From Paludibaculum fermentans (GTDB lineage Bacteria; Acidobacteriota; Terriglobia; Bryobacterales; Bryobacteraceae), in contig NZ_CP063849.1 of NCBI RefSeq assembly GCF_015277775.1, positions 1,798,001 to 1,862,000 on the forward strand: a stretch of 64,000 nucleotides of DNA. The letters are read 5' to 3'. The notes under the pieces were generated by a model. It did no database searches. It was not told the DNA's origin and saw nothing but the letters and a program-made list of their open reading frames with translations. Numbering within the stretch: position 1 is the first letter of the stretch; each line of letters starts with the position of its first letter. The translations under genes and the position numbers were made by a program. Positions 1-64,000 of the stretch are shown piece after piece.

Positions 1-183
1 GCGAATTTCTATATCGCGAATGGCGTCGTATTAGTGCCGGTGTTTCATGACTCTAACGACCGCATCGCGCTCAATATCCTCGCACGCCTCTTCCCGACGC
101 GCGATGTCATCGGTTTGTATAGCGTCGACCTGGTACTCGGACTCGGAACGATCCATTGCGGGACGATGCAAGAACCCGCTTAA
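1..183 (+). CDS. Agmatine deiminase, C-terminal fragment (5' end outside window)
   Basis: Reading frame 1 from the first base is open for 60 codons and ends in TAA. It reads as the C-terminus of the agmatine deiminase / peptidylarginine deiminase-like family: an ANFYIANG strand, a VPVFHDSNDRIAL segment, LFPTRDVIGL, and then GTIHCGTMQEP, which matches the family's GxxHCxTxQxP active-site motif with the nucleophilic cysteine. The known family reaction is hydrolysis of agmatine to N-carbamoylputrescine and ammonia, a step towards putrescine. Only about the last sixth of the enzyme is visible, so neither start nor neighbours can be judged. The call rests on the motif alone but the match is specific. 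Confidence 0.85.
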   Translation, partial: ANFYIANGVVLVPVFHDSNDRIALNILARLFPTRDVIGLYSVDLVLGLGTIHCGTMQEPA

Positions 184-323
184 TGTGTCGCCGAACCAAC
201 AATTCCGCCGAACTTTCCGGAATAACGGCAATTTAGGGTAGACACCACCAACGCATCGAATTATACTTCCTGCACCTGCCGAAGAAGTGTTCTGGGCGGA
301 GTCCACTTGGGGAGGCTGGTTCG

Positions 324-1883
324 ATGGCTCAAGAATGGGGCCGCGCCGTAGGCACAGCCTATTCCGGCGCAGCACCTGCGGATGCATTTGAAACGCCGTT
401 GCGGACAGTCTTCGAGGCCGCTCCGCAGGCGATTCTGCTGGTTGATTCCAAAGGCTTGATCCTGCAGGCGAATGGGGGGGCGGAGAGTCTATTCGGTTAC
501 ACTCGCGCCGAGATGGAAGGCCATCCCGTCGAGATGCTGCTGCCCGGCCGCGACGACGACGCCAATCCGGATTCACGCATTCACTACTTCCTGACGGGAG
601 AATATCTCCAGCCGGAGCAAGGCGCCGACTACGCAGGAAGGCGCAAAGGCGGCACCGAATTTCCCGTAGCCATCGAACTGCGCCGGTCGTCCTGGAAAGG
701 GACGCCAATTGTAATTGCTTTCATTTCCGACATCACGCAGCGCAAAAAGCTCGAAAGCCGCCTCATCGAGGTGCAGCGCATTGAAGTCGCCGGCCACCTG
801 GTCGCCAGCATCGTGCACGACTTCAACAACCTGCTCACGATCATCAACGGGCACAACCACATCCTGCTCGATCAATTGCCGCGGATCGACCCGCTCAGCG
901 AGAACTCGCGCGAAATCCAGAATGCCGTGCAGCGTTCCTCCGGCCTGGTGAAGGAACTGCTTTCGTTCAGTCGCCGCCAGTGCGCTCCCGCACAAAAAAC
1001 TACACCCCTCAACGGTGCGATCTACGACATGGACGGCATGATCCGCCGCCTGTTGCCGCCCAATCTCGAACTGACTTTCCGCCTTTCCCCACGTGCCGGG
1101 TTCGTCGCGGCGGAGCGTGGCCGCATCGACCAGGTGCTGGTCAATCTGGTCCTGAATGCGAGGGACGCCCTGCGAGGCCGTGGCGGGAAAATCCATATAT
1201 CCACGCGGCGTGCGTGGCTCAACCCAGGAGAGTCGCACGCCCGCTCCGGCCCTTACGCCGTACTTTCCGTGACAGACAATGGCTGCGGCATGGACGCGAT
1301 CGCCCAGGCCCGCCTGTTTGAGCCCTTCTTTACGACAAAACAGGGAGGCACCGGACTGGGGCTGGCTACGGTCCAGCGGATTGTTCACCAGGCCGGGGGT
1401 CTCATTCGGGTGAAGAGCAGCCTGAATCGTGGTACAACATTCACCATCTGCCTTCCACGCGTGGAGGGTGAGGTGGAGACTTTGCCCACAACCGCTGCTA
1501 ACGCTTCGTCCGGCACCGAAACCATCCTGCTTGTCGAGGATGAGGAGGGGATCCGGCGGCTGATTACCAGCATCCTGCGCAAACGCGGCTATCGGGTGCT
1601 GGAGGCGGCCGGCGGCAAAGAGGCAGAGAAGATCTTACAGGCCCATAACGGGATCATCGATCTTCTCCTTACAGACGTGAATCTGCCCGATTCCGCTGGA
1701 GGTGCGATCGCCGAACGCCTGCTGGCCCTGCAGCCCGGGCTCAAAGTTCTCTACATCTCCGGCCACTCCGAAGAGCAGGCACTCAAGCGCGGCCTGGTCG
1801 CCCCGGGCGCTCGCTTTCTGCCGAAGCCATTTACCGTGGATGAGCTGGCGCGCCGCGTCCGTGGCACCTTGGACGACGCCTAG
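324..1883 (+). CDS. PAS-domain hybrid sensor histidine kinase with C-terminal receiver
   Basis: A 519-residue predicted soluble sensor; no membrane segment is visible. The order is PAS domain (about 25-140, ending in the typical ITQRKKLE linker), a HisKA-like helix with phospho-accepting His165 in VHDFNN, a HATPase domain (about 255-380: N box NLVLNARDAL, G1 VTDNGCGM, F box FEPFF, G2 GGTGLGLA), and a receiver domain (about 398-515) with acidic VEDEE and phospho-acceptor Asp451 in LLTDVNLP. The layout is that of PAS-HK-REC hybrids of the nitrogen-regulator-like HDFNN class. A GGGGAGG ribosome site lies 8 bases before the ATG. No partner response regulator with an output domain is adjacent, so the target is unknown. 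Confidence 0.93.
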   Translation: MAQEWGRAVGTAYSGAAPADAFETPLRTVFEAAPQAILLVDSKGLILQANGGAESLFGYTRAEMEGHPVEMLLPGRDDDANPDSRIHYFLTGEYLQPEQGADYAGRRKGGTEFPVAIELRRSSWKGTPIVIAFISDITQRKKLESRLIEVQRIEVAGHLVASIVHDFNNLLTIINGHNHILLDQLPRIDPLSENSREIQNAVQRSSGLVKELLSFSRRQCAPAQKTTPLNGAIYDMDGMIRRLLPPNLELTFRLSPRAGFVAAERGRIDQVLVNLVLNARDALRGRGGKIHISTRRAWLNPGESHARSGPYAVLSVTDNGCGMDAIAQARLFEPFFTTKQGGTGLGLATVQRIVHQAGGLIRVKSSLNRGTTFTICLPRVEGEVETLPTTAANASSGTETILLVEDEEGIRRLITSILRKRGYRVLEAAGGKEAEKILQAHNGIIDLLLTDVNLPDSAGGAIAERLLALQPGLKVLYISGHSEEQALKRGLVAPGARFLPKPFTVDELARRVRGTLDDA

Positions 1884-1938
1884 CGCCTGATGGCGCGCAC
1901 CTCGGCGACAGACCGCCGCCATGGGAATTGGGCCGGGC

Positions 1939-2508
1939 TCACTCCACCGGGCCGTCACCAGCGCCGCTGCCTCCCTGCTGGGTCTTCTCCACCAGCCGCA
2001 GCACCGACTGATCCGTATTCAGCAGCCGCACCTCATCGAGAGGCACCCAGGCCACGTCACGTGACTCCTCACTCACCACCAGCGGGATGGCCCGGTCCGC
2101 CACCAGCAGAAAGCGGACATCGTAATGAACATGCGCCGGCTCCTTTTTCCGGGCGGGAATATCATGGGCATCCACATCGAAAATCCCACTGCCCGCTGGC
2201 ACGGCCGCCACACCCGTCTCCTCCAACACTTCCCGCATCGCGGAACCCAGGACGTCCGGATTCCCGTCGCAATGTCCGCCCGGTTGCAGCCACTTGTCCA
2301 GCCGCGCGTGATGCACCAGCAGCGTCTCCTTCCGGTCCTGGCTCAGCACCCAGGCGGACGCCGTCACGTGGCCGATCAGCAGCGACCGCTCAAAGCAATC
2401 GGGATGCTGCTCAACGAACGCCAGGATACGCACACGCATCGTCTCTTCGTGCGGGTTGAAGGCGCTGTACGCGCGCAGTTGACTGATCAGGTTTTCGCGG
2501 GTGGTCAT
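1939..2508 (-). CDS. Nudix hydrolase
   Basis: 189 residues from the ATG that begins MTTREN; an in-frame upstream ATG would add 36 residues of unlike composition and run across the divergent neighbour's start, so it was not used. The core has a Nudix box (PGGHCDGNPD followed by AMREVLEETGV), the motif that binds the divalent metal and hydrolyses nucleoside diphosphates linked to another moiety. The GGHCDG variant is common in bacterial Nudix proteins of unknown substrate. The gene converges with the kinase and diverges from the FAD oxidoreductase, so it is probably a single transcription unit. The substrate cannot be read from the sequence. Confidence 0.88.
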   Translation of the reverse strand: MTTRENLISQLRAYSAFNPHEETMRVRILAFVEQHPDCFERSLLIGHVTASAWVLSQDRKETLLVHHARLDKWLQPGGHCDGNPDVLGSAMREVLEETGVAAVPAGSGIFDVDAHDIPARKKEPAHVHYDVRFLLVADRAIPLVVSEESRDVAWVPLDEVRLLNTDQSVLRLVEKTQQGGSGAGDGPVE

Positions 2509-2571
2509 GGTGGGCAGGTTAGGGTTCCTCCATTGTTGCAGGAGGCCCGCCGCGTTGGTAGTCTCACAGCA

Positions 2572-3981
2572 ATGCACTCGGGCCAATTCGATGCGATCGT
2601 GATTGGCGCAGGCCACAACGGCCTCACCTGCGCGGCATACCTGGGGAAAGCCGGCAGGCAGGATGGCCGGAAGACCCTCGACGAAATCGTCAGATTCTCA
2701 ACACACGATGCCCGGAGGTTCCCCGCCTACGAGGCCCACCTGGAGAAGCTGGCCCAGGTGGCCGAAAGCCGCCTGTTCACCACGCCGCCGCCATTCCCGC
2801 CAGGCGGGTTGGGCGCGCTGCTGGAATGGCTGCGCCTGGCCGGCTGGATCCGCGGCCTCAGCACCGCTGAAATGACGGGCCGGGTGAAGATCTTCTCGAT
2901 GAGCGCCAGCGACTTCCTGGATGAGTGGTTCGAATCGCCCGAGGTAAAGGTCACGCTCGCGACAGACGGGGTGATCGGCGCCAACGGCGGCCCTCGCTCG
3001 CCCGGCACGGCATACATCCTGCTGCACCACTGCATGGGCGGCGTGGCCGGCCAGCGCGGCCTGTGGGGCTTCGTGCGCGGCGGCATGGGCGCTGTTGCAT
3101 CGGCCCTCGCCGCTTCGGCAAAGGAGCACGGCGCAACGATCCTAACTGACGCACCGGTGGCGCAGATTATTGTCCGGTACGGGAAAGCCCGGGGCGTCGT
3201 GCTCCATAGTGGTGACGAGTGCCAGGCGCCCGTGGTTGCATCCAACCTCGATCCCAAGAGAACCTTTCTCGAACTCCTCGATCCCGCGCTCCTGCCCCCC
3301 GATTTCACCGCCTCCATCCGGCAATTCCGCTGCGAAGGAACCTCTCTCAAGATCAACTTCGCCTTGCGCGGCCTGCCCCAGTTCACCGGCTATCCCGGAG
3401 CGCCGCTCCCCCTGCATGGCGCCACCATGCACATCTGCCCTTCCATCGAATATGTGGAGCGCGCGTGGGACGACGCCAAATATGGCCGCCCATCGCAGCG
3501 GCCGCTGATCGAACTCACCATCCCGACGGTGTACGACCCATCGCTGGCGCCGGCCGGCCATCACGTGATGGGCGCGTTCCTGCAGTACTCTCCTGATACG
3601 CTGCAGCCGCCCACGGCTACGCGCGGCGGCTTCGACGACGGCAGCGGCTCAACATCCTGGGACGACTTGCGCGAGCCTTACGGCAGCCACGTCCTCGACC
3701 TCATCGCCGAGTACTGCCCCAACATCCGCGATGTCGTCGTAGACATGCAGGTACTTACTCCGCTCGACCTGGAGCGCCGCTTCGGTCTCACTGGAGGTAA
3801 TATCTTTCATGGTGAAATGAGCTTTGAACAGATGTTCGTCATGCGTCCCGTGGCGGGGTGGGCCCGATATCGGACGCCGGTCCCTGGGCTGTATTTGTGT
3901 GGCTCCGGCGCCCATCCCGGCGGCGGAGTCATGGGCGCGCCCGGCTACAATTGCGCTCGCGAGGTATTGAAGCACGCATGA
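2572..3981 (+). CDS. Phytoene desaturase/PYROXD2-like FAD oxidoreductase with internal deletion
   Basis: 469 residues starting MHSGQFDAIVIGAGHNG, a Rossmann dinucleotide-binding motif (GxGxxG). The C-terminus has the family's PVAGWARYRTPVPGLYLCG and GGGVMGAPGYNCAREVL blocks. It belongs to the NAD(P)/FAD-dependent oxidoreductases related to phytoene desaturase and animal PYROXD2. Odd point: right after AAYLGKAG, where family members continue with the strand carrying the ribose-binding acidic residue, a GGA(A/S) motif and about 80 further residues, this protein jumps to GRKTLDEIVRFS, which normally lies far downstream. The frame is kept. The FAD-binding region is therefore incomplete and the enzyme may be inactive, or the assembly may have lost a segment. 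The stop overlaps the next gene's start (ATGA). Confidence 0.8.
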   Translation: MHSGQFDAIVIGAGHNGLTCAAYLGKAGRQDGRKTLDEIVRFSTHDARRFPAYEAHLEKLAQVAESRLFTTPPPFPPGGLGALLEWLRLAGWIRGLSTAEMTGRVKIFSMSASDFLDEWFESPEVKVTLATDGVIGANGGPRSPGTAYILLHHCMGGVAGQRGLWGFVRGGMGAVASALAASAKEHGATILTDAPVAQIIVRYGKARGVVLHSGDECQAPVVASNLDPKRTFLELLDPALLPPDFTASIRQFRCEGTSLKINFALRGLPQFTGYPGAPLPLHGATMHICPSIEYVERAWDDAKYGRPSQRPLIELTIPTVYDPSLAPAGHHVMGAFLQYSPDTLQPPTATRGGFDDGSGSTSWDDLREPYGSHVLDLIAEYCPNIRDVVVDMQVLTPLDLERRFGLTGGNIFHGEMSFEQMFVMRPVAGWARYRTPVPGLYLCGSGAHPGGGVMGAPGYNCAREVLKHA

Positions 3982-4946
3982 GACTTCGTTGGGTGGCATT
4001 GCCGGTTGCCGCTGCAGTCGTGGCGGCCGGCGCCTGGTACCTCATCGGACCCAGCCGGCAAGTTGAACCGCGCGACACCGGCGCCCCGGGCCGGACAATC
4101 GTGCTGCACGACGGACGCCGCGTCGGCGTTGTCGAACGCGGCGACCCAGGCGGCCGCCCGGTCTTTTACTTCCACGGCTTCCTGGGCTCCCGCCTGGAGA
4201 TGATCGCCAACGAGCAACTGCTGCGGCGCTTCGGCATCCGCTGGATCGGCATCGACCGGCCCGGCGTTGGCCTATCTCCGATCGATGATGTCGGCAATTA
4301 CGCGGATTGGGCCATCGACGCCGGTGAACTCGCTGAACAATTGGGGGCGCCAAAGTTCAGTGTCCTCGGCTGGTCGGCCGGCGCGCCCCTTGCCCTGGCC
4401 ATCGCCGCCCGCCTGCCGGACCGCGTCGACCTCGTAGCCATCGCCGCCCCCATCACCGTCATGGATGTCGAGGAACTGCGCCTGGAAGCCCCACGCGGCT
4501 GGATGTTCCAGGTCCGCCTCGCCGGCTGGATGCCCGGCCTCATGGGCCGCCGCCTGCAACAACTGGACGCGCGCCGGCAGTTGAATCCACGCCAGTTCGA
4601 GTTGGATCGCGCCGCGGAAGAAGTGCCCTCCGATGCCAAGGCGCTCAGACAGGAGGAAATGGTGGAGATAATGATGGCCGATCGCGCCGAAGCGTTCCGC
4701 CAGGGCACCTCCGGCCTGGTTCACGACATGCTCCTGATGAGCCGCGACTGGGGCTTCGAATATGAATCCATCCGGGTTCCGGTGCGAATCTGGCACGGAG
4801 AACAGGACCGCATCGCTTCCATCAAGAACGCGGAATACCTGGCGGGCGTCATTCCGGGCGCCGAGTTCGTCCCCGTCAAGAACGCCGGCCACTACGTCGC
4901 ACTGACTCAGGCCGAGGCCATCATCAAGTGGTTGGCCCGTCGTTAG
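3978..4946 (+). CDS. Alpha/beta hydrolase with N-terminal membrane anchor
   Basis: 322 residues; the start is the ATG overlapping the previous stop by 4 bases, which gives a hydrophobic N-terminal anchor or signal (about residues 5-24). The hydrolase signature is present: oxyanion-hole FHGFLGS (about 65-71), nucleophile elbow GWSAGA with Ser133, an acidic GEQDR loop and a catalytic His in NAGHYVAL near the C-terminus. Translational coupling suggests co-expression with the oxidoreductase. The gene ends 23 bases inside the convergent DedA gene. The substrate (ester, epoxide or other) is not predictable. Confidence 0.87.
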   Translation: MRLRWVALPVAAAVVAAGAWYLIGPSRQVEPRDTGAPGRTIVLHDGRRVGVVERGDPGGRPVFYFHGFLGSRLEMIANEQLLRRFGIRWIGIDRPGVGLSPIDDVGNYADWAIDAGELAEQLGAPKFSVLGWSAGAPLALAIAARLPDRVDLVAIAAPITVMDVEELRLEAPRGWMFQVRLAGWMPGLMGRRLQQLDARRQLNPRQFELDRAAEEVPSDAKALRQEEMVEIMMADRAEAFRQGTSGLVHDMLLMSRDWGFEYESIRVPVRIWHGEQDRIASIKNAEYLAGVIPGAEFVPVKNAGHYVALTQAEAIIKWLARR

Positions 4947-5541
4947 CCCTGGCTCGGGACCTGCGCCGCCACCACCACCAGCCGTAACCCGCGGCTGCCG
5001 CACCCAATACGAGACCGGCCACCAGCCCAAAGCGATGCGCGGCCTCCAGAATCGTGCCCCAGCGTTCGCCCAACAGGTAGCCCAGCGTCAGGAAGGTGCT
5101 CGCCCACAGCAGCGCTCCGCCGTAGGCAAAGGCTGCGAAAATCGGCCACTCCAGCTTCGAGGCTCCAGCGACATACGCCGTCAGGTGGCGCACGCCGGCG
5201 ATGAAGTAGCCGAAGGTGAGCGCCAGCCCGCCCGTCCGGTGGTAGAAGTCGTGGACCTTGTCGATCTCCTTCTGCGAGATCCTGACATAGCGTCCATACT
5301 TGTGCAGCAGCGGATACCCGGTCGTCCGGCCCAGGACGTAGCTGATCGTGATCCCGGACATACTGCCGGCCAGTGCAGCCAGCCCGGTGGGCAGCGCCTT
5401 CAGTTCGCCCTTAAAGATCAGGTAGCCGGCGAACGTCAGTAGGGTTTCGTCGGGAATCGGCAAGCCCACAATGCCCAGCGCCAGCAGGGCTGCGATGCCG
5501 AAATAGCCGTATTGCGTGATCCAGTGCTGAATGATCTCCAT
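4924..5541 (-). CDS. DedA-family membrane protein
   Basis: 205 residues from the ATG of MEIIQHWITQYG. The family features are visible: a hydrophobic first segment ending in the conserved GLPIPDETLL, the GYLIFKGEL loop, then FGYFIAGVRHLTAYVAG (the FxRFxPxxR-like region of DedA proteins) and further membrane spans ending in a W-rich, R-rich tail. DedA/SNARE-associated proteins are inner-membrane transporters involved in lipid-carrier or phospholipid flipping. The 3' end overlaps the convergent hydrolase by 23 bases. The upstream GNAT gene ends 11 bases away on the same strand, so the two may be co-transcribed. Confidence 0.9.
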   Translation of the reverse strand: MEIIQHWITQYGYFGIAALLALGIVGLPIPDETLLTFAGYLIFKGELKALPTGLAALAGSMSGITISYVLGRTTGYPLLHKYGRYVRISQKEIDKVHDFYHRTGGLALTFGYFIAGVRHLTAYVAGASKLEWPIFAAFAYGGALLWASTFLTLGYLLGERWGTILEAAHRFGLVAGLVLGAAAAGYGWWWWRRRSRARANDGPTT

Positions 5542-5552
5542 GCCGCCGCCAG

Positions 5553-6026
5553 CTACTCCGTGCGGTTCAACACAAAGTCCGCTTCGAACATCTGATACGC
5601 CGTACGTTTCATGCCGCAGCGGACATAGGTACCCTGCGCCCGCTCGTTGTCCTGCTCGACATAGAGCCGCAGCCCGCACACTCCGGCATCGGCGCGCGCC
5701 AGTTGCTCCACATGCGCATACAGCGCCTTGAAGATGCCCTGTCCGCGGAACTCGGGCTCCACCCACACGCTCTGGATCCACCAGAACATGCCGTTGCGCC
5801 AGTCCGACCACTCGTAGGTGATCATCATCTGGCCCACCCGCCGGCCCTTCACTTCCGCCAAGTAGTAGACCCCGCGCGAAGTATCTTCAAACAGCGCGTG
5901 GACGCCATCGCGCAGGCGGTCGAGATCCAGCGACAGATGCTCGGTCTCCAGCGCCATCGTCGCGTTGCCGCGCACCAGGAATTCTGCGTCGGCCGGATCG
6001 GCCAACCGGATTGTGATCGGATCCAT
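5553..6026 (-). CDS. GNAT family N-acetyltransferase
   Basis: 157 residues with a complete GNAT fold: an N-terminal ITIRLADPADAEFLV strand-helix, the WIQSVWVEPEFRGQGIFKAL acetyl-CoA-binding segment (R/Q-x-x-G-x-G/A), and a C-terminal LRLYVEQDNERAQGTYVRCGM region. Family members transfer an acetyl group from acetyl-CoA to an amine; the substrate here is unknown. It lies between the DedA gene (11 bases downstream) and the NHL-protein gene, all on the minus strand. Confidence 0.88.
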   Translation of the reverse strand: MDPITIRLADPADAEFLVRGNATMALETEHLSLDLDRLRDGVHALFEDTSRGVYYLAEVKGRRVGQMMITYEWSDWRNGMFWWIQSVWVEPEFRGQGIFKALYAHVEQLARADAGVCGLRLYVEQDNERAQGTYVRCGMKRTAYQMFEADFVLNRTE

Positions 6027-6046
6027 GTTTGAGTTGCAGGCCCGCC

Positions 6047-7087
6047 CTAAGCCACTCGCCGCAGCTTCGTGACCCGGCCGACCTCAACCCATTCGACCAC
6101 AAAAATGTTCCCGTCTCTGTCGAAGCACGCCGAATGCGGACAGATGAACTTGCCGGGGATGAATTTGTCGCGCGGCTCCTTGCGCAGTTTGCTCCAGGTG
6201 TTCGTATCGTCCTCGCCCAACTGCGCCACCGCCTTGTAGCTGGTGTCCATCAGCGTGACGCGCGCTTCCAGGTCCGGCACCAGCAGCAGGCCCTTGCGCT
6301 GGTCGAAGTGGCAGGGCATCTTCACGTCGCCCTCGCCGCCGAAACCCAGGTGCTTGCCGTCCAGCGAGAAGTACTGCAGCCGCCGGTTGCTGCGATCCGC
6401 CACCAGAATCCGCGGCTCCTTCGCCTGGTGGTCAAAGGCGATGCCGTGCGGGCAATCCAGCTGCCCCGCCGCCTTGCCCTTGCCGCCGAACGAGAACTTC
6501 CACTCGCCCTTCGCGTTGTACACGTTGATGTAGCTCGACCCGTACCCGTCGCCTACATACACGTCCCCGTTGGGCGCCACCGCCAGGTTGGTCGGGCTGA
6601 ACTTCTGCTTCTTCCCGTCCGCCCCCGGCTTGTAGCCCGGCGACTCCGACGGATAGCCCGTCTCCCACACCTTGTCGCCCTTCAGCGTGTACTTGCCCAC
6701 CAGGGCGCGCTTGGTATCGCAGAGGTAGAGGAACTCGTCGCGGCCTTCCTTACGCAGCGTCAGGCCGTGCGCTCCGCCCTTGAACTCCTTGCCCCAGCTC
6801 CGCACGAACTTACCCTTCTTGTCGAAGACCACCATCGTGTCCTCCGACTCAGAGGTCGCATGCACCGTGTGGTGCACATACACATGTCCCTGCGAATCGA
6901 CGCCTACACCGTGCGTGTTCCCGTACTTGATCGTCCGCGGCAGCTCGCCCCAGTCGTGGATCACCTCGAACATGTACGCGCCATTGCCCGTCATGGGCCT
7001 CTTCAGGCCCGATTTATCGCCGGCCAGCACGGCGGGCGCCGCCGCCAGGGCGGAAACAAAAACACGGCGGGTGATTGGATTGGACAT
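6047..7087 (-). CDS. Secreted NHL-repeat six-bladed propeller protein (Tat signal)
   Basis: 346 residues. The N-terminus reads NPITRRVFVSALAAAPAVLA, a twin-arginine type signal with an RR-x-F/V motif and a short hydrophobic stretch, so export to the periplasm is likely. The body is a beta-propeller of NHL type: repeated blocks such as THGVGVDSQGHVYV, TNLAVAPNGDVYVGDGYG, CPHGIAFD and ICPHSACFDRDGNIFVVEW. Similar architectures include peptidyl-alpha-hydroxyglycine alpha-amidating lyase-like proteins, but NHL folds serve many roles and no catalytic assignment is made. A GAGGAG ribosome site lies 8 bases before the ATG. Confidence 0.85.
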   Translation of the reverse strand: MSNPITRRVFVSALAAAPAVLAGDKSGLKRPMTGNGAYMFEVIHDWGELPRTIKYGNTHGVGVDSQGHVYVHHTVHATSESEDTMVVFDKKGKFVRSWGKEFKGGAHGLTLRKEGRDEFLYLCDTKRALVGKYTLKGDKVWETGYPSESPGYKPGADGKKQKFSPTNLAVAPNGDVYVGDGYGSSYINVYNAKGEWKFSFGGKGKAAGQLDCPHGIAFDHQAKEPRILVADRSNRRLQYFSLDGKHLGFGGEGDVKMPCHFDQRKGLLLVPDLEARVTLMDTSYKAVAQLGEDDTNTWSKLRKEPRDKFIPGKFICPHSACFDRDGNIFVVEWVEVGRVTKLRRVA

Positions 7088-7140
7088 CCGGTAAGCTCCT
7101 CTTCGTTTGAATACTTTACCAGACTGGCAAGGAGAGCAAA

Positions 7141-7179
7141 ACGGCCCAGCCTCGGAAACTGCTTCCGGGGCTGGGCCGT
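7141..7179 (-). terminator. Rho-independent terminator after the frameshifted secreted-protein gene
   Basis: An 11-bp perfect inverted repeat (ACGGCCCAGCC / GGCTGGGCCGT) surrounds a 17-base loop. Read on the minus strand the stem is followed by TTTTG. It sits about 20 bases past the stop of the upstream minus-strand gene. Confidence 0.75.
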
Positions 7180-7201
7180 AGGGAGAAGAGATAGAGATTG
7201 T

Positions 7202-7878
7202 CTACTTGGAGCCGCTGAAAGAGCCCTTCGTGCCGTTCGGCGTCTGGAACGTGCCCTTCACCGCCGTGCCCTCGATCTTGCCGCTCACCGAGAACGAACC
7301 TTCGCCCGTTGGGATCTTAAACGAGAACGCGCCGGCGTCCACCGTACCGTCGGAGATCGGAGCTTCGTCGCCGCTCTCGAGGATGATGTTGCCGGTCAGC
7401 TTGGAGCCGTCCTGCTTCAGGTCCAGCGTGCTCTTCATCTCGCGGCCCTCGGCATCCTTGGAAACGATCTTCCACTTGCCGGTGGCGTCGCTGGCCGCGG
7501 TCGGAGTGGCGGCGGGGCCGCCGACGCACCGTCACGGCTGCCGGTCACCGGGCCCGTGCTGCCGTCCGGCAACACCAGGTTGCCCTTCAACGCATCGCCG
7601 TCCTGCTTCAGCTTGAACGCGATCTGGCCAAAATCCATCGTGATCTTGAAGGCAACATCTTCGCTGGTCACAGCCAGGTCCTGCAATGGCAGCGTACCCT
7701 GCTCCGACACCAGCGAGCCATCAAACTTGCCGCCAGCTTCCTTGATCACCAAATCGAACTTGTGAGTATTGCCGTCCGGCGCCTGAGCGGACATCTTCCA
7801 GGTGCCGGTGACGCCGGCCGCGAAAGCATTCAGACTCAGCACCAACAGTGAGGTCAGTGTAAAAATCGTTTTGAACAT
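7202..7878 (-). pseudogene. Secreted two-repeat protein, frameshifted between repeats
   Basis: The frame starting MFKTIFTLTSLLVL has a signal peptide and one domain, running from VTGTWKMSAQ to GPVTGSRDG. The frame then drifts into a short Pro/Arg-rich tail and stops. A second frame, joined by restoring one base in the run near position 7511-7525, continues as ATGKWKIVSKDAEGREMK, KLTGNIILESGDEAP and SGKIEGTAVKGTF, clearly a second copy of the first domain (TGTW/TGKW, FKLKQDGDALKGN/LDLKQDGSKLTGN). The span of 677 bases is one short of a whole number of codons, as expected for a single-base loss. It is either a recent pseudogene or a base-call error; the intact product would have about 225 residues. 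The domain has no name I recognise. Confidence 0.75.
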
Positions 7879-7952
7879 CGGTTGTGCCACCTTGCGAGAG
7901 GTTTGTACAGCAACATCATACGACATGAGCCCATACCCTGATGTGAACAAAT

Positions 7953-7979
7953 AGGCCCGGGTGGGCATACCCCGGGCCT
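7953..7979 (-). terminator. Hairpin terminator downstream of the fasciclin gene
   Basis: A 9-bp perfect inverted repeat (AGGCCCGGG / CCCGGGCCT) with a 9-base loop. Read on the minus strand it is followed by ATTTGTT. It is about 80 bases past the fasciclin stop codon and before the next minus-strand gene. Confidence 0.6.
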
Positions 7980-8058
7980 GTCATTCAATCGCCATCAGAT
8001 GGCAACGTGAGGTGGAGTGGGTGCCCCCATGGGCGCCCGATGGAACGGCGGACCCGGT

Positions 8059-8523
8059 CTACTTCTTCGGCATAATCACGGTGTCGATCACGTGAATCAC
8101 GCCATTGTCGCAGGCAATATCTGTCTTCACCACATTCGCCTGGTTGACCATCACCTTCGAGCCGGCCACCGTGATTTTGACGTTTTCGCCTTCCACGGTT
8201 TTGGCGCTTTTCAGCTTGACCACATCCGCCGCCATGACCTTGCCGGCCACCACATGGTAGGTGAGGATTTTCTTCAGCTTCTCCGGATCCTTCAGCAGCC
8301 CCTCCACCGTGCCCGCCGGCAGCTTGGCAAAGGCCTCATCCGTCGGTGCGAACACCGTGAACGGTCCGGGGCTCTTCAAGGTCTCCACCAGGCCCGCAGC
8401 CTTCACCGCGGCCACCAAAGTCTTGAAACTGCCCGCGCTCACCGCGGTATCGACAATATCGGCCGCCTGCGCGGCGAACGCCGAGACAGCCAGCAGCCCA
8501 AATACAGACAGAAATCGCTTCAT
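8059..8523 (-). CDS. Secreted fasciclin (FAS1) domain protein
   Basis: 154 residues with a clear signal peptide ([20 protein letters not shown]) and one complete FAS1 domain. The conserved blocks are present: H1-like [19 protein letters not shown], then [11 protein letters not shown], and the H2-like terminal [15 protein letters not shown]1 domains mediate adhesion or matrix interactions and are widespread as single-domain exported proteins in bacteria. The length is typical. An unusual set of tandem octamers lies about 95-115 bases upstream, and a hairpin terminator follows. Confidence 0.93.
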
Positions 8524-8605
8524 GCCAAGTCCTCTTTTCGAGATCGGAGTCGAATAGGAAAACTAGCGCGCCCGATATAACGGATGTGCCGTTTGCACAC
8601 TAATG

Positions 8606-8640
8606 TTGCGGAGTGAATATCCGCAATACCGCATATCCGC
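8606..8640 (-). promoter_or_regulatory. Operator-like tandem octamers and inverted repeat upstream of fasciclin gene
   Basis: Three abutting octamers, ATATCCGC, AATACCGC and ATATCCGC (positions 8617-8640), overlap a perfect 7-bp inverted repeat TTGCGGA / TCCGCAA (8606-8612 and 8620-8626). The block lies about 85-115 bases before the fasciclin start and would fit a multimeric regulator site. The regulator is unknown and no strong promoter hexamers were found next to it. Confidence 0.4.
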
Positions 8641-8709
8641 CGCAAAGTTCTCCTGGACGAAAGATATTCCGTCCACGTAAGAGAAGATGAAAAACGATTC
8701 TTGACTGAG

Positions 8710-9972
8710 TTAGTTTTTTTGCTTGCGGGCGGGAGGCACCATCTCTGGTGTCACCGGCAGCATGGAGGCAACCGCGACACCGGCACCGGCGATCTCTGTC
8801 GTCTCGTCGAAGCTGCCGCCGCCTTCGCCCTGCAGCACCAGCTTGGCCAGCATCCCCGCGGTCCCCTGCTTCTGCTTGAACCGGAACTCCCCGGAGAGCA
8901 TTTCCTTGCGGGACAGCGGGAGGACGACAACCTTGCCGTTCGTGTGCAGCTCCAACGAGGCCCCGCTTGCGTACCGTACAGAGGCAGAGGTCCCATTCCA
9001 GGTGATGACAAATTCGCCATCATGGTGCGTCGCGTGCAGCGAAAGCATCTCCATCGGCGGATCAGCCTTCACCGAGACAACCTTCATGGCAGGCGTCCGA
9101 GGCCGGACAATCATCATAAATCCAGCCACGCCCAAGCCCATGAGCACGACCGAGAAGGCCAGTAAGTAGGGGATCGCCCGGGGATTAGGCGCCCTGCGCG
9201 GGGTCTCGGCCTCAGCCGGTTGAGCGGCTTCCTGCGCGTTTTGCGCAACCTGCGGCTCGACTGGCTCGGACGGCTGCTCGCTGTTTTCGGGCTGCAGCCT
9301 GGCCGGTTCCAACTGCTGACCACTCAGGGCAGCCAAAACCGCCGGAGCCTCGAGTGTCTTCTTCTGGCGCCGCTGGCCCAGGTCGCGCTTGGCGATCGGC
9401 TGCGGCTCGATGATCAACTGCGGCTCCACCGCATCCATCTGTCCGGGCGTTTCGCTCGAGGGCAGGTAGATCTGCACTTCTGCGTCGCCTAACCGGTCGG
9501 GCCGCACAATCATCAGGAAACCCTGGCCCAGCCAATAGTGGCTGTGAAGCTCCAGCTCCACGTCCGTCGCTTCCAGGTCGCCCTTCGGGTGCGAAACAAA
9601 CCAACCCAGGATTTGCAGCGGGGACTGTGTCTCTCCGCCCTCGTCCGGGACGGCGCAAATGCCTTCCAGAAATGGACTTAAAGCCGCCTCATCGCGCGCC
9701 GAAAGCAGAAAACCAGGGCCTCGGGAATGATCGCAGGCGATCGTCTTCCAGGCCTCCACCACGTCGCCATCCGCACTTCGCCGTCCCAACAGAACTCCGC
9801 CCATGCCGAGACACGCGTACCCGTTCATGGCGCGCGACGTCTCGAAGCGAAGGTCTTCTAGGATGTTTCCGGTGAATTCAATGCGGTAGCGGCCGGCATC
9901 CGCCTGCCAGCTTTGATCTGCCGAGCCTCCCGTCAGTATGCGGGGCGGCAGACTTTGAAGTGAAAGTCCCAC
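8710..9972 (-). CDS. Membrane-anchored protein with degenerate JAMM/MPN-like domain
   Basis: 420 residues. The N-terminal half (about 25-180) resembles an MPN/JAB fold: a GGVLLGRR strand, an LSARDEAALSPFL helix, and ILGWFVSHPKGDLEATDVEL, which parallels the JAMM motif GWYHSHP...S/TxxD. The first metal-binding His is Val and the usual Glu before GGVLLG is Gly, so hydrolase activity is unlikely. A Gln/Glu/Pro-rich linker (about 195-275) follows, then one membrane segment (YLLAFSVVLMGLGVAGFMMI) and a C-terminal beta-rich domain of about 110 residues ending PPARKQKN. The topology suggests a cytoplasmic MPN-like domain and an exported tail. Its function is unknown; the MPN assignment is by motif only. 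Confidence 0.6.
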   Translation of the reverse strand: MGLSLQSLPPRILTGGSADQSWQADAGRYRIEFTGNILEDLRFETSRAMNGYACLGMGGVLLGRRSADGDVVEAWKTIACDHSRGPGFLLSARDEAALSPFLEGICAVPDEGGETQSPLQILGWFVSHPKGDLEATDVELELHSHYWLGQGFLMIVRPDRLGDAEVQIYLPSSETPGQMDAVEPQLIIEPQPIAKRDLGQRRQKKTLEAPAVLAALSGQQLEPARLQPENSEQPSEPVEPQVAQNAQEAAQPAEAETPRRAPNPRAIPYLLAFSVVLMGLGVAGFMMIVRPRTPAMKVVSVKADPPMEMLSLHATHHDGEFVITWNGTSASVRYASGASLELHTNGKVVVLPLSRKEMLSGEFRFKQKQGTAGMLAKLVLQGEGGGSFDETTEIAGAGVAVASMLPVTPEMVPPARKQKN

Positions 9973-10241
9973 GGCCAGCCTCCTCCAACCATGCGATCCA
10001 AGCCGGACTTCTACGAGTCACTTGCTGCTCAGCTTCGCTGCAACCAACGGCCAGCTTGAGTGAACCCCTCCACCCCGGGGCTGGCGTTGTCCGAACGCTT
10101 AGTGGCTGTTGGAAATCTCCACAGCCTTCTGCTTTTATTCACTGATGGTCGGTCAAAACCGCCACCAGATCATTTTCATTGTACCCTGTTATGCAACCCC
10201 CGTTCTGCCGATGAATCATAATCTATGAAACATCCGACCCA
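9973..10241. other. Divergent intergenic region
   Basis: A gap of 269 bases between the divergently transcribed MPN-like gene and the first permease gene. It must hold promoters for both directions. I see no convincing hexamer pair, RNA structure or repeat, and the small reading frames in it lack family features or ribosome sites. Confidence 0.5.
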
Positions 10242-11489
10242 ATGAGATTTACCTACACCGTCACCACGGCGGCATCCCTGGCTGTCGCCTCGCTTCGTGC
10301 CCACAAGCTGCGCAGTTTCCTGACTCTCCTCGGGGTCATCATCGGAGTCAGCAGCGTCGTCATCGTCGGCGCAGCCATCGAAGGACTCGGCAATTACGCC
10401 GAAGAGACCACCTCCAAGGTCTTCGGCAGCGACGGCTACCAGATCGGGCAACTCCTCCAGGTCGGCCGCATGTCGCGCCGCGAACGCATCGAGAAGCTCA
10501 AGTACAACCACCAGATCCGCCAGGACGACTACGCTTACCTCCGCCAGACCACCGGAGATCAGGTCCTCTATAGCCCCTACCGCCTGCGCGCCGAAGACAT
10601 CCACTTCGAGAGCCGCCTGCTCGAGAGCACGTCCATCATCGGCGTCTCCGCCAACCTGGCCGAAATCCGCGAGGTGAACCTCACCGACGGCCGCTTCTTC
10701 ACAGAGCAGGAAGAGCACAACAAAATAGCCGTCGCCGTCATCGGCGAGGACGTCCGCACCGAGTTCTTCCCAGACCGCTCGCCCCTCGGTAAGATCATCA
10801 AGATCAGCGGTTACGAGTTCACCATCATTGGCGTCCAGGAGAAGATCGGCAGCGCCGGAGGCCAGTCGCAGGACAACGTCGCCTTCATTCCGGCCACCGT
10901 CTTCAACCGCCTCTACGGACCCGAGAAGTCCATCCTGCTGTTCGCGCGAGCCCGCCCGGAAACCGGCCTCACCCTGGAACAGGCCCTCGATCTCTCGCGC
11001 GTCGCCCTCCGCACCCGCTTCAAAGCCCGCCCAGGCAAACCGGACAACTTCGACACCATTACGCCCGATTCCATCCGCGAGTTCATCGGACGCATCATGG
11101 GCCTGATCGGAGCCGTGGTCGTGCCCATTACGTGCATCTCCCTGGTCGTCGGCGGCATCGTGATCATGAACATCATGCTCGTCTCCGTCACGGAACGCAC
11201 CCGCGAGATCGGCGTCCGCAAATCCCTCGGCGCCCGCCGCACGGACCTCATGCTCCAGTTCCTCCTGGAAGCCGTCTTCCTCTCCGCCATCGGCGGCCTC
11301 ATCGGGCTCGGCATCGGAGCCGGAGTCGCCCGCATCGCCTCCCTCATCGCCGGAGTCCATCTCGCCGTCACCTGGCCTTACGTCTTCCTGTCCCTTTTCG
11401 TATCCAGCGCAGTGGGGATCCTCTCCGGCTGGTACCCCGCCTCCCGCGCCGCCCGTCTCGATCCCGTGGAAGCACTGAGGGCCGACTAG
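10242..11489 (+). CDS. MacB-type ABC transporter permease (FtsX fold)
   Basis: 415 residues with the MacB/FtsX layout: one N-terminal membrane segment in LRSFLTLLGVIIGVSSVVIVG, a periplasmic domain of about 230 residues, then three C-terminal spans containing VVGGIVIMNIMLVSVTERTREIGVRKSLGAR and ending in the conserved YPASRAARLDPVEALR. Such permeases normally pair with a MacB-family ATPase and transmit mechanical force to substrates in the periplasm. No ATPase gene is adjacent; a second permease of the same family follows immediately. The substrate is unknown. Confidence 0.92.
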   Translation: MRFTYTVTTAASLAVASLRAHKLRSFLTLLGVIIGVSSVVIVGAAIEGLGNYAEETTSKVFGSDGYQIGQLLQVGRMSRRERIEKLKYNHQIRQDDYAYLRQTTGDQVLYSPYRLRAEDIHFESRLLESTSIIGVSANLAEIREVNLTDGRFFTEQEEHNKIAVAVIGEDVRTEFFPDRSPLGKIIKISGYEFTIIGVQEKIGSAGGQSQDNVAFIPATVFNRLYGPEKSILLFARARPETGLTLEQALDLSRVALRTRFKARPGKPDNFDTITPDSIREFIGRIMGLIGAVVVPITCISLVVGGIVIMNIMLVSVTERTREIGVRKSLGARRTDLMLQFLLEAVFLSAIGGLIGLGIGAGVARIASLIAGVHLAVTWPYVFLSLFVSSAVGILSGWYPASRAARLDPVEALRAD

Positions 11490-11491
11490 CC

Positions 11492-12742
11492 ATGGTACGC
11501 ATGCATCTTGGCGAGAACGTCAACATGGCCCTCGATGCGGTCTGGACCCACCGCTTCCGCAGCAGCCTCACCATCCTGGGCATCGTCATCGGCATCACCA
11601 CGGTGGTCACCGTCGGCAGCCTCACCAGCGGACTGCGCGCCGGCATTGTCACCTTCTTCGCCGAGTTCGGGCCCAACAACATCTTTATCAACCGCTTCAA
11701 TCGCGACCCCAGCGCCCCCGGCTCCCTCAAGGAGATGAAGCGCCGCGTCATCCTGCCCGAATACGCCGAGTACATCAAGCTCAGCGTGCGGGCCGTCGAG
11801 GATGTCAGCCTCCAGCTCTATGTCACCTCCGAAACCAGCGGACTCATCACCGCCCGTGTGCCTGGCTTCGAGACCGAAAACATCAGCCTGGTGGGCTACA
11901 GCGGAAACGCCTTCACCCTGCAACCACGCGAGGTGAAGGAAGGACGCGTCTTCACACCCGAGGAGGCGGAGCGCGGAGTCCGCATCTGCGTCATCGGCCC
12001 GCTGGTGGCCGAAGCCCTCTTCCCCGACGGCCGCTCCGTCGGCCGCACTCTCAGCGTCGCCGGCACCGAATACACGGTCATCGGAGTCTTCGCGGAAGCC
12101 AAAGGCGGCTTCTTCGGCCAGAACGGCCAGGACACCCAGATCGTCATCCCCTACCAGACCGCGCGGGCCCGCTTCCCTACCGAAGACCGGCTGATCCTCG
12201 TAGCCCAGGCCCGCCCGGGCATGCGCGACGAGGCCTTTGAGGAGATCCGCCAGTTGCTGCGCCGCGTGCGCCGCACCCCTGCCGGAGCCGACGATGACTT
12301 CGGCCTCACCACCGCCGATCAGATCATCAATCGCCTGGACGGAATCCTCAGCGTGATCGTGGTCGTGTCCGTCGCTCTCTCCAGCCTCGGCCTGCTCGTC
12401 GGCGGCATTGGAGTCATGAACATCATGCTGGTCTCGGTGACGGAACGAACCAAGGAGATCGGCATCCGCAAAGCCATCGGAGCTCGCAAAGGCGACATCA
12501 TCGCTCAGTTTCTGATGGAAGCGGTGACCCTGACCGGCCTGGGCGGAGCGTTAGGCGTCCTGGTCTCGGTCCTGTTGACGCTGATCATCGGCAAGCTGGT
12601 GCCTTCCCTGCCCTCGATCGTGCCCGGTTGGGCGATCACGCTGGGCTTCGGAGTTTCGGTAACCATCGGTCTCTTCTTCGGAACGTGGCCCGCGTTGAAG
12701 GCAGCCAACCTGGACCCGGTAGACGCCCTCCGCTACGAGTAA
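11492..12742 (+). CDS. MacB-type ABC transporter permease (second of pair)
   Basis: 416 residues from the ATG two bases after the previous stop; a later ATG three codons in is an alternative. Same architecture as its neighbour: TM1 in FRSSLTILGIVIGITTVVTVG, a large periplasmic domain, then LVGGIGVMNIMLVSVTERTKEIGIRKAIGARKGDI and the terminal WPALKAANLDPVDALRYE. The two proteins clearly arose by duplication but have diverged through the periplasmic domain, so they probably form a heterodimer. The missing ATPase must be supplied from elsewhere. Confidence 0.92.
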   Translation: MVRMHLGENVNMALDAVWTHRFRSSLTILGIVIGITTVVTVGSLTSGLRAGIVTFFAEFGPNNIFINRFNRDPSAPGSLKEMKRRVILPEYAEYIKLSVRAVEDVSLQLYVTSETSGLITARVPGFETENISLVGYSGNAFTLQPREVKEGRVFTPEEAERGVRICVIGPLVAEALFPDGRSVGRTLSVAGTEYTVIGVFAEAKGGFFGQNGQDTQIVIPYQTARARFPTEDRLILVAQARPGMRDEAFEEIRQLLRRVRRTPAGADDDFGLTTADQIINRLDGILSVIVVVSVALSSLGLLVGGIGVMNIMLVSVTERTKEIGIRKAIGARKGDIIAQFLMEAVTLTGLGGALGVLVSVLLTLIIGKLVPSLPSIVPGWAITLGFGVSVTIGLFFGTWPALKAANLDPVDALRYE

Positions 12743-12787
12743 CGGGCGGAGGTGCGAAGTCGTACTGAGGTCGCACAGGGCGAACGG

Positions 12788-13432
12788 TCAGTACCCCTGC
12801 TCCAGCAGCCCCTCGAGAGTAATCGTGGACCGCTTCACATCCAACTGCCCCAGCATCTTCTCCACATACTTCGCCAGCACATCCGTCTCGAGGTTCACCG
12901 GGTCCCCCGGCTTCCTCTCCTTCAGCGTCGTATGCGAGTACGTATGGGGAATCACCGCCACGGACACTTCGCAGTTCTCAATCGAGGCAATCGTCAAACT
13001 GATCCCGTCGATCGCGACCGACCCCTTGAACGCCAGATACCGGTCCAACTCCTGGGGCGCCCGCACCCGCAGCAGCCAGTTGTCATCCCCCAACAGATCG
13101 ATGGAAACAATCGACCCCACCCCATCCACGTGCCCTTGCACGATATGCCCGCCCAGCCGTGTCGTTGGCAGCAGCGCGCGCTCCAGATTCACCGGAGCGC
13201 CCACCTTGGCCAGCCGCAGGCTCGTCCGGGTCAAGGTCTCCGGCGACACATCCGCGCCAAAACTCCCGGGTTTCAGGTCCACAGCGGTGAGACACACGCC
13301 GCTCACGCAGATACTGTCGCCCTCTTTTGCATCCGAGCACACCAGCGGAGCCCGCACGCGCAGCCGGCTGCCCGTCGATCGCGGCTGAATCGCCTCAACA
13401 ATCCCGAGCTCTTCGATGATCCCTGTAAACAT
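12788..13432 (-). CDS. ribE: Riboflavin synthase, alpha chain
   Basis: 214 residues beginning MFTGIIEELG, the invariant riboflavin synthase N-terminus, with two homologous lumazine-binding domains (repeats about 1-97 and 98-195): IVEAIQPRSTGSRLRVRAP and GSIVSIDLLGDDNWLLRVRAP, each followed by an S-I-x-V/I-x-G-V/I-S/C-L-T block (DSICVSGVCLTAV; GSVAIDGISLTIA). It dismutates two 6,7-dimethyl-8-ribityllumazine molecules to riboflavin. It starts 3 bases after the ribD stop, so the two are co-transcribed. No FMN riboswitch is seen upstream of the pair. Confidence 0.95.
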   Translation of the reverse strand: MFTGIIEELGIVEAIQPRSTGSRLRVRAPLVCSDAKEGDSICVSGVCLTAVDLKPGSFGADVSPETLTRTSLRLAKVGAPVNLERALLPTTRLGGHIVQGHVDGVGSIVSIDLLGDDNWLLRVRAPQELDRYLAFKGSVAIDGISLTIASIENCEVSVAVIPHTYSHTTLKERKPGDPVNLETDVLAKYVEKMLGQLDVKRSTITLEGLLEQGY

Positions 13433-13435
13433 GCG

Positions 13436-14530
13436 TCAGCTCTTCTTGAGCCAGGCTTCCACCGCGAACTCATCCGGCGGAATCACGTGCAGCTTCGTGC
13501 CCGTGAACCGGATCGCATCGGCCCGCCGCCGCTTGCCGATCCCGCCCGCTACCGGCAGCGACTGCAATCCGCCCAGAATCTTTGGAGCGTAGTAGAAGAA
13601 GATCCGGTCCGCCACGCCATACTCCAGCGCCGACCAGTTCACCTTGCTGCCCGCTTCGATCATCAGCGACAAGTACTTGCGCGTACCCAGCACCTGCACG
13701 ATCTTCTTCAGATCCGTGCGCCCGCCCGGTCCGTCGGCCGCCAGCACTTCCACGCCATGCTTCTCCAACTCATGCCGCCGCGCCGGAGAGGCTACCGAAC
13801 TGGACACCACCAGCAAGTCATGCTGACAGCTCTGCACCATCTTCGAAGTCAGCGGAATGCGCAACTGCGAATCCACCACAATGCGCAGCAAAGGCCGCGA
13901 CCGCTCCAACCCGCTGCGGTCCGTCAACAGACAATCGTCGGAAAGCACCGTGTCGATCCCCGTCAGGATGGCATCATGCAGGTGCCGGATCTGCTGCACA
14001 TGCGCGCGCGCCCGCTCCGACGTGATCCACCCGGAGTTGTCTTCCGGAGCCGCAATCTTCCCGTCCAAGGTCAACGCCGACTTCAGCGTCACCAGCGGCC
14101 GGCCCGTCTTCATGTAGTGGAAAAAGGCCAGGTTGAGGTCGGTGGCTTCCTCGGCCAGCGACGGCTCGATCTCCACCTCGACACCCGCGGCCCGCAGCCG
14201 CGCAAAGCCCTGCCCCGCCACCTGCGGATTCGGGTCTTCCTGGATCGCCACCACTTTCTTCACGCCGGCGGCAATCAGCGCCTCCACGCACGGCCCCGTC
14301 CGCCCCATGTGGCAGCACGGCTCCAGGTTGATGTAGAGCGTCGCGCCGCGCGCCTGGTCGCCCGCGTCTTCAATCGCCAGTACTTCGGCGTGCTTCACGC
14401 CCGCCCAGGTATGATAGCCCTGCCCCACAACAGCGCCATCCCGCACCAGGACAGCGCCTACCGATGGATTCGGAGCCACCCGGCCTTGGCCTTGTTTGGC
14501 CAAATCAAGAGCAATTCGTAAGTAGTCCAT
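13436..14530 (-). CDS. ribD: Bifunctional riboflavin biosynthesis deaminase/reductase RibD
   Basis: 364 residues. The deaminase domain (about 1-145) has the zinc motifs HAEVLAIEDAG and EPCCHMGRTGPC. The reductase domain (about 147-364) has TLKSALTLDGKIA, GWITSERARAHVQ and an EAGSKVNWSAL segment in place of the usual EGGxxL. The enzyme deaminates and then reduces the pyrimidine intermediate of riboflavin synthesis. It is packed between ftsY (2 bases) and ribE (3 bases), so riboflavin genes are embedded in an operon headed by ftsY. Confidence 0.95.
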   Translation of the reverse strand: MDYLRIALDLAKQGQGRVAPNPSVGAVLVRDGAVVGQGYHTWAGVKHAEVLAIEDAGDQARGATLYINLEPCCHMGRTGPCVEALIAAGVKKVVAIQEDPNPQVAGQGFARLRAAGVEVEIEPSLAEEATDLNLAFFHYMKTGRPLVTLKSALTLDGKIAAPEDNSGWITSERARAHVQQIRHLHDAILTGIDTVLSDDCLLTDRSGLERSRPLLRIVVDSQLRIPLTSKMVQSCQHDLLVVSSSVASPARRHELEKHGVEVLAADGPGGRTDLKKIVQVLGTRKYLSLMIEAGSKVNWSALEYGVADRIFFYYAPKILGGLQSLPVAGGIGKRRRADAIRFTGTKLHVIPPDEFAVEAWLKKS

Positions 14531-14532
14531 GC

Positions 14533-15450
14533 TTATGCCTCAAACAGCGAGGAGATGAACTTTTCGGGCTCGAACGGCAGCAGATCCTCAGCCTGCTCGC
14601 CTACGCCGATGAAGCGGATGGGCAGATTCAGCTCACGTGTAATCGCCACCACGATGCCGCCCTTCGCGGTACCGTCCAACTTCGTCAGGATCAACCCGGT
14701 CACTCCGGCCGACTCAGTGAACTTGCGCGCCTGCTCCAGCCCGTTCTGGCCCGTCGTCGCGTCCAACACCAGCCAAACCTCGTGCGGAGCCCCCTCAATC
14801 ACCCGGCCCGCTGTCCGCCGCATCTTTTCCAGCTCGACCATGAGATTCGACTTCGTGTGCAACCGCCCCGCCGTGTCCACCAGCAGGACATCGCTCTTGC
14901 GCGCCCTCGCCGCGTGCAGCGCGTCAAACACCACCGCGCTTGGATCGGAGCCCTGCGACTGCCGGATAATGTCGCTCTTCGTGCGCTGGCCCCACACTTC
15001 CAACTGCTCGATCGCCGCCGCCCGGAACGTATCGGCCGCACACATTAGTACGGTTTTGCCTTCGCCCGAAAACCGCGCCGCCAGCTTGCCCGTCGTCGTC
15101 GTCTTGCCCGACCCGTTCACCCCTACCATCAGCACCACCGTCGGAGCCTCGGCCGCAAAGTTCAACGGCCGGTCACTCGCCTCCAGTACGCCCAGCAGGT
15201 GCTCGCTGATCAACTGCCGCAGCTCTGAAGGATCGTTCACCAGGTGGCGGTCCACCCGCTGCCGGATCCCTTCCAGGATTTCATTGGCGGTCCGCACCCC
15301 GATATCGGCCGAAATCAACGTGTATTCGAGCTCTTCCAGCAGATCGGCGTCGATCTCTTTCTTGCCGAGAAGAACGTCTTCCACCTTGCTGACCAGGCCG
15401 GTGCGGGTCTTCTGTATACCTTGTTTCAGTCGGTCGAGGAGACTAAGCAT
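14533..15450 (-). CDS. ftsY: Signal recognition particle receptor FtsY
   Basis: 305 residues, short for the family because the acidic A domain is almost absent; it starts directly with MLSLLDRLKQGIQKTRTGL and the N domain. The G domain shows GVNGSGKTTTTGKLA (P loop), DTAGRLHTKSNLM, TKLDGTAKGG and the C-terminal GVGEQAEDLLPF typical of FtsY. It docks ribosome-SRP complexes at the membrane for co-translational insertion. It is the first gene of ftsY-ribD-ribE and is divergent from the beta-lactamase-like hydrolase. Confidence 0.96.
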   Translation of the reverse strand: MLSLLDRLKQGIQKTRTGLVSKVEDVLLGKKEIDADLLEELEYTLISADIGVRTANEILEGIRQRVDRHLVNDPSELRQLISEHLLGVLEASDRPLNFAAEAPTVVLMVGVNGSGKTTTTGKLAARFSGEGKTVLMCAADTFRAAAIEQLEVWGQRTKSDIIRQSQGSDPSAVVFDALHAARARKSDVLLVDTAGRLHTKSNLMVELEKMRRTAGRVIEGAPHEVWLVLDATTGQNGLEQARKFTESAGVTGLILTKLDGTAKGGIVVAITRELNLPIRFIGVGEQAEDLLPFEPEKFISSLFEA

Positions 15451-15504
15451 GTGAATTTACTTGGGGCTCCTTTGATTGTAGCGACAATGGGACGAGCGAT
15501 CCTT

Positions 15505-16848
15505 ATGTGGTACCGTCGATCCTTCCTATTACTCGCCTCTGCCGCCCTCGCCGCGGCCCAAACCGCCACCCCCGCCACCCCTCAGCGCCTGGAGGAACAG
15601 ATCCGCGGCTACACCAGCCAGGACCGGTTCAACGGGGCGATTCTCGTCGCCAAGGACGGCAAAATCGTCCTCAGCAAAGGCTACGGCATGGCCAATTTCG
15701 AATGGAGCGAGCCCGTCACCCCAGACACCAAGTTCCGCCTGGGCTCCATCACGAAACAGTTCACCGCCATGGCGGTCCTGCTGCTCTCCGACCAGGGCAA
15801 ACTGAAGCTCGACGATCCCGTCTGCAACTATGTCGCGCCCTGCCCCGATGCCTGGAAGCCCATCACCATTCATCACTTACTCACGCACACCTCAGGCATT
15901 CCCAACTTCACGAATTTCCCCGAATACGCGAAGACGATGACCCTTGCCTCGCCGCCCGCCGAGTCCCTCAAGAAGTTCCTCGACAAGCCATTGGACTTCG
16001 CGCCCGGCTCGAGCTTCAACTACTCCAACTCCGGCTACGTCCTGCTGGGCTACATCATCGAGAAGGTGACCGGCGGCAGTTACGCGGACTACCTCCGCAA
16101 GAACATCCTGTCCCCGCTCGGCATGAATGACACCGGCTACGACGACACGGTGACGGTGTTGCCGCGCCGCGCCGCCGGCTACGAACGAACCGGAACCACG
16201 CTCCAGAACGCGAAGTTCCTGGACATGTCCATCCCGCACGCCGCCGGTTCGCTCTACTCCACGACACTCGACCTCATGAAGTGGGACGAAGCCCTGACCG
16301 CCCACAAGATCCTGTCGACGGAGGCCTACAAGCGCTACTTCACGCCAATCCGGAAGAACTACGCCTATGGCTGGACCGTGAAGACGGAAGACGGAGTGGA
16401 GCAGATCAATCACAGCGGCGGCATCAACGGCTTCAACACCCGCATCGTCCGGGTGCCCAGCCAGCATCTGGTGGTCGTCGCGCTGAACAACGTAATCCCG
16501 GGACAGCCCGACAAACTGGCCCAGGAACTGGTGAAACTGATGCTGGGCCTGGACCTGCCTGTGCCGGAAAAGCCCGCCGAGCTCAAGCTCTCGAATGAGG
16601 CGCTGGAGAAGTTCGTGGGTAACTACTCAATCGCCCCCACGTTCATCCTGGCCGTCACGCTGGAAGGCGACCAGCTCATGACGCAGGCGACCGGTCAAGG
16701 CAAGATCCCGATCTTCGCCAAGTCCGCCAATACCTTCTACCCGAAGGTAATCGAGGCGGAAATCGTCTTTGACCTGGACGCCGAAGGCAAAGCAACGGGC
16801 CTGACGCTCATCCAGAACGGCCGCCGCATGCCGGCCAAGCGGCAATAA
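15505..16848 (+). CDS. Exported serine hydrolase, beta-lactamase/class C PBP-like
   Basis: 447 residues from the ATG that gives a compact signal peptide (MWYRRSFLLLASAALAAAQ); an in-frame ATG 6 codons earlier is possible. Class C motifs are present: S-x-x-K as Ser81-Ile-Thr-Lys84, Y-x-N in FNYSNSGYVLLGYI, and HSGG near residue 290 replacing the KTG triad. A C-terminal beta-barrel-like domain of about 100 residues (after LPVPEKPAELKLS) follows, as in many esterase or peptidase-type members. Physiological role may be peptidoglycan or D-amino-acid peptide processing; resistance should not be assumed. Confidence 0.9.
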   Translation: MWYRRSFLLLASAALAAAQTATPATPQRLEEQIRGYTSQDRFNGAILVAKDGKIVLSKGYGMANFEWSEPVTPDTKFRLGSITKQFTAMAVLLLSDQGKLKLDDPVCNYVAPCPDAWKPITIHHLLTHTSGIPNFTNFPEYAKTMTLASPPAESLKKFLDKPLDFAPGSSFNYSNSGYVLLGYIIEKVTGGSYADYLRKNILSPLGMNDTGYDDTVTVLPRRAAGYERTGTTLQNAKFLDMSIPHAAGSLYSTTLDLMKWDEALTAHKILSTEAYKRYFTPIRKNYAYGWTVKTEDGVEQINHSGGINGFNTRIVRVPSQHLVVVALNNVIPGQPDKLAQELVKLMLGLDLPVPEKPAELKLSNEALEKFVGNYSIAPTFILAVTLEGDQLMTQATGQGKIPIFAKSANTFYPKVIEAEIVFDLDAEGKATGLTLIQNGRRMPAKRQ

Positions 16849-16902
16849 TAACCGAGCCGCATCCTGCCAAAAAGTCCAAGGTCGCATCAACCCGAACCGC
16901 CA

Positions 16903-16957
16903 CCCCCAGCCTTACCCCCGTCGGAGCCGCAGGCGAAGGCGGGGGCCCGCCCCAACC
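16903..16957. repeat. C-rich hairpin repeat, copy A (diverged)
   Basis: Contains CCCCAGCCTTACCCCCG, a variable middle, then GCGGGGGCCCGCCCCAACC. It matches the two ends of the repeat seen intact near 28.4 and 30.6 kb but has a longer, altered loop. It lies in the gap between the hydrolase and the GIY-YIG gene. Confidence 0.7.
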
Positions 16958-17006
16958 CAGCAACCAACTGAACCCCAACCCCAACCATTCCAACAGCCAA
17001 CAGCCC

Positions 17007-17351
17007 CTAGCTCAGCACCACCCGAGCCCCCAACTGCTCGACCCACAGACCCCGTTTCTCTTTCAAGACGTCAGCCACCGCGATCGGCAGCAGATCCTCA
17101 TCGAGCTTCTCCAGGACCTCATAAACAAACGCCTCCGCCCCGTACCCATTCCAAGCCTCCTGCAGCGCCCGATCCCGATGCGACCCGTGCCCCAAAGCAA
17201 ACCAATGCGAGTTCTTAGCGGCATCCAGGTTTCGGGTGGACCCCACCCAAACCAGGCCGCCCGCCGCACACCGCACGGCGAAAATCCCCATGTTGGGCTT
17301 CTGCTCTTTATACTTCCGGTTGATCTCTTTGCGTTCCGCGCTGGACAGCAT
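17007..17351 (-). CDS. GIY-YIG nuclease-family protein
   Basis: 114 residues starting MLSSAERKEINRKYKEQKP; an AGGAGG ribosome site lies 6 bases before the ATG, which decides the start. The region MGIFAVRCAAGGLVWVGSTRNLDA resembles the GIY-YIG start (here GIF...VWVGST), followed by an Arg/His helix (HRDRALQEAWNGYGAEAFVYEVLE). Similar small proteins are annotated as GIY-YIG nuclease family members; the first motif is degenerate, so activity is uncertain. It lies 34 bases after the DUF2239 gene and probably shares its promoter. Confidence 0.75.
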   Translation of the reverse strand: MLSSAERKEINRKYKEQKPNMGIFAVRCAAGGLVWVGSTRNLDAAKNSHWFALGHGSHRDRALQEAWNGYGAEAFVYEVLEKLDEDLLPIAVADVLKEKRGLWVEQLGARVVLS

Positions 17352-17385
17352 CGTAGCCTCCTGAAATGGATCGAATGGTAAAGGT

Positions 17386-18012
17386 TCAGAGGGCCGAATC
17401 TTCGTGCGCCTCAAAAGCAGGGGCGGCCAACTTCCTCGCATGCGCCCCAATGTCGCCAGGCCACGCGGCCACCAGCGCGGCAAACTGCGCCGCCTGATCG
17501 GCGAACAGCGCCCGGGTAGCCTCTTCAAATCCCGGCAGATTGCCGGCCATCGCCGACAAGAATCGATACGTCGAATCCTTGGCGTGGCGCCGCCGGTCCC
17601 GGCCCTGATTCGCCCGGCTGGCCTGCTCCACCAGCTTCCGCAAAGCCACCGAGGCGCCCCCAGGCTGGCTCGCCAACCAGGCCCAGTGACGCGGCAGCAG
17701 CGTGACTTCCCGCGCAACCACCCCTAACCTGGGCCGGCCCGGCCCCCGGGCAGTCTCCCCCATGGCTTGGTCGTCCACCTTCGCCACGACGCGCTGGTCC
17801 TTCTCAACGATCCGGGCCACGACGTCCGAGACATCGCCGCGGAAGTCCACATCCACCACCTCGCTGGTCACGTCGTCGAAGATCAGCACCTGCGCCCACA
17901 GATTCTCATCCAGGGCGATCTTCGCCGTGGCCGCAACCTCAGCCAGGCTTCCGCCCGCGATCCAACGGGCACCCGCAAAGGCGGTGTAGGTTCTGTTGTT
18001 AGCTGGAATCAC
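17386..18012 (-). CDS. DUF2239 family protein
   Basis: 208 residues beginning MIPANNRTYTAFAGARWIAGG. The conserved DUF2239 block is easily recognised: GPGRPRLGVVAREVTLLPRH followed by WLASQPGGASVALRKLVEQASR, then a helical C-terminus. The molecular function of the family is unknown; the middle block looks like a small DNA- or nucleotide-interacting helical domain but this is inference. Strong promoter elements with flanking direct repeats lie just upstream, so expression is probably tightly regulated. The downstream GIY-YIG gene is likely in the same unit. Confidence 0.88.
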   Translation of the reverse strand: MIPANNRTYTAFAGARWIAGGSLAEVAATAKIALDENLWAQVLIFDDVTSEVVDVDFRGDVSDVVARIVEKDQRVVAKVDDQAMGETARGPGRPRLGVVAREVTLLPRHWAWLASQPGGASVALRKLVEQASRANQGRDRRRHAKDSTYRFLSAMAGNLPGFEEATRALFADQAAQFAALVAAWPGDIGAHARKLAAPAFEAHEDSAL

Positions 18013-18040
18013 GGAGAAGTCTCGTTACTCCGAGCACTTC

Positions 18041-18084
18041 TACCCGGATGTAATAATATTACCCGGATACAATCACTAAGTCAA
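18041..18084 (-). promoter_or_regulatory. Sigma-70-like promoter overlapped by direct repeats, upstream of DUF2239 gene
   Basis: On the minus strand: TTGACT (-35, 18079-18084), a spacer of exactly 17 bases, and TAATAT (-10, 18056-18061). The 9-mer ATCCGGGTA occurs twice (18060-18068 and 18041-18049), 19 bases apart, flanking the -10 box, and the 13-bp palindrome GTAATAATATTAC (18050-18062) covers the -10. A repressor binding there would block RNA polymerase. The first gene starts about 30 bases further on. Confidence 0.75.
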
Positions 18085-18180
18085 GGCAAACCCGGCTCGA
18101 AACAGGAATGCCCCAGCACGGCCCAAACGTCTCGCACGAGGTCTCCTACCCCAGCGGCCAGCGCGCCAGTGAGCAGCCGT

Positions 18181-18957
18181 CTACCGCGGCCGGGCGTTCA
18201 TGATGTTGTGGAACCGTGTACAACTGATCTGGTGATCGGCCAGCAACACGCCATCCCGGATCAGGGCGAACACGGCGTACGGCGTCGGAGCATTCTGCGC
18301 ATCCCGGTGCGATTTGATCTGGACGATAGTCGGCTTAATCCCGTAATCCTGCTCCGCCGTCTGCGCAATCTCATCGGCGAACTTCGCGATATGCGAGCAC
18401 TGATTCGAGCGGATAATCGTCAGCCCCTGACCGTACTTCTTCAACCGGTCTTCCCAACCACTCTTGAAGCGCGGATTGGCGGCATCGGAATTCAGCTTCC
18501 GGATCAGCAACTGGTAGTCGGGCGGAGCCGTATCCACTACCTCGAAACCGTTTTTCAGAAACACTGCCGCCGACGCGAGCCAAGGCTCCTCCCGAGCCAC
18601 CACCGCCACGCCGTGCATGCCGGCCGCCGCGGCATCTTCCACACAAGCCTGGATCATCCGGCTGCCGTAGCCCTGGTGCTGGTTGGCCTTGTAGTGCGTC
18701 CACAGGCAGTGGATGAACAGATATCCACGAGCCTCCACACCCCGCCAGGCATACTCTCCGGGCAAGTACTCGATATAGCCGCACTGACGCCCGTTGGCGC
18801 CCAGCATGACCTTCGCCCGAAGCCCCTTCTTGAGGTAAGTCTTGAGCCATTTGTTCTTGTCGCATCGTCCGGAATGCGATTCGTTCACGACGCCGCAACA
18901 CGGCAGAGACTCGAAGTTTGCCGCATCCAAATCAACAAGGACAGGCGGTTGAGCCAT
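18181..18957 (-). CDS. GNAT acetyltransferase fused to YoaP-like C-terminal domain
   Basis: 258 residues. The N-terminal GNAT domain (about 30-165) has GYIEYLPGEYAWRGV, FIHCLWTHYKANQHQGYGSRM (acetyl-CoA loop QGYGSR) and VFLKNGFEVVD. The C-terminal part (about 175-258), with GLTIIRSNQCSHIAKFADEI and a following mixed alpha/beta stretch, looks like the thioredoxin-like YoaP domain seen fused to such acetyltransferases; a single Cys sits at the CxxH position. The substrate is unknown. It is separated from the DUF2239 promoter by only about 100 bases but is transcribed from its own upstream region. Confidence 0.82.
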   Translation of the reverse strand: MAQPPVLVDLDAANFESLPCCGVVNESHSGRCDKNKWLKTYLKKGLRAKVMLGANGRQCGYIEYLPGEYAWRGVEARGYLFIHCLWTHYKANQHQGYGSRMIQACVEDAAAAGMHGVAVVAREEPWLASAAVFLKNGFEVVDTAPPDYQLLIRKLNSDAANPRFKSGWEDRLKKYGQGLTIIRSNQCSHIAKFADEIAQTAEQDYGIKPTIVQIKSHRDAQNAPTPYAVFALIRDGVLLADHQISCTRFHNIMNARPR

Positions 18958-19061
18958 GGCAAGTTTCCTCGTGGCGGCTCCAGTGTAGCACCGCCCCGCA
19001 AGAACTGCTCATACCTAAAGGGACAGATAATTCACGGCAATCCCCTATGGATTGCACGGCT

Positions 19062-19481
19062 TCATTCGCCGATAATCTTCACCAGGACCCGTTTCCGCCG
19101 CCGCCCGTCGAACTCCCCGTAGAAGATCTGCTCCCAGGGCCCGAAATCCAACCGGCCCTCCGTAATCGCCACCACCACTTCCCGCCCCATCACCTGCCGC
19201 TTCATGTGCGCATCGGCGTTGTCCTCGCCCGTCCGGTTGTGGTGATACCCCCGTACCGGCTCATGCGGAGCAATCTTCTCCAGCCACACCTCGTAGTCGT
19301 GATGCAGCCCACTCTCGTCATCATTGATGAACACGCTCGCCGTGATGTGCATGGCGTTCACCAGGCACAGCCCTTCGCGAATCCCGCTGTCGCCCAGGCA
19401 GCGCTCAATCTCTGGGGTAATATTCACAAACCCGCGGCGAGCGGGGACCTCGAACCACAGTTCCTTGCGGTAGCTTTTCAT
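19062..19481 (-). CDS. YjbQ-like secondary thiamine-phosphate synthase (UPF0047)
   Basis: 139 residues, the normal family length. Conserved blocks are complete: [41 protein letters not shown] (histidines of the conserved pocket), [22 protein letters not shown] and [20 protein letters not shown]. The family rescues thiamine phosphate synthase mutants when overproduced, but its true physiological role is unsettled. It starts 7 bases after the thermonuclease stop, suggesting co-transcription. Confidence 0.95.
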
Positions 19482-19488
19482 CCTGCCG

Positions 19489-20004
19489 CTATTCTAATCG
19501 CCCGGCCGCCTCGCCCACGAGCCTCTTTCGCTTCTGCGCGCGCCACAACCACGGCGGCTCCGGATCCGCGTCCGCCCACAAACCCAACCCCGACTCGCGC
19601 GCCCGCTCTTCCAGATCAGCCAGCACCGCATCCCGCGGCGCATACCGCCGGTACCACCATGCCAATCCTTCCGCCACCAACACCCGGTTCAGGTTCCGGC
19701 CATCCGGCAGGATCACCTGCCCGACAACCCGCCCGTACCGGTCCCGCCCTGACGCCACATTGCTCTCACGCACCACGACCACGCTCCCAAACACCAGCAC
19801 CGACACCCGCTCCCGGGCCTTGCCCCCGAACGCCTGTCCCAACTCCGGACAGTCCACTCCGTCCAGACGCACCCGTACCGGCCGTCCCACTCGTAAGATC
19901 GTGATCGTGTCGCCGTCCTGGATCCCGACTACTTTCCCGGTCCAGGTCTCTCCGTTCGCCAGGGCAATGACAGCCAGCAGAACAGGGGCGAGCCTGCGCA
20001 GCAC
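19489..20004 (-). CDS. Exported thermonuclease (SNase-like)
   Basis: 171 residues with a GTG start and a signal peptide ([18 protein letters not shown]). The SNase fold is shown by [13 protein letters not shown] (Asp-rich calcium site), [18 protein letters not shown] (catalytic Arg and acidic residue), and [14 protein letters not shown] (second catalytic Arg). It hydrolyses DNA or RNA outside the cytoplasm. The C-terminus ends with an unusual basic Trp-rich tail ([12 protein letters not shown]). It overlaps no gene and precedes yjbQ by 7 bases. Confidence 0.92.
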
Positions 20005-20070
20005 GCCCCCATTCTATCCCGAGCAGTCTGTGGCGGAAGTCCAGCTGGCCGGCAACCCCCAGCCGCGCCG

Positions 20071-20418
20071 TCACTTCGTATAACTGAAGATCAATACAGA
20101 CGTGAACGCCACCGGCTGGCCTTCTTTCGTGAAGGGCGTGAACTTCCACTGCTTCGCAGCCGCCACACTCGCGGTTGTGAACATTGCATTGCCCTTCAAC
20201 ACCTTCGCCTCCGTCACGTCGCCCTGCGGACTCACAACAATCGCCACCTCCTGCTGACCCTGGATGTTCAACTGCCGCGCCGCAATTGGGTACTCCGGCG
20301 TCACCCTCTTCGCCGCTCTCGACAAGGCGTTCGCGGTCGTCAGGCTCGTTCCATCCTGCGCCGGACACGCCGGCCCCAACATCACAAACAATGCAATGAC
20401 CGATAGCATTACCCGCAT
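20071..20418 (-). CDS. Small exported TonB C-terminal domain protein
   Basis: 115 residues from MRVMLSVIALFVML, with a signal peptide followed by one TonB-C-like domain: VTPEYPIAARQLNIQGQQEVAIVV, SPQGDVTEAKVLKGN and AAAKQWKFTPFTKEGQPVA. TonB-C domains without the long Pro-rich linker and membrane anchor are common as stand-alone periplasmic proteins in Acidobacteria; role unknown. The same domain ends the M56 peptidase encoded about 2 kb away. Confidence 0.85.
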   Translation of the reverse strand: MRVMLSVIALFVMLGPACPAQDGTSLTTANALSRAAKRVTPEYPIAARQLNIQGQQEVAIVVSPQGDVTEAKVLKGNAMFTTASVAAAKQWKFTPFTKEGQPVAFTSVLIFSYTK

Positions 20419-20535
20419 ATTTTGTTGTCTCCTGTTCCAAGACGATCCATCGCTCGCACGATTCATCCGCGCGGGCTGACCATGCCGCACTCATCGGTTC
20501 GAGGGCAGCCGCCTTGAAAGGAAATATTTGGGAGT

Positions 20536-21459
20536 CTATCGGGCCCGCAGAACCCGGATCCACTCGTCGTACAACCGCGCCGCCGCCTCGCCCCCCAGCG
20601 GCGTCGCATACTCCGGCAGACTGAACACCACCGGAGCATTCTTCGAATACCGCCCCGCCAGCTCCACCTGCCGCCTGATCCGCTCGAGGCCCGCCGGCCG
20701 TGCCTGAAACCCCTGCGCACCCGGCACTGCCTCGAAACTCTCGACGACTACCGTCAACCGCCGGCCCAGGCTCCGCTCCAGCGCCTGCAAATACCCCGGC
20801 CAGTTCTCCAACGTCAGCTTCCCTGCCCCGATCCCGTCCTGAAACAACACCCGGTCCAGTCCGCCGCCCGGCACCTGCCGCCAGAACCGCCCCAACTCCG
20901 CCGGAGCCATCCGCCCATTCGAAAATCCGCTCATCGCCAGGGGCCGCAACCGCCGCCGCAGCCCTTTCACATGCTCGTGCAACCCGGCCGCCGCAGCCCC
21001 CTGCCAGTGCACATCATCGATCTCCTCCGGCAGATACCACCCGCGGAACGCCCGCTGCCGCCGCACGACACTCTTCAACTCAGCCGCGAGAGCCAGGTGC
21101 GCCTCCGCCGTCCTCCGCAGCAGCGCCTCACCAGCCCCCTCCTCCAACGCCCGCCACCACGCCGGCTCATACGCCAACCCGACCCACACCCCCATCCCCG
21201 CCCGGTCCGCCAACTCCAAAACCCGCCGCGTCACGCCCGAGTAATCGATCCCGTCATACCGCGTCCACTGGATCACCACCTCGCGCACCCGCAGCTCCGC
21301 CAGATACCCGAACAGCGCCTGCCACCGGGCTCCATCCCAATCTTTATGGAAGTTCCAGAACTGAAGAAACGTCCCGCCCACCAGCGGAGCACCCTGCCCG
21401 GCTGCCCATCCGGCCGCCAGCGCCAGCATCGCCCGGCGGCTTTTGTTCGCCAAAGTCAC
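20536..21459 (-). CDS. DUF4434-like secreted glycosidase-type protein
   Basis: 307 residues. The N-terminus (KSRRAMLALAAGWAAGQGAP) looks like a twin-arginine signal. The mature part matches the DUF4434 pattern: GGTFLQFWNFHKDWDGARW, then VREVVIQWTRYDGIDYSG, GWYLPEEIDDVHWQG and VLFQDGIGAG, typical of a TIM-barrel glycoside hydrolase-like fold with acidic residues at strand ends (PEEID; FQDGIG). No substrate can be assigned. It is divergent from blaI across a regulated promoter region. Confidence 0.7.
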   Translation of the reverse strand: MTLANKSRRAMLALAAGWAAGQGAPLVGGTFLQFWNFHKDWDGARWQALFGYLAELRVREVVIQWTRYDGIDYSGVTRRVLELADRAGMGVWVGLAYEPAWWRALEEGAGEALLRRTAEAHLALAAELKSVVRRQRAFRGWYLPEEIDDVHWQGAAAAGLHEHVKGLRRRLRPLAMSGFSNGRMAPAELGRFWRQVPGGGLDRVLFQDGIGAGKLTLENWPGYLQALERSLGRRLTVVVESFEAVPGAQGFQARPAGLERIRRQVELAGRYSKNAPVVFSLPEYATPLGGEAAARLYDEWIRVLRAR

Positions 21460-21523
21460 GCCTGCAGAATATCAGCAGAAATTTTTCCTCGCCGGGAACC
21501 ACATCGCCAGACCGGTGTCCATA

Positions 21524-21559
21524 TTGACAGCCGCGCGGAGCGGTGCTAGTTTTCTAGCA
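21524..21559 (+). promoter_or_regulatory. blaI-M56 promoter with BlaI-type operator
   Basis: TTGACA (21524-21529) is followed after 17 bases by TAGTTT (21547-21552). The -10 lies inside a perfect inverted repeat TGCTAG-TTTT-CTAGCA (21544-21559), a likely self-binding site for the BlaI-like repressor encoded just downstream. BlaI/MecI proteins are known to repress their own operons in this way. Confidence 0.65.
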
Positions 21560-21579
21560 GGCTGGCAGAAAACCCGCAT

Positions 21580-21975
21580 ATGAACGCAACCCGTAAAACA
21601 CCTCTCAATCTCAGCCGCCGCGAGCGGCAGATCATGGAGCTTCTCTACCGCCTCGGACGCGCCACCGCCTCCGACATCCACCAGGCCATGCCGGACCGCC
21701 CCAGCTACTCCGCCGTCCGCGCGCACCTCCGCACCCTCGAGGACAAAGGCCACGTGCGCCACGAAGCCGAGGACCTGCGCTACGTCTACTCCCCCACCAC
21801 CCAGCCCGCCCAGGCCCGCAAAACGGCCCTGCGCCACATGGTGGATACCTTCTTCGGCGGATCCCCGGCCCGCGCCGCCGCGGCTCTCCTCGACAACCGC
21901 TCCGCGCGCCTCACCGACGCCGAACTGGACGAACTCTCATCCCTCATCGACAAGGCAAGAAAGGATGGACGCTGA
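21580..21975 (+). CDS. BlaI/MecI/CopY family transcriptional repressor
   Basis: 131 residues with the winged-helix BlaI fold: LSRRERQIMELLYRLGRATASDI, VRAHLRTLEDKGHVRHEAEDLRYVYSP (recognition helix and wing), and a C-terminal dimerisation region containing VDTFFGGSPARAAAALL. Family members repress an adjacent M56 peptidase gene and are cleaved when the peptidase senses its signal. The coding end overlaps an alternative start of the M56 gene, so the two are coupled. Confidence 0.94.
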   Translation: MNATRKTPLNLSRRERQIMELLYRLGRATASDIHQAMPDRPSYSAVRAHLRTLEDKGHVRHEAEDLRYVYSPTTQPAQARKTALRHMVDTFFGGSPARAAAALLDNRSARLTDAELDELSSLIDKARKDGR

Positions 21976-21976
21976 C

Positions 21977-23545
21977 ATGACACCCACGGCCGCCACCATG
22001 CTGCTGTTCGCGCTGAAGGCCTCACTGCTCATCGGACTCGCCGCCCTGGCCGCCCTCGCCCTGGCCCGAGCCTCGGCCGCCGCCCGCCACCTCGCCTGGC
22101 TCGCCGGCTTCAGCACAGCCCTCACCTTGCCGGTCGCCTCCACCCTCTTCGCCCTGCTGCCGGTCGCCTGGTCGCCTCATCTCGCGCCGGCCATCGCACC
22201 CGTAGCCGCCACCGCCCGCACCGTCCTCACCATCACCGCCGAGGCCCCCGGTTGGGCCGCCGCCGGACGCATCGTCCTCTGGATCTGGGCCGCCGTCGCC
22301 GCCCTGCTCATCCTCCGCATCGCCTTCGCCCAGTACCGCGCCGGCCGCCTCGCCCGCCAATCCAAACCCTGGCGCGGCTTCGAGAATCAGCCCGTCCGCA
22401 TCTGCCCGCTCATCGACGTCCCCGCCGTCTGCGGACTCGCCCACCCCGTCATTCTTCTGCCCGATTCAGCCGCCACCTGGCCGGCCGACCGTCTCGAACT
22501 TGTCCTCCGGCACGAAGCCATGCACGCCCAGCGCCGCGACACGCTCTCTCAACTTGTCTCCAACCTGGTCTGCGCGCTCTACTGGCCTCTCCCCTGGGTC
22601 TGGTTCGCCGCCGGGCGCCTGCGGGTAGAGGCTGAACTGGCCTGCGACGACGCCGTCCTCCGCTCTGGTGAACGCGCGTCCGACTACGCCGGCCACCTGA
22701 TCGATATTGTCCGTGGCCTCTCCGGCCGCGAACGCGTCCCACAAGGAGGGATCCCCATGGCCCGAATCTCTGACCTCGAGCGCCGCCTTCGCGCGATGCT
22801 CAACCCCGAAATGAACCGCCGCCCGGCAGGCCGCCGCATGGTCCTCACCGCCGCCGTGGCCGCACTCTCCATCCTCGCCCCACTCGCCGCACTCCGCCTG
22901 CCGGCCTCGGCCGCCGCCCCCGGAGGCATCACCGGAGTCGTCCGCGACGTCAGCGGAGCCGCCGTCCCCCACGCCCGCGTCACCCTCACCTTCCCAGGCT
23001 CCGACCGCAAAGAAGTCGCCACCTCCGACCCCGCCGGCCGCTTCACCTTCGAGCCCCTGCCCGACGGCAACTACGCCGTCCGCGCCGCCGCCCCAGGCTT
23101 CGCCCTCTCCGCGATCAAACAGCTCTCCCTGTCTGGAGGCGCTGGAACCGACGTCGAGATCCTGCTCCAGCCCGGCCAAGTCAGTGAATCCCTCACTGTC
23201 ACCGGAGAAGGCACACCCAAAGCTGCACCCGCGCCATCCGGCCCGCCCACCCGCATTCGCGTCGGTGGCAACGTGCAGGCCACGAAGATTGTGAATATGG
23301 TGCGGCCCGTCTACCCGCCCGAGTGCAAAGCCGCCGGCGTGGAAGGCACAGTCCTGATGCGCGCGGTCATCTCCCGCGAGGGCGACATCCTCTCCCTGCA
23401 GCGCATCAACCAGATGGTGGACGACCGGCTCGCGCAAGCCGCCACCGAAGCGGTCTCCAAGTGGAAGTATCAGTCGACGCTACTCAACGGCCAACCCATC
23501 GAAGTGATCACGGAAATCGAAGTGAACTTCGTCCTCAGCCACTAG
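21977..23545 (+). CDS. M56 (BlaR1-like) peptidase with carboxypeptidase-like and TonB-C domains
   Basis: 522 residues from the second ATG; the first, 12 bases upstream, has no room for a ribosome site. Layout: four N-terminal membrane spans with the zinc motif HEAMH and acidic EAELACDD (M56 peptidase, about 1-300), a further membrane segment, a carboxypeptidase-regulatory-like beta sandwich (GITGVVRDVSGAAVPHARV...), and a C-terminal TonB-C domain (VRPVYPPECKAAGVEGTVLM...). It replaces the penicillin-binding sensor of BlaR1, so the trigger is probably not a beta-lactam. It forms a sensor-repressor pair with the upstream BlaI protein. Confidence 0.9.
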   Translation: MTPTAATMLLFALKASLLIGLAALAALALARASAAARHLAWLAGFSTALTLPVASTLFALLPVAWSPHLAPAIAPVAATARTVLTITAEAPGWAAAGRIVLWIWAAVAALLILRIAFAQYRAGRLARQSKPWRGFENQPVRICPLIDVPAVCGLAHPVILLPDSAATWPADRLELVLRHEAMHAQRRDTLSQLVSNLVCALYWPLPWVWFAAGRLRVEAELACDDAVLRSGERASDYAGHLIDIVRGLSGRERVPQGGIPMARISDLERRLRAMLNPEMNRRPAGRRMVLTAAVAALSILAPLAALRLPASAAAPGGITGVVRDVSGAAVPHARVTLTFPGSDRKEVATSDPAGRFTFEPLPDGNYAVRAAAPGFALSAIKQLSLSGGAGTDVEILLQPGQVSESLTVTGEGTPKAAPAPSGPPTRIRVGGNVQATKIVNMVRPVYPPECKAAGVEGTVLMRAVISREGDILSLQRINQMVDDRLAQAATEAVSKWKYQSTLLNGQPIEVITEIEVNFVLSH

Positions 23546-23584
23546 TCCCCATGGGGACGTTCCAGCGGCCCCAAAACGCCGCAT

Positions 23585-23666
23585 GGGGACGTTCCTGTCT
23601 GGCCCAAGACACTGCAAATCCGGGAGTCTCAACGCCCCCCGCACGTGGCCAGACCGGAACGTCCCC
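23585..23666. repeat. GGGGACGTTC palindromic element, copy 1 (82 bp)
   Basis: Ends GGGGACGTTCCTGTCTGGCC and GGCCAGACCGGAACGTCCCC are inverted repeats matching at 19 of 20 positions. A solitary extra GGGGACGTTCC sits 32 bases upstream. It lies between two convergent genes (M56 peptidase and the hydroxyproline operon). The middle differs from the copies near 28 and 30 kb, but length and ends are the same. Confidence 0.85.
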
Positions 23667-23694
23667 CAAAACCGAAAGCCCCCACCAACCCCGT

Positions 23695-24582
23695 CTACGG
23701 CCGTGTCGCCAACGCCTCCGCAATCACTGCCTTCGCCTCCGCCAGTTCCGCCCCGGTCAACTCCAACCGAGGACCCCGCACCCGCGCATTCCCCATCCCC
23801 ACCATCTCCTGCGCCAGCTTGATCAACTGCACAAACTTCGGCACCGTATCCATCCGCAGCAGCGGCAGGAACCACTTGTATATCTCGAACGCCCGCACCT
23901 TGTCCCCGCGAATCGAGGCATCGAACAACGCCACCGACTCCGCCGGAAACGCATTCACCAAGCCCGCAATCCACCCCGAAGCCCCAGCCATCGCAGCCTC
24001 GAAAATCAGGTCATCGACGCCCACCAGGATCTTCAACCGGCTGCCCGCCAACGCCCGCAGCGCGGCCACCCGCCGCACATCCGCGCTCGATTCCTTAATC
24101 GCCACCAAAGTCGGATACTCGGCTAGCAACTCCATCACCTGCTCCGGCACGAAATCCGTCTTGTACGCCACCGGATTGTTGTACAGCATGCACGGCAGCG
24201 GAGTCGCCTGGAACACGGCCGCCACATGCGCCTTCATCTCGCGCCAGTCACCGCAGTACACATACGGCGGCAGCACCATCAAGCCGCTGCAGCCCGCATC
24301 GGCCGCCATTTTGGCGATCCGCACCGCCTCATCCGTGCTCAGCGCCGACACCCCGGCCACCACCGGAGAATTCGGCCCAATCGCCTTCACGGCCGTCTTC
24401 AGCACGGCCTCTTTCTCTTCAAATGTCAGCGTCGCGCCCTCGCCCAACGACCCCAGCGCCACCACGCCGGAGCACCCGTTCTCGATCTGCCACTGGCAGT
24501 GCCGCGCGAAAAACTCGTGATCCACGCTCATGTCTTCCAGAAATGGCGTGGTAATGGCCGGAATAACTCCGTTCCAGTTCAT
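23695..24582 (-). CDS. lhpC: Dihydrodipicolinate synthase-family enzyme, probable hydroxyproline-pathway deaminase
   Basis: 295 residues starting MNWNGVIPAITTPF; an upstream in-frame ATG adds 39 unlike residues. DapA/NAL fold: GSLGEGATLTFEEKEAV, Tyr134 in MLYNNP and the Schiff-base Lys163 in VAIKESS. In hydroxyproline catabolic clusters the DapA-like member is 1-pyrroline-4-hydroxy-2-carboxylate deaminase, which yields alpha-ketoglutarate semialdehyde. It is the last gene of the five-gene operon, overlapping the upstream gene by 4 bases. Without that context it could be any DapA-family aldolase or lyase. Confidence 0.75.
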   Translation of the reverse strand: MNWNGVIPAITTPFLEDMSVDHEFFARHCQWQIENGCSGVVALGSLGEGATLTFEEKEAVLKTAVKAIGPNSPVVAGVSALSTDEAVRIAKMAADAGCSGLMVLPPYVYCGDWREMKAHVAAVFQATPLPCMLYNNPVAYKTDFVPEQVMELLAEYPTLVAIKESSADVRRVAALRALAGSRLKILVGVDDLIFEAAMAGASGWIAGLVNAFPAESVALFDASIRGDKVRAFEIYKWFLPLLRMDTVPKFVQLIKLAQEMVGMGNARVRGPRLELTGAELAEAKAVIAEALATRP

Positions 24583-25766
24583 GATTGCCTCGTTTCTATC
24601 AAGCTCTCGACCTTCACCGGGAACACCGGCGGGCGCATCGAATCCGCGCCCCAGCCAAACAAAAATCGTGTCGCTCCACCGCACACGCGCCCCTGGCACG
24701 GACCCATGCCGCAGCGCGTCTGCAGCTTCGCCTCGCGCCAGCTTTTCATGCCCGCCAGCGCGCCGCGCGTCACATCCTCACAGCGGCACACCAGCGTCTC
24801 CGCCTGCGCCAGCTTCCGCAGTTCGGCCCGCGGTTCAAACGCCCGCGCCAACCCGTCCGCAAATGCATGCGTCCGCGCCCGTTCCGCAAACAACTGTTGC
24901 GCCAGCCCCTGCAAACCCGCCGCCGCCAGCCCGGCGATCTCGCCTTCCACCCGCGACTTTTCCACCCCGCCGATTCCGGTCACCTCGCCCGCCGCGTAGA
25001 CACTATCGACGCTCGTCTCCTGCCACTCATCGACGACCACCGCGCCCTGCGTCAAATGGCACCCCAGCAGCGCCGCCAGCTCCGTATTCGGTGTCAGCCC
25101 ATAGCCCACCGCTAGAGCGTCGCAGTCCTGTTCGACCACCCGCCCGCCGCAGCGCATTCTGACCCGCTCAACACTACCGCGCCCCGTAACCGACTCCACC
25201 CAACTCCCCGTATAGAACGGCACGCCCAGCAGCGACATCATCAGGCCCGCGCCCTGCGCTAGCTTGCCAGGCTCCAGCAGCAGTCGCGCGCCGAAGCCAG
25301 CCATGCGCGTCCTGTCCGCCTGTTCGACCACGGCCGACACCGCCGCCCCGCGCTTCCGCAGCAGCGACGCCACCGCCAGCAGCAGCGGACCCGAGCCCGC
25401 CACCACCACCCTCTTCCCCGCCACATCCAAGCCCGACTTCACCAGCGCCTGCATCCCGCCCAGCCCGAACACGCCAGGCAGCGTCCAACCCGGGAACGGC
25501 ACAAACAACTCCCGAGCTCCCGTGGCCAGCACATAGCTCCGGGCCTCCGGCAATGTATCCGTGGCCACACAGCCCGTCCGCAGCTCCGCACCGGACTCCG
25601 CAAACCGCTCCAGCCAGGGCTGCGCCGCATCGTTCCGCCAGATCTGCCCGCCCGCCGACGGGTTGTCGTCCAGCACCAGGACCCGCGCACCCGACTCCGC
25701 CGCCCGGCACGCCGCCGCAATGCCCGCCGGACCCGCGCCCACCACCACCACTTCCCAGCGCCTCAT
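24579..25766 (-). CDS. lhpE: NAD(P)/FAD oxidoreductase with BFD-like [2Fe-2S] domain, D-hydroxyproline dehydrogenase subunit
   Basis: 395 residues. The N-terminus VVVVGAGPAGIAAACRAAESG is a FAD-binding Rossmann motif; a second, GKRVVVAGSGPLLLAVAS, binds NAD(P). The C-terminus has a BFD-like cluster site: VCRCEDVTRGAL followed by TRCGMGPCQGRVCGG, with cysteines for a [2Fe-2S] cluster. This is the amino-acid dehydrogenase alpha-like subunit found with a 2Fe-2S ferredoxin-like protein and a DAO oxidase in bacterial D-hydroxyproline dehydrogenases. Overlaps both neighbours by 4 bases. Confidence 0.82.
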   Translation of the reverse strand: MRRWEVVVVGAGPAGIAAACRAAESGARVLVLDDNPSAGGQIWRNDAAQPWLERFAESGAELRTGCVATDTLPEARSYVLATGARELFVPFPGWTLPGVFGLGGMQALVKSGLDVAGKRVVVAGSGPLLLAVASLLRKRGAAVSAVVEQADRTRMAGFGARLLLEPGKLAQGAGLMMSLLGVPFYTGSWVESVTGRGSVERVRMRCGGRVVEQDCDALAVGYGLTPNTELAALLGCHLTQGAVVVDEWQETSVDSVYAAGEVTGIGGVEKSRVEGEIAGLAAAGLQGLAQQLFAERARTHAFADGLARAFEPRAELRKLAQAETLVCRCEDVTRGALAGMKSWREAKLQTRCGMGPCQGRVCGGATRFLFGWGADSMRPPVFPVKVESLIETRQS

Positions 25767-26008
25767 GAGGTCTTCACCTGCATTCCATCCGCGCACAGCG
25801 TCTGGCAGCTCCGGCAATGCTCCACGCCGTCAATCGTCACCCGGCACTCAAAGCAAATGCCCATCCCACACAGCGGAGCCCGCTCCTCGCCCGTCACCGA
25901 ATGCCGGAACGCCGTGACACCCGCATTCCACAGCGCCGCCGCGACCGTCGTACCCGCGTCCACCTGCACCGGCCGCCCGTCCACCATCACTGTCAGCCGT
26001 TTACTCAT
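25763..26008 (-). CDS. lhpF: (2Fe-2S)-binding subunit of D-hydroxyproline dehydrogenase
   Basis: 81 residues. VMVDGRPVQVDAGTTVAAAL is a ferredoxin-like beta-grasp start, and the cluster cysteines appear in APLCGMGICFECRVTIDG and CRSCQTLC. Small proteins of this type transfer electrons between the FAD subunits of amine/imino-acid dehydrogenases. It overlaps the downstream FAD subunit by 4 bases and the upstream DAO subunit by 8. Confidence 0.88.
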   Translation of the reverse strand: MSKRLTVMVDGRPVQVDAGTTVAAALWNAGVTAFRHSVTGEERAPLCGMGICFECRVTIDGVEHCRSCQTLCADGMQVKTS

Positions 26009-27110
26009 GCATGCACCGCCCGGGCAGATACGGCTCCACCGGAATCGGAGGCGTGCGCTTCAGAATCTGGTCCGCCAGCAGCCGCCCCGTCCCCAGCGAA
26101 GTCGTGATGCCCAAGCCTTCGTGGCCCGTCGCCAGCCACTCCCGCTGCGTGCCCGGCACCGGACCAATGAGCGGCAGCTTGTCCGGAGTCGCCGCCCGGA
26201 AACCCGTCCACGTCCGGATCGCGGTCAAACCCGTGATCTCCGGCATATACTCCGCCGCACGGCTCAACATGCGGCTGAGAATCGGCCGGTCCACCCCGCT
26301 GTGCTCCACGCCATACTGCCGCGACGACCCGATCAGCACCTGGCCCGTCTTCCGGGGCTGCGCGTTGAACGCCACCGAGTCCCCACTCAAGGAGTGCGCA
26401 CTCTTCAGGTACCCCAACTCGATCAACTGATGCCGCACAAACCCGGGATACCGGTCCGTAATCACCAGATGCCCCTTCCGCGGAGCCACCGGGATTCCCG
26501 GAGTCAGCCGCACCGCCTTCGCGCCCGCTGCATTCACCACGACCCCGGCGTCGACCACCTCACCATCCGACAGCGTCACCCCACCGTCGCGCAAGGTAAT
26601 CACGCCTACACCGGAGACCAATGTCGCGCCGCACGCGCGCAGCAGCCAGCTCGCCGCCACCGGAGGATACACCACGGAATCGCCCGGCACCAGCAACCCG
26701 CCCGCCATGCCCTTCCGCAGGTGCGGCTCTGCTTCTTCCAACTGCCGCCGGTCCAGCACCTCCACCGGCACGCCGCGCTCTTCATAGAACGCCTGCTTGC
26801 GCCGTACCTCGGCCATCTCTTCCTCGTCCGCCGCCACCCACAAGGTGCCGCAGGGCAGGTGTTCGACGCCCGCCGGCATCGCGCCCACCCGCTCCTTCCA
26901 CATCCGAGCCGAGAGGGAAGTGAGTTGGAACTGAGCCTCGGAATCGTCCATGACGACGACATGCCCCATGCCCGCCGCGGTCGCGCCGCCGCCGATCACC
27001 GACTCCTCAATCACCATCACCGACAAGCCGCCGGCCGCGCACTCATAGGCGCACGCCGCCCCCACGATCCCTCCGCCCACAATCACGACATCGGCGGAGC
27101 GCCTGCTCAT
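26001..27110 (-). CDS. lhpB: FAD-dependent DAO-family oxidoreductase, D-hydroxyproline dehydrogenase catalytic subunit
   Basis: 369 residues from [20 protein letters not shown]; an earlier in-frame ATG would add 6 residues. DAO fold: GxGxxG motif, an [21 protein letters not shown] segment and the C-terminal [18 protein letters not shown]. The domain oxidises imino or amino acids. Grouped with lhpE- and lhpF-like subunits, it is most likely the substrate-binding subunit that converts cis-4-hydroxy-D-proline to pyrroline-4-hydroxy-2-carboxylate. The start overlaps the epimerase stop by 4 bases. Confidence 0.82.
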
Positions 27111-28048
27111 CCCCGGATCCCCCAACAAAACGGATCATCCTCGTTTAAAACAAGCCGCGCCTCCGCGTTCACAAAGGCGCTGCCGCGAATACTCGGATAA
27201 ACCTGCCCGTCCGCCGCCCGCACGGTGCCTTCAAACACGGAGCCCACGATGCTCTCCTGCCGCCAAACCTGCCCCTCGGCGAGCTTCCCGTCGGCATGCA
27301 GACAAGCCAGCTTCGCGCTGGTGCCGGTCCCGCAGGGCGACCGGTCATACGCCTTCCCGGGACACAGCACGAAGTTCCGGCTATCGGCCACCTGGGAAGA
27401 GCCAAACACTTCGATGTGGTCGATCTCCTGACCATTCGCACCGGTAATCCCGCGAGCCGTCAGGGACTGCCGCACCTTCCACGTGAATTCGGTAAGCGCC
27501 TCGAGATTCCGGAACTCGACCCCCACCGGAGACGAGCCAATCAGGTAAAACCAGTTCCCGCCCCAGGCGATATCGCCCACAACGGTCCCATAGCCCTTCA
27601 CATCCACCGGCACGTCTTTCGCTAACCGGTAGCTGGCGACATTCGACACCGTGACGTCCCCCGACTCATGCAGCTCCGCGCTCACTTCCCCCACCGGAGT
27701 CTCGATCCGCACGGTCCCGGGAACAATCCGTTCGAGATAGGCGAGCGTGGCGACGAGCCCGATGGTCCCGTGGCCGCACATCCCCAGGTATCCGACATTA
27801 TTGAAGAAAATGACGCCTGCGGCGCATTCGCGATCCACTGGATCGCACAGCAGAGCCCCCACGACGGCATCAGAGCCGCGCGGCTCATTCACAACGGCCG
27901 ACCGGAACGCATCGTGGTCGGTCCGGAACACAGCCAACCGTTCCGCCATGGACCCCGTGCCCAAATCCGGTCCGCCGCCAATCACCACCCGGGTCGGTTC
28001 CCCGCCCGTGTGCGAATCCACCACATGCACTTCCCGCCGTATTTTCAT
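27107..28048 (-). CDS. lhpA: 4-hydroxyproline 2-epimerase (proline racemase family)
   Basis: 313 residues starting [21 protein letters not shown], the conserved family start. Two catalytic cysteines are present: Cys91 in GMCGHGTIG and Cys239 in [10 protein letters not shown] Cys at both positions separates true racemase/epimerases from the Thr-containing dehydratases. In this operon the role is epimerisation of trans-4-hydroxy-L-proline to cis-4-hydroxy-D-proline. First gene of the operon; upstream lies the repeat-rich gap. Confidence 0.9.
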
Positions 28049-28133
28049 CGCTTCCTCTTCAGTATCCAACGACCCGCGGTAACCCACGCAAAGGAATCAT
28101 CCCGAGGCGACGTGCCCGTGGGGACGTGCCAGT

Positions 28134-28215
28134 GGGGACGTTCATCCCCTGTCCCGAAACGCAAACTATTCCGACCAGCGAAGCCGCCGAAGGTGGACAG
28201 GGCGTGAACGTCCCC
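28134..28215. repeat. GGGGACGTTC palindromic element, copy 2 (82 bp)
   Basis: Bounded by GGGGACGTTC and GAACGTCCCC, with an internal pair CCCTGTCC (28147-28154) / GGACAGGG (28195-28202). It agrees with the copy at 30464-30545 at 74 of 82 positions by direct comparison. A near copy of the left end (GGGGACGTGCC) sits about 15 bases upstream. Confidence 0.9.
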
Positions 28216-28289
28216 CACCCCCGCGTCCTCCGCCAGTCCTCCCGAACAACACCATCGCATTCAGACAACTCCGCAACCTCAACCACCCC

Positions 28290-28340
28290 CCCTCCAGCAT
28301 TACCCCCGGCGCAGCCGAAGGCGAAGCCGGGGCCAATCCC
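28290..28340. repeat. C-rich hairpin repeat, copy B
   Basis: CCTCCAGCATTACCCCCGGC is followed by a variant loop and GAAGCCGGGGCCAATCCCAA. The CCCCGGC and GCCGGGG arms can pair. The loop is longer than in copies C and D. Confidence 0.75.
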
Positions 28341-28395
28341 AACTCGAACGTAACCCCCACCACCCATCAACACCCCCATCCCAACACCGCCAACT

Positions 28396-28446
28396 GCCCC
28401 CCCAGCATTACCCCCGGCGCAAGCCGGGGGCCCGCCCCAATCCCAA
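28396..28446. repeat. C-rich hairpin repeat, copy C
   Basis: CCCCCCCAGCATTACCCCCG then CGCAAGCCGGGGGCCCGCCC. The arms CCCCCGGC / GCCGGGGG form an 8-bp stem around GCAA. The 40-odd bases around it are identical to copy D about 2.2 kb away. Confidence 0.85.
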
Positions 28447-28505
28447 CGTCACTCTCCACCACCCAACAACTCCACCTACCCTCCATCCCTCAACCAACTC
28501 CCCCG

Positions 28506-30245
28506 TCACTCATAAAACCGCCAACTCGAACGAAACTCCCGGCTCAAAGCCCCCCCCGTCAAACTCGCCCGCACCAGCTCAATCGGAATCGAATTCTCCT
28601 GCAGAATCCGGTCATGGAACGCCCGGTTCGTCATCTTCCCGGAATCCACCAGCTCCTTATGCAGCGCCCGAATCTGTAATCCACCCAACAGATACGCAGC
28701 CTGGTACAGCGGCCCATAGTCATCGCTCTCAAACGACCGCCGAACCTCCCCCGCCGCGTTATCCCGCTCATGCCCCACCCGCTCCACCAGAAAATCGATA
28801 CACTCCTGGGCCGTCATCTTCTCCAGGTGAAAACTCAGCGAGAAGATGATCCGCGCACACCGGTGCATCCGCCAGAACAGCGCGCCCACCCGGTCCTCCG
28901 GGCCTTGCTGGAACTTCATGTCCCACAGCAGCATCTCCCAGTACAACGCCCAGCCTTCCACCCCGAACGGCGTATTGAACCCTTGCCGCCACGGCCGGTA
29001 CCGGTCACTCATAAACAACTGCAGATGATGCCCGGGAATCAGCTCATGGAACACCGTCGCCCGCGAGAAGTGAATATTGTTCCCCCGCATCGACATGAGC
29101 TTCTGTTCCTGCGTCATGTCATCTGTGGGATAGGAAACACTGATCACCTCCCCACCGGTGAAGAACGGATTCACCAGTTGCCGCGACGGAGTCATCATCT
29201 CCATCCGCCAGATCTCCTTGGCCAGCGGCGGCACGGTCACCAGATCATGTTTCTCGACAAACGTTTCGGCCTCAAGAGCCAGTTGCCGGATCAGCTCCGG
29301 CTGCTGACCCGGCTCCACATGCAGCGTTTTGACCTTCTCCAGCGCCTGGTGCCAGTCGTCGCCGAACCCCATCGCCCGCGACGCCCGTTTCATCTCGTTC
29401 TCGCACCAGGCAAACTCCTTGTTCGCCAGAGCAATCAACTCCTCGGGCGTGTAGGGAATCATCTCGGCCTGCAATTCACTGATCAGGGCCTCCCGTCCAA
29501 TCGGAGAACCCACCACGGTAGTCTTGTCATCCGGCTTGACGCCGACGATCTTCTCGCGCAAAAACACGGCATACCCGTCCAATGCCTTGTCCGCGCTTTT
29601 GTAGGGATCAGCGGCCCACCACGTAAACACGGGATCGTACCCCGCGTAGAACGTATACCAGTGCTCCAGAGTCCGCCGCAGCGTCTGCACAGCCGTGGCC
29701 GCCCGATTGGCAGTCGTTTTCTTGATCCCCGAAACCCCCGGCTTCAACTCTGCCTCAATCGACTTCCGCAGCGCCTCAATCTGTTTCCGCACGGCATCCA
29801 GCGTAGCCGCCGACTTCGCCGAATCCACCTTCTCCATGCGCTGCCGAGTCTCTTCCAGGTCCACAATTGCCGCCCGGAACGGCAGCAGTGCGGCGGTCTC
29901 GGCATCGATCTTTGCGCGGAATTCCAACTGCCGTTGCGACCGCAGGATGTCATTCCGCAGCAGCAGCCAGTCGATGCGGCTCTCCTGGTTCAGCTTCTCG
30001 AAATCGAACGCCTCCACCCGAGCCAGCCATTCGGTATTGAACTTCTGGAACCGCGCCCGCCGAGCCTCGGAAGACTCCACGCGATACCGCCGTTCGAGCG
30101 CCGCCCGGTCGTTCTGATACCGCTCGATCGCCGGCCGCAGCGCACTCTGATTGCCATCAAACTCAGGATCCGCGCCAAAAACGGCGCCAACGGAAACACT
30201 CCACAGGCCAAAGACCAGGACGCGGAGAAGCAAAGGGACCTCCAT
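28506..30245 (-). CDS. Exported DUF885 family putative peptidase
   Basis: 579 residues with an N-terminal signal (LLLRVLVFGLWSVSVGAVFG). DUF885 proteins are mostly helical and carry a zinc-peptidase-like motif, here FHELIPGHHLQLF, preceded by SRATV and followed by EGWALYWEMLL, where the Glu is the likely third ligand. The length is normal for the family. Several members behave as metallo-carboxypeptidases, but this is inferred by family only. It is flanked on both sides by repeat-filled gaps. Confidence 0.88.
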   Translation of the reverse strand: MEVPLLLRVLVFGLWSVSVGAVFGADPEFDGNQSALRPAIERYQNDRAALERRYRVESSEARRARFQKFNTEWLARVEAFDFEKLNQESRIDWLLLRNDILRSQRQLEFRAKIDAETAALLPFRAAIVDLEETRQRMEKVDSAKSAATLDAVRKQIEALRKSIEAELKPGVSGIKKTTANRAATAVQTLRRTLEHWYTFYAGYDPVFTWWAADPYKSADKALDGYAVFLREKIVGVKPDDKTTVVGSPIGREALISELQAEMIPYTPEELIALANKEFAWCENEMKRASRAMGFGDDWHQALEKVKTLHVEPGQQPELIRQLALEAETFVEKHDLVTVPPLAKEIWRMEMMTPSRQLVNPFFTGGEVISVSYPTDDMTQEQKLMSMRGNNIHFSRATVFHELIPGHHLQLFMSDRYRPWRQGFNTPFGVEGWALYWEMLLWDMKFQQGPEDRVGALFWRMHRCARIIFSLSFHLEKMTAQECIDFLVERVGHERDNAAGEVRRSFESDDYGPLYQAAYLLGGLQIRALHKELVDSGKMTNRAFHDRILQENSIPIELVRASLTGGALSREFRSSWRFYE

Positions 30246-30463
30246 GCAAGCGCTTTAGTATTTCTACCGCGCAAGCCGCCCCCAGCGCCAGTCCCGGCGC
30301 CATCCGGCCCGCACGCTAATCCCCTGTCCCCCGCGATGGGGACGTTCATCCCACCGGTTCCCTTCATCCCCGATCCCAAAGCGCTGCGGACGTTCATCCC
30401 ACGAATGCCCTTCACTCCCAGTCCCCATGGGCTGGGGATGCCCATCCCCATGCCCCCCTCGCT

Positions 30464-30545
30464 GGGGACGTTCATCCCCTGTCCCAAAACGCAAACTGTT
30501 CTGAGAAACGAAGTCGCCGCAGGTGGACAGGGCGTGAACGTCCCC
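30464..30545. repeat. GGGGACGTTC palindromic element, copy 3 (82 bp)
   Basis: Same ends and internal CCCTGTCC / GGACAGGG pair as copy 2, and the same total length of 82 bases. Eight substitutions separate the two, all in the loop-side region. Confidence 0.9.
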
Positions 30546-30559
30546 TACGCCCCCAACTG

Positions 30560-30606
30560 CCCCCCCAGCATTACCCCCGGCGCAAGCCGGGGGCCCGCCG
30601 CAACAC
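30560..30606. repeat. C-rich hairpin repeat, copy D
   Basis: CCCCCCAGCATTACCCCCGG with CGCAAGCCGGGGGCCCGCC following. It is identical to copy C over the shared core and lies directly beside palindromic element copy 3. Confidence 0.85.
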
Positions 30607-30676
30607 AGAAAACGCCACCACCCCCAGCAGCGACCATCGAGCCAACCAACAAAAGGAATCGCCGAGGAGCAATCTC

Positions 30677-32731
30677 CTACTTCCGCCGCAACTTCAAAGT
30701 CATCCCCACCGTAATCGTCCGCCCATACCCCGGAGTCGCATGAATCCGCGCCATCGGCTCCTCCCCCTGCAACCGCGACTCAAAGTAATTCTGCGTCTCG
30801 TAGTAAAACCGCCCCAGCAGATTATCCACCCCAACATGGAAATCGATATTCCGGCTCACCCGCCGCGACACCCACAGATCAAACACGGTGTGCCCGGACG
30901 CCACCACGGAAGCATCCTCCCCATCCAACCGGTAGTGATCGATCGCCCGCATCCGCAACGACCCGCTCCAACTCCGCCAGCCCGACAGCGTCACTCCCGC
31001 ATTCGCCACAAAATGCGGAGCGCTATCCACATACACCCGCGGCGTCCCCAGGTAAAACGCGTTCGTTACCTTGGTGATCCCGCCATTGAACGCAACAAAC
31101 CGGTTCAGCTCCACCGAAGCCTTCGTCTCAAACCCATACGACCGGCTCGGCCCCTTGAACTCAATCGTCCCGTCATCCGGGATATACACCTGCTCGTTCG
31201 AACGCGCGATGTGAAACCCGGCGACCTGCGCTCCAAACCGCCCCGACCGGAAAGCCACGCCGGCCTGGGTGAAGTCAGTCGTGGCGACCCGCTCCATCTG
31301 CGGATTCTTCACAATCGCCCGAGCATCCGAAGTGGAAATCCCCCGTCCGTAATTCGCAAACACCGTCAACGGCACGCGATGCGAGGGCGTATACGAAGCA
31401 CTAGCCTTCGGCTGCCACCGGCCCGCACTTTGCACTCCGCTTCCCAACGGATCCACCCGGTCCGCCAGGTCAAACCGGAACGCATCAAACCGCAGCCCGC
31501 CCCCCAGCAGCAGTTTCCCCTGCAGCAGGCTGAAATTCTCCTGCACATACCCGGCGCCGTTCGTAATATCCGCCTGCGCCCGCGACGCCACACCCGTTGG
31601 CACCCGGTCCACCCGCGGATACAACCCGACGTTGATCTGGTTCGCGTGGAAGTTCGCGCCCGTCGACAGATACCCGGTCATCCCCAGGAATTTGTGCGGC
31701 CGCAGGTACTGCACATTGGCGCCCTGCTGCAGCCGCGAGTCGTGCTGCTGGAACGCATCGCCATTCACGGGATCATTCAGATAAAACGTAAAGTCCATGA
31801 AATGATCGAACAGCGACCGTCCCACAAACGCATCCACCTTCCACACCTGCCCGTTTTCGCCCTCCTGCCGCAGATACCCCGCCAGCGTCCCGTTCCATTG
31901 CTTGATTCCATTCGTCGGATTCACCGCGCCATACGGACTCAGCCGCCCCGCGATGATCTCATCCACCGGCAACTGCCCCGAGGAGTATGAATCCGCCCGG
32001 CCCGCGTTGAACTTCATCGCCACCTGGCGCCGCTCCCCAATCCGCTGCGTGACGTTGGCCGTCACATTGTCCCGCCGGTACCCCAGCGGATTCAAAAAGG
32101 GACCATTCGAGAACGACCCTTCATACGCAAACAAGGCATCCGTATTCTGCAGCGTAGGGCTATACGAGAAGAACCCGCGAGCGGTGTCATACGACCCGCC
32201 CTGCATCCGGAACGTCAGCTCATCCGGCATCGTGTCCCGAGTCAGAATGTGCACCACGCCCAGCCCGCTGAAATCGCCATATTCCGCGCTGAACGGCCCG
32301 TTGATCAGGTTCACTTCCTTGATCAGCTCCGGCGACAGGCTCTTCAGGCTGCCCAGGTAGCCCTGCCCGTGCCCCTGCGTCGCCTGGTTCTGCCCCACGC
32401 CATCGGTCAGCACCTTCAACCCGCCGCTCACCCCGCCATGATCCAAATTGAAGCCGAACCGCCGGATCTCCACGCTCTTCGCGCCGCCCTCGTGCTGCCC
32501 GGCATTGATGCCCGCATCCAGGATGTGAAAGATTTGGTCGTCCCGCGAAAACAGCGTCTTCTGCACCACCTCGCCGTTCCGCCGGTCGATCGTCACCTCC
32601 ACCGGACTGCCCTGCACAACAACACTCTGATGCAGCACCGGAATCACCGGAGCCTCGTCCTTCGGCTTGGCATCGTCCTGCGCCGCCGCAGCCGCGGCCA
32701 GCGTCAACAGGCATATCGAAAAGCGGTACAT
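30677..32731 (-). CDS. TonB-dependent outer membrane receptor
   Basis: 684 residues from MYRFSICLLTLAAAAAA (signal peptide); AAAGGA lies 5-6 bases before this ATG, which favours it over the one 6 codons earlier. The plug domain (about 40-170) has VVVQGSPVEV, FGFNLDHGGVSGGLKVLTDG, LINGPFSAEYGDFSGLGVV; the remainder is a beta-barrel of alternating strands with aromatic girdles. It would import a large or scarce substrate with energy from TonB-ExbBD. The last residue is Lys, not the usual aromatic. Divergent from an ECF sigma factor gene. Confidence 0.88.
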   Translation of the reverse strand: MYRFSICLLTLAAAAAAQDDAKPKDEAPVIPVLHQSVVVQGSPVEVTIDRRNGEVVQKTLFSRDDQIFHILDAGINAGQHEGGAKSVEIRRFGFNLDHGGVSGGLKVLTDGVGQNQATQGHGQGYLGSLKSLSPELIKEVNLINGPFSAEYGDFSGLGVVHILTRDTMPDELTFRMQGGSYDTARGFFSYSPTLQNTDALFAYEGSFSNGPFLNPLGYRRDNVTANVTQRIGERRQVAMKFNAGRADSYSSGQLPVDEIIAGRLSPYGAVNPTNGIKQWNGTLAGYLRQEGENGQVWKVDAFVGRSLFDHFMDFTFYLNDPVNGDAFQQHDSRLQQGANVQYLRPHKFLGMTGYLSTGANFHANQINVGLYPRVDRVPTGVASRAQADITNGAGYVQENFSLLQGKLLLGGGLRFDAFRFDLADRVDPLGSGVQSAGRWQPKASASYTPSHRVPLTVFANYGRGISTSDARAIVKNPQMERVATTDFTQAGVAFRSGRFGAQVAGFHIARSNEQVYIPDDGTIEFKGPSRSYGFETKASVELNRFVAFNGGITKVTNAFYLGTPRVYVDSAPHFVANAGVTLSGWRSWSGSLRMRAIDHYRLDGEDASVVASGHTVFDLWVSRRVSRNIDFHVGVDNLLGRFYYETQNYFESRLQGEEPMARIHATPGYGRTITVGMTLKLRRK

Positions 32732-32861
32732 CGGAGTCCTTTGAGGCATGGTAGCACGAACATTAAAATCGTATGCGTAAAATCCAGGAGGCTTCTCTCA
32801 CTCCTACGACATCCAACTGCAATCGGATTCCGTACATCTCCCTGAAAGGCAAAAACAGCAC

Positions 32862-33479
32862 GTGAGACCGTTTGTTTGGATGTGTGTCTGGATCCTCGTC
32901 CCGCTCGCCACCGCCCTGCTGCGGACCCCGGAAGATCGCGCCTTCCTCGAGCGCCTGAAACGCCGCGAACCCGATGCCGCGGCCGAGCTCTACGACCGCT
33001 ACGGTCGCATCGTCTACTCGCTCGTCTTCCGCATGGTGCGCAACCAGGCGGTCGCCGAGGAACTGGTGCAGGAGGCCTTCCTGCGCGTCTGGCATCGTTC
33101 GCAGTTCTTCGATGCCGACAAGGGCGGCTTCACCACCTGGATCCTCGCCGTGGCCCGCAACCAGGCCATCGACTACCTGCGCTCCGTCACCGGCCGCCAG
33201 TGGAAAGGCGAGGTCGCGATGGACCGCATGGACGAGCCCGCCCTTTTCCAGGGCATCGAAGAGGATCTCATTCAATCCGATCGCATCCACCAGGTGCGCG
33301 CCGCCATCACGAAGCTCAAGGACACCCACCGCCAGGTCATCGAACTGGCCTACTTCGAGGGCCTCTCCCAAACCGAGATCGCTGAACGCATCAGCCAGCC
33401 CCTGGGCACTGTCAAAACCTGGCTGCGCACCGGCCTCAAGCTCCTGCGCGATGAACTCGACGCGAAGGTGCCCGCATGA
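32862..33479 (+). CDS. ECF-type RNA polymerase sigma factor with hydrophobic N-terminus
   Basis: 205 residues with GTG start; an ATG 6 codons in (32880) is an alternative. Region 2: AELYDRYGRIVYSLVFRMVRN, then EELVQEAFLRVW and the DYLRS end. Region 4: QVIELAYFEGLSQTEIAERISQPLGTVKTWLRTGLKLL, a complete helix-turn-helix. Before region 2 lies a hydrophobic segment, about VWMCVWILVPLATALL, that is unusual in a cytoplasmic sigma factor. The stop overlaps the anti-sigma gene's start (ATGA), so the two are coupled. Confidence 0.93.
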   Translation: MRPFVWMCVWILVPLATALLRTPEDRAFLERLKRREPDAAAELYDRYGRIVYSLVFRMVRNQAVAEELVQEAFLRVWHRSQFFDADKGGFTTWILAVARNQAIDYLRSVTGRQWKGEVAMDRMDEPALFQGIEEDLIQSDRIHQVRAAITKLKDTHRQVIELAYFEGLSQTEIAERISQPLGTVKTWLRTGLKLLRDELDAKVPA

Positions 33480-34216
33480 ACTGCGACAAGTACATCGAGG
33501 AGTTTGAACTCTACGCGCTGGGGCTGCTCGAACCCGCCGAGCAGTCCGAACTCGGCGCCCACCTCAACACCGGCTGCGAAACCTGCCAGGCCCGCCTCCG
33601 CCGCGCCCTGGCGCTGAACTCCATGATTATGCGAAGCGTCGAAGAACTCGCGCCGCGCCGCGGCCTGCGCGGCGCGGTCATCCGCACCCTTACAGGCCGC
33701 GATCAGTCGCCCGCCTGGACCTTCCTCTGGGCCGGGCTCGCTGCCGGACTGTTGCTCCTGACGGTTTGGATGGGCAACCAGAACCACGAACAGAAGACCC
33801 TGCTGGCCGACGCCCGCCATCAGCTTGAATCGCAAAGGGTTCGCTCCGCCCGCATCCAGCAGGCCCTGGCGGTTCTAGGGGATCCCGGCACGCGCCTCGC
33901 GACAGCGGGCCGCGAAGAGGTCAAACCCCGCGCAACCTACTTCCTCAACCCGAAACGCGGTGTAGTCATGATCGGCGCCAACCTGGCGGGCCTCGATCCC
34001 GCGCATGTCTATCAGATGTGGATCATCCCCAAGGGCCAGAATCCGAAGCCCGCCGGCCTGTTCCGGCCTGACGAAGCGGGCAACGCCGTGCACCTGTTCG
34101 AGACCCAGCTTCCACCCGGAAGTACGGCAGCGCTGGCACTTAGCGTGGAACCAGAAGCCGGTTCAGCCGCCCCCACCACCACACCCATGCTCGTCGCTCC
34201 TGTGACGGGTGACTAA
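33476..34216 (+). CDS. Membrane anti-sigma factor (RskA-like)
   Basis: 246 residues. N-terminal cytoplasmic part has an HLNTGCETC zinc-binding-like motif (ZAS domain, about 1-70) that grips the sigma factor; a membrane span WTFLWAGLAAGLLLLTVWMG follows (about 80-100), then a coiled-coil stretch and a C-terminal RskA-like extracytoplasmic domain (about 150-240: VVMIGANLAGLDPAHVYQMW). It should sequester the upstream ECF sigma until a periplasmic signal releases it. Translationally coupled to that gene. Confidence 0.9.
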   Translation: MNCDKYIEEFELYALGLLEPAEQSELGAHLNTGCETCQARLRRALALNSMIMRSVEELAPRRGLRGAVIRTLTGRDQSPAWTFLWAGLAAGLLLLTVWMGNQNHEQKTLLADARHQLESQRVRSARIQQALAVLGDPGTRLATAGREEVKPRATYFLNPKRGVVMIGANLAGLDPAHVYQMWIIPKGQNPKPAGLFRPDEAGNAVHLFETQLPPGSTAALALSVEPEAGSAAPTTTPMLVAPVTGD

Positions 34217-35325
34217 GCGGGAAGGGCGGGCCGCCGCAGCCCCCTGCGGTGCGCCCGCCATACCAGAATCGACGTGACCCAATAGTTCCAGACAGAGGAG
34301 AGGGTAACCCCGGTCAGGCCAGACAGCCAAAGCGGGAACCCCTTCTCCCTCAGGCTGTTGGCGATGCCCAGATTCACCACCAGGCCGATCAGGCAGGCCA
34401 GGTAGAACAGCACCAGGCCCACGATCAACCCCGCGCCCTGCAGCCTTCTCGATCGAAACGTCAAAGCGTTGTTCAGGAAGAAGTTCACCGCAATCACGAG
34501 CGACGAGGACCAGATGAACGCCTGCGAGAACTCGATGCCAAAGCGCAGCAGCAGGAAGATGATGGCCAGATTGACCAGGACGCCGAACGCACCCACCACC
34601 CCGAAGATCAAATAGGTCACCGGCACATAAGCGCCAACCCATTTATCCAGCAGCAGGCGCAGGTACTCCAGGCTGACGATGATGTTCAGCTTGCTCTCGC
34701 CGCGCTCCCTCAGCCGGAAAGTGTAACCCACCTCACCCAGCTTCACCGGGCGGCGGGCACTGGCCAGCAAGTCCAATAGAATCTTGAAGCCGGTACTGGA
34801 GAGTTCCCTTACGACGTCGTCCAGAAAGCGGCGATCCAGCAGGAAGAAGCCGCTCATCGGATCCGACACCGGCGTCTTCGAGATCGAACGGCTCAGGGCC
34901 TTGCCGGCATTCGAGAGCAGGACGCGGGACTTCGAAAAATCACCCATCCCGCCGCCTTCCACGTGACGCGACCCGACAACAATATCCAGCTGCTGTTGCT
35001 TCAACTTAGCCAGCATTTGGGGCAGCACGCGTTCGTCGTGCTGCATGTCGCCGTCGATCACCGCGAGGTAAGGCGCACTGGTCGACATCATGCCCTCGAT
35101 CACAGCTGAGGCCAGGCCTTTTCTGTTGATTCTTTGGAGGATGCGGACCCGTGGATTTGCCTGGGCCACAGCCCGGACGTGTTCAGATGTGCCGTCCAGA
35201 GAGTCGTCGTCAACGAATACGATTTCGTACTCGATGCCGGCCAGCGCCCGGTCTACCGCTTCAATCAGGGGTAGAACGTTCGCTTTCTCATTGAAGGTGG
35301 GCACGATGACTGCAAGTTCCGCCAT
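34213..35325 (-). CDS. Polyprenol-phosphate mannosyltransferase-like GT2 fused to GtrA-type membrane domain
   Basis: 370 residues. The N-terminal GT2 domain (about 1-225) has AVIVPTFNEKANVLPLI, VFVDDDSLDGT (donor-binding DDD), and AVIDGDMQHDE (DxD). The C-terminal part holds four membrane spans (YLIFGVVGAFGVLVNLAIIFLL and three more) typical of GtrA. The fusion likely makes and flips a polyprenyl-phosphate-linked sugar used for glycosylation. Four bases of overlap occur with the convergent anti-sigma gene. A hairpin terminator of the upstream YdcH-like gene lies just before its start. Confidence 0.9.
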   Translation of the reverse strand: MAELAVIVPTFNEKANVLPLIEAVDRALAGIEYEIVFVDDDSLDGTSEHVRAVAQANPRVRILQRINRKGLASAVIEGMMSTSAPYLAVIDGDMQHDERVLPQMLAKLKQQQLDIVVGSRHVEGGGMGDFSKSRVLLSNAGKALSRSISKTPVSDPMSGFFLLDRRFLDDVVRELSSTGFKILLDLLASARRPVKLGEVGYTFRLRERGESKLNIIVSLEYLRLLLDKWVGAYVPVTYLIFGVVGAFGVLVNLAIIFLLLRFGIEFSQAFIWSSSLVIAVNFFLNNALTFRSRRLQGAGLIVGLVLFYLACLIGLVVNLGIANSLREKGFPLWLSGLTGVTLSSVWNYWVTSILVWRAHRRGLRRPALPA

Positions 35326-35350
35326 TGCGGGGAGAATACCACACTAAAAA

Positions 35351-35381
35351 GCCCCGGCGAGCCGAGGAGCGTCGCCGGGGC
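35351..35381 (-). terminator. Rho-independent terminator of the YdcH-like gene
   Basis: Stem GCCCCGGCGA (35351-35360) with TCGCCGGGGC (35372-35381) and an 11-base loop; on the minus strand the stem is followed by TTTTTAG. It lies between the small protein gene and the GT2-GtrA gene. Confidence 0.85.
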
Positions 35382-35427
35382 CTTCAGTCGAAATTTATAA
35401 CGCGCACCAGATGCTGGCGAGCTGAGT

Positions 35428-35664
35428 TCAGGCTACCTGCGTAGCCCGGTGCCGGTTCATGATCTCCTGCATCTGATCCTTGATGTGGAGCTTCAGTTTC
35501 TTTAGCCGGTGTTCCTCAATCTCGTCTTGATCAGTCAACGGCGACTTGTGTTCGATCGCATCGATCTGCCGCTTATACTCAGCATGCTTCTCAGCGAGGG
35601 CTCGAAACTCGTCGTTGGCTTGCATCAGGTACGCCTTGAGCTCTTCCTGCGAGAATTTCTCCAT
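35428..35664 (-). CDS. YdcH/DUF465-like small coiled-coil protein
   Basis: 78 residues from MEKFSQEELKAYLMQANDEF; an AAGGAG site lies 10 bases before this ATG. The sequence is helical throughout, ending KLKLHIKDQMQEIMNRHR, which matches the small DUF465/YdcH family (LKKxxLxIKDEM pattern). Function is unknown. It has its own terminator and no coupled neighbour. Confidence 0.8.
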   Translation of the reverse strand: MEKFSQEELKAYLMQANDEFRALAEKHAEYKRQIDAIEHKSPLTDQDEIEEHRLKKLKLHIKDQMQEIMNRHRATQVA

Positions 35665-35881
35665 ATGGGTGGTTCTCCTTGGTATCGGGATCCACGCCGA
35701 GTCGGGTTGACTTGGACACTGGCTCGGTGTGCTCTCAACAACTGCATCATAAGGTTCAGCGGAGCCCCTCAGGGCCGCTGACACCACGACACTATCATTT
35801 TTGCCGGCATCTTACAATCCCATGAACGCCGTACGATTGGAGGCTCTCCAGACCCCTTGAAAACAGGGGCTTTTGATCCTG

Positions 35882-36307
35882 TTATCCGCGGGTCATCATG
35901 ATGGAATCCTCTACCGGGTAGTTGTAGTACTTGCGCCGGTGACCCGTTTTCTTGAAACCGTGCTTGCGATAGAACTCCAGGGCCGGCTTGTTCGTCTCCC
36001 GCACATCGAGATACAGCACCTGAAAGTCAAGGGTCGCCAGCAGTTGCGTGGCCACCCCGCGCCGCTTGTGCGCCGGGTCGATGGCCAGGTTTAGGATCTC
36101 CACTTCCGTGCGCCCATCCACCCCATTCGGTAAAGGATGAACGCATAGGAAGCCGATCACGGCACCGTCCTTCTCGGCCATTACGGTGCGATAGGCCAGA
36201 TAGTCGATGGGGTTCCACTGGGCCCCGGTCGGGTTCGCCTTCTGGATCCGTTCAATCACGTCCAGATCGGACATCGTCATCGGCCGTATCGTCATTGCTT
36301 CCGCCAT
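35882..36307 (-). CDS. RimI-like ribosomal protein alanine N-acetyltransferase
   Basis: 141 residues, GNAT fold of RimI type: MTIRPMTMSDLDVIERIQKA, EILNLAIDPAHKRRGVATQLL (acetyl-CoA loop) and VLYLDVRETNKPALEFYRKHGFKKTGHRRKYY (the NxxAxxxYxxxGF signature). An alternative start 4 codons downstream overlaps the glycosyltransferase stop by 4 bases (ATGA). It is the last gene of the minus-strand operon that begins at the ABC ATPase. S18 acetylation is the usual activity; here it is inferred. Confidence 0.85.
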   Translation of the reverse strand: MAEAMTIRPMTMSDLDVIERIQKANPTGAQWNPIDYLAYRTVMAEKDGAVIGFLCVHPLPNGVDGRTEVEILNLAIDPAHKRRGVATQLLATLDFQVLYLDVRETNKPALEFYRKHGFKKTGHRRKYYNYPVEDSIMMTRG

Positions 36308-37878
36308 ACTTGCACCTGTCTCAAGGCTAGCGCGGGCCAGCCGTAACGGTCCTTCGCCAGTTCGTACGCGGCCTGCGCCAACGCAGTCCTGCGCTCTTTA
36401 TTTTCCAGCAGATACTGGATGCCTTCCGCGAACGCCCGAGCCGTGTCGGCGATCCATACGCTCTTGCCATGTTCCAGGCCCAACCCGGCCACACCCGATG
36501 GAGTCGACACGATCGCCCGCTGGGTGGCCATCGCTTCCAGGGCTTTCAGATTGGTTCCGGCCGACACGACCGTGGGAATCAGCACCAAATGAGTGTCTTT
36601 GTAGAAGGGGCGCACGTCCGAGACGAAACCATGCAACCGGATGCGCCGATCGCCGGGCGGCTGGCTCCAGTACAGATGCGGGTCCGGCCCGGCGACCACG
36701 TCTACTTCCAGGTCAGCTAACTGCTTCGAAAGAAGGGGCCAAACCTGTTCGCGGAAGAAGCGGTAAGCGGCCACGTTCGGGAAGTGCCGGAAGCTGCCGA
36801 TGAACAGCAGGCGTCTCGCTGGACCTTCTTCCGGAGCCGGCTGGAAGCGGTCGAGGTCGACCCCGTTCGGAATCACCACGGTGCCGGGATGGCCCAGCAG
36901 GCCGGCATCTTTGTCGCTCATGGCGACGACCCGCGGAAACGACTTCAGGACGCGAGTCTCATACAGGCGCCAACGGTACAGATCCCACCAGGAGCGCAGC
37001 GACTTCTCCTGGGCATGGAGCTGCTCGAACAGGTCCCAGGTGACGTCGTGCTCGACGAGGACGTCGCCGCCGTAACGGCCCAGCATTGTGTACTCCACTT
37101 GCAAGATTTGACCGTTCAGCTCGCGGCGGAGTTGCTCGTGCAGTTCCGGCGTGTAAAACTCGCAAGCCTCGGGCGGCAGAAGGGTCGACCAGCGCGGTTC
37201 GCGATAGCGCGGTTTCTTCGCAATATACAGATTTGTACAGAATTCAGTGAGCTGCGCGAAATCCGATTCCGATTGCCCGTCTTCAAAGGCGAATATCGTC
37301 ACATCGCAATATGACGATGCGTTGCGCAGTAAATTGTAGATCCGGACGGCTCCGCCATGCGATAGAGGATAGGGGCAATAGGGGCTGAGGACAGCCACTT
37401 TCGGCGCGCCAGGCCGCGCCGGCCGGCCTTCGATTCTGCGCCAAACCCTAGGCAAATCAGAGACTTCGCGCTTCCGTCCGGGCCACCATGACGGCCTGAG
37501 CCAGATTCGATCCAGGGGCACTCCGGCGGCAAAAAGGGCCGATGCGAGGGGTGTCGACCAGTGCAAATGGTGACGGTCCAAATTACCGTGAAAAGCGAGC
37601 ACTTTGCCGGCACAAACGGTGCACGCCGCCGTCAGAATTTTGCGGTTAGCAACGGGGGCGGCGGCGAGGCCTACCCGGTAAGGAGCCAGCGCCCGTCTCG
37701 CCCTAAGCCAGATTTCGCCGGTACTATCCCCCTCCTCGACGGGGATATATACCACTCGCCGATCGGGGACTAGTTCACGCAGCTTGTCACCATGCGGACC
37801 CGGGCCGAAGATGGCGATCACCGCTTCGGGTTCCTTGCCGAGCAGCGAGAAGAAGGCGCGTTTGAGAAACTGCTTCAT
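36292..37878 (-). CDS. Glycosyltransferase family 4-like protein
   Basis: 528 residues starting MKQFLKRAFFSLLGKEPEAV. The N-terminal 170 residues are unlike the common family and have a mixed alpha/beta look. Then a GT-B pair of domains appears: VAVLSPYCPYPLSHGGAVRIYNLL (N-terminal Rossmann), PNGVDLDRFQP, LLFIGSFRHFPN, and the acceptor/donor site region STPSGVAGLGLEHGKSVWIAD with the EALEAMA-like KALEAMATQRAIVST. It probably acts on an envelope glycan. It overlaps the MFS gene by 4 bases. Confidence 0.85.
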   Translation of the reverse strand: MKQFLKRAFFSLLGKEPEAVIAIFGPGPHGDKLRELVPDRRVVYIPVEEGDSTGEIWLRARRALAPYRVGLAAAPVANRKILTAACTVCAGKVLAFHGNLDRHHLHWSTPLASALFAAGVPLDRIWLRPSWWPGRKREVSDLPRVWRRIEGRPARPGAPKVAVLSPYCPYPLSHGGAVRIYNLLRNASSYCDVTIFAFEDGQSESDFAQLTEFCTNLYIAKKPRYREPRWSTLLPPEACEFYTPELHEQLRRELNGQILQVEYTMLGRYGGDVLVEHDVTWDLFEQLHAQEKSLRSWWDLYRWRLYETRVLKSFPRVVAMSDKDAGLLGHPGTVVIPNGVDLDRFQPAPEEGPARRLLFIGSFRHFPNVAAYRFFREQVWPLLSKQLADLEVDVVAGPDPHLYWSQPPGDRRIRLHGFVSDVRPFYKDTHLVLIPTVVSAGTNLKALEAMATQRAIVSTPSGVAGLGLEHGKSVWIADTARAFAEGIQYLLENKERRTALAQAAYELAKDRYGWPALALRQVQVWRKQ

Positions 37879-39059
37879 GCTTTCGGGCGGAGAGCGAGGT
37901 GGAGAACCAGCCACGAGGCCATGGGCAACACGGCGACTCCGAGGCAGACCGGAGTGAAGCCGTAGCGATCGACCACGCGGCCGACCCCACTCGAAAAGAC
38001 GCCTTGCAGCAAACCGTAGACGCTGGTCAGCCCCGAGACGGCGAAGGCGGCATGACCCGCTCCAAAGAGGTCGAGGGGCAAAGCGTAGATGTTGACACTC
38101 GAGGCGACGCAGGCAAAGAACGACAGGCAGATGAACGCGGTGGCAAGGCCCGGGGTGGGCATGAAGGGCACCAACGCTCCGATCAGCAGCAGCAGCGAGC
38201 CGCAGAGGATGACACGCAAACGGGCGGGGGTCACATCGGCTTTCCGGCCGGCCCAGCGCATGGTCAACCAACCGCCGAAGAGGCCGCCGGCCGTGGCAAA
38301 GATGGGCGGGATCCAGGCGAGTTGGAAGTTGGCTTCGTGCTGCGGCATGTGGTGAACGCGCACGAGGAATACTGTAGTCCAGTTCACCCACAGCGAGTAG
38401 ACCGACATGAGGAGGACGTTTGAGGCGAGCAGGGCCCAGTAGCGGCGGTCTTGCAGGATCGCCCGGGCCGGCGACGGCGGTTTCGTTTCGGGCAGGCGGG
38501 GCACGCGCTTCGAGACGACGATCCAGAGCGGGATCCAGAGGAATCCAAATGCCCCGAGCATGACGAAGGCCATGCGCCAACCGTAGAGCCGGGAAATTGT
38601 TTCGGCGGCCAGGGGGGCGGCGATCGCGCCCAGGGTGAGTCCGATTTGAAACACGGCTGCGCCCATGGCGCGTTCGCGGGGCGGCAGGTAGATGGCAGAG
38701 GCCTTGCCGGTGGCCGGGATGCCGCCGGATTCGCCCAAGCCGAGCAGTCCGCGTGTAGTCATGAGGCCGGTGAGCGAACTGGTGAAGCCGGTGGCCATGC
38801 CGGCAAAGGACCAGAGCCCCACGGAGAGCGAGGCGCCGAAGGGCAGGCCGAGGCGATCGATGAGCAGGCCGGCCACTGGCGCAGCCAAGGCATAGGTGAG
38901 CGAGAAGACGAGGATCACGTCGCCATAGCCGCCGGCGGTGATGTGGAACTCGCGCATCAACTGGGGCGCCAGCGCGGCCAGGATCTGGCGGTCCATGAAG
39001 TTGAGGGCGTTAGCCAGCGCGAAGACGGCGATCGCCAGCCAACGTAGTTGGGAGACCAT
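37875..39059 (-). CDS. MFS transporter
   Basis: 394 residues, with about 12 hydrophobic segments and the two-bundle MFS form. The N-terminus reads FALANALNFMDRQILAALAPQLM (first span with a D-R), LIDRLGLPFGASLSVGL in the first cytoplasmic loop, and LGLGESGGIPATGKASAIYLPPRERA. This matches the ACS-type anion:cation symporter group (hexuronate/glucarate-like) in tone, but the substrate is unknown. It overlaps the upstream TPR gene by one base (TAATG) and the downstream glycosyltransferase by 4. Confidence 0.9.
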   Translation of the reverse strand: MVSQLRWLAIAVFALANALNFMDRQILAALAPQLMREFHITAGGYGDVILVFSLTYALAAPVAGLLIDRLGLPFGASLSVGLWSFAGMATGFTSSLTGLMTTRGLLGLGESGGIPATGKASAIYLPPRERAMGAAVFQIGLTLGAIAAPLAAETISRLYGWRMAFVMLGAFGFLWIPLWIVVSKRVPRLPETKPPSPARAILQDRRYWALLASNVLLMSVYSLWVNWTTVFLVRVHHMPQHEANFQLAWIPPIFATAGGLFGGWLTMRWAGRKADVTPARLRVILCGSLLLLIGALVPFMPTPGLATAFICLSFFACVASSVNIYALPLDLFGAGHAAFAVSGLTSVYGLLQGVFSSGVGRVVDRYGFTPVCLGVAVLPMASWLVLHLALRPKA

Positions 39060-40858
39060 TACTGGAGTTCGACCGTCACGACTTCCTTGGGCCCTGGCTT
39101 GTCCACATATTCGATTTTCACACGGCGAGGGGGGCGCTGCGGTCCGCAGGAGAGTTGGATCTGTGCCTGGTTGGCTCCGAAGACCGCGATTTTGCCGGGG
39201 TCGTTGATGATGAACGAGACGGGCTTGCCATCGGTGCCTCGTGCGGTGAGGGTGGCCTTGCCCCCGGCCCGGCAGGTGACGGCATCGAGCGTTCCCGAGA
39301 AAGCGACAGCAGGGGGGCCGTCCCACCACTGCTCCACCTTCCTGTTGCCGACTCCGCCGCCCTTCGCGTTGGCGGCGGCTTCGGCGGCGCGGATGCTGGC
39401 CAGGCTTTCGTTCTTCACGCGCTCGATCTCGTCCTGCTCTTCCTTCTTCAAGCGGGCCTTTTCGGCGGCCTGCAGGTCGTAGCGGTTCTGCTCGAACTGT
39501 TCGCGGGCGGCCGTGAGGACGGCGCGCTCTTTCTCATTGGGAGCGACGCGCTCGGCTGCGCGCCAGGCCTTTTCCGCGTCGTCGTACTTCTTGCCGTCGA
39601 ATTGGGCCTTGGCGAGTTCGGTCCAGTATTTGGGGTTGCGCGGCGCGAGTTCGGTGGCCTTCCTGTAGAGAGCCGCTTTGCGGATGGGGCCGGGCTCCAT
39701 TGCGGCGAGTTGGGCGTAGGGTTCGGCCCAGCGCGGGTTGCGGGTGGCGGCGCGCTCCAGGAGCTTTTTGTCCTTCTCGAGGAGGCCGAGTTCGAAGAGA
39801 CCGCGGGTTCCGGCGTTCTCGGTGTCGAGCGCCATCTGGTGGAGGGCTTTCTTTGCGTCTTCGGGCTGCTTTTCTGCGAGCAAGGCAAGGCCAAGGCCCT
39901 CGAAGCCTAGCGGGCCGGGGCGCTCGTTCTGGGCGTTCTGATAGGCGATGCGTACCTTGTCGGGCGGAGCTTGCTGGGCCATGAGTTCGTCGCCGGGCAG
40001 GACTCGGAGGCGGGAGGGCAGCATGGGGACAAAGGTGAAGGCGCGATCCTGGTCGAGCGGGCGGCCGGGCAGGGTCACTGTGAGGAAGTTGCCGGTCTTG
40101 AGATATTGCTCGACTTCGGCGTCGATGGCGGCTTTGGGCTTGCCGAAGGCGTTGCGGAAGGCGGCGTCGGGTTCGGCTCCGTTGGCGAGGTTGGAGAGGA
40201 GGACCTTGGTGCGGACGGCGGATTCGGGGTTGGTGAGCAGGTATTGGAGCAGCGCCCAGGTTCTGGTGCGGGCATCCTGCGGTGGCGGCACACCCAGGAC
40301 GACTTTGCCGCCCTTGAGTTCCATGGTGGAGAAGAGGTCGGCCATGGCGGCTTCGTATTCGTCGGGGATGCGGCCGGCGAGGTTGTCCTCGATGAACATG
40401 ACGGCGAGTTGGCGGAACCAGGCGACGGGCGGCGTAGTGCCGGCGGGCCAGGTGACGAGCCAGCCGTCGCGGGTGAAACCGATGCGCGGGGGCAGCGGGT
40501 TTTTCGAGGGTTTTGCCACGATGACCGTGATGGGCCAGACGGAGGTGAGTTCCTTGCGGCCGATGGCTTCCCCGAAGATGAAGCGGAACTGTTCCAGGTG
40601 GTAGAGGGCGGCACGGGCGCGGTCGTCTCCAGCGTCGGTGTAGACGATGAAGGGTCCGGATTTCGATTCGTTCCAGGCGGCGTGGAGGGGGAGGGTGAGG
40701 AGGAGGAGGGCTAGCAGAGGGAGGAGTTTGCTGGCTGGTTGGAGTATTGCGGTGACTCCTCCGCTCCCTGACGGTCGCGGCTCAACTTGGGCACGTTTCG
40801 AGGCGTCGGCAATGACGCCTTCACGGCTCGGATTGGGGAGTGAGGAACGCGGGCGCAT
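39059..40858 (-). CDS. Exported TPR protein (DUF1570/peptidase MA-like), N-terminus from a repeat
   Basis: About 599 residues. The N-terminal 40 residues (after MRPRSSLPNPSREGV) read through a repeat-like GC-rich segment. Then comes a signal-like hydrophobic stretch LLPLLALLLLTLPLHA, a DUF1570-like region (FIVYTDAGDDRARAALYHLEQFR), then TPR-rich helices (about 320-480), a Lys/Glu coiled coil and a C-terminal beta domain ending VVTVELQ. The start is uncertain: no ATG lies nearer the signal stretch. It lies 4 bases after the ABC permease stop and runs into the MFS gene by one base. No catalytic motif is convincing. Confidence 0.7.
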   Translation of the reverse strand: MRPRSSLPNPSREGVIADASKRAQVEPRPSGSGGVTAILQPASKLLPLLALLLLTLPLHAAWNESKSGPFIVYTDAGDDRARAALYHLEQFRFIFGEAIGRKELTSVWPITVIVAKPSKNPLPPRIGFTRDGWLVTWPAGTTPPVAWFRQLAVMFIEDNLAGRIPDEYEAAMADLFSTMELKGGKVVLGVPPPQDARTRTWALLQYLLTNPESAVRTKVLLSNLANGAEPDAAFRNAFGKPKAAIDAEVEQYLKTGNFLTVTLPGRPLDQDRAFTFVPMLPSRLRVLPGDELMAQQAPPDKVRIAYQNAQNERPGPLGFEGLGLALLAEKQPEDAKKALHQMALDTENAGTRGLFELGLLEKDKKLLERAATRNPRWAEPYAQLAAMEPGPIRKAALYRKATELAPRNPKYWTELAKAQFDGKKYDDAEKAWRAAERVAPNEKERAVLTAAREQFEQNRYDLQAAEKARLKKEEQDEIERVKNESLASIRAAEAAANAKGGGVGNRKVEQWWDGPPAVAFSGTLDAVTCRAGGKATLTARGTDGKPVSFIINDPGKIAVFGANQAQIQLSCGPQRPPRRVKIEYVDKPGPKEVVTVELQ

Positions 40859-40862
40859 GGCT

Positions 40863-42494
40863 TCAGGAGATGGGTCCTTCGCCGCTGGACAACGCGGAGA
40901 GGATCGCCTCTCTTCTTTTATCGGCGGCTTCCACCGAGGCGTCAAGCGATACCCAATAGGTCATGCCCGCCACGACAAACGCGCTGCTGAGCACGATGTA
41001 GAACGCCCAGTGGGAATCGAAGGCGTAGCGCGCCAGATACGCCAGCGCCACGGGGATGGCGAGGATGGGATAGAAGAGCAGCAACATGCCTTGCACTTTG
41101 CCGCTGGACGAACGGCGCCATGACTGCGAGGCATCCACCGGACGCGGGAAGTGAGTGGAGGCCAGATTGCCCATGGCCAGCAGGAAGACGCACAACAGCA
41201 GGGTGACGGCGTAGGCTTCCGGAATCTTGTAGAGCGGGAACTTCAGCCGCAGCGCCAGGACCACGCAGGTGACGATGGTGACCTCCAGCAGCAGAAAGAA
41301 GACAGCAGTGATGTTCTTGGCGATCAGCACCGTGCTGAGGGTCACGGGCATGACGTAGTAGGCCTGGGCGGCGGTGCGATCGAAGCCGAAGCAGTTCCAG
41401 AAGAGCACTTCACCCAGCAGCAGGGCCGCGTAGAGGCTGACCCAGACGAGGATGTTTTCGCCGAAGACGCCGCGAGTGCCGTTGCGGCCGAGGATCATGG
41501 GCAGCCAGATGACGAGGCCGAAGCTGAAGCCCATGAAGAAGACGAGGCGGAAGCGGGGTGCGCGGATGAGGGAGCGGATCTCCTTCTCCACCAGGATGCC
41601 CAGGGGATCGGGCAACAGGCGGCTGGGCCACTGGTAGAACGCTTCGGCCAGGGAGACGACCCGGACGGACGAGGTGGAGCGTTCCTTCGAGATGACCTCG
41701 GCGGCGTCCCAGCGCAGGCCGCGCTGAAACTGCGAGTAGCCGAACCAGGCTGCGATGGCGACCCAGAGGAGGAGGGCGAGCAGGGGCAGCAGCGCGAAGC
41801 CGCCGGCGGCCAGTTGGGCGGTGGCGCGCCAGGGCCAGGGGAAATCGGGGATGCGGCTGCCGTACTGCTGGTAGAGGCCTTTCCATTTGTCGGGCGGGAA
41901 GAAGGTGACGATCAACTGCGGCAGGGCGCTGAGCAGGACAAACCCGAAGACCACCACTTCGCGGACGCCGCGTCGGGCGAGGAGGCGGGTGAGGAGGTCG
42001 CGGATTCCGGCGGAGAGCAGGAGGTTGAAAGCGCAGAAAGGAATGAGGGCGAGGGCGCCCCACCAGGGGACGATGGGGCTGCGAATGAGGCCGACGGCTC
42101 CGCCGATGATAATGAGGACGACTTCAGCGCCGGTGGTGAGGCGCAGCAGCACCTCGATGACAAAGAGCTTGGCGGGCAGGATGGGGTAGACGATGAGGCG
42201 GCGCAGGTCGAGAGAGACACCGGTGGTGGCCAGCATGACGGGGACGAACTGCCAGTAGACGGTGGCGGCCAGGAGTCCGGTGGTGACGACGGTGGCGAGG
42301 GTGGTGGTGGTGGAGATTTCCGGAATGCCGGTGGCGGCCAGGAAGGCGAGGAAGCAGACTCCGCCGTACCAGACGAGCGAGGAGATCCAGTAGACGGCGC
42401 GGCCGGAACTGGAGCCGCCGCCGGAGAACTTATTGTAGATCCCTTTGAACTGGGCCCAGAGAATGGCGCGGACCTGGTCGTTGAGGAAGTTCAT
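40863..42494 (-). CDS. ABC-2 type transporter permease
   Basis: 543 residues with at least ten hydrophobic segments and a soluble middle; starts MNFLNDQVRAILWAQF from an ATG, avoiding an upstream ATG in the ATPase gene. The first half has a span in VWYGGVCFLAFLAATGIP, a loop with LDLRRLIVYPILP, and the later half repeats ABC-2-type spans. It pairs with the ATPase 8 bases upstream. No extra motif shows substrate; export of envelope material is a guess. Confidence 0.85.
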   Translation of the reverse strand: MNFLNDQVRAILWAQFKGIYNKFSGGGSSSGRAVYWISSLVWYGGVCFLAFLAATGIPEISTTTTLATVVTTGLLAATVYWQFVPVMLATTGVSLDLRRLIVYPILPAKLFVIEVLLRLTTGAEVVLIIIGGAVGLIRSPIVPWWGALALIPFCAFNLLLSAGIRDLLTRLLARRGVREVVVFGFVLLSALPQLIVTFFPPDKWKGLYQQYGSRIPDFPWPWRATAQLAAGGFALLPLLALLLWVAIAAWFGYSQFQRGLRWDAAEVISKERSTSSVRVVSLAEAFYQWPSRLLPDPLGILVEKEIRSLIRAPRFRLVFFMGFSFGLVIWLPMILGRNGTRGVFGENILVWVSLYAALLLGEVLFWNCFGFDRTAAQAYYVMPVTLSTVLIAKNITAVFFLLLEVTIVTCVVLALRLKFPLYKIPEAYAVTLLLCVFLLAMGNLASTHFPRPVDASQSWRRSSSGKVQGMLLLFYPILAIPVALAYLARYAFDSHWAFYIVLSSAFVVAGMTYWVSLDASVEAADKRREAILSALSSGEGPIS

Positions 42495-42501
42495 CGGCGT
42501 G

Positions 42502-43302
42502 TCACAGCCAGTCGATGGATTCGGAGGCGCGGGCCGGTCCGCCGACGACGCGAACAAAGATGTCTTCCAATGTTTCGGGGGTGCCGGGGCGGTCGGGATC
42601 GGCGGCGACGCCGGCGCGGAGTTCGGAGAGAGGGCCGTCGACCGCGATGCGGCCCTGGTTGATGATGGCGACGCGGTCGCAGAGGCGTTCGACGACCTCG
42701 AGGACGTGCGAGGTGAGGAAGATGGTGGCGCCCTGGCGGACCTGATCGAGGAGGATGTCCTTCATGAGGCGGGCGCCGACGGCGTCGACGCCTTCGAAGG
42801 GTTCGTCGAGGAGGTAGAGTTCAGGCCGGTGGATGAGGGCGGCGGCCATGGCGACGCGTTTCTTCATGCCCTTGGAGTATTCGCCGATGAGTTTACGGCC
42901 GGCGCCGTGGAGTTCGAAGAGTTCGAGGAGTTCGGAGGTGCGCTGGTGGGCGAGGGGGCGGCCGAGGCCATACATGCGTCCGACGAATTCAATGAACTCG
43001 CCGCCGGTGAGGTGATCGAAGAGAAGGGTGTCGTCGGGTACGAGGCCGATTTTGCTTTTGATGGCGACGGCATCGCCGGGCATATCGTGGCCGAGGATGC
43101 GGATGGTGCCGGAGGTGGCGGGCGCGAGGCCCATCAGCATGCGGATGGTGGTGGTTTTGCCGGCGCCATTGGGGCCGAGGAAGCCGAAGAAGCAGCCGCG
43201 TTCGACGCGGAGGGTGAGTCCGTCGACGGCGGCTTTCTCGCCGTAAACCTTACGCAGGTCTGTGACTTCGATGGCGGGCCCGGGTTCTGGAAGCACTCGC
43301 AA
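42502..43302 (-). CDS. ABC-2 type transporter ATP-binding protein
   Basis: About 266 residues. Walker A GPNGAGKTT, Q-loop region (IGLVPDDTLLFD; the Q is replaced), signature YSKGMKKRVAMAAAL, Walker B LYLLDEP with the D-loop EGVDAVGA, and H-loop SHVLEVVERL. Start is uncertain: the frame begins with TTG, with GTG two codons later. It heads an operon ATPase-permease-TPR-MFS-GT-RimI, all coupled by 8 bases or less. Confidence 0.9.
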   Translation of the reverse strand: MRVLPEPGPAIEVTDLRKVYGEKAAVDGLTLRVERGCFFGFLGPNGAGKTTTIRMLMGLAPATSGTIRILGHDMPGDAVAIKSKIGLVPDDTLLFDHLTGGEFIEFVGRMYGLGRPLAHQRTSELLELFELHGAGRKLIGEYSKGMKKRVAMAAALIHRPELYLLDEPFEGVDAVGARLMKDILLDQVRQGATIFLTSHVLEVVERLCDRVAIINQGRIAVDGPLSELRAGVAADPDRPGTPETLEDIFVRVVGGPARASESIDWL

Positions 43303-43453
43303 CTATCGTAGCTGGTTAGTCAGGGGATTGACATTAGGGCCCGGGGTAGGTGGTTCGTTCTAAGATGCCGTCATGACCGCCGGATAGGCAAAAAGAGATT
43401 AAAATCCCGATTTGGGACTGGATGGGCAGCAGAAAGCGGCCGATAGAGAAACC

Positions 43454-44332
43454 GTGAGCCCGAGTATCCTCCACCGCGTGTCCTACCGCGAACTGGCGTT
43501 GCGCAGCCTCGACAAGCTGCCGCCGTTCTCGCCAGTGCTCAACCATCTGATTGCGAGCCTGGCGGATGACGATGTGTCGTTTGCGCGGCTGGCGGATGTG
43601 ATTGAGCGGGATACGGTGCTGTCGGGCAATATTCTGCGGCTGGTGAACTCGGCGTTGTATGGGCGGCGGGGGACGATCAGCAGCGTGCGAGCGGCGGTGT
43701 CGATTCTGGGGATCAACAAGCTGCGGAACTACCTGCTGGGGCTGTCGGTGTCGCGGATGTGGGCCAAGGTGGCGACGCCGCCGGGCTGGTCGACGGCGCG
43801 GTTCAACGACCACTCGGTGTCGGTGGCGATCCTGTCGGACCTGTTGGTGCAGAAGACCAAGGTGGACTTCCCGGAAGGGGCGTTTGTGGCCGGGCTGCTG
43901 CATGACCTGGGTCGCATGATGATTGCGATCGCGCTGCCGAAAGAGTTCGTGATGATCCAGAACGAACACCGGGAGACGGGTCAACCGCTGGAGTATTGCG
44001 AGCACAAGTTGCTGGACGTGACGCATTCCGAGCTATCCTCGGCGGCGTTGACGCGCTGGAATCTGCCGGTGCTGATCCAGAAGGCGGTGTTGTATCACCA
44101 CCGGTCTGCGATTGACCCGACAGTGGGGGCGCAGGGTCCGCTGACGTTGAGTGCGGTGGTGGAGACCGCGAATTCGCTGGCGAATGAGGCGAAGCACGGG
44201 ATTACGGATACCGATGAGGAGCTGGCGGAGCCGACGGCGGAGGCGCTGAAGCGGATCGGGCGGGTGGATCTGGAAGAGGGGCTGATGGCGCAGTTTGAGG
44301 CGGAGTTGCAGGCGGTAAGATCGCAGTTGTAG
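43454..44332 (+). CDS. HDOD domain protein
   Basis: About 292 residues from a GTG (SPSILHRVSYRELALRSLDKLPPFSPV); a TTG 14 codons earlier is possible. HDOD core: LIASLADDDVSFARLADVIERDTVLSGNILRLVNSALYGRRG, SVRAAVSILGINKLRNYLLGLS, FNDHSVSVAILSDLLVQ, FVAGLLHDLGRMM. HDOD domains lack the catalytic HD pair in most members but here GLLHDLGR keeps an HD. They act in signalling scaffolds, for example with two-component systems. No partner is adjacent. Confidence 0.88.
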   Translation: MSPSILHRVSYRELALRSLDKLPPFSPVLNHLIASLADDDVSFARLADVIERDTVLSGNILRLVNSALYGRRGTISSVRAAVSILGINKLRNYLLGLSVSRMWAKVATPPGWSTARFNDHSVSVAILSDLLVQKTKVDFPEGAFVAGLLHDLGRMMIAIALPKEFVMIQNEHRETGQPLEYCEHKLLDVTHSELSSAALTRWNLPVLIQKAVLYHHRSAIDPTVGAQGPLTLSAVVETANSLANEAKHGITDTDEELAEPTAEALKRIGRVDLEEGLMAQFEAELQAVRSQL

Positions 44333-44426
44333 GGGGGGTGGGGATACCCACAATGCCTCGAGAATCCGGAGACCAGGCGACCCCAGGAGCTACGAATCCG
44401 CTGACGGGCGTCAGACCGGATTACGA

Positions 44427-44738
44427 TCAGGCTTCGAAGTACCTGGTGGGTGTGTCGGTGGGTTCACCCAGTTCTGCGTTGAACACATTTTGAATCTCGG
44501 CAAGTGTTGCTGACGCCTCTTCACCGTGCAATTCCTGGACCGCGTTCGCTATGTGCCTTGCGACATCCGCCAGTACTATGCCCCAGTTTGCCGCGTCGTC
44601 CCAGGTCTCCGGGCGGAGAGCGCAAATCAGCCCTCCATTAGCGACCCAGGCGCGGAGCACTTCTCTCGCTTTCGGATCAGTCTCCACCTCCGAAGGTGCT
44701 GTGAGATCGCGGTCAGACTTGGGCTTCCTGCCAAACAT
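44427..44738 (-). CDS. DUF5076-like small protein
   Basis: 103 residues with VLRAWVANGGLICALRPETWDDAANWGIVLADVARHIANAVQEL, which matches the DUF5076 pattern (LRAWV-L-CALRPETW-D-WGI-LADVARHIA). Function is unknown. Not coupled to neighbours; a 94-base gap separates it from the HDOD gene. Confidence 0.68.
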   Translation of the reverse strand: MFGRKPKSDRDLTAPSEVETDPKAREVLRAWVANGGLICALRPETWDDAANWGIVLADVARHIANAVQELHGEEASATLAEIQNVFNAELGEPTDTPTRYFEA

Positions 44739-44754
44739 TCCCTATATTACTCCG

Positions 44755-45339
44755 TTAGCGGCCACTGATATCCTGCCGCCTGGTTACCGTTCGACGCGCC
44801 TTACCCAGTAGCTGGATTGTCTGGTTCGCGGCTCCTGTTCCGAGCCCAGCCGTGCGGGTGCATTGCTCGCTGATGAGCATTTGCCGGCCAATGGGCAGGG
44901 CGCCTTTCCATCGATCGGGCCACTCGACATCGCGGCCTTCCACCCGAATGGTGAAGCCTTTCGTTACTTTATAGCTCCGCGCGAATACGACGTAATCCTT
45001 GCCTAACTCAAAGCCCCAACCGCCACAGTCGCCTGCGGGGTTTTGGTCGTAAACCGTGAGTTCCTTCGAGTCAGCACCCTTCCATATTTCCGCGACTGAG
45101 AAACGGATCTGATAGCGGCGTCGACCGAATTCGGAGGGAGCCAGCTCTCTTCTTTCAACGACCTTGCCGGTGAAGACCGCCGACGCCTGACGTGCTGCCT
45201 CGGGCACGGGTGGGGCTTTGCAATCACAGGCATAGACGGGTGATAGGGAGAGGAAGGCGATCAGGGCGACGTGAGTTCCGAGCCTATTCGATGAGCGGGC
45301 ACAAGACGACAGGCTGCCACCTCCATGAGGTCTACGCAT
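44755..45339 (-). CDS. Secreted TIMP/netrin-like domain protein
   Basis: 194 residues. A signal with a long n-region ends at VALIAFLSLSPVYA, and the predicted mature protein begins CDCKAPPVPEAARQASAVFTGKV. A mature N-terminal Cys-x-Cys followed by a FxGKV strand is the hallmark of the TIMP/NTR fold, where the first Cys can chelate a metalloprotease zinc. More cysteines follow (GDCGGWGFELG; ISEQCTRTAG). The gene overlaps the following small gene by 8 bases. Confidence 0.65.
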   Translation of the reverse strand: MRRPHGGGSLSSCARSSNRLGTHVALIAFLSLSPVYACDCKAPPVPEAARQASAVFTGKVVERRELAPSEFGRRRYQIRFSVAEIWKGADSKELTVYDQNPAGDCGGWGFELGKDYVVFARSYKVTKGFTIRVEGRDVEWPDRWKGALPIGRQMLISEQCTRTAGLGTGAANQTIQLLGKARRTVTRRQDISGR

Positions 45340-45517
45340 GGAAGAGCAGTCGTCCTAGATGGTCCCCGAGCCGCGCTATTTCGTCCGGATTAGTGGATTC
45401 GCGGAAGCGCTCGGCGAGTTCGCGGAAGGCATGGGTTCCCGGGTCCGGCCCGTCGATCTCTGGCTCGGCGGGATTGAGGCCGGAGGATTGCGGCACAGCT
45501 TCGGGAGAAACGCTCAT
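45332..45517 (-). CDS. Small hypothetical protein
   Basis: 61 residues (MSVSPEAVPQSSGLNPAEPE...), with a Pro/Glu-rich first half and an ending DEIARLGDHLGRLLFHA like other small Acidobacterial proteins that end in an ERL/GR-x-hydrophobic helix. No family is recognised. It overlaps the TIMP-like gene by 8 bases, so the pair may be co-transcribed. It could still be a chance frame. Confidence 0.45.
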   Translation of the reverse strand: MSVSPEAVPQSSGLNPAEPEIDGPDPGTHAFRELAERFRESTNPDEIARLGDHLGRLLFHA

Positions 45518-45554
45518 GCCACCAGTTTGCTACAGCGGATCGGCGATTGCGTAG

Positions 45555-46811
45555 CTACCTCGTGGCCGCGATCGGGCCCGGCTTGGTGATCTCTGCCAGG
45601 CGCTGCATCTGGTTGGGCGTCAGGGCGCGGTCGAACACCGCGACTCCTCCGATGTAGCCCGTGAACCCCACGCTCTTCGACGTGTGGATCACTCGCCCTA
45701 TCGTGAAGGGGCCGCCTTCCTCCTTCGTCCTTGGGTTGTACAGGTCGTGGCCGAACCAGAAGGGATTCGCCTTCAGGGCTACCAGTTCGCGTTGGACTAC
45801 TCGCCAGGGGCCTTTCCCTTCCCTTTGCCACGTGACTCGCACTTTCGTGTAGCGAAAGGTCTGCAGTTCCCTACGGCTGGCCGGCGTCGATTGCTCGACT
45901 TCGCGGTGGAGGAGTTTGGTCTCCGGCGGCTCGTAGTACTGGTCCGCTGGGAAAGACGGGTCCTCGCCTTCCTGTAGGCCCGGCTGACGGTGGAACTGCG
46001 CCTGCTGCCAGCCCTTGGCCGGCCATTGGAAGAACGGGTGCTTTTGCGGATTTTCGATCCAGTATTCCGTCGCCTTGCCGTTCAAGTACGCCGTCACCTC
46101 GTGCTTCCGGTTGTCGAAGGTGAAGCCGGCTAGCTGCCACGACTGGTCCAGGACCTGCGCCGGCGCGTCCGAGGGGACGGCGGGTAGGACCTCGGGCGTC
46201 ACCGCCAGGTTGCGGGCGTAGCGGTCGCCGAACGAATTGCGGCCGTTTTCGGAGACGTGGACGGCTGCCGCTCCGGCGTTGGCCGCGAGTCCGGCGAAGA
46301 GGGCGTACTGGCGCTTGCCGCGTTCCACACGGGCGGCTCCGTTGCCCAGGTCCGTGCCTTCGTGCCAGATGCCGGCCAGCGCGTGGTTGCCGCTTTCGCG
46401 GATCAGCCAGACCAGCATGGAGACGGAACGGTTCGGGCCTTTCACGTCGAGGGCGGTGTCGTGGAGACGTTCTCGCGGGAGGATCAGGCAGGGGCGGAAG
46501 GTGGGGTCGGTTTCCTGGCGGAGCTGGATGGCCTGGCCGAACGGGCCGCGGCCCAGCAAGGGGAAGTCGGCATAGGTGGCGGGACGGCCCTGCTGCCAGT
46601 AGTCGTGGACGTAGTTGATGGCGTCGAGGTGGAAGTCGGCTGTCGCGCCGGGCGGCTGATGGGCCGTGAAGCGGCCTTGCGGGTCGCGCTGGACGAAGTC
46701 CCAGAGGGCTATGAAGCCGGGGGTGCGGGTTACCTGGCGGATTCGGGCTTGGGGGTCGGCGGCAGGCATGAGGGCGGCGGAGGCCAGCAGGGCTACGAAG
46801 GGTTTCCACAT
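45555..46811 (-). CDS. Exported LamG/concanavalin-like protein
   Basis: 418 residues with an N-terminal signal (MWKPFVALLASAALMPAA). RTPGFIALWDFV opens the mature part; the later VSMLVWLIRESGNHALAGIW, QVLDQSWQLAGFTFDNRKHEVTAYLNGK and GFTGYIGGVAVFDRALTPNQM are LamG-type jelly-roll signatures. Such proteins bind surface glycans or serve as secreted enzymes. It probably has its own promoter, since palindromic element copy 4 lies between it and the M20 peptidase gene. Confidence 0.8.
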   Translation of the reverse strand: MWKPFVALLASAALMPAADPQARIRQVTRTPGFIALWDFVQRDPQGRFTAHQPPGATADFHLDAINYVHDYWQQGRPATYADFPLLGRGPFGQAIQLRQETDPTFRPCLILPRERLHDTALDVKGPNRSVSMLVWLIRESGNHALAGIWHEGTDLGNGAARVERGKRQYALFAGLAANAGAAAVHVSENGRNSFGDRYARNLAVTPEVLPAVPSDAPAQVLDQSWQLAGFTFDNRKHEVTAYLNGKATEYWIENPQKHPFFQWPAKGWQQAQFHRQPGLQEGEDPSFPADQYYEPPETKLLHREVEQSTPASRRELQTFRYTKVRVTWQREGKGPWRVVQRELVALKANPFWFGHDLYNPRTKEEGGPFTIGRVIHTSKSVGFTGYIGGVAVFDRALTPNQMQRLAEITKPGPIAATR

Positions 46812-46848
46812 TCCAGGTTTATTGTTTCACCTGGGCGTTGATGGATTG

Positions 46849-46929
46849 GGGGACGTTCCGGCCATGGCCACATGGCAAGCGCTCAGAACTTGCGGACTTG
46901 CGGCGTTTTGGCCACGGCGGAACGTCCCC
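46849..46929. repeat. GGGGACGTTC palindromic element, copy 4 (81 bp)
   Basis: GGGGACGTTCCGGCCATGGC at one end and GGCCACGGCGGAACGTCCCC at the other; the arms pair with one base indel. The element sits in the short gap between two minus-strand genes and ends 7 bases before the M20 stop codon. Its middle is unlike the other copies, but ends and size are shared. Confidence 0.85.
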
Positions 46930-46935
46930 ACTGGA

Positions 46936-48330
46936 TCAGTTGTGCGCGGACACCGCCACCACGGCGTCGTATTGGAAGCGCAGGAAGCGGTAGAGCTCGT
47001 CTTCCAGGATGCGCTCCTGGTCGGAGTGGGCGCCGTAGCCCTTCTCCAGTTCCTCGACGTCCAGCAGCGGTCCTACTCCGTAGCACTGCATGCCTTTGGC
47101 CCGGAAGTAGGACATGTCCGTGGCTCCGGTGAGCATGCTGGGCAGGGTCACGGCTCCGGGATAGTGCTTGCGCTGCATGGCTTCGAGCGTCTTGAACATC
47201 TCGGTGTCGAGCCGCGAGACAGGAGACGCCGGACGGCCCAGCGGTTGGCGCTGGATCTCCACCTGGTCGTCGCCGATCTTGCGTTTGAGCTCGGCGAAGA
47301 AGGCGTCGAGATCCTCGCCGGGCAGGGCTCGGATGTCGAGCGTCGCTTCGGCGGCGGCCGGGATCACGTTGTTGCGGTAGCCGGCGTGGAAGATGGTGGG
47401 CGAGATGGACGTGCGGAGCATGGAGTAGTGGGCGGGTTCGTTGGCGCGCATGTACTCCTGGATGGCGGCGGAGCGGTCGGGATTGGCGAGGCCGTTGTAG
47501 CGCGCGGCCTGCTCGGGTCCACTCACCGTAGCCAGGCGCTCGAAGTAGGTGCGCGTGGTGTCGTTCAGCTTCATGGGCGGCTGCCAATTGGCGGCCTTCT
47601 CCACGGCGCTGGAGAGGCGGGCGATGGCGTTGTCGAGGCGTGGGACGGAGCCGTGTCCGGCGGTGCCGCTGGTCTTGAGGACGGCGCGGGCCGGGATCTT
47701 CTCAGACGTCATGATGTTGACGGAGATGAGCTTGCCGCCGCGGCGCATGGCTCCGCCGCCTTCGGCAAGGCAGAATTCGGCGTCGATCTCGGCCCAGTGC
47801 TCGTCGGCGATGAAACCGGCTCCGATGGAGGAGTTGCCCTCTTCGGCGGCTTCGGCGAGGAAGATGACGTCGCGGTCGAGGATGACGCCGAGGCGCTTCA
47901 AAGTGACCATGGTCATGAGGCAGGAGACGAGGTTGTCCTTGTCGTCGACGGTGCCGCGGCCGTAGATGTAGCCGCCGGCGCGGTCGGCTGAGAAGGGGCC
48001 GTGCTCCTTCCACTTGGAGGGGTCGATGTTGACGACATCGGTGTGGCCGACGATCAGGATGGGGCGCTTGGAGCCGTTGCCTTTCAGGCGGGCGACGAGA
48101 TTGGGGCGGTTGGGTACCTTGGTGAAGGTCTTAACGGGGATGCCTTCGGCTTCCAAGACCTGCCTGACGTAGTTGGCGGCCTCAGACTCGTTGCCGGGCG
48201 GGTCGCTGGTGTCCATGCGGATGAGGGCCTGGAAGTGTTTGAGGGTTTCGGCCTGGATCTTCGGCCAATCGGGCTCGGCGGCGAGGGCGGCCAGGCAGAA
48301 GGGCAGGAGGAGAAGGAGCCGAAGGGTCAT
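46936..48330 (-). CDS. Exported M20 family metallopeptidase
   Basis: 464 residues with a signal peptide (LRLLLLLPFCLAALA). M20 zinc-site residues: His96/Asp98 in VGHTDVVN, bridging Asp in GRGTVDDKDNL, EAAEEGNS with the general base Glu, then E in LAEGGG and the C-terminal His in YGAHSDQERI. Members cleave dipeptides or N-acyl amino acids; the exported form suggests peptide scavenging. A GC-rich inverted repeat lies upstream. Confidence 0.93.
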   Translation of the reverse strand: MTLRLLLLLPFCLAALAAEPDWPKIQAETLKHFQALIRMDTSDPPGNESEAANYVRQVLEAEGIPVKTFTKVPNRPNLVARLKGNGSKRPILIVGHTDVVNIDPSKWKEHGPFSADRAGGYIYGRGTVDDKDNLVSCLMTMVTLKRLGVILDRDVIFLAEAAEEGNSSIGAGFIADEHWAEIDAEFCLAEGGGAMRRGGKLISVNIMTSEKIPARAVLKTSGTAGHGSVPRLDNAIARLSSAVEKAANWQPPMKLNDTTRTYFERLATVSGPEQAARYNGLANPDRSAAIQEYMRANEPAHYSMLRTSISPTIFHAGYRNNVIPAAAEATLDIRALPGEDLDAFFAELKRKIGDDQVEIQRQPLGRPASPVSRLDTEMFKTLEAMQRKHYPGAVTLPSMLTGATDMSYFRAKGMQCYGVGPLLDVEELEKGYGAHSDQERILEDELYRFLRFQYDAVVAVSAHN

Positions 48331-48364
48331 TCGGCGAGTATAACAACAGGGGCTGGAGGGGGTT

Positions 48365-48405
48365 GCGGCTGCCGGGCCCAGCCCAGGACTGGACCAGGCA
48401 GCCGC
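48365..48405. other. GC-rich hairpin
   Basis: A 9-bp inverted repeat GCGGCTGCC / GGCAGCCGC with a 23-base loop, downstream of the giant Ig-repeat gene. No U-tract follows, so terminator status is uncertain. Confidence 0.4.
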
Positions 48406-48416
48406 TTGTCACGGGT

Positions 48417-51400
48417 TTACGGCCTGACTGCGACCGGGATCGACGTGAAGCTCAGCGTGGGGCTGAAGCGCAGGCCGAGGGCGGTGATGCCGGCGGTCTG
48501 GTCGCTTTGGAACTCGACGACGCCGCGGCGGCCGGCGAGGGACGGGTAGCGGTCTGTGACGGAGAACGACGTGTGGCCGTTCGCGGGCAGCAGGATGGTG
48601 TCGCGGGAGAGTTCGGCTCCGGAGTCGTCGCGCTGGATGGCGGTGATCGAGGCCTGGCCCGTCGATAGATTCACCAGGGCGATGCCGGTCGAGAAGCCGA
48701 TGGAGTTGTCGTAGGTCACCAGAACCCCGGTGCGGCCTTTGGACTCCAGTGGCGAGGTGCCTTCGGAGTCGCGGCCATCGCCGCCGCGCTGGCGGAAGAT
48801 GGCGTAGCCCGCCAACGTGCCGGTGCTTTGGACATCGGCCCAACCGACGGTGGTGGTCGAGATGGGCGCCTCGGTTTCAATCAACAGGGTAGCGTTGGGC
48901 GCCAGGGTGGTGGTGACGGGGCCGCTGGCCTGCGTGACGGAGGCGCCGGCCTGGGTGACGGTCATGGGCAGGTCGAGCAGGGTGCCGTCTTCCGCCATGA
49001 ACTGCACCTTCACGGGGGCCGCGGCGGCGCCGACGTTCAGCAGGCTGAGGGTGGTCTTCCAACCGCCTCCGGAGGCGACCTGGGAGATGACACCCGCGCG
49101 CGGCGCGACACCGGCGGGATCGACCGTGAGGGTCATGGAGGCGGTGGCGAAGACTCCGGTGGAGTCGCTGACGCGGACCGAGAAGAAGAAGTTGCCGGTG
49201 GTGGTGGGCTGGCCGGAAAGGACTCCGGCGGTGGTGATCATGAGGCCGGGGGGCATGGCTCCGGAGTTCAAGGCCCAGGTGAAGGGCGCGGTTCCGCCTT
49301 GCACCGTGAGCTGGGTGGAGTAAGCAGCGCCGACGGAGCCGTTGGGCAGTGCGGAGGGAGTCGTGATCTGAATGACCGCGCCCACGGTGATGATGTAGTT
49401 CGCCGTGGCGCTGCCGCCCGCGGCATCAGTGACTCGCACGCTGAAGGTGGAGGTGCCGGCGGCAGTCGGGACTCCGGTGATGGCGCCGGCCGCTGAGAGC
49501 TGCAGTCCGGGAGTGAGCGTGCCGGAGGCAAGCGACCAGGTATAGGGCGTCGTGCCGCCGGAGGCCGCCAGGGTTTGGGAGTACTGGATGCCGGGCGTGC
49601 CGTTGGGCAGCGAGGCGGTGGTGACGGTGAGGGCGGCTCCGCTGATCACCAGTGTGAAGGCCTTGGTGGTGGAGGCGGAGATGGCGTCAGCCACGCGCAG
49701 GGTGAAGTTGAAGACGCCGTTGACCGTGGGCGTGCCGCTGAGGACGCCGGAGGGGGAGACGCCGAGGCCGGGCGGCATGGTGCCGGCGAGCAGGGTCCAG
49801 AGGTAGGGGGCCGTGCCACCGGCGGCGGCGAGAGTCTGGCTGTAGGCAGCGCCAACAGCCCCATTGGGGAGCGAGGCGGTGGAGATGACGACGCCGGCGG
49901 CTACGGTAAACGCGTAGGTCTGGTAGGCCTCATGACCGGCGGAATCGACGACACGGACGGTGGGCCCGTAGTTGCCGGCGGCGGTGGGCGTGCCGGAGAT
50001 GACGCCGGTATTGCTGAGCGAGAGGCCCGGGGGCATGACGCTGGCGACGATGGAGCCGGAGTAGAGATTCCAGGTGTAGGGCGGAGTGCCGCCGGCGGCG
50101 GCGAGGGTTTGGAAGTAAGCGGCCCCGAGCGACGCGGTGGGCAGGGTGGTGGTGGTGATGGCCAGCCCGGAGGCGGTCGAGATGGAGAAGCTGCGCGTCG
50201 TCTGGAGTCCAGTGCTATCGGTGGCGCGCACGGTGAAGCCGTAGGAACCGGCCGTGCTGATGGTGCCGGTGAGGGTGCCGTTGGGATTCAGAGTCAGGCC
50301 GGGCGGGAGGCCCGAGGAGGCGAGGGTCCAGGTATAGGGAGGAGTTCCGCCGGTGGCGGCGAGAGTCTGGTTGTACGCACCGCCGACCACGCCGTTGGGC
50401 AGGCTTGCCGTGGAGATGGTGAAGACCGGCACGGTGCCCTGGACTACGAAATTGAACAGGACCGTGTTGGTGCCGACGGCCAGTTGGACCTGGAAGGAGC
50501 CGGGCGTAGAGCCCAGCAGGACGTTGGCGGAGACATAGCCCGACGTGTCGGAGGTGGAGACCGTGTTCGTCAGGGAGGCCGAACCGGGCGTGACGACGGA
50601 CCACTGGACGGCCTTGCCGGCGACGGGATTGTTCAGCGAATCGGTGATGCGCGCCACCAGTTGGACGGGCAGCGGCTGGCCGGGCAGGCCGGACTGGTTG
50701 TTGCCCTGCGTGATGGTGGGCGTGGGATCGCCGGGCAGCATCGTGAGGTGGATGGTCTGGGTGCGGTAGGCGCCGACGTCGATGATGAGATCCGTCGTGC
50801 CGGGTGTACCGCTGGCCAGGATCTCGCAGGAGGCGACGCCGTCGGCTCCGGTGAGGACGGTGCCGCCGGTGCACGAGGCTACCGGGCCGGCGAGAGGATC
50901 CTGGTTGACGGTGCGGACGGAGAGCCCGACTCCGGGCATGGGCAGGCCGGCGGAGCCGCCGTTGGCGCCGCTGGTGGAGACGACGATGCGCGCGGCGTCG
51001 GCCACGCGTTCACCGGCCTTCAAGGTAATGGGCGCGCCCTGCAGGGGCTTGAGGAAGTCGACCAGGGGCTGGTAGTTGGCCGCGCCGGTCTGGAAGGGGT
51101 ACGACACGATGGAGAAGTTCGTGCTGCCGATATCGGTGGTGGCGGTGACGGTGTAGGAGAGGAAGCCGACACCGGCCGAGAAGGATCCGCCGGCGACGAA
51201 CTGCAGGGACGCCAGTCCGTTCGAGTCGGTAGTGGTGGTGCTGGGGCTGGCATAGCTGATGCCGCCAACGTCGGTCCACTTCACGCTTTTTCCGGCTACG
51301 GGCCGACCCGCGCCGTCCACAACCTGGACGACCAGCGGCTGGGTGGGGGAGTAGAAAAGGAGGACCAGCTGCCCGTCACCGGAGACCTTCTGGATGCGTG

Positions 51401-51473
51401 TCTGGGCCACGGCGGGCCAGGCAGCACAAAACATTGCGCAGAGGATTAGGAAACGCGCGGCGAAAGATTTCAT
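48417..51473 (-). CDS. Giant secreted protein with five putative-Ig repeats
   Basis: 1018 residues with a signal peptide (FAARFLILCAMFCAAWPAVA). After two Big1-like domains (QPLVVQVVDGAGRPVAGK; LPVQLVARITDSLNNPVAGK) five tandem He_PIG-type repeats follow, each with LPNGxxGxxYxQTLAAxGGTxPYTW, then PPGLxL and GxPTxxGxxxFTVRVxDS. The C-terminal 220 residues, with GWKTTLSLLNVGAAAAPV and GFSTGIALVNLSTG, are a domain I associate with this group. It has the architecture of an adhesin or matrix protein. No catalytic motif. Confidence 0.88.
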   Translation of the reverse strand: MKSFAARFLILCAMFCAAWPAVAQTRIQKVSGDGQLVLLFYSPTQPLVVQVVDGAGRPVAGKSVKWTDVGGISYASPSTTTTDSNGLASLQFVAGGSFSAGVGFLSYTVTATTDIGSTNFSIVSYPFQTGAANYQPLVDFLKPLQGAPITLKAGERVADAARIVVSTSGANGGSAGLPMPGVGLSVRTVNQDPLAGPVASCTGGTVLTGADGVASCEILASGTPGTTDLIIDVGAYRTQTIHLTMLPGDPTPTITQGNNQSGLPGQPLPVQLVARITDSLNNPVAGKAVQWSVVTPGSASLTNTVSTSDTSGYVSANVLLGSTPGSFQVQLAVGTNTVLFNFVVQGTVPVFTISTASLPNGVVGGAYNQTLAATGGTPPYTWTLASSGLPPGLTLNPNGTLTGTISTAGSYGFTVRATDSTGLQTTRSFSISTASGLAITTTTLPTASLGAAYFQTLAAAGGTPPYTWNLYSGSIVASVMPPGLSLSNTGVISGTPTAAGNYGPTVRVVDSAGHEAYQTYAFTVAAGVVISTASLPNGAVGAAYSQTLAAAGGTAPYLWTLLAGTMPPGLGVSPSGVLSGTPTVNGVFNFTLRVADAISASTTKAFTLVISGAALTVTTASLPNGTPGIQYSQTLAASGGTTPYTWSLASGTLTPGLQLSAAGAITGVPTAAGTSTFSVRVTDAAGGSATANYIITVGAVIQITTPSALPNGSVGAAYSTQLTVQGGTAPFTWALNSGAMPPGLMITTAGVLSGQPTTTGNFFFSVRVSDSTGVFATASMTLTVDPAGVAPRAGVISQVASGGGWKTTLSLLNVGAAAAPVKVQFMAEDGTLLDLPMTVTQAGASVTQASGPVTTTLAPNATLLIETEAPISTTTVGWADVQSTGTLAGYAIFRQRGGDGRDSEGTSPLESKGRTGVLVTYDNSIGFSTGIALVNLSTGQASITAIQRDDSGAELSRDTILLPANGHTSFSVTDRYPSLAGRRGVVEFQSDQTAGITALGLRFSPTLSFTSIPVAVRP

Positions 51474-51555
51474 TGATCCCAGGATACGCGAGGGGGCTAA
51501 TCGGGCGATCCCGAGGCCATTCGCTGCGTATTTGCCCAGGGGGTTGCGAGAGGGC

Positions 51556-52401
51556 TTACTTCTTACCGGGCCGGACGTTACTGCCCTTGCTCTCGATCAT
51601 CTTGACGTCGGAGGAAAGGGTGAAAAGTTCGTCGGTGAGGCCCTGGTTGATGCTGATGGAATCGGCGTACATTTCGAAATTCCGTTCGCCATTCCGTTCG
51701 CGGCGGATGACGAAGGGCCACATGACGCCGCCGCCGATATCGCGGAACTTGTCGAAGATGGTGACCTCTTCGATGCGGTCGCGGGTCTTGGGGTCGCGGC
51801 GGAACCAATACTGCTTCACGGGCAGTTTGGTGGACTGGTGGAACCAGACCTTGGTGACGCGGTTGTCGCTATCGACGATCTCGACGACATTGCAGGGCTG
51901 GTTCTCGACGATGTCCACGCCGGCCGGGTCGAACGTCAGGCCGGGCTCCTTGAGGCGCATGCGGAGGGTGTAGAGGACGTTGTGGAACAGGGTCTCCTGG
52001 TAGGTGTCAAACACGGGCTTGTCCAGCGGTTTGGCGCCCTTGTAGGTGATCTCGTAGCCACCCAGCTCGTTGTAGACGACGAAGTAGTCCTCGTTCTTCT
52101 TACCGAAGGCGCGACGCTCGCGGATGCCAAAGAAGTTGGGCTTCATCGGCTCCGGCCCCAGCAGGTAGCGGGTGTAGACCTTGGCGCGGGACATGCCGGA
52201 GAGGTTTTCGCGATAGAAGGCGTAGAAGCGGCCCTCCTCCGTGCGGTCCTGCATGGCGAGGAACTTGTCGCCGCCCAGCGCCTGCAGGGCATCCTGGACG
52301 ACCTTGGCGGCGGCTTTCGGAGTGCGCTCCTGTTGGGCGGTGGCCAGGGTCGACGCAAGGGCGGCAAAGGCAAGGGAGAGGCGGATGACTGACCAGCTCA
52401 T
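51556..52401 (-). CDS. Exported LolA-like outer-membrane lipoprotein-sorting fold protein
   Basis: 281 residues with signal LSLAFAALASTLATA. VVQDALQALGGDKFLAMQDRTEEGR is typical of the LolA/LolB-like fold found in Acidobacteria; later blocks DIVENQPCNVVEIVD and LPVKQYWFRRDPKTRDRIEEV support it. Its cargo is unknown. The start overlaps the PHP gene stop by one base (TAATG), so the two are coupled. Confidence 0.78.
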   Translation of the reverse strand: MSWSVIRLSLAFAALASTLATAQQERTPKAAAKVVQDALQALGGDKFLAMQDRTEEGRFYAFYRENLSGMSRAKVYTRYLLGPEPMKPNFFGIRERRAFGKKNEDYFVVYNELGGYEITYKGAKPLDKPVFDTYQETLFHNVLYTLRMRLKEPGLTFDPAGVDIVENQPCNVVEIVDSDNRVTKVWFHQSTKLPVKQYWFRRDPKTRDRIEEVTIFDKFRDIGGGVMWPFVIRRERNGERNFEMYADSISINQGLTDELFTLSSDVKMIESKGSNVRPGKK

Positions 52402-53387
52402 TAATTCGATTGTAGCGGGGCCGGGAAGGCGGCTGGCGCGGCGGCCGGGCGGGGCCGGCTCCAGAGGGTCCGCAGGGAGACGAGGGAGCCCTGGCGCTGC
52501 ACCAGAACCCGATCGGTCCAGCGCGAACCGTCGGACTGGCGGCTGAAGACGGAGAGGACGTCGGCGGTGATGCGCCGCCCGCGGGGCTGGCGGTAAGCGG
52601 GCATGGCGAGGACGCGGCTGATGCCGTGATCCCGCACCTCTTCGACGAATTCACAGAACGTACATGCGTTTGTGACATTCAGTAGCACGTTGGGCTCGCA
52701 GCCGTGACGGTCACCGCCGGCTACGGCGGGCAGGCCGCTTTCGCGCGCCCAGCGCAGGACCTGGCGGTTGTCGCTCCAGGGGCGCAGGCCGTTCAGCTCC
52801 AGGGCGTGGATCCAGGGCCGGTGCTGGCGGAGGAACTCGCGGGCGGCCCGCTGGTGCTCGCCGGGCGGCAGGCCCTTCTCATCCCACAGGGGGTGGTTGA
52901 AGACGATCAGGACGGACGGATCCTCGGCCAACCAGTCGAGGATGCCGGGCAGCTCCCGGACGTCAGGACGGGCCGTGTAGCGGGCCAGGAACCGCATGCG
53001 CTCGGCCGCGCGGCGCGGCGGCAGGTTGTGGAGGCCCAGGTGGAAGAATGTCGGCCCCCAGGGCACGGTCCATTCGACGCTGACGGGCACGTCGCGGCTG
53101 CCGGGCTGGGTGCGCAGCAGCAGGGGCGCGTCGATGTTGTCGTGGTCAGTGATCGAGACCAGCGGCAGCAGGCCGAGGCTCTCGATCTGGGCGCGCTCCA
53201 GTTGCAGGGCGGGCGCGGCGGCCAGCGGAGGGGTCCACCAGAGGCCGCGAAACAGGGCCGCGATGCTGCGGACGTGGTCGAGGCGTTCGACCGAATGCGA
53301 AGTGTGGCTGTGAAGGGAGACGGCCGCGCGGAAGGCGCGAAGCCGGGGGGAAGTGGGTCGGGCGATGATCTGCGTAGAGTGCGGCAT
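52401..53387 (-). CDS. PHP-domain phosphoesterase-like protein
   Basis: 328 residues. SLHSHTSHS (H-x-H) and SITDHDNIDAP are metal-binding motifs of the PHP domain, followed by VFNHPLWDE and GGDRHGCEPN. The domain is a trinuclear-metal hydrolase active on phosphates; the C-terminus ends in Arg/Pro-rich sequence. Substrate unknown. Coupled with the downstream LolA-like gene. Confidence 0.82.
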   Translation of the reverse strand: MPHSTQIIARPTSPRLRAFRAAVSLHSHTSHSVERLDHVRSIAALFRGLWWTPPLAAAPALQLERAQIESLGLLPLVSITDHDNIDAPLLLRTQPGSRDVPVSVEWTVPWGPTFFHLGLHNLPPRRAAERMRFLARYTARPDVRELPGILDWLAEDPSVLIVFNHPLWDEKGLPPGEHQRAAREFLRQHRPWIHALELNGLRPWSDNRQVLRWARESGLPAVAGGDRHGCEPNVLLNVTNACTFCEFVEEVRDHGISRVLAMPAYRQPRGRRITADVLSVFSRQSDGSRWTDRVLVQRQGSLVSLRTLWSRPRPAAAPAAFPAPLQSN

Positions 53388-53490
53388 GGCGGTTTCTTCC
53401 GCGGTCGCACCCAGGGTGACCGGGCTGGATGACAGCCCGATGCACCCTTTATGAATTCTCAGTCAAACAGGATGACTGGCAAATGTTTGA

Positions 53491-55035
<1,545 letters not shown>

Positions 55036-55052
55036 GTTGGGAAAAGTAAAAA

Positions 55053-55094
55053 GGCCCGCCGCTGCCCATGCCTTGGCATGGCTGGCGGCGGGCC
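55053..55094 (-). terminator. Strong terminator of the acyP-rplI operon
   Basis: Stem GGCCCGCCGC (55053-55062) pairs with GCGGCGGGCC at the other side; an internal pair around CATGCCTTGGCATG extends it. On the minus strand it is followed by TTTTTACTTT. It lies 15 bases after the rplI stop. Confidence 0.9.
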
Positions 55095-55108
55095 CGCTGA
55101 ACGGGAAG

Positions 55109-55564
55109 CTACTGAGCTTCTTCTTCCTTGTTCACCGACAGGCTGACCTCGGCGGTCACCTCGCGGTGGAGCTTGATGGCGATCTTGTGCTCGCCCAGGG
55201 TCTTGATGGGAGCGTCGAGCTGGATCTTCTTGCGGTCGATCTGGTAGCCCTGCTTCTCAAGCAGATCGGCGATGTCCTTGGCTGTGACGGAACCGAACAG
55301 GACGTCCGATTCGCCGGCCTTCTGGGTCGACGTGAGCTTGAGCGCGCCCAGCAGGTTGGCCAATTCCGTGGCCGAAGCCTTGTCCTTGGCTTCACGGCGG
55401 AGAGCCGCGTCGCGTTCCTGGGCAACGATGTTCTTGTTGGATTCAGTGGCGGCGACGGCCAGCTTCTTGGGCAGCAGGAAGTTGCGGGCGTAACCCGACG
55501 TGACCTTCACGACCTGCCCACGCTGACCGAGCTTTTCTACGTCTTCGCGGAGGATGACATCCAT
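55109..55564 (-). CDS. rplI: 50S ribosomal protein L9
   Basis: 151 residues: the N-domain [21 protein letters not shown] and [15 protein letters not shown] (invariant L9 motif), a connecting helix and the C-domain ending [13 protein letters not shown]. Binds 23S rRNA near the L1 stalk. It begins 5 bases after the rpsR stop and ends the operon. Confidence 0.97.
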
Positions 55565-55569
55565 GGGCG

Positions 55570-55884
55570 TTATCTCTCCCTCTCGTTGCCGCCCGCGAAG
55601 GGCAGCAGCGCGATGTTGCGGGCCAGCTTGATGGCCTCGGTGATGCGGCGCTGGTTCTGGGCGTTCAGGCCGGAGATGCGGCGGGGTACGATCTTACCGC
55701 GCTCCGTGATGAACTGAGACAGCAGCCGGGTGTCCTTGTAGTCGATGTAATCGATCTTCTCGATACAGATACGATCGACCTTTTTGCGGCGGAAATACTG
55801 GCGCTTACCCGTGGCGATGGCCTTGTCGGTACCGGTCGGCCTCTGGGAAGCGGCGATGGGGCGTCCACCCTTTTGTTCAGCCAT
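55570..55884 (-). CDS. rpsR: 30S ribosomal protein S18
   Basis: 104 residues, somewhat longer than the family because of a low-complexity N-terminus ([16 protein letters not shown]). The core [21 protein letters not shown] and [18 protein letters not shown] is diagnostic. S18 pairs with S6 on the 30S platform. It lies 21 bases after rpsF. Confidence 0.97.
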
Positions 55885-55905
55885 GGTGATTTATGCCTCC
55901 TGTTC

Positions 55906-56433
55906 CTATTCCTGAGTCTCGGTCACAACAGCGGCTTCGGGCGCCGGGGCGACAACTGCTTCGGCAGGAGCCGGAGCGGCAACCACGGCTTCGGCAGGCG
56001 CCGGAGCACCCGGCATGGGCGCACCCGGAGTGGCGGAGGCAGCGGGAGCGGCAGGCATCGCGGCGGTCGGCGCCGGACGTTCCACCACGGGACGGCGCTT
56101 GGCGCGCTTTTCGCGCTGCTTCGTCCGCTTCTCCAGCTTCTTCAGCTTCTCGTCGATGCGCACGGTGATCCACTTCATCACCAGATCGGTCACGCGCATG
56201 CGGCGTTCCACTTCCTTCACCGTCGCGGCTTCCGCCGAGAACTGGATCAGGGTGTAGAACCCTTCGTTGCGCTTGTTCACGCGGTAGGCGAGCCTGCGCA
56301 CGCCCCACTTGTCCACCTTGTCGATGGTCCCGCCGGCGGAAGTGATTACCTGCTTGACTTGCTCAATGTAGGCATCAATTTCTTCCTCGGTCACGTCGGG
56401 ACGAACGATGAAGAGCTCTTCGTAGATCCTCAT
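55906..56433 (-). CDS. rpsF: 30S ribosomal protein S6, extended C-terminus
   Basis: 175 residues, about 70 more than usual. The ribosomal domain ([23 protein letters not shown] and [20 protein letters not shown]) is complete; after it comes a basic stretch and a long Ala/Pro/Val tail (about 125-175) of repeated [12 protein letters not shown] type. Such low-complexity S6 tails occur in other phyla. The start overlaps the pth stop by 4 bases. Confidence 0.95.
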
Positions 56434-57032
56434 TCTTCCTCTCTTATTGGCCCCTGGGCGCGGCGGTTGTAAGCCGCCATGGCCTTATCGACGCCCTGGG
56501 CGATAATGGACTCCACTGCCGTGCTTGCGGCATCCAGCAGCTCATCCAGTTCCTTCATCTGCGCGCTCTTAAACGGAGCGAGCACGAACCGTGCAGCATC
56601 GCTCACCGGATGGTCCGGACGGATACCCAACCGCAAGCGGGTAAATTCGTCCGTGCCCAGACACCGTATGACATCCTTGACGCCATTGTGTCCCCCGGCC
56701 GAGCCTCTGGGCCGGACCCGCACGTGAGTCCACGGCAGATCCAACTCATCAAACACCAGAATCAGGCGGTCCGGCTTCAGGCTGTATTTTTCCAACAGGC
56801 CCTTCACCGACTGTCCGCTGAGATTCATGAACGTCTGGGGCTTGGCCAGCAGAGCCGGCTTGCCTTCCAACGTCCCGAAACCGACCACCGCCCGGCATTC
56901 CAGCCGGCTGAGGCGGATCGAATGGCGCGCGGCCAGACGGTCCAGCGACAGAAACCCGAGATTATGGGGTGTCTGTTCATACTCGGGACCAGGGTTGCCC
57001 AGCCCCACCACCAAAATCTCCGGATCCGGCAT
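56430..57032 (-). CDS. pth: Peptidyl-tRNA hydrolase
   Basis: 200 residues. [24 protein letters not shown] contains the catalytic His and Asn, then [12 protein letters not shown] and [23 protein letters not shown]. It frees tRNA from stalled peptidyl-tRNA. It is coupled to rpsF by a 4-base overlap. Confidence 0.97.
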
Positions 57033-57116
57033 TCTGCTTTCGACTCAAGGCGGCTGCCCCGGCGAGCGGAACCTTGCGGATCCAATCGCCGGAGCATCAA
57101 TACCCGGTTGGGCGGC

Positions 57117-57794
57117 TTACTTCTTCTTCTTCGCGTCGGCCGCCGGCGCTGCTTCGTCTTCCTTCTTGCCCTTCTTGATCACTTCGGGCTCGGCAGTCTT
57201 GGCTGCGTCTTCCTCAGTGGTCTCCGCGCCGCCACGAGCCGCGACAACGTGGGAAACGACCTGATCGGCCGCGTTCACCAGCTTCATCGAACCCGTGAGG
57301 GGCAGATCGCTGGCGCGCAACGCGTCACCCAGCATCAGGTGCGTTACGTCGATATCGAACTTCTCCGGAATGTCGTCCGGCAAGCACTCGATCTCGATTT
57401 CACGGGACACGATCTCGTGCAGGCCACCCTGGGCCTTAACGCCCTTGGGATCGCCCAGCGGATGGACCGGAACTTTGACCCGGAGCCGCTTGTTGAGATC
57501 GATGCGCAGCATGTCCACATGAAGCAGGTTGTTCTTCACGGGATCGTGCTGCCAGTCGACCACCATCACGGGCGTGCTTTCCACACCAGAGATGTCGACG
57601 TTGAAGATCGTGTTGACGCCCGAACCGGAGTGCAGAATTTTGTTCACTTCCTTGGGGCTGACCGTCACGGCCACGGCGTCTTTGCCGGTGCCATACACCA
57701 CGGCGGGGATTCGCTGCTGGACCCGCAGCCGCCGGGCCTCGTTCTTGCCCCGCGACGAGCGGGGTTCGGCGGCAATGGTGATGTCCTTTCGCAT
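57117..57794 (-). CDS. rplY: 50S ribosomal protein L25/CTC family
   Basis: 225 residues: the two-domain CTC-type L25, with an N-terminal 5S rRNA-binding domain (AAEPRSSRGKNEARRLRVQQ and VNTIFNVDISG), a beta C-terminal TL5-like domain, and a Lys/Glu-rich tail ending PAADAKKKK. It is 18 bases downstream of prs. Confidence 0.95.
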   Translation of the reverse strand: MRKDITIAAEPRSSRGKNEARRLRVQQRIPAVVYGTGKDAVAVTVSPKEVNKILHSGSGVNTIFNVDISGVESTPVMVVDWQHDPVKNNLLHVDMLRIDLNKRLRVKVPVHPLGDPKGVKAQGGLHEIVSREIEIECLPDDIPEKFDIDVTHLMLGDALRASDLPLTGSMKLVNAADQVVSHVVAARGGAETTEEDAAKTAEPEVIKKGKKEDEAAPAADAKKKK

Positions 57795-57811
57795 ATTACG
57801 CTCCTATCGAT

Positions 57812-58761
<950 letters not shown>

Positions 58762-58762
<1 letters not shown>

Positions 58763-59703
58763 TACGCGTACCGGCTTTGGGGAGGCCATGTATGTTCTAA
58801 TGCGTGTTCTCGCAGGCTCCGCCACAAACGCGCGCGATATTGCACGCGCGTCAACATTGTCGTCGAGAAAACCTTGAGAGGCTCCGTGTGAAACTGCGGA
58901 AGGGCTCCCTGAAGCTTGGCCTGGTTTGGAAACACCCCGAAGAGTGCTGCCCCGCTGCCGGAGAGCCGTGCAACATGAGCCCCAAGCCGTTCGAGTTTTC
59001 TCCGCCATCGTTTCAGCTCCGGATGAAGCTGAAAGACAGCTACCTCGAAATCGTTCTCCGCGTCAGACGCAAGATACGCCTGCCAGACAAACGACTGGAA
59101 AGTATTTAGTTTAGGGGACGCGGCGGGTGAAGTCAACGTGGGGCGTCCGAGGGCTTTAAAGGCTTCGGGGGTCGACACATGAATGGGCGGCGCCAGCACG
59201 ATCATGGGCTGCGGTTTGGGCTCCGGCAGAGGGTAGAGCTCTTCGCCGCGGCCCAGGCCCAAGGCCGCTCCGCCCACCAGGAAAAACGGGACGTCGCTGC
59301 CGAGTTCCGCGCCCATCTCCATCAAATCAGGTAGGTTGGTGTTTTTGCCGGTCAGCGCGGGCAGCGCCAGCAGGACGGCCGCCGCATCACTGGACCCGCC
59401 GCCCAGGCCGCCGCCCATCGGCACCTGCTTCTTCAGGCGCATGCTGAGCCGTCCGCGGACCTTCCTGCGCTCGAAGAAAAGGCGAGCAGCGCGCGTCACC
59501 AGGTTGTTGTCGATGGCCAGCGCGTCGTCGAGTTCCACCACCGCGCCCTTGCCCGGAGTGAACTTGAAATCGATGGTGTCGTGCAGTCCGATGGTCTGGA
59601 AGACGGTCCGGAGTTCGTGGAAGCCGTCCGGCCGTTTATACAGTACCTTTAGGCTCAGGTTTACCTTGGCGTAGGCCCGGACCGTGGCTGATCGGGAAGA
59701 CAC
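58762..59703 (-). CDS. ispE: 4-diphosphocytidyl-2-C-methyl-D-erythritol kinase
   Basis: 313 residues. [22 protein letters not shown], the GHMP loop [20 protein letters not shown] and [12 protein letters not shown] are diagnostic. It phosphorylates CDP-ME in the non-mevalonate isoprenoid pathway. It starts one base after the apt stop and ends overlapping the prs start (TAATG). Confidence 0.96.
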
Positions 59704-59704
59704 G

Positions 59705-60220
59705 TTAGTAGTGCAGCACCGAGTAGACTTCCCTGCCCTCGAGCTTCGTCTTCCCGTTCAGGAAGTCGAGTTCGATGAGGAAGCCCAGACCCAGCACCTG
59801 CCCGCCCAGCCGCTCAATGAGTTGGGCGACCGCCGACGCCGTGCCGCCGGTGGCGAGCACGTCATCAATGATCAATACTTTCATGCCCGGCTGGATCGCA
59901 TCCTTATGGACCTGCAGCTTGTCGGTGCCGTATTCGAGGGCATATTCCACGGTCTCGGTCTCGGCCGGCAGTTTACCCGGCTTGCGCACCGGAACGAAGC
60001 CGGCGCCCAGGGCATAAGCGATCGCTGGAGCGAAGAAGAAGCCGCGGGCTTCAATCCCGACCACCACGTCGACCTGGATGCCTTCATAGCGGGCCTTGAG
60101 CGCGTCGATGGTGGCCTTCCAACCCTCGGGATCCTTCAGCAGAGTCGTGATGTCGAAGAAATTGATCCCGGGCTTGGGGAAGTCCGGCACTTCGCGGATG
60201 AGTGACTTCAAATCGGTCAT
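59705..60220 (-). CDS. apt: Adenine phosphoribosyltransferase
   Basis: 171 residues: [44 protein letters not shown], and the PRPP loop [16 protein letters not shown]. It salvages adenine to AMP. Second gene of the operon after acyP. Confidence 0.97.
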
Positions 60221-60235
60221 AAGTATGTGCGGAAA

Positions 60236-60538
60236 CTAGTGTTTGATGGAAAACCCATCCGATTGTAGCAGAGGCGCTTCGATCTCCTCGAGGCTGCGCA
60301 CCTCGCCGAATCGGGGCCCCATGCGGAGCCGTCCGCTGTACTCCGCCAACTGAGCGGGGGTACCGGTGGCGTAGCTCTCCACAGCGCCGTCGTCGCGATT
60401 GCGCACCCAACCGGTGACGCCTGCCTGGGCGGCCGCCGTCTGGGCGAAATAACGGTAACCGACGCCCTGTACGCGGCCCTTCACTACATAGAGGCGGGAG
60501 ATTCGCTGTTCGTGGTGTCTTTCTGTCCTGCTTGCCAT
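60236..60538 (-). CDS. acyP: Acylphosphatase
   Basis: 100 residues: LYVVKGRVQGVGYRYFAQ with the catalytic Arg, and GVTGWVRNRDDGAVESYATG with the catalytic Asn. First gene of the operon. It hydrolyses acyl phosphates. Confidence 0.95.
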   Translation of the reverse strand: MASRTERHHEQRISRLYVVKGRVQGVGYRYFAQTAAAQAGVTGWVRNRDDGAVESYATGTPAQLAEYSGRLRMGPRFGEVRSLEEIEAPLLQSDGFSIKH

Positions 60539-60558
60539 GCTACATTCATTATCCGTAG

Positions 60559-61212
60559 GTGTTCCATCCGCTCCAACTCGTGCCTCACCGGACCCGGCCG
60601 AAGCTGATGTGGCCGGTCGCCCTGATCGCCTGCGGACTCGCTTTGGCGCTCACCTGGCAGGGCTTCGAGTTAAAGTCGAAGTCCGCACCGCAAGGCATTG
60701 TCAGCTTGGAACTTGCCTCTTCCGGCAAGGCTGTGCAAACAATCCTCGACGAGTGGCGCGGCGACCATCCGGGCATCTCGATGGAAGACAATCTGGACAA
60801 GATGGTCCAGGCGGTACCCAAGGGGAAAGACGAACTGGCGCTGCGGCTCACCATGTTTGACTTTATCTTCCTGTTGGCCTACGCGACGGCGCTGAGCATG
60901 TCGTGCGTGTGGCTGGCGCGGCGCGCGGGATTGGCGGCGCTGGGCACCGGATTGGGTTGGGCCATCTGGCTGGGCGCGCTGCTGGATGCGGTGGAGAATA
61001 CGCTGCTGCTGCGGCAGATGAACGGCGCCACGGAGAACTCCACGGCGCTGGCCACCCTGTGCTGTGCGCTCGGCAAGTTCGCCATTTTCCTGGCGGCACT
61101 GGGCTTCACGAGCTACGCTCTCTGGAAAACGGACAGCAAGGTTCTGGGCGGGTTGTTCGCCTTGGTCTGGATCGCTACGCTGTATAGCGTCGTGGCTGCC
61201 CTTTTGATGTAA
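60559..61212 (+). CDS. Four-span membrane protein of unknown function
   Basis: 217 residues from a GTG; an ATG 16 codons later (60607, MWPVALIACGLALAL) may be the true start. Four hydrophobic segments: about 17-33, 98-118, 128-145 and 167-215. Between the first two lies a soluble part of about 65 residues with LASSGKAVQTILDEWRGD. It looks like a small uncharacterised Acidobacterial membrane protein; no family is recognised. It is divergent from acyP and 27 bases from hemB. Confidence 0.7.
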   Translation: MFHPLQLVPHRTRPKLMWPVALIACGLALALTWQGFELKSKSAPQGIVSLELASSGKAVQTILDEWRGDHPGISMEDNLDKMVQAVPKGKDELALRLTMFDFIFLLAYATALSMSCVWLARRAGLAALGTGLGWAIWLGALLDAVENTLLLRQMNGATENSTALATLCCALGKFAIFLAALGFTSYALWKTDSKVLGGLFALVWIATLYSVVAALLM

Positions 61213-61239
61213 AGGGCGGATTGCAGAGTCTGGGCTAAG

Positions 61240-62226
61240 ATGGCAATTGAGCCTATGCCCTTCCCCATTCAACGTCCCCGCCGGCTTCGATCGTCTGAGT
61301 CCATGCGCCGCCTGGTGCGCGAGACCATTCTGGAGCCAGCCGACTTCATCCTGCCTTTGTTCGCCGTGGAAGGCGAGGGCATCCGCAAAGAGATCAGCTC
61401 GATGCCGGGCAACTACCAGTTATCGATAGAGGAGATCGTCAAGGAGTGCGAGGAATGCGCAGCCCTCGGGATCGGCGGAGTGATCCTGTTCGGGATTCCG
61501 GACCACAAGGACGAGGAAGCCTCCGGGGCGTATGACGATGAGGGCATCGTGCAGCGAACGGTGCGGGCGATCAAGCGGTCGGTGCCGAACCTGCTGGTGG
61601 TGACCGACGTCTGCAACTGCGAGTACACGAGCCACGGGCACTGCGGGAAGATCGTCGACGGCGATGTGGATAACGATATCTCGTTAGGCTGGCTGGCGGC
61701 GGCAGCGGTCTCCCACGCGCGCGCCGGAGCGGACATCGTGGCGCCGTCCGACATGATGGATGGACGGGTGGGCGCGATCCGCGCTGGTTTGGACCAGGCC
61801 GGTTTTCCGAAAGTGCCGATTTTGAGCTACGCCGCCAAGTACGCCAGCGTGTTTTACGGACCGTTCCGGGAGGCGGCCGAATCCGCTCCGCAATTTGGGG
61901 ATCGCCGCAGTTACCAGATGGATCCGCCGAATGCGCTGGAGGCGATGCGGGAAATTGCACTCGACCTGGAAGAGGGCGCGGATATGATCATGGTCAAGCC
62001 GGCGATGCCCTATCTCGACATCATCCGGATGGCCAAAGATCGCTTCGATGTGCCGCTGGCCGCTTATCAGGTTTCCGGGGAATTCAGCATGATCATGGCC
62101 GCGGCGCGAAATGGGTGGATCGACGAACAGCGGGCGATGATGGAATCTTTGGTGGGGATCCGGAGGGCGGGCGCCGACTTCATTTTGACGTATTTTGCAA
62201 AACCGGCGGCACGTCTGCTGGGCTGA
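61240..62226 (+). CDS. hemB: Delta-aminolevulinic acid dehydratase (porphobilinogen synthase)
   Basis: 328 residues. Zinc site [13 protein letters not shown] with three Cys, the Schiff-base lysines in [16 protein letters not shown] and [13 protein letters not shown], and the terminal [15 protein letters not shown]. It joins two 5-aminolevulinates to porphobilinogen, an early step of tetrapyrrole synthesis. It is a Cys-rich (zinc-dependent) type. A bidirectional terminator follows. Confidence 0.97.
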
Positions 62227-62240
62227 GTTTTACAAAGTAA

Positions 62241-62273
62241 AAAGGCTCCCTCCGCCAGGCGAAGGGAGCCTTT
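62241..62273. terminator. Bidirectional terminator between hemB and the PEP-CTERM gene
   Basis: A perfect 11-bp inverted repeat AAAGGCTCCCT / AGGGAGCCTTT; the T-rich flank can serve hemB on + and the PEP-CTERM gene on -. Confidence 0.85.
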
Positions 62274-62296
62274 CATGTTGAACTGAGCAGGAATGA

Positions 62297-62851
62297 TCAG
62301 GCAGACTTGCGGCGGCGGGCGAAGCCGATCAAACCGAGCAGACCGGCGCCCATGAGGCCCCAGGTGGACGGTTCGGGAACAGCTTCGATCGTCACAGTGG
62401 CGCTGTTCAGCTTGCCACCGGTGATGCCCGTGAGCCAACCCAGCGACGTTTTGAAGAGGCCCGTGGGCGCGATCGCCGCGTTCAGAGCCGGGAACTCGAA
62501 ATCACCATTGGTGAAAGCGCTGTTCGCGGCGTGATTGAACGAGCCCTGCGCCACCACGACGTCGACGGTCGTGGCACCCTGCGTGTACAGCACCAACTTG
62601 ATGGGACCACTGTTTGCGCCAGTGACATCCAGCCAGAAGGTGATCTTCGAAATGTTGAGCGGGATCGTAACGAACGGATCGTTCGAAAAATCCCAGTTGA
62701 TATCGTAGGTGTCGCCGGCGGTGAGCGATGTCAGGCCCATCGTTGCCGAGCACACATTTCCGACACACGTTGATGCCGGTGCAAACAAGTTAACAGTTGC
62801 AGCGGATGAAACCGCGGCACCCAGGACGAACAGCAGTACTAATTTCTTCAA
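62297..62851 (-). CDS. PEP-CTERM sorting domain protein
   Basis: 184 residues with a TTG start preceded by GGAGGAGAGG, a very strong ribosome site that decides the start (an upstream ATG adds 32 unlike residues). Signal KKLVLLFVLGAAVSSAA, mature beta-rich region with DTYDINWDFSNDPFVTIPL, and the C-terminal PEP-CTERM tripartite tail: VPEPSTWGLMGAGLLGLIGF and RRRKSA. It should be anchored by exosortase and released to the envelope. No exosortase gene is in view. Confidence 0.93.
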   Translation of the reverse strand: MKKLVLLFVLGAAVSSAATVNLFAPASTCVGNVCSATMGLTSLTAGDTYDINWDFSNDPFVTIPLNISKITFWLDVTGANSGPIKLVLYTQGATTVDVVVAQGSFNHAANSAFTNGDFEFPALNAAIAPTGLFKTSLGWLTGITGGKLNSATVTIEAVPEPSTWGLMGAGLLGLIGFARRRKSA

Positions 62852-63778
62852 TTTAACCTCTCCTCCATAACCCGCAATGCGCCCGAATACAGGTTTCCCG
62901 CGTACAGGGCCACACCTAACCCTATGCAATTCCTTTGATTTGAGCAAGACTATCGAATACGGCGAGCGAACTATCTTTCTACCATATACCTATCGAAGGA
63001 TATGGTACTGCGACACCTACCGCCGTTTCGCACCGAAACCGAAATACAAACAGCGAAGTCGAGGTGGCCGTTGGATTTTGCGGGGCCCGGCACCCAAAAC
63101 TGAATCAGCGTGAAACAATCTGCACTTCGAGGGCAGCTTTGCATCGGGAAGCAACGCCAAGCTCCAGGAAGTACGCGTATCCATAATCAACTGGAGCGGA
63201 TATGAATCGTTCCTATCGGGAGTGGCAGGACGCCGCGCTCAATCGGCGGCCGAACCGAACGGCGAAGTGCGGCGCGGGGTGGACCAGTCATGAAATTTCC
63301 GGACAGCTCACCCTCGAATCGCTGATTCAAGGCACCACTGCCTGGGGGTTCTGAAAAAACCTACACATCCAATGGTGTTGTGGATTTCGTCGGCAGATTG
63401 CGGAGGGTGGCTGGCCCGCCAGCTCGACAGCATTTCAGCGGGTGCGATCCGATGCCGTCCTTCCATGTTGGCCACCAAATTGCGGCGCTCAAGTCTATGA
63501 TTCACCTCTGAATGCGCAGAAATGCGCATAGGACTCTAGATCTAGTCGCAATCTCGGCTTGAGGTTCTTGCGACCTAGCCTCGAGTTGTGGTGGTACACT
63601 AGTCCTATGATCGTCGCGGGTGGCTGTTTTCCGCAAAGTGTTGAATTTCAGACACTTCGGGAGACGTTCCCAGGCGCATCCTATCGAAAGATAGGCTGTG
63701 AGAGTACTCCATAGCTGTAGTATTCTCTCAGAGAAAGTCTTTCGGGACTTTTTCAAGTTTTGAGGAGGAGATTGTTAC
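62852..63778. other. Long intergenic region with hairpins
   Basis: 927 bases with no convincing gene and lower GC than its surroundings. It holds a strong hairpin upstream of the PEP-CTERM gene (62980-63007: TACCATATACCT / AGGATATGGTA), a GAAA-tetraloop hairpin (CCTATC-GAAA-GATAGG, 63680-63695) in the leader of the next gene, and a small stem AAAGTC / GACTTT near 63740. Short frames in it lack family features. Confidence 0.5.
63680..63695 (+). promoter_or_regulatory. GNRA-tetraloop hairpin in leader of secreted-protein gene
   Basis: CCTATC-GAAA-GATAGG, a 6-bp stem with a GAAA tetraloop, about 85 bases before the ATG. Further small stems follow. It could be part of a structured 5' untranslated region, but matches no riboswitch I can name. 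Confidence 0.4.
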
Positions 63779-64000
63779 ATGAGAATTTTGCTTGCGACCG
63801 TAGGCACGGTGCTGCTCAGCACTGCGTCCTTCGCTGCGCCGATTTTTCTGACCGACACGTTTAGCGTCGGCAGCGCCCAGGCCCAGAATGGTAACCTCGG
63901 CAGCCCGATCACCGTGGCGGCATCCCAGAACAACACCCCGATTGCCGGCTACTCACGCACTGTCTTCGTTAAGAAGCTCGGCATCCCGGGCAGCGACCCC
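63779..64000 (+). CDS. Exported protein, N-terminal part (truncated by window end)
   Basis: 74 codons are visible, open to the window edge. MRILLATVGTVLLSTASFAA is a signal peptide; PIFLTDTFSVGSAQAQNGN and SPITVAASQNNTP follow as beta-type sequence like PEP-CTERM proteins of this group. GAGGAGGAG lies 8 bases before the ATG. The C-terminus, where a sorting tail would be, is not in the window. Confidence 0.75.
   Translation, partial: MRILLATVGTVLLSTASFAAPIFLTDTFSVGSAQAQNGNLGSPITVAASQNNTPIAGYSRTVFVKKLGIPGSDP

Follow-up and report, generated by a model that had tools for sequence, protein, structure and literature searches.

The 64,000-nucleotide window of the Paludibaculum fermentans chromosome analysed here holds four short palindromic elements with shared inverted ends, and the question is whether they are held to a structural constraint, as an RNA or DNA hairpin would be, or are copies of a mobilised REP/MITE-like unit. 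All four were found where the first-pass annotation had placed them (Table 1), with perfect 10-bp ends, and each was intergenic according to our own gene finder. The elements at 28134 and 30464 agreed at 74 of 82 positions, as first read, and the paired arms proposed at the outset were present, the first 20 positions being self-complementary at 19, 18, 18 and 15 of 20 positions in the four elements. Within the window, GGGGACGTTC with at most one mismatch matched 18 times, compared with 7.5 ± 2.7 in shuffles, and none of 100 shuffles reached this number.

Table 1 Features of the window. A and B are the two unequal arms of the element; G002 is a relative of P. fermentans.
Feature	Position	Strand	Context	Same-place copy in G002
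Partial B-arm copy (GGGGACGTTC start)	23553..23584	+	B side of the 23585 element; by eye, below profile threshold	
Full element, 82 bp	23585..23666	- (A arm first)	Between convergent M56 peptidase/TonB protein and DHDPS family genes	79/82 identical
Partial copy (GGGGACGTGC, one mismatch)	28120..28129	+	B side of the 28134 element; below profile threshold	
Full element, 82 bp	28134..28215	- (A arm first)	Between proline racemase-family and DUF885 genes	72/82 identical
Two partial B-arm copies, 30338-30351 and 30388-30399	30338..30399	+	B side of the 30464 element; first also a profile match	
Full element, 82 bp	30464..30545	- (A arm first)	Between DUF885 and TonB-dependent receptor genes	Counterpart with degenerate A arm, 60/92 aligned
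Full element, 81 bp	46849..46929	+ (A arm first)	M20 peptidase gene end 6 bp away	64/82 identical
Strong GC-skew domain, about -0.2 to -0.3	20000..32000	- strand G-rich	Holds three minus-strand elements	
Opposite GC-skew domain, up to +0.25 (0.05 at 44-46 kb)	38000..55000	+ strand G-rich	Holds the plus-strand element	

The elements belong to a dispersed family. A covariance model located 23 places in the 9.53-Mb P. fermentans genome (G000), namely 21 full-length copies of 78-84 bp, where few or no further ones would have spoken against the first reading, and two short forms, one of them weak (46 bp at 4657614, E 0.025, overlapping a predicted gene). Since this search scored 150 of 5,105 candidates, weak copies may have been missed. 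The pattern GGGGACGTTCN{55,80}GAACGTCCCC occurred at 18 places in the genome versus none for the reversed control, and copies with other ends exist beyond those seen initially. The arms seldom stand alone: of 36 matches to GGGGACGTTCN{2,6}CTGKC, 33 lay inside elements, one was a tandem partial and two lay elsewhere, and on this count an autonomous parent or lone arms with the element's ends were rejected. A search of 41 genomes with stricter filters gave matches in six, P. fermentans included, so that presence is patchy; with the further copies in the five relatives, the total is 70 places. Five matches outside Paludibaculum from a genome-collection scan were discarded, as those loci held no model match below E 0.24. 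Plasmids and phages searched with the 30464 element gave no match, an Rfam search of the window returned nothing at the gathering score, and a permissive search of 28000-31000 gave only two weak microRNA matches below that score. No paper on such repeats could be recognized by title among the matches listed in a literature search for the 10-mer.

In each element a variable core of about 40 nt is framed by two inverted arms that are unequal, here called A and B. The arms pair as an 11-bp and an 8-bp helix with a 2-nt internal loop between them. In 54 copies covariation was strong: 97.2% of cells were paired, and the covariation score was 0.260 compared with 0.074 in shuffles. Changes on both sides in 10 of the 19 pairs support the structural constraint suspected from the window.

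The suggestion of a mobilised unit was supported as well, by dispersal without common flanks, intergenic bias and patchy presence. The copies at 598833 and 1828464 are 96% alike and 1.23 Mb apart, and the flanks of dispersed near-identical copies gave no match reaching 200 bp. Gene calls made with a home-made gene finder put 22 of the 23 G000 places (all 21 full-length ones) between genes, against a predicted coding fraction of 82%; over the six genomes 62 of 70 places were intergenic and two lay at contig edges. Thirteen of the 21 full copies have a same-place counterpart in G002, a species about 88% identical, and most copies now appear to be old and vertically inherited, the hairpin being kept wherever a copy survives. 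At one place G002 has a full copy and G000 only a 16-nt palindrome, with gain and loss indistinguishable. In G002 the 598833 place is taken by different DNA, 1.9 kb long and including a predicted gene, and the G000 counterpart of the G002:C60 copy is the one at 600329, not 598833. A clean empty site with its target sequence was sought at several loci and none was found: the G006 site was too diverged, the flanks of L048 lie apart in G002 and G006, only the right flank of L041 was matched in G002, and those of L091 are not contiguous in G000. Loop similarity among clustered copies (p 0.051) was not taken as support.

The element is polar, and its A-first strand is locked to the local G-rich strand. 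This was so for the surroundings of all 21 full G000 copies; over five genomes the A-first strand was the G-rich one within 60 bp in 63 of 64 cases and at 2-4 kb in 51 of 53. Partial-arm profile matches (17 of 17, at 16 places) lay on the B side only. On the other side, 11 of the 21 G000 copies had TG before the A arm (p 6e-7), and such a one-sided TG foot was present in three of the four genomes tested. GTGG across the A start was found in 8 of 18 copies in G002, 2 of 9 in G006 and 0 of 14 in G007, and in G000 it crossed the B start in 4 of 21. The G-rich tract on the A side may belong to the element itself and not be a target. Target duplication of 3-9 bp was not above shuffles in 64 copies, and that of 2 bp was slightly raised (p 0.011). 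By eye, orientation showed no pattern along the chromosome.

Y1_Tnp (PF01797) genes occur at nine places in the genome, all outside the window; the statement that the window lacks a transposase gene therefore stood for the Y1 class. Seven of the group's Y1 proteins score against NF047646 (REP-associated tyrosine transposase) but stay under its curated cut-off. The first-pass annotation had proposed a RAYT-like enzyme acting in trans and recognizable by the same ends on its flanks. Such an enzyme is possible, given the Y1 genes in the genome, but one flanked by the element's ends was not found at 34 Y1 loci of the six genomes (36 sources, mostly with 1.5 kb on each side), where the best R1 hit had an E of 0.35. 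Among Y1 genes with long inverted ends, 6 of the 16 compared start GGGGAC-like. The likeness by eye between GGGGACGTCCTGGYCTGTC of the Y1 loci and GGGGACGTTCTGGTCTGTCC of one element is only a lead, because the arm profile was at background there.

As described in excerpts of PMC3116915 and PMC8049555, the REPIN/RAYT system shares much with these elements: two inverted arms with conserved ends and a less conserved spacer of constant length, a hairpin with compensatory changes, intergenic position, the doublet as the unit, occasional tandem clusters and long persistence. Compared with REPINs as those excerpts present them, the present family has no GTAG foot, has 21 copies and not about a hundred or more, and stands beside no Y1 gene at the loci examined; its unequal arms with a bipartite 11+8 bp helix, its one-sided partial copies and its orientation locked to local GC skew differ as well. 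According to parts of PMC3733652, TIRYT transposases (TIRtrons), with Acidobacteria among their hosts, have TIR repeats with a GGGGWSAS motif. These resemble our elements in the GGGGAC start, the phylum, the moderately abundant families present as dimers, the Y1 genes with long inverted ends and the lack of GTAG. By eye, GGGGACAG of some G007 copies fits that motif, whereas the main ends GGGGACGT misfit at position 7, and most copies, with GGGGACGT and GGGGACGG, fall outside it; moreover, the arms here flank no Y1 gene seen. The class 3 TnpA-Y1 enzymes, for which sections of PMC6006769 give atypical structures and about 600 copies in Solibacter usitatus, likewise include Acidobacteria among their hosts and act with non-GTAG palindromes, but their foot is given as CnGA; the comparison here is by description. 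The CGTC-tagged REPs, also from the excerpted PMC3733652, are palindromic dimers too, and no dedicated transposase is known for them. They have 8-9 bp stems, 4-5 nt loops and an unpaired CGTC tag, whereas here CGTC lies inside the paired arm.

Taken together, we consider it somewhat probable that the elements are a low-copy, non-autonomous family of mobile hairpins, similar to REPINs or TIR dimers and spread in trans by an IS200-like Y1/HUH transposase. The two arms and the core would form a single replicative unit, whose hairpin would be recognized in single-stranded DNA by a Y1/HUH transposase with its gene at another place in the genome. The enzyme would excise or copy the A-first strand and join it to the G-rich strand, on the 3' side of a short target that is itself G-rich and often reads ...GGTG. 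Joining at such a target would explain the fixed orientation and the missing target duplication. Several observations count against this reading: the 34 Y1 loci carry no element, and Y1-flanking ends match the arm profile no better than noise; a GTAG foot occurs near an end at only 1 of 70 places, GTGG at the A start in only 10 of 21 G000 copies, and the TG foot in none of 14 in G007; the copy number is low for REPs; 6 of 70 places overlap a predicted gene; the arms are more conserved than their neighbours; and no movement within a species was seen.

That conservation would be expected if the hairpins served the host under selection, whatever their origin, as 3'-end stabilisers, bidirectional terminators or protein-bound cruciforms. 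At the 13 places common to G000 and G002, identity was 98% in the outer arms, 90% in the inner arms, 79% in the core and 68/62% in the flanks, and arms that are more conserved than adjoining DNA are unlike a neutral relic; a pair, however, entered this comparison only if both of its copies were detected, and the model that detects them depends on well-kept arms. Convergent genes flanked eight of the 22 intergenic G000 copies, compared with 23 of the 115 spacers of at least 30 bp at these loci, a total that counts the element spacers too. A predicted stop codon lay within 40 bp of 12 of the 22. The convergent excess is modest, however, and REPs are also mostly downstream of genes in what PMC3733652 reports in part. 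With no strand preference relative to genes in G000 (5 co-directional, 5 antisense), patchy presence and no Rfam match at the gathering score, a host-serving role is unlikely as the main explanation. More doubtful still is a MITE of a target-duplicating DDE transposase with GGGGACGTTC as terminal inverted repeat. Short gene-less elements with perfect 10-bp inverted ends would suit it; the lack of 3-9 bp target duplication, the covarying internal helix and the strict orientation with the G-rich strand do not, and nothing points to a longer element bounded by such ends, as 33 of 36 arm matches fall inside the 82-bp units. It is almost certain that the elements are neither attC sites of integrons nor copies made by one segmental duplication, in spite of the similar hairpin lengths with a variable end and of the clustering (9 gaps within 25 kb, 1.3 expected). 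RYYYAAC and GTTRRRY boxes near both ends were found at 0 of 70 places, and the absence of shared flanks of at least 200 bp in dispersed copies refutes a single duplication as the general source, which would have told against the first reading, although tandem duplicates that include their flanks occur locally (G002:C57, G007:C32, G007:C236 and G021).

The bond with strand asymmetry could also run the other way, nicking or strand displacement at the hairpin exposing one strand over tens of kilobases to deamination of C. Skew was at least 0.15 in 18 of 21 four-kb element surroundings compared with 12.75% of 400 sampled windows; it lay in third codon positions whichever the gene strand (0.31-0.38 versus 0.00-0.10) and was accompanied by T>A in 19 of 21, and other intergenic inverted repeats in the sample showed background skew only (0.083). 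However, G006 has no element at the place of G000:7839062 and keeps a skew of 0.21, G000 keeps 0.17 at the place with only a 16-nt palindrome, and strong skew without an element is also seen, for example at 5.510-5.530 Mb. We thus find it very improbable that the elements cause the skew, and strand-specific insertion fits the orientation best. No replichore-scale skew was seen in the chromosome sample, which comprised 80 regions, each 20 kb long, and contained 2,500 masked bases. Its grid ran up to 8.0 Mb and skipped the slots at 1.805, 2.565, 4.655, 5.225 and 6.935 Mb, each of which contains an element or borders on one.

These results bring to light patchy, mutation-like GC-skew domains. There is a slim chance that the hairpins, or machinery acting on them, are active strand markers that drive or maintain strand-asymmetric mutation domains of about 10-40 kb; if so, they would both mark and orient local strand-asymmetric DNA processing in a chromosome without replichore-scale skew in the sample. 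If instead spread by a Y1-type transposase is the right reading, a REPIN-like family would last over species-level time without a linked RAYT or GTAG ends, and the orientation of its elements would be readable against local strand asymmetry. The family would then offer a genomic handle on the strand used by Y1-type enzymes, in a bacterium without obvious replichore skew.

The four elements in the window proved to be real, at the positions that the first-pass annotation had assigned to them, and the genome holds the further copies that it had suggested looking for. In the P. fermentans genome (G000; Bryobacteraceae; 9,532,094 bases in two contigs), the exact-ended pattern occurred at 18 places and its reversed control at none. 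A covariance model built from these 18 copies, which scored 150 of 5,105 candidates, found 23 places (reverse-strand matches of the same palindromes uncounted), 20 of them at E < 1e-9. Element matches were present in 6 of 41 genomes, G000 included: five of the nine in the genus (G000, G002, G006, G007 and G008), plus one further member of the family, G021. Copies in G007 mostly started GGGGACGGTC or GGGGACAGTC, and those in G021 started GGGGACACGC. A collection of named genomes (one per species, 84,980 species, possibly omitting records near the window) gave 21 stretches with the shared-core pattern, 16 of which came from a pair of MAGs in this group, one named as a Paludibaculum and the other as acidobacterial; the remaining five loci had no covariance-model match below E 0.24. 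Plasmid and phage collections yielded no match to the third window element. Among the short forms, those in L107 and L086 and one of the two in L101 overlapped a predicted gene.

Coordinates of window elements, 78-bp and short copies, and transposase loci with strong inverted repeats
Feature	Location	Strand	Detail
Window element	23585-23666	-
Window element	28134-28215	-
Window element	30464-30545	-
Window element	46849-46929	+
78-bp copy	G000:590741		E 8e-7
Short form, 48 bp	G000:3091083		E 6e-6
Short form, 46 bp	G000:4657614		weak, E 0.025
Short forms, 46-48 bp	L106:4084-4131; L107:4015-4060 (weak match); L088:3985-4031; L086:3974-4020; L101:4046-4093 and 5507-5554		both arms, almost no core
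Y1 loci	L130, L133, L134, L137, L138, L142, L148		strong inverted repeats vs 20 shuffles

Read from the A arm, an outer helix of 11 bp comes first, made up of GGGGACGTTC and a single variable pair. Two bases then stay unpaired on either side (some B arms have one), and an inner 8-bp helix, most commonly CCCTGTCC/GGACAGGG, leads into a core of roughly 40 nt. In an alignment of 54 copies from G000, G002, G006 and G007, fitted to the model and thus biased toward structure, 97.2% of cells were paired, both-sided changes occurred in 10 of 19 pairs, and the covariation score of 0.260 exceeded those of shuffles (0.074) and of slid partners (0.046 or less). One of five measures, further pair types, was not above the shuffles (18 vs 17.4). 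Covariation was already 0.174 vs 0.061 in the initial MAFFT alignment of 18 copies. A protein reading the palindrome as a double strand would need no such covariation, unlike base pairing within a single strand of DNA or RNA. By eye, the arms were unequal: A continued with AC(C) past the helix, and B read GGGGACGTTCATCCCCTGTCCCAAAAC, which contains a small hairpin of its own.

The polarity of the element is the new part of this analysis; partial copies on the B side, TG on the A side and a G-rich strand give it a direction beyond the palindrome originally described. At a threshold of at least 8 bits, 17 partial-arm profile matches were found at 16 places within 250 bp of 70 copies, all 17 on the flank beyond the B arm, vs 0 or 1 per set in 20 sets of shuffled flanks; with orthologous places merged, we counted about 10 independent places. 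Of 21 G000 copies, 11 had TG directly 5' of the A arm (local frequency 0.092, p 6e-7); the counts were 10 of 18 in G002 (many at the same places as in G000), 4 of 9 in G006 and 0 of 14 in G007, and before the B arm TG was outside the six commonest pairs in all four genomes. Most G007 copies (L076-L084) carried, by eye, an extra conserved stretch, approximately TTGGGGTGGACGCCTGG, directly before the A arm, unseen in G000 flanks. No target duplication of 3-9 bp was seen; 2-bp matches were slightly raised (p 0.011).

The strand on which A reads before B (A-first) was the G-rich strand of the surroundings. With both flanks joined, G exceeded C on it in 21/21 G000 copies at 0-60 bp, 20/21 at 60-200 bp and 20/20 at 2-4 kb, and across all genomes in 63/64 at 0-60 bp and 51/53 at 2-4 kb. 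At 0.6-4 kb the counts were 21/21 in G000, 18/18 in G002, 8/9 in G006, 14/14 in G007 and 2/2 in G021; merging G000 copies less than 25 kb apart in one skew domain left 14/14 by our count. The three minus-strand window elements lie within 20-32 kb, where skew is about -0.2 to -0.3, and the plus-strand element within 38-55 kb, where it reaches +0.25.

Skew was sampled in 80 regions of 20 kb (1.6 Mb, L220-L299) over 0-8 Mb, with element-bearing grid slots excluded. The mean per 2 Mb lay at most 0.021 from zero, the sign flipped at 41 of 79 steps between regions, and correlation was 0.73 at 4 kb and had dropped to 0.11 by 16 kb; no replichore-scale skew was seen in this range, and the sampled skew formed small patches of about 10-40 kb with alternating sign. 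It correlated weakly with gene-strand bias (0.27; 40 of the 80 regions). Elements occupied the strongest patches: skew of at least 0.15 surrounded 18 of 21 elements, vs 12.75% of 400 windows (p 2e-11). Near elements, third-codon-position skew on the A-first strand was 0.38 in other-strand and 0.31 in same-strand genes, and at the other positions 0.00 and 0.10, respectively (n = 53 and 61 gene entries, some of them entered for each of two elements), which is a mutation-like pattern.

Hairpins as such do not explain the skew, since 47 other intergenic inverted repeats in the sample stood at the background value of 0.083. The simplest account is that the element inserts into the G-rich strand of patches that already exist, because strong patches occur without elements (L274, G000:C1:5510001-5530000, uniform at -0.20 to -0.30 over 20 kb) and because the element-free G006 counterpart of G000:7839062, too diverged for its junction to be read, keeps a skew of 0.21. 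A 16-nt palindrome resembling an element remnant lies at 5537041, 7 kb from L274, in DNA of opposite skew. GGTG-like motifs near elements were 81-89% on the A-first strand, and this bias alone would yield 21/21 orientation with probability 0.01-0.08; a GGTG-like target motif thus explains most of the orientation effect, though perhaps not all.

With genes predicted by a home-made simple codon-usage finder, 22 of 23 G000 copies lay between genes, the exception being the weak 46-bp form, while 82% of loci were coding, which amounts to an intergenic bias. In six genomes, 62 of 70 copies were intergenic, 6 overlapped a predicted gene and 2 lay at a contig edge. Neighbouring genes in G000 were convergent at 8 copies, divergent at 4 and co-directional at 10, where element orientation split 5 vs 5. 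Nine neighbour gaps were below 25 kb vs 1.3 expected, and 8 of these 9 close pairs shared orientation. Copies at 598833 and 1828464 (96% identical, 1.23 Mb apart) and at 5232137 and 6944845 (93%, 1.7 Mb) had no shared flank of at least 200 bp within 2.5 kb. The elements therefore spread as units, and one recent segmental duplication, raised in the first-pass annotation as what would refute the family, is ruled out as a general account. Tandem duplicates including flanks occurred in G002:C57, G007:C32, G007:C236 and G021. Tandem repeats of 55 bp (half core plus B arm) stood behind the element at L042:5051-5105 and in G002 L093, with decayed further units behind them by eye.

G002 is about 84-92% identical to G000 along most element regions, and 13 of 21 full-length G000 copies had a same-place counterpart there, four placed by a single flank (1828464, 2908467, 600329 and 4637721) and that of 1828464 with a degenerate A arm. 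Mean identity was 98% in outer arms, 90% in inner arms, 79% in the core and 68% and 62% in the flanks (arms vs core p 2e-4; core vs flanks p 0.002), arm values being inflated by the requirement that both copies be detectable. The outer 20 bases were all identical in 11 of the 13 pairs, which would be hard to obtain under neutrality at this distance. At G002:C70:6013 a full element is accompanied by a partial copy, and at that place G000 has only GGGGACGAACGTCCCC, compatible with gain or loss.

TIRYT occurred in two of the papers searched. Among the papers listed for REPIN/RAYT, Acidobacteria REP/MITE, the 10-mer, and GC skew with palindromes in Acidobacteria, no title or abstract opening dealt with this family or with element orientation relative to local skew, and a term search of the main text of the RepRanger paper on REPs (PMC12306157) gave neither Paludibaculum nor Solibacter. 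We place the family as a variant of the REPIN/TIR-dimer kind and a member of neither, since tests of the elements supported neither a GTAG foot nor a linked transposase.

G000 has nine places with Y1_Tnp, the IS200-like (HUH) tyrosine transposase, and seven Y1 proteins, chosen across four genomes, matched NF047646 (REP-associated tyrosine transposase) at scores below its cut-off. Inverted repeats around the gene scored at least 8 above the largest of 20 shuffles at 7 of 16 loci; all of these except L130 had GGGGAC-like starts, their ends falling into several sequence classes. L144 scored 4 above shuffles, L132 stayed within them yet holds a perfect 22-bp pair, and L016, L018, L019, L021, L131, L136 and L140 were within 2. 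L018 is short, and a stop interrupts L019, L021, L142 and L153. Y1 genes with GGGGAC-like inverted ends resemble the TIRtron as pictured in passages of PMC3733652. Of the trans-acting RAYT-like enzyme first proposed, the Y1_Tnp genes are present in G000, but no element was found at the Y1 loci examined, so that a Y1/HUH enzyme acting on the elements is what we infer. Transposition of a single strand by a Y1/HUH enzyme would be expected to use a hairpin as its substrate, to recognise the target on one side, to keep one orientation and to leave the target unduplicated. Such an enzyme would move the element as a single strand into the G-rich strand.
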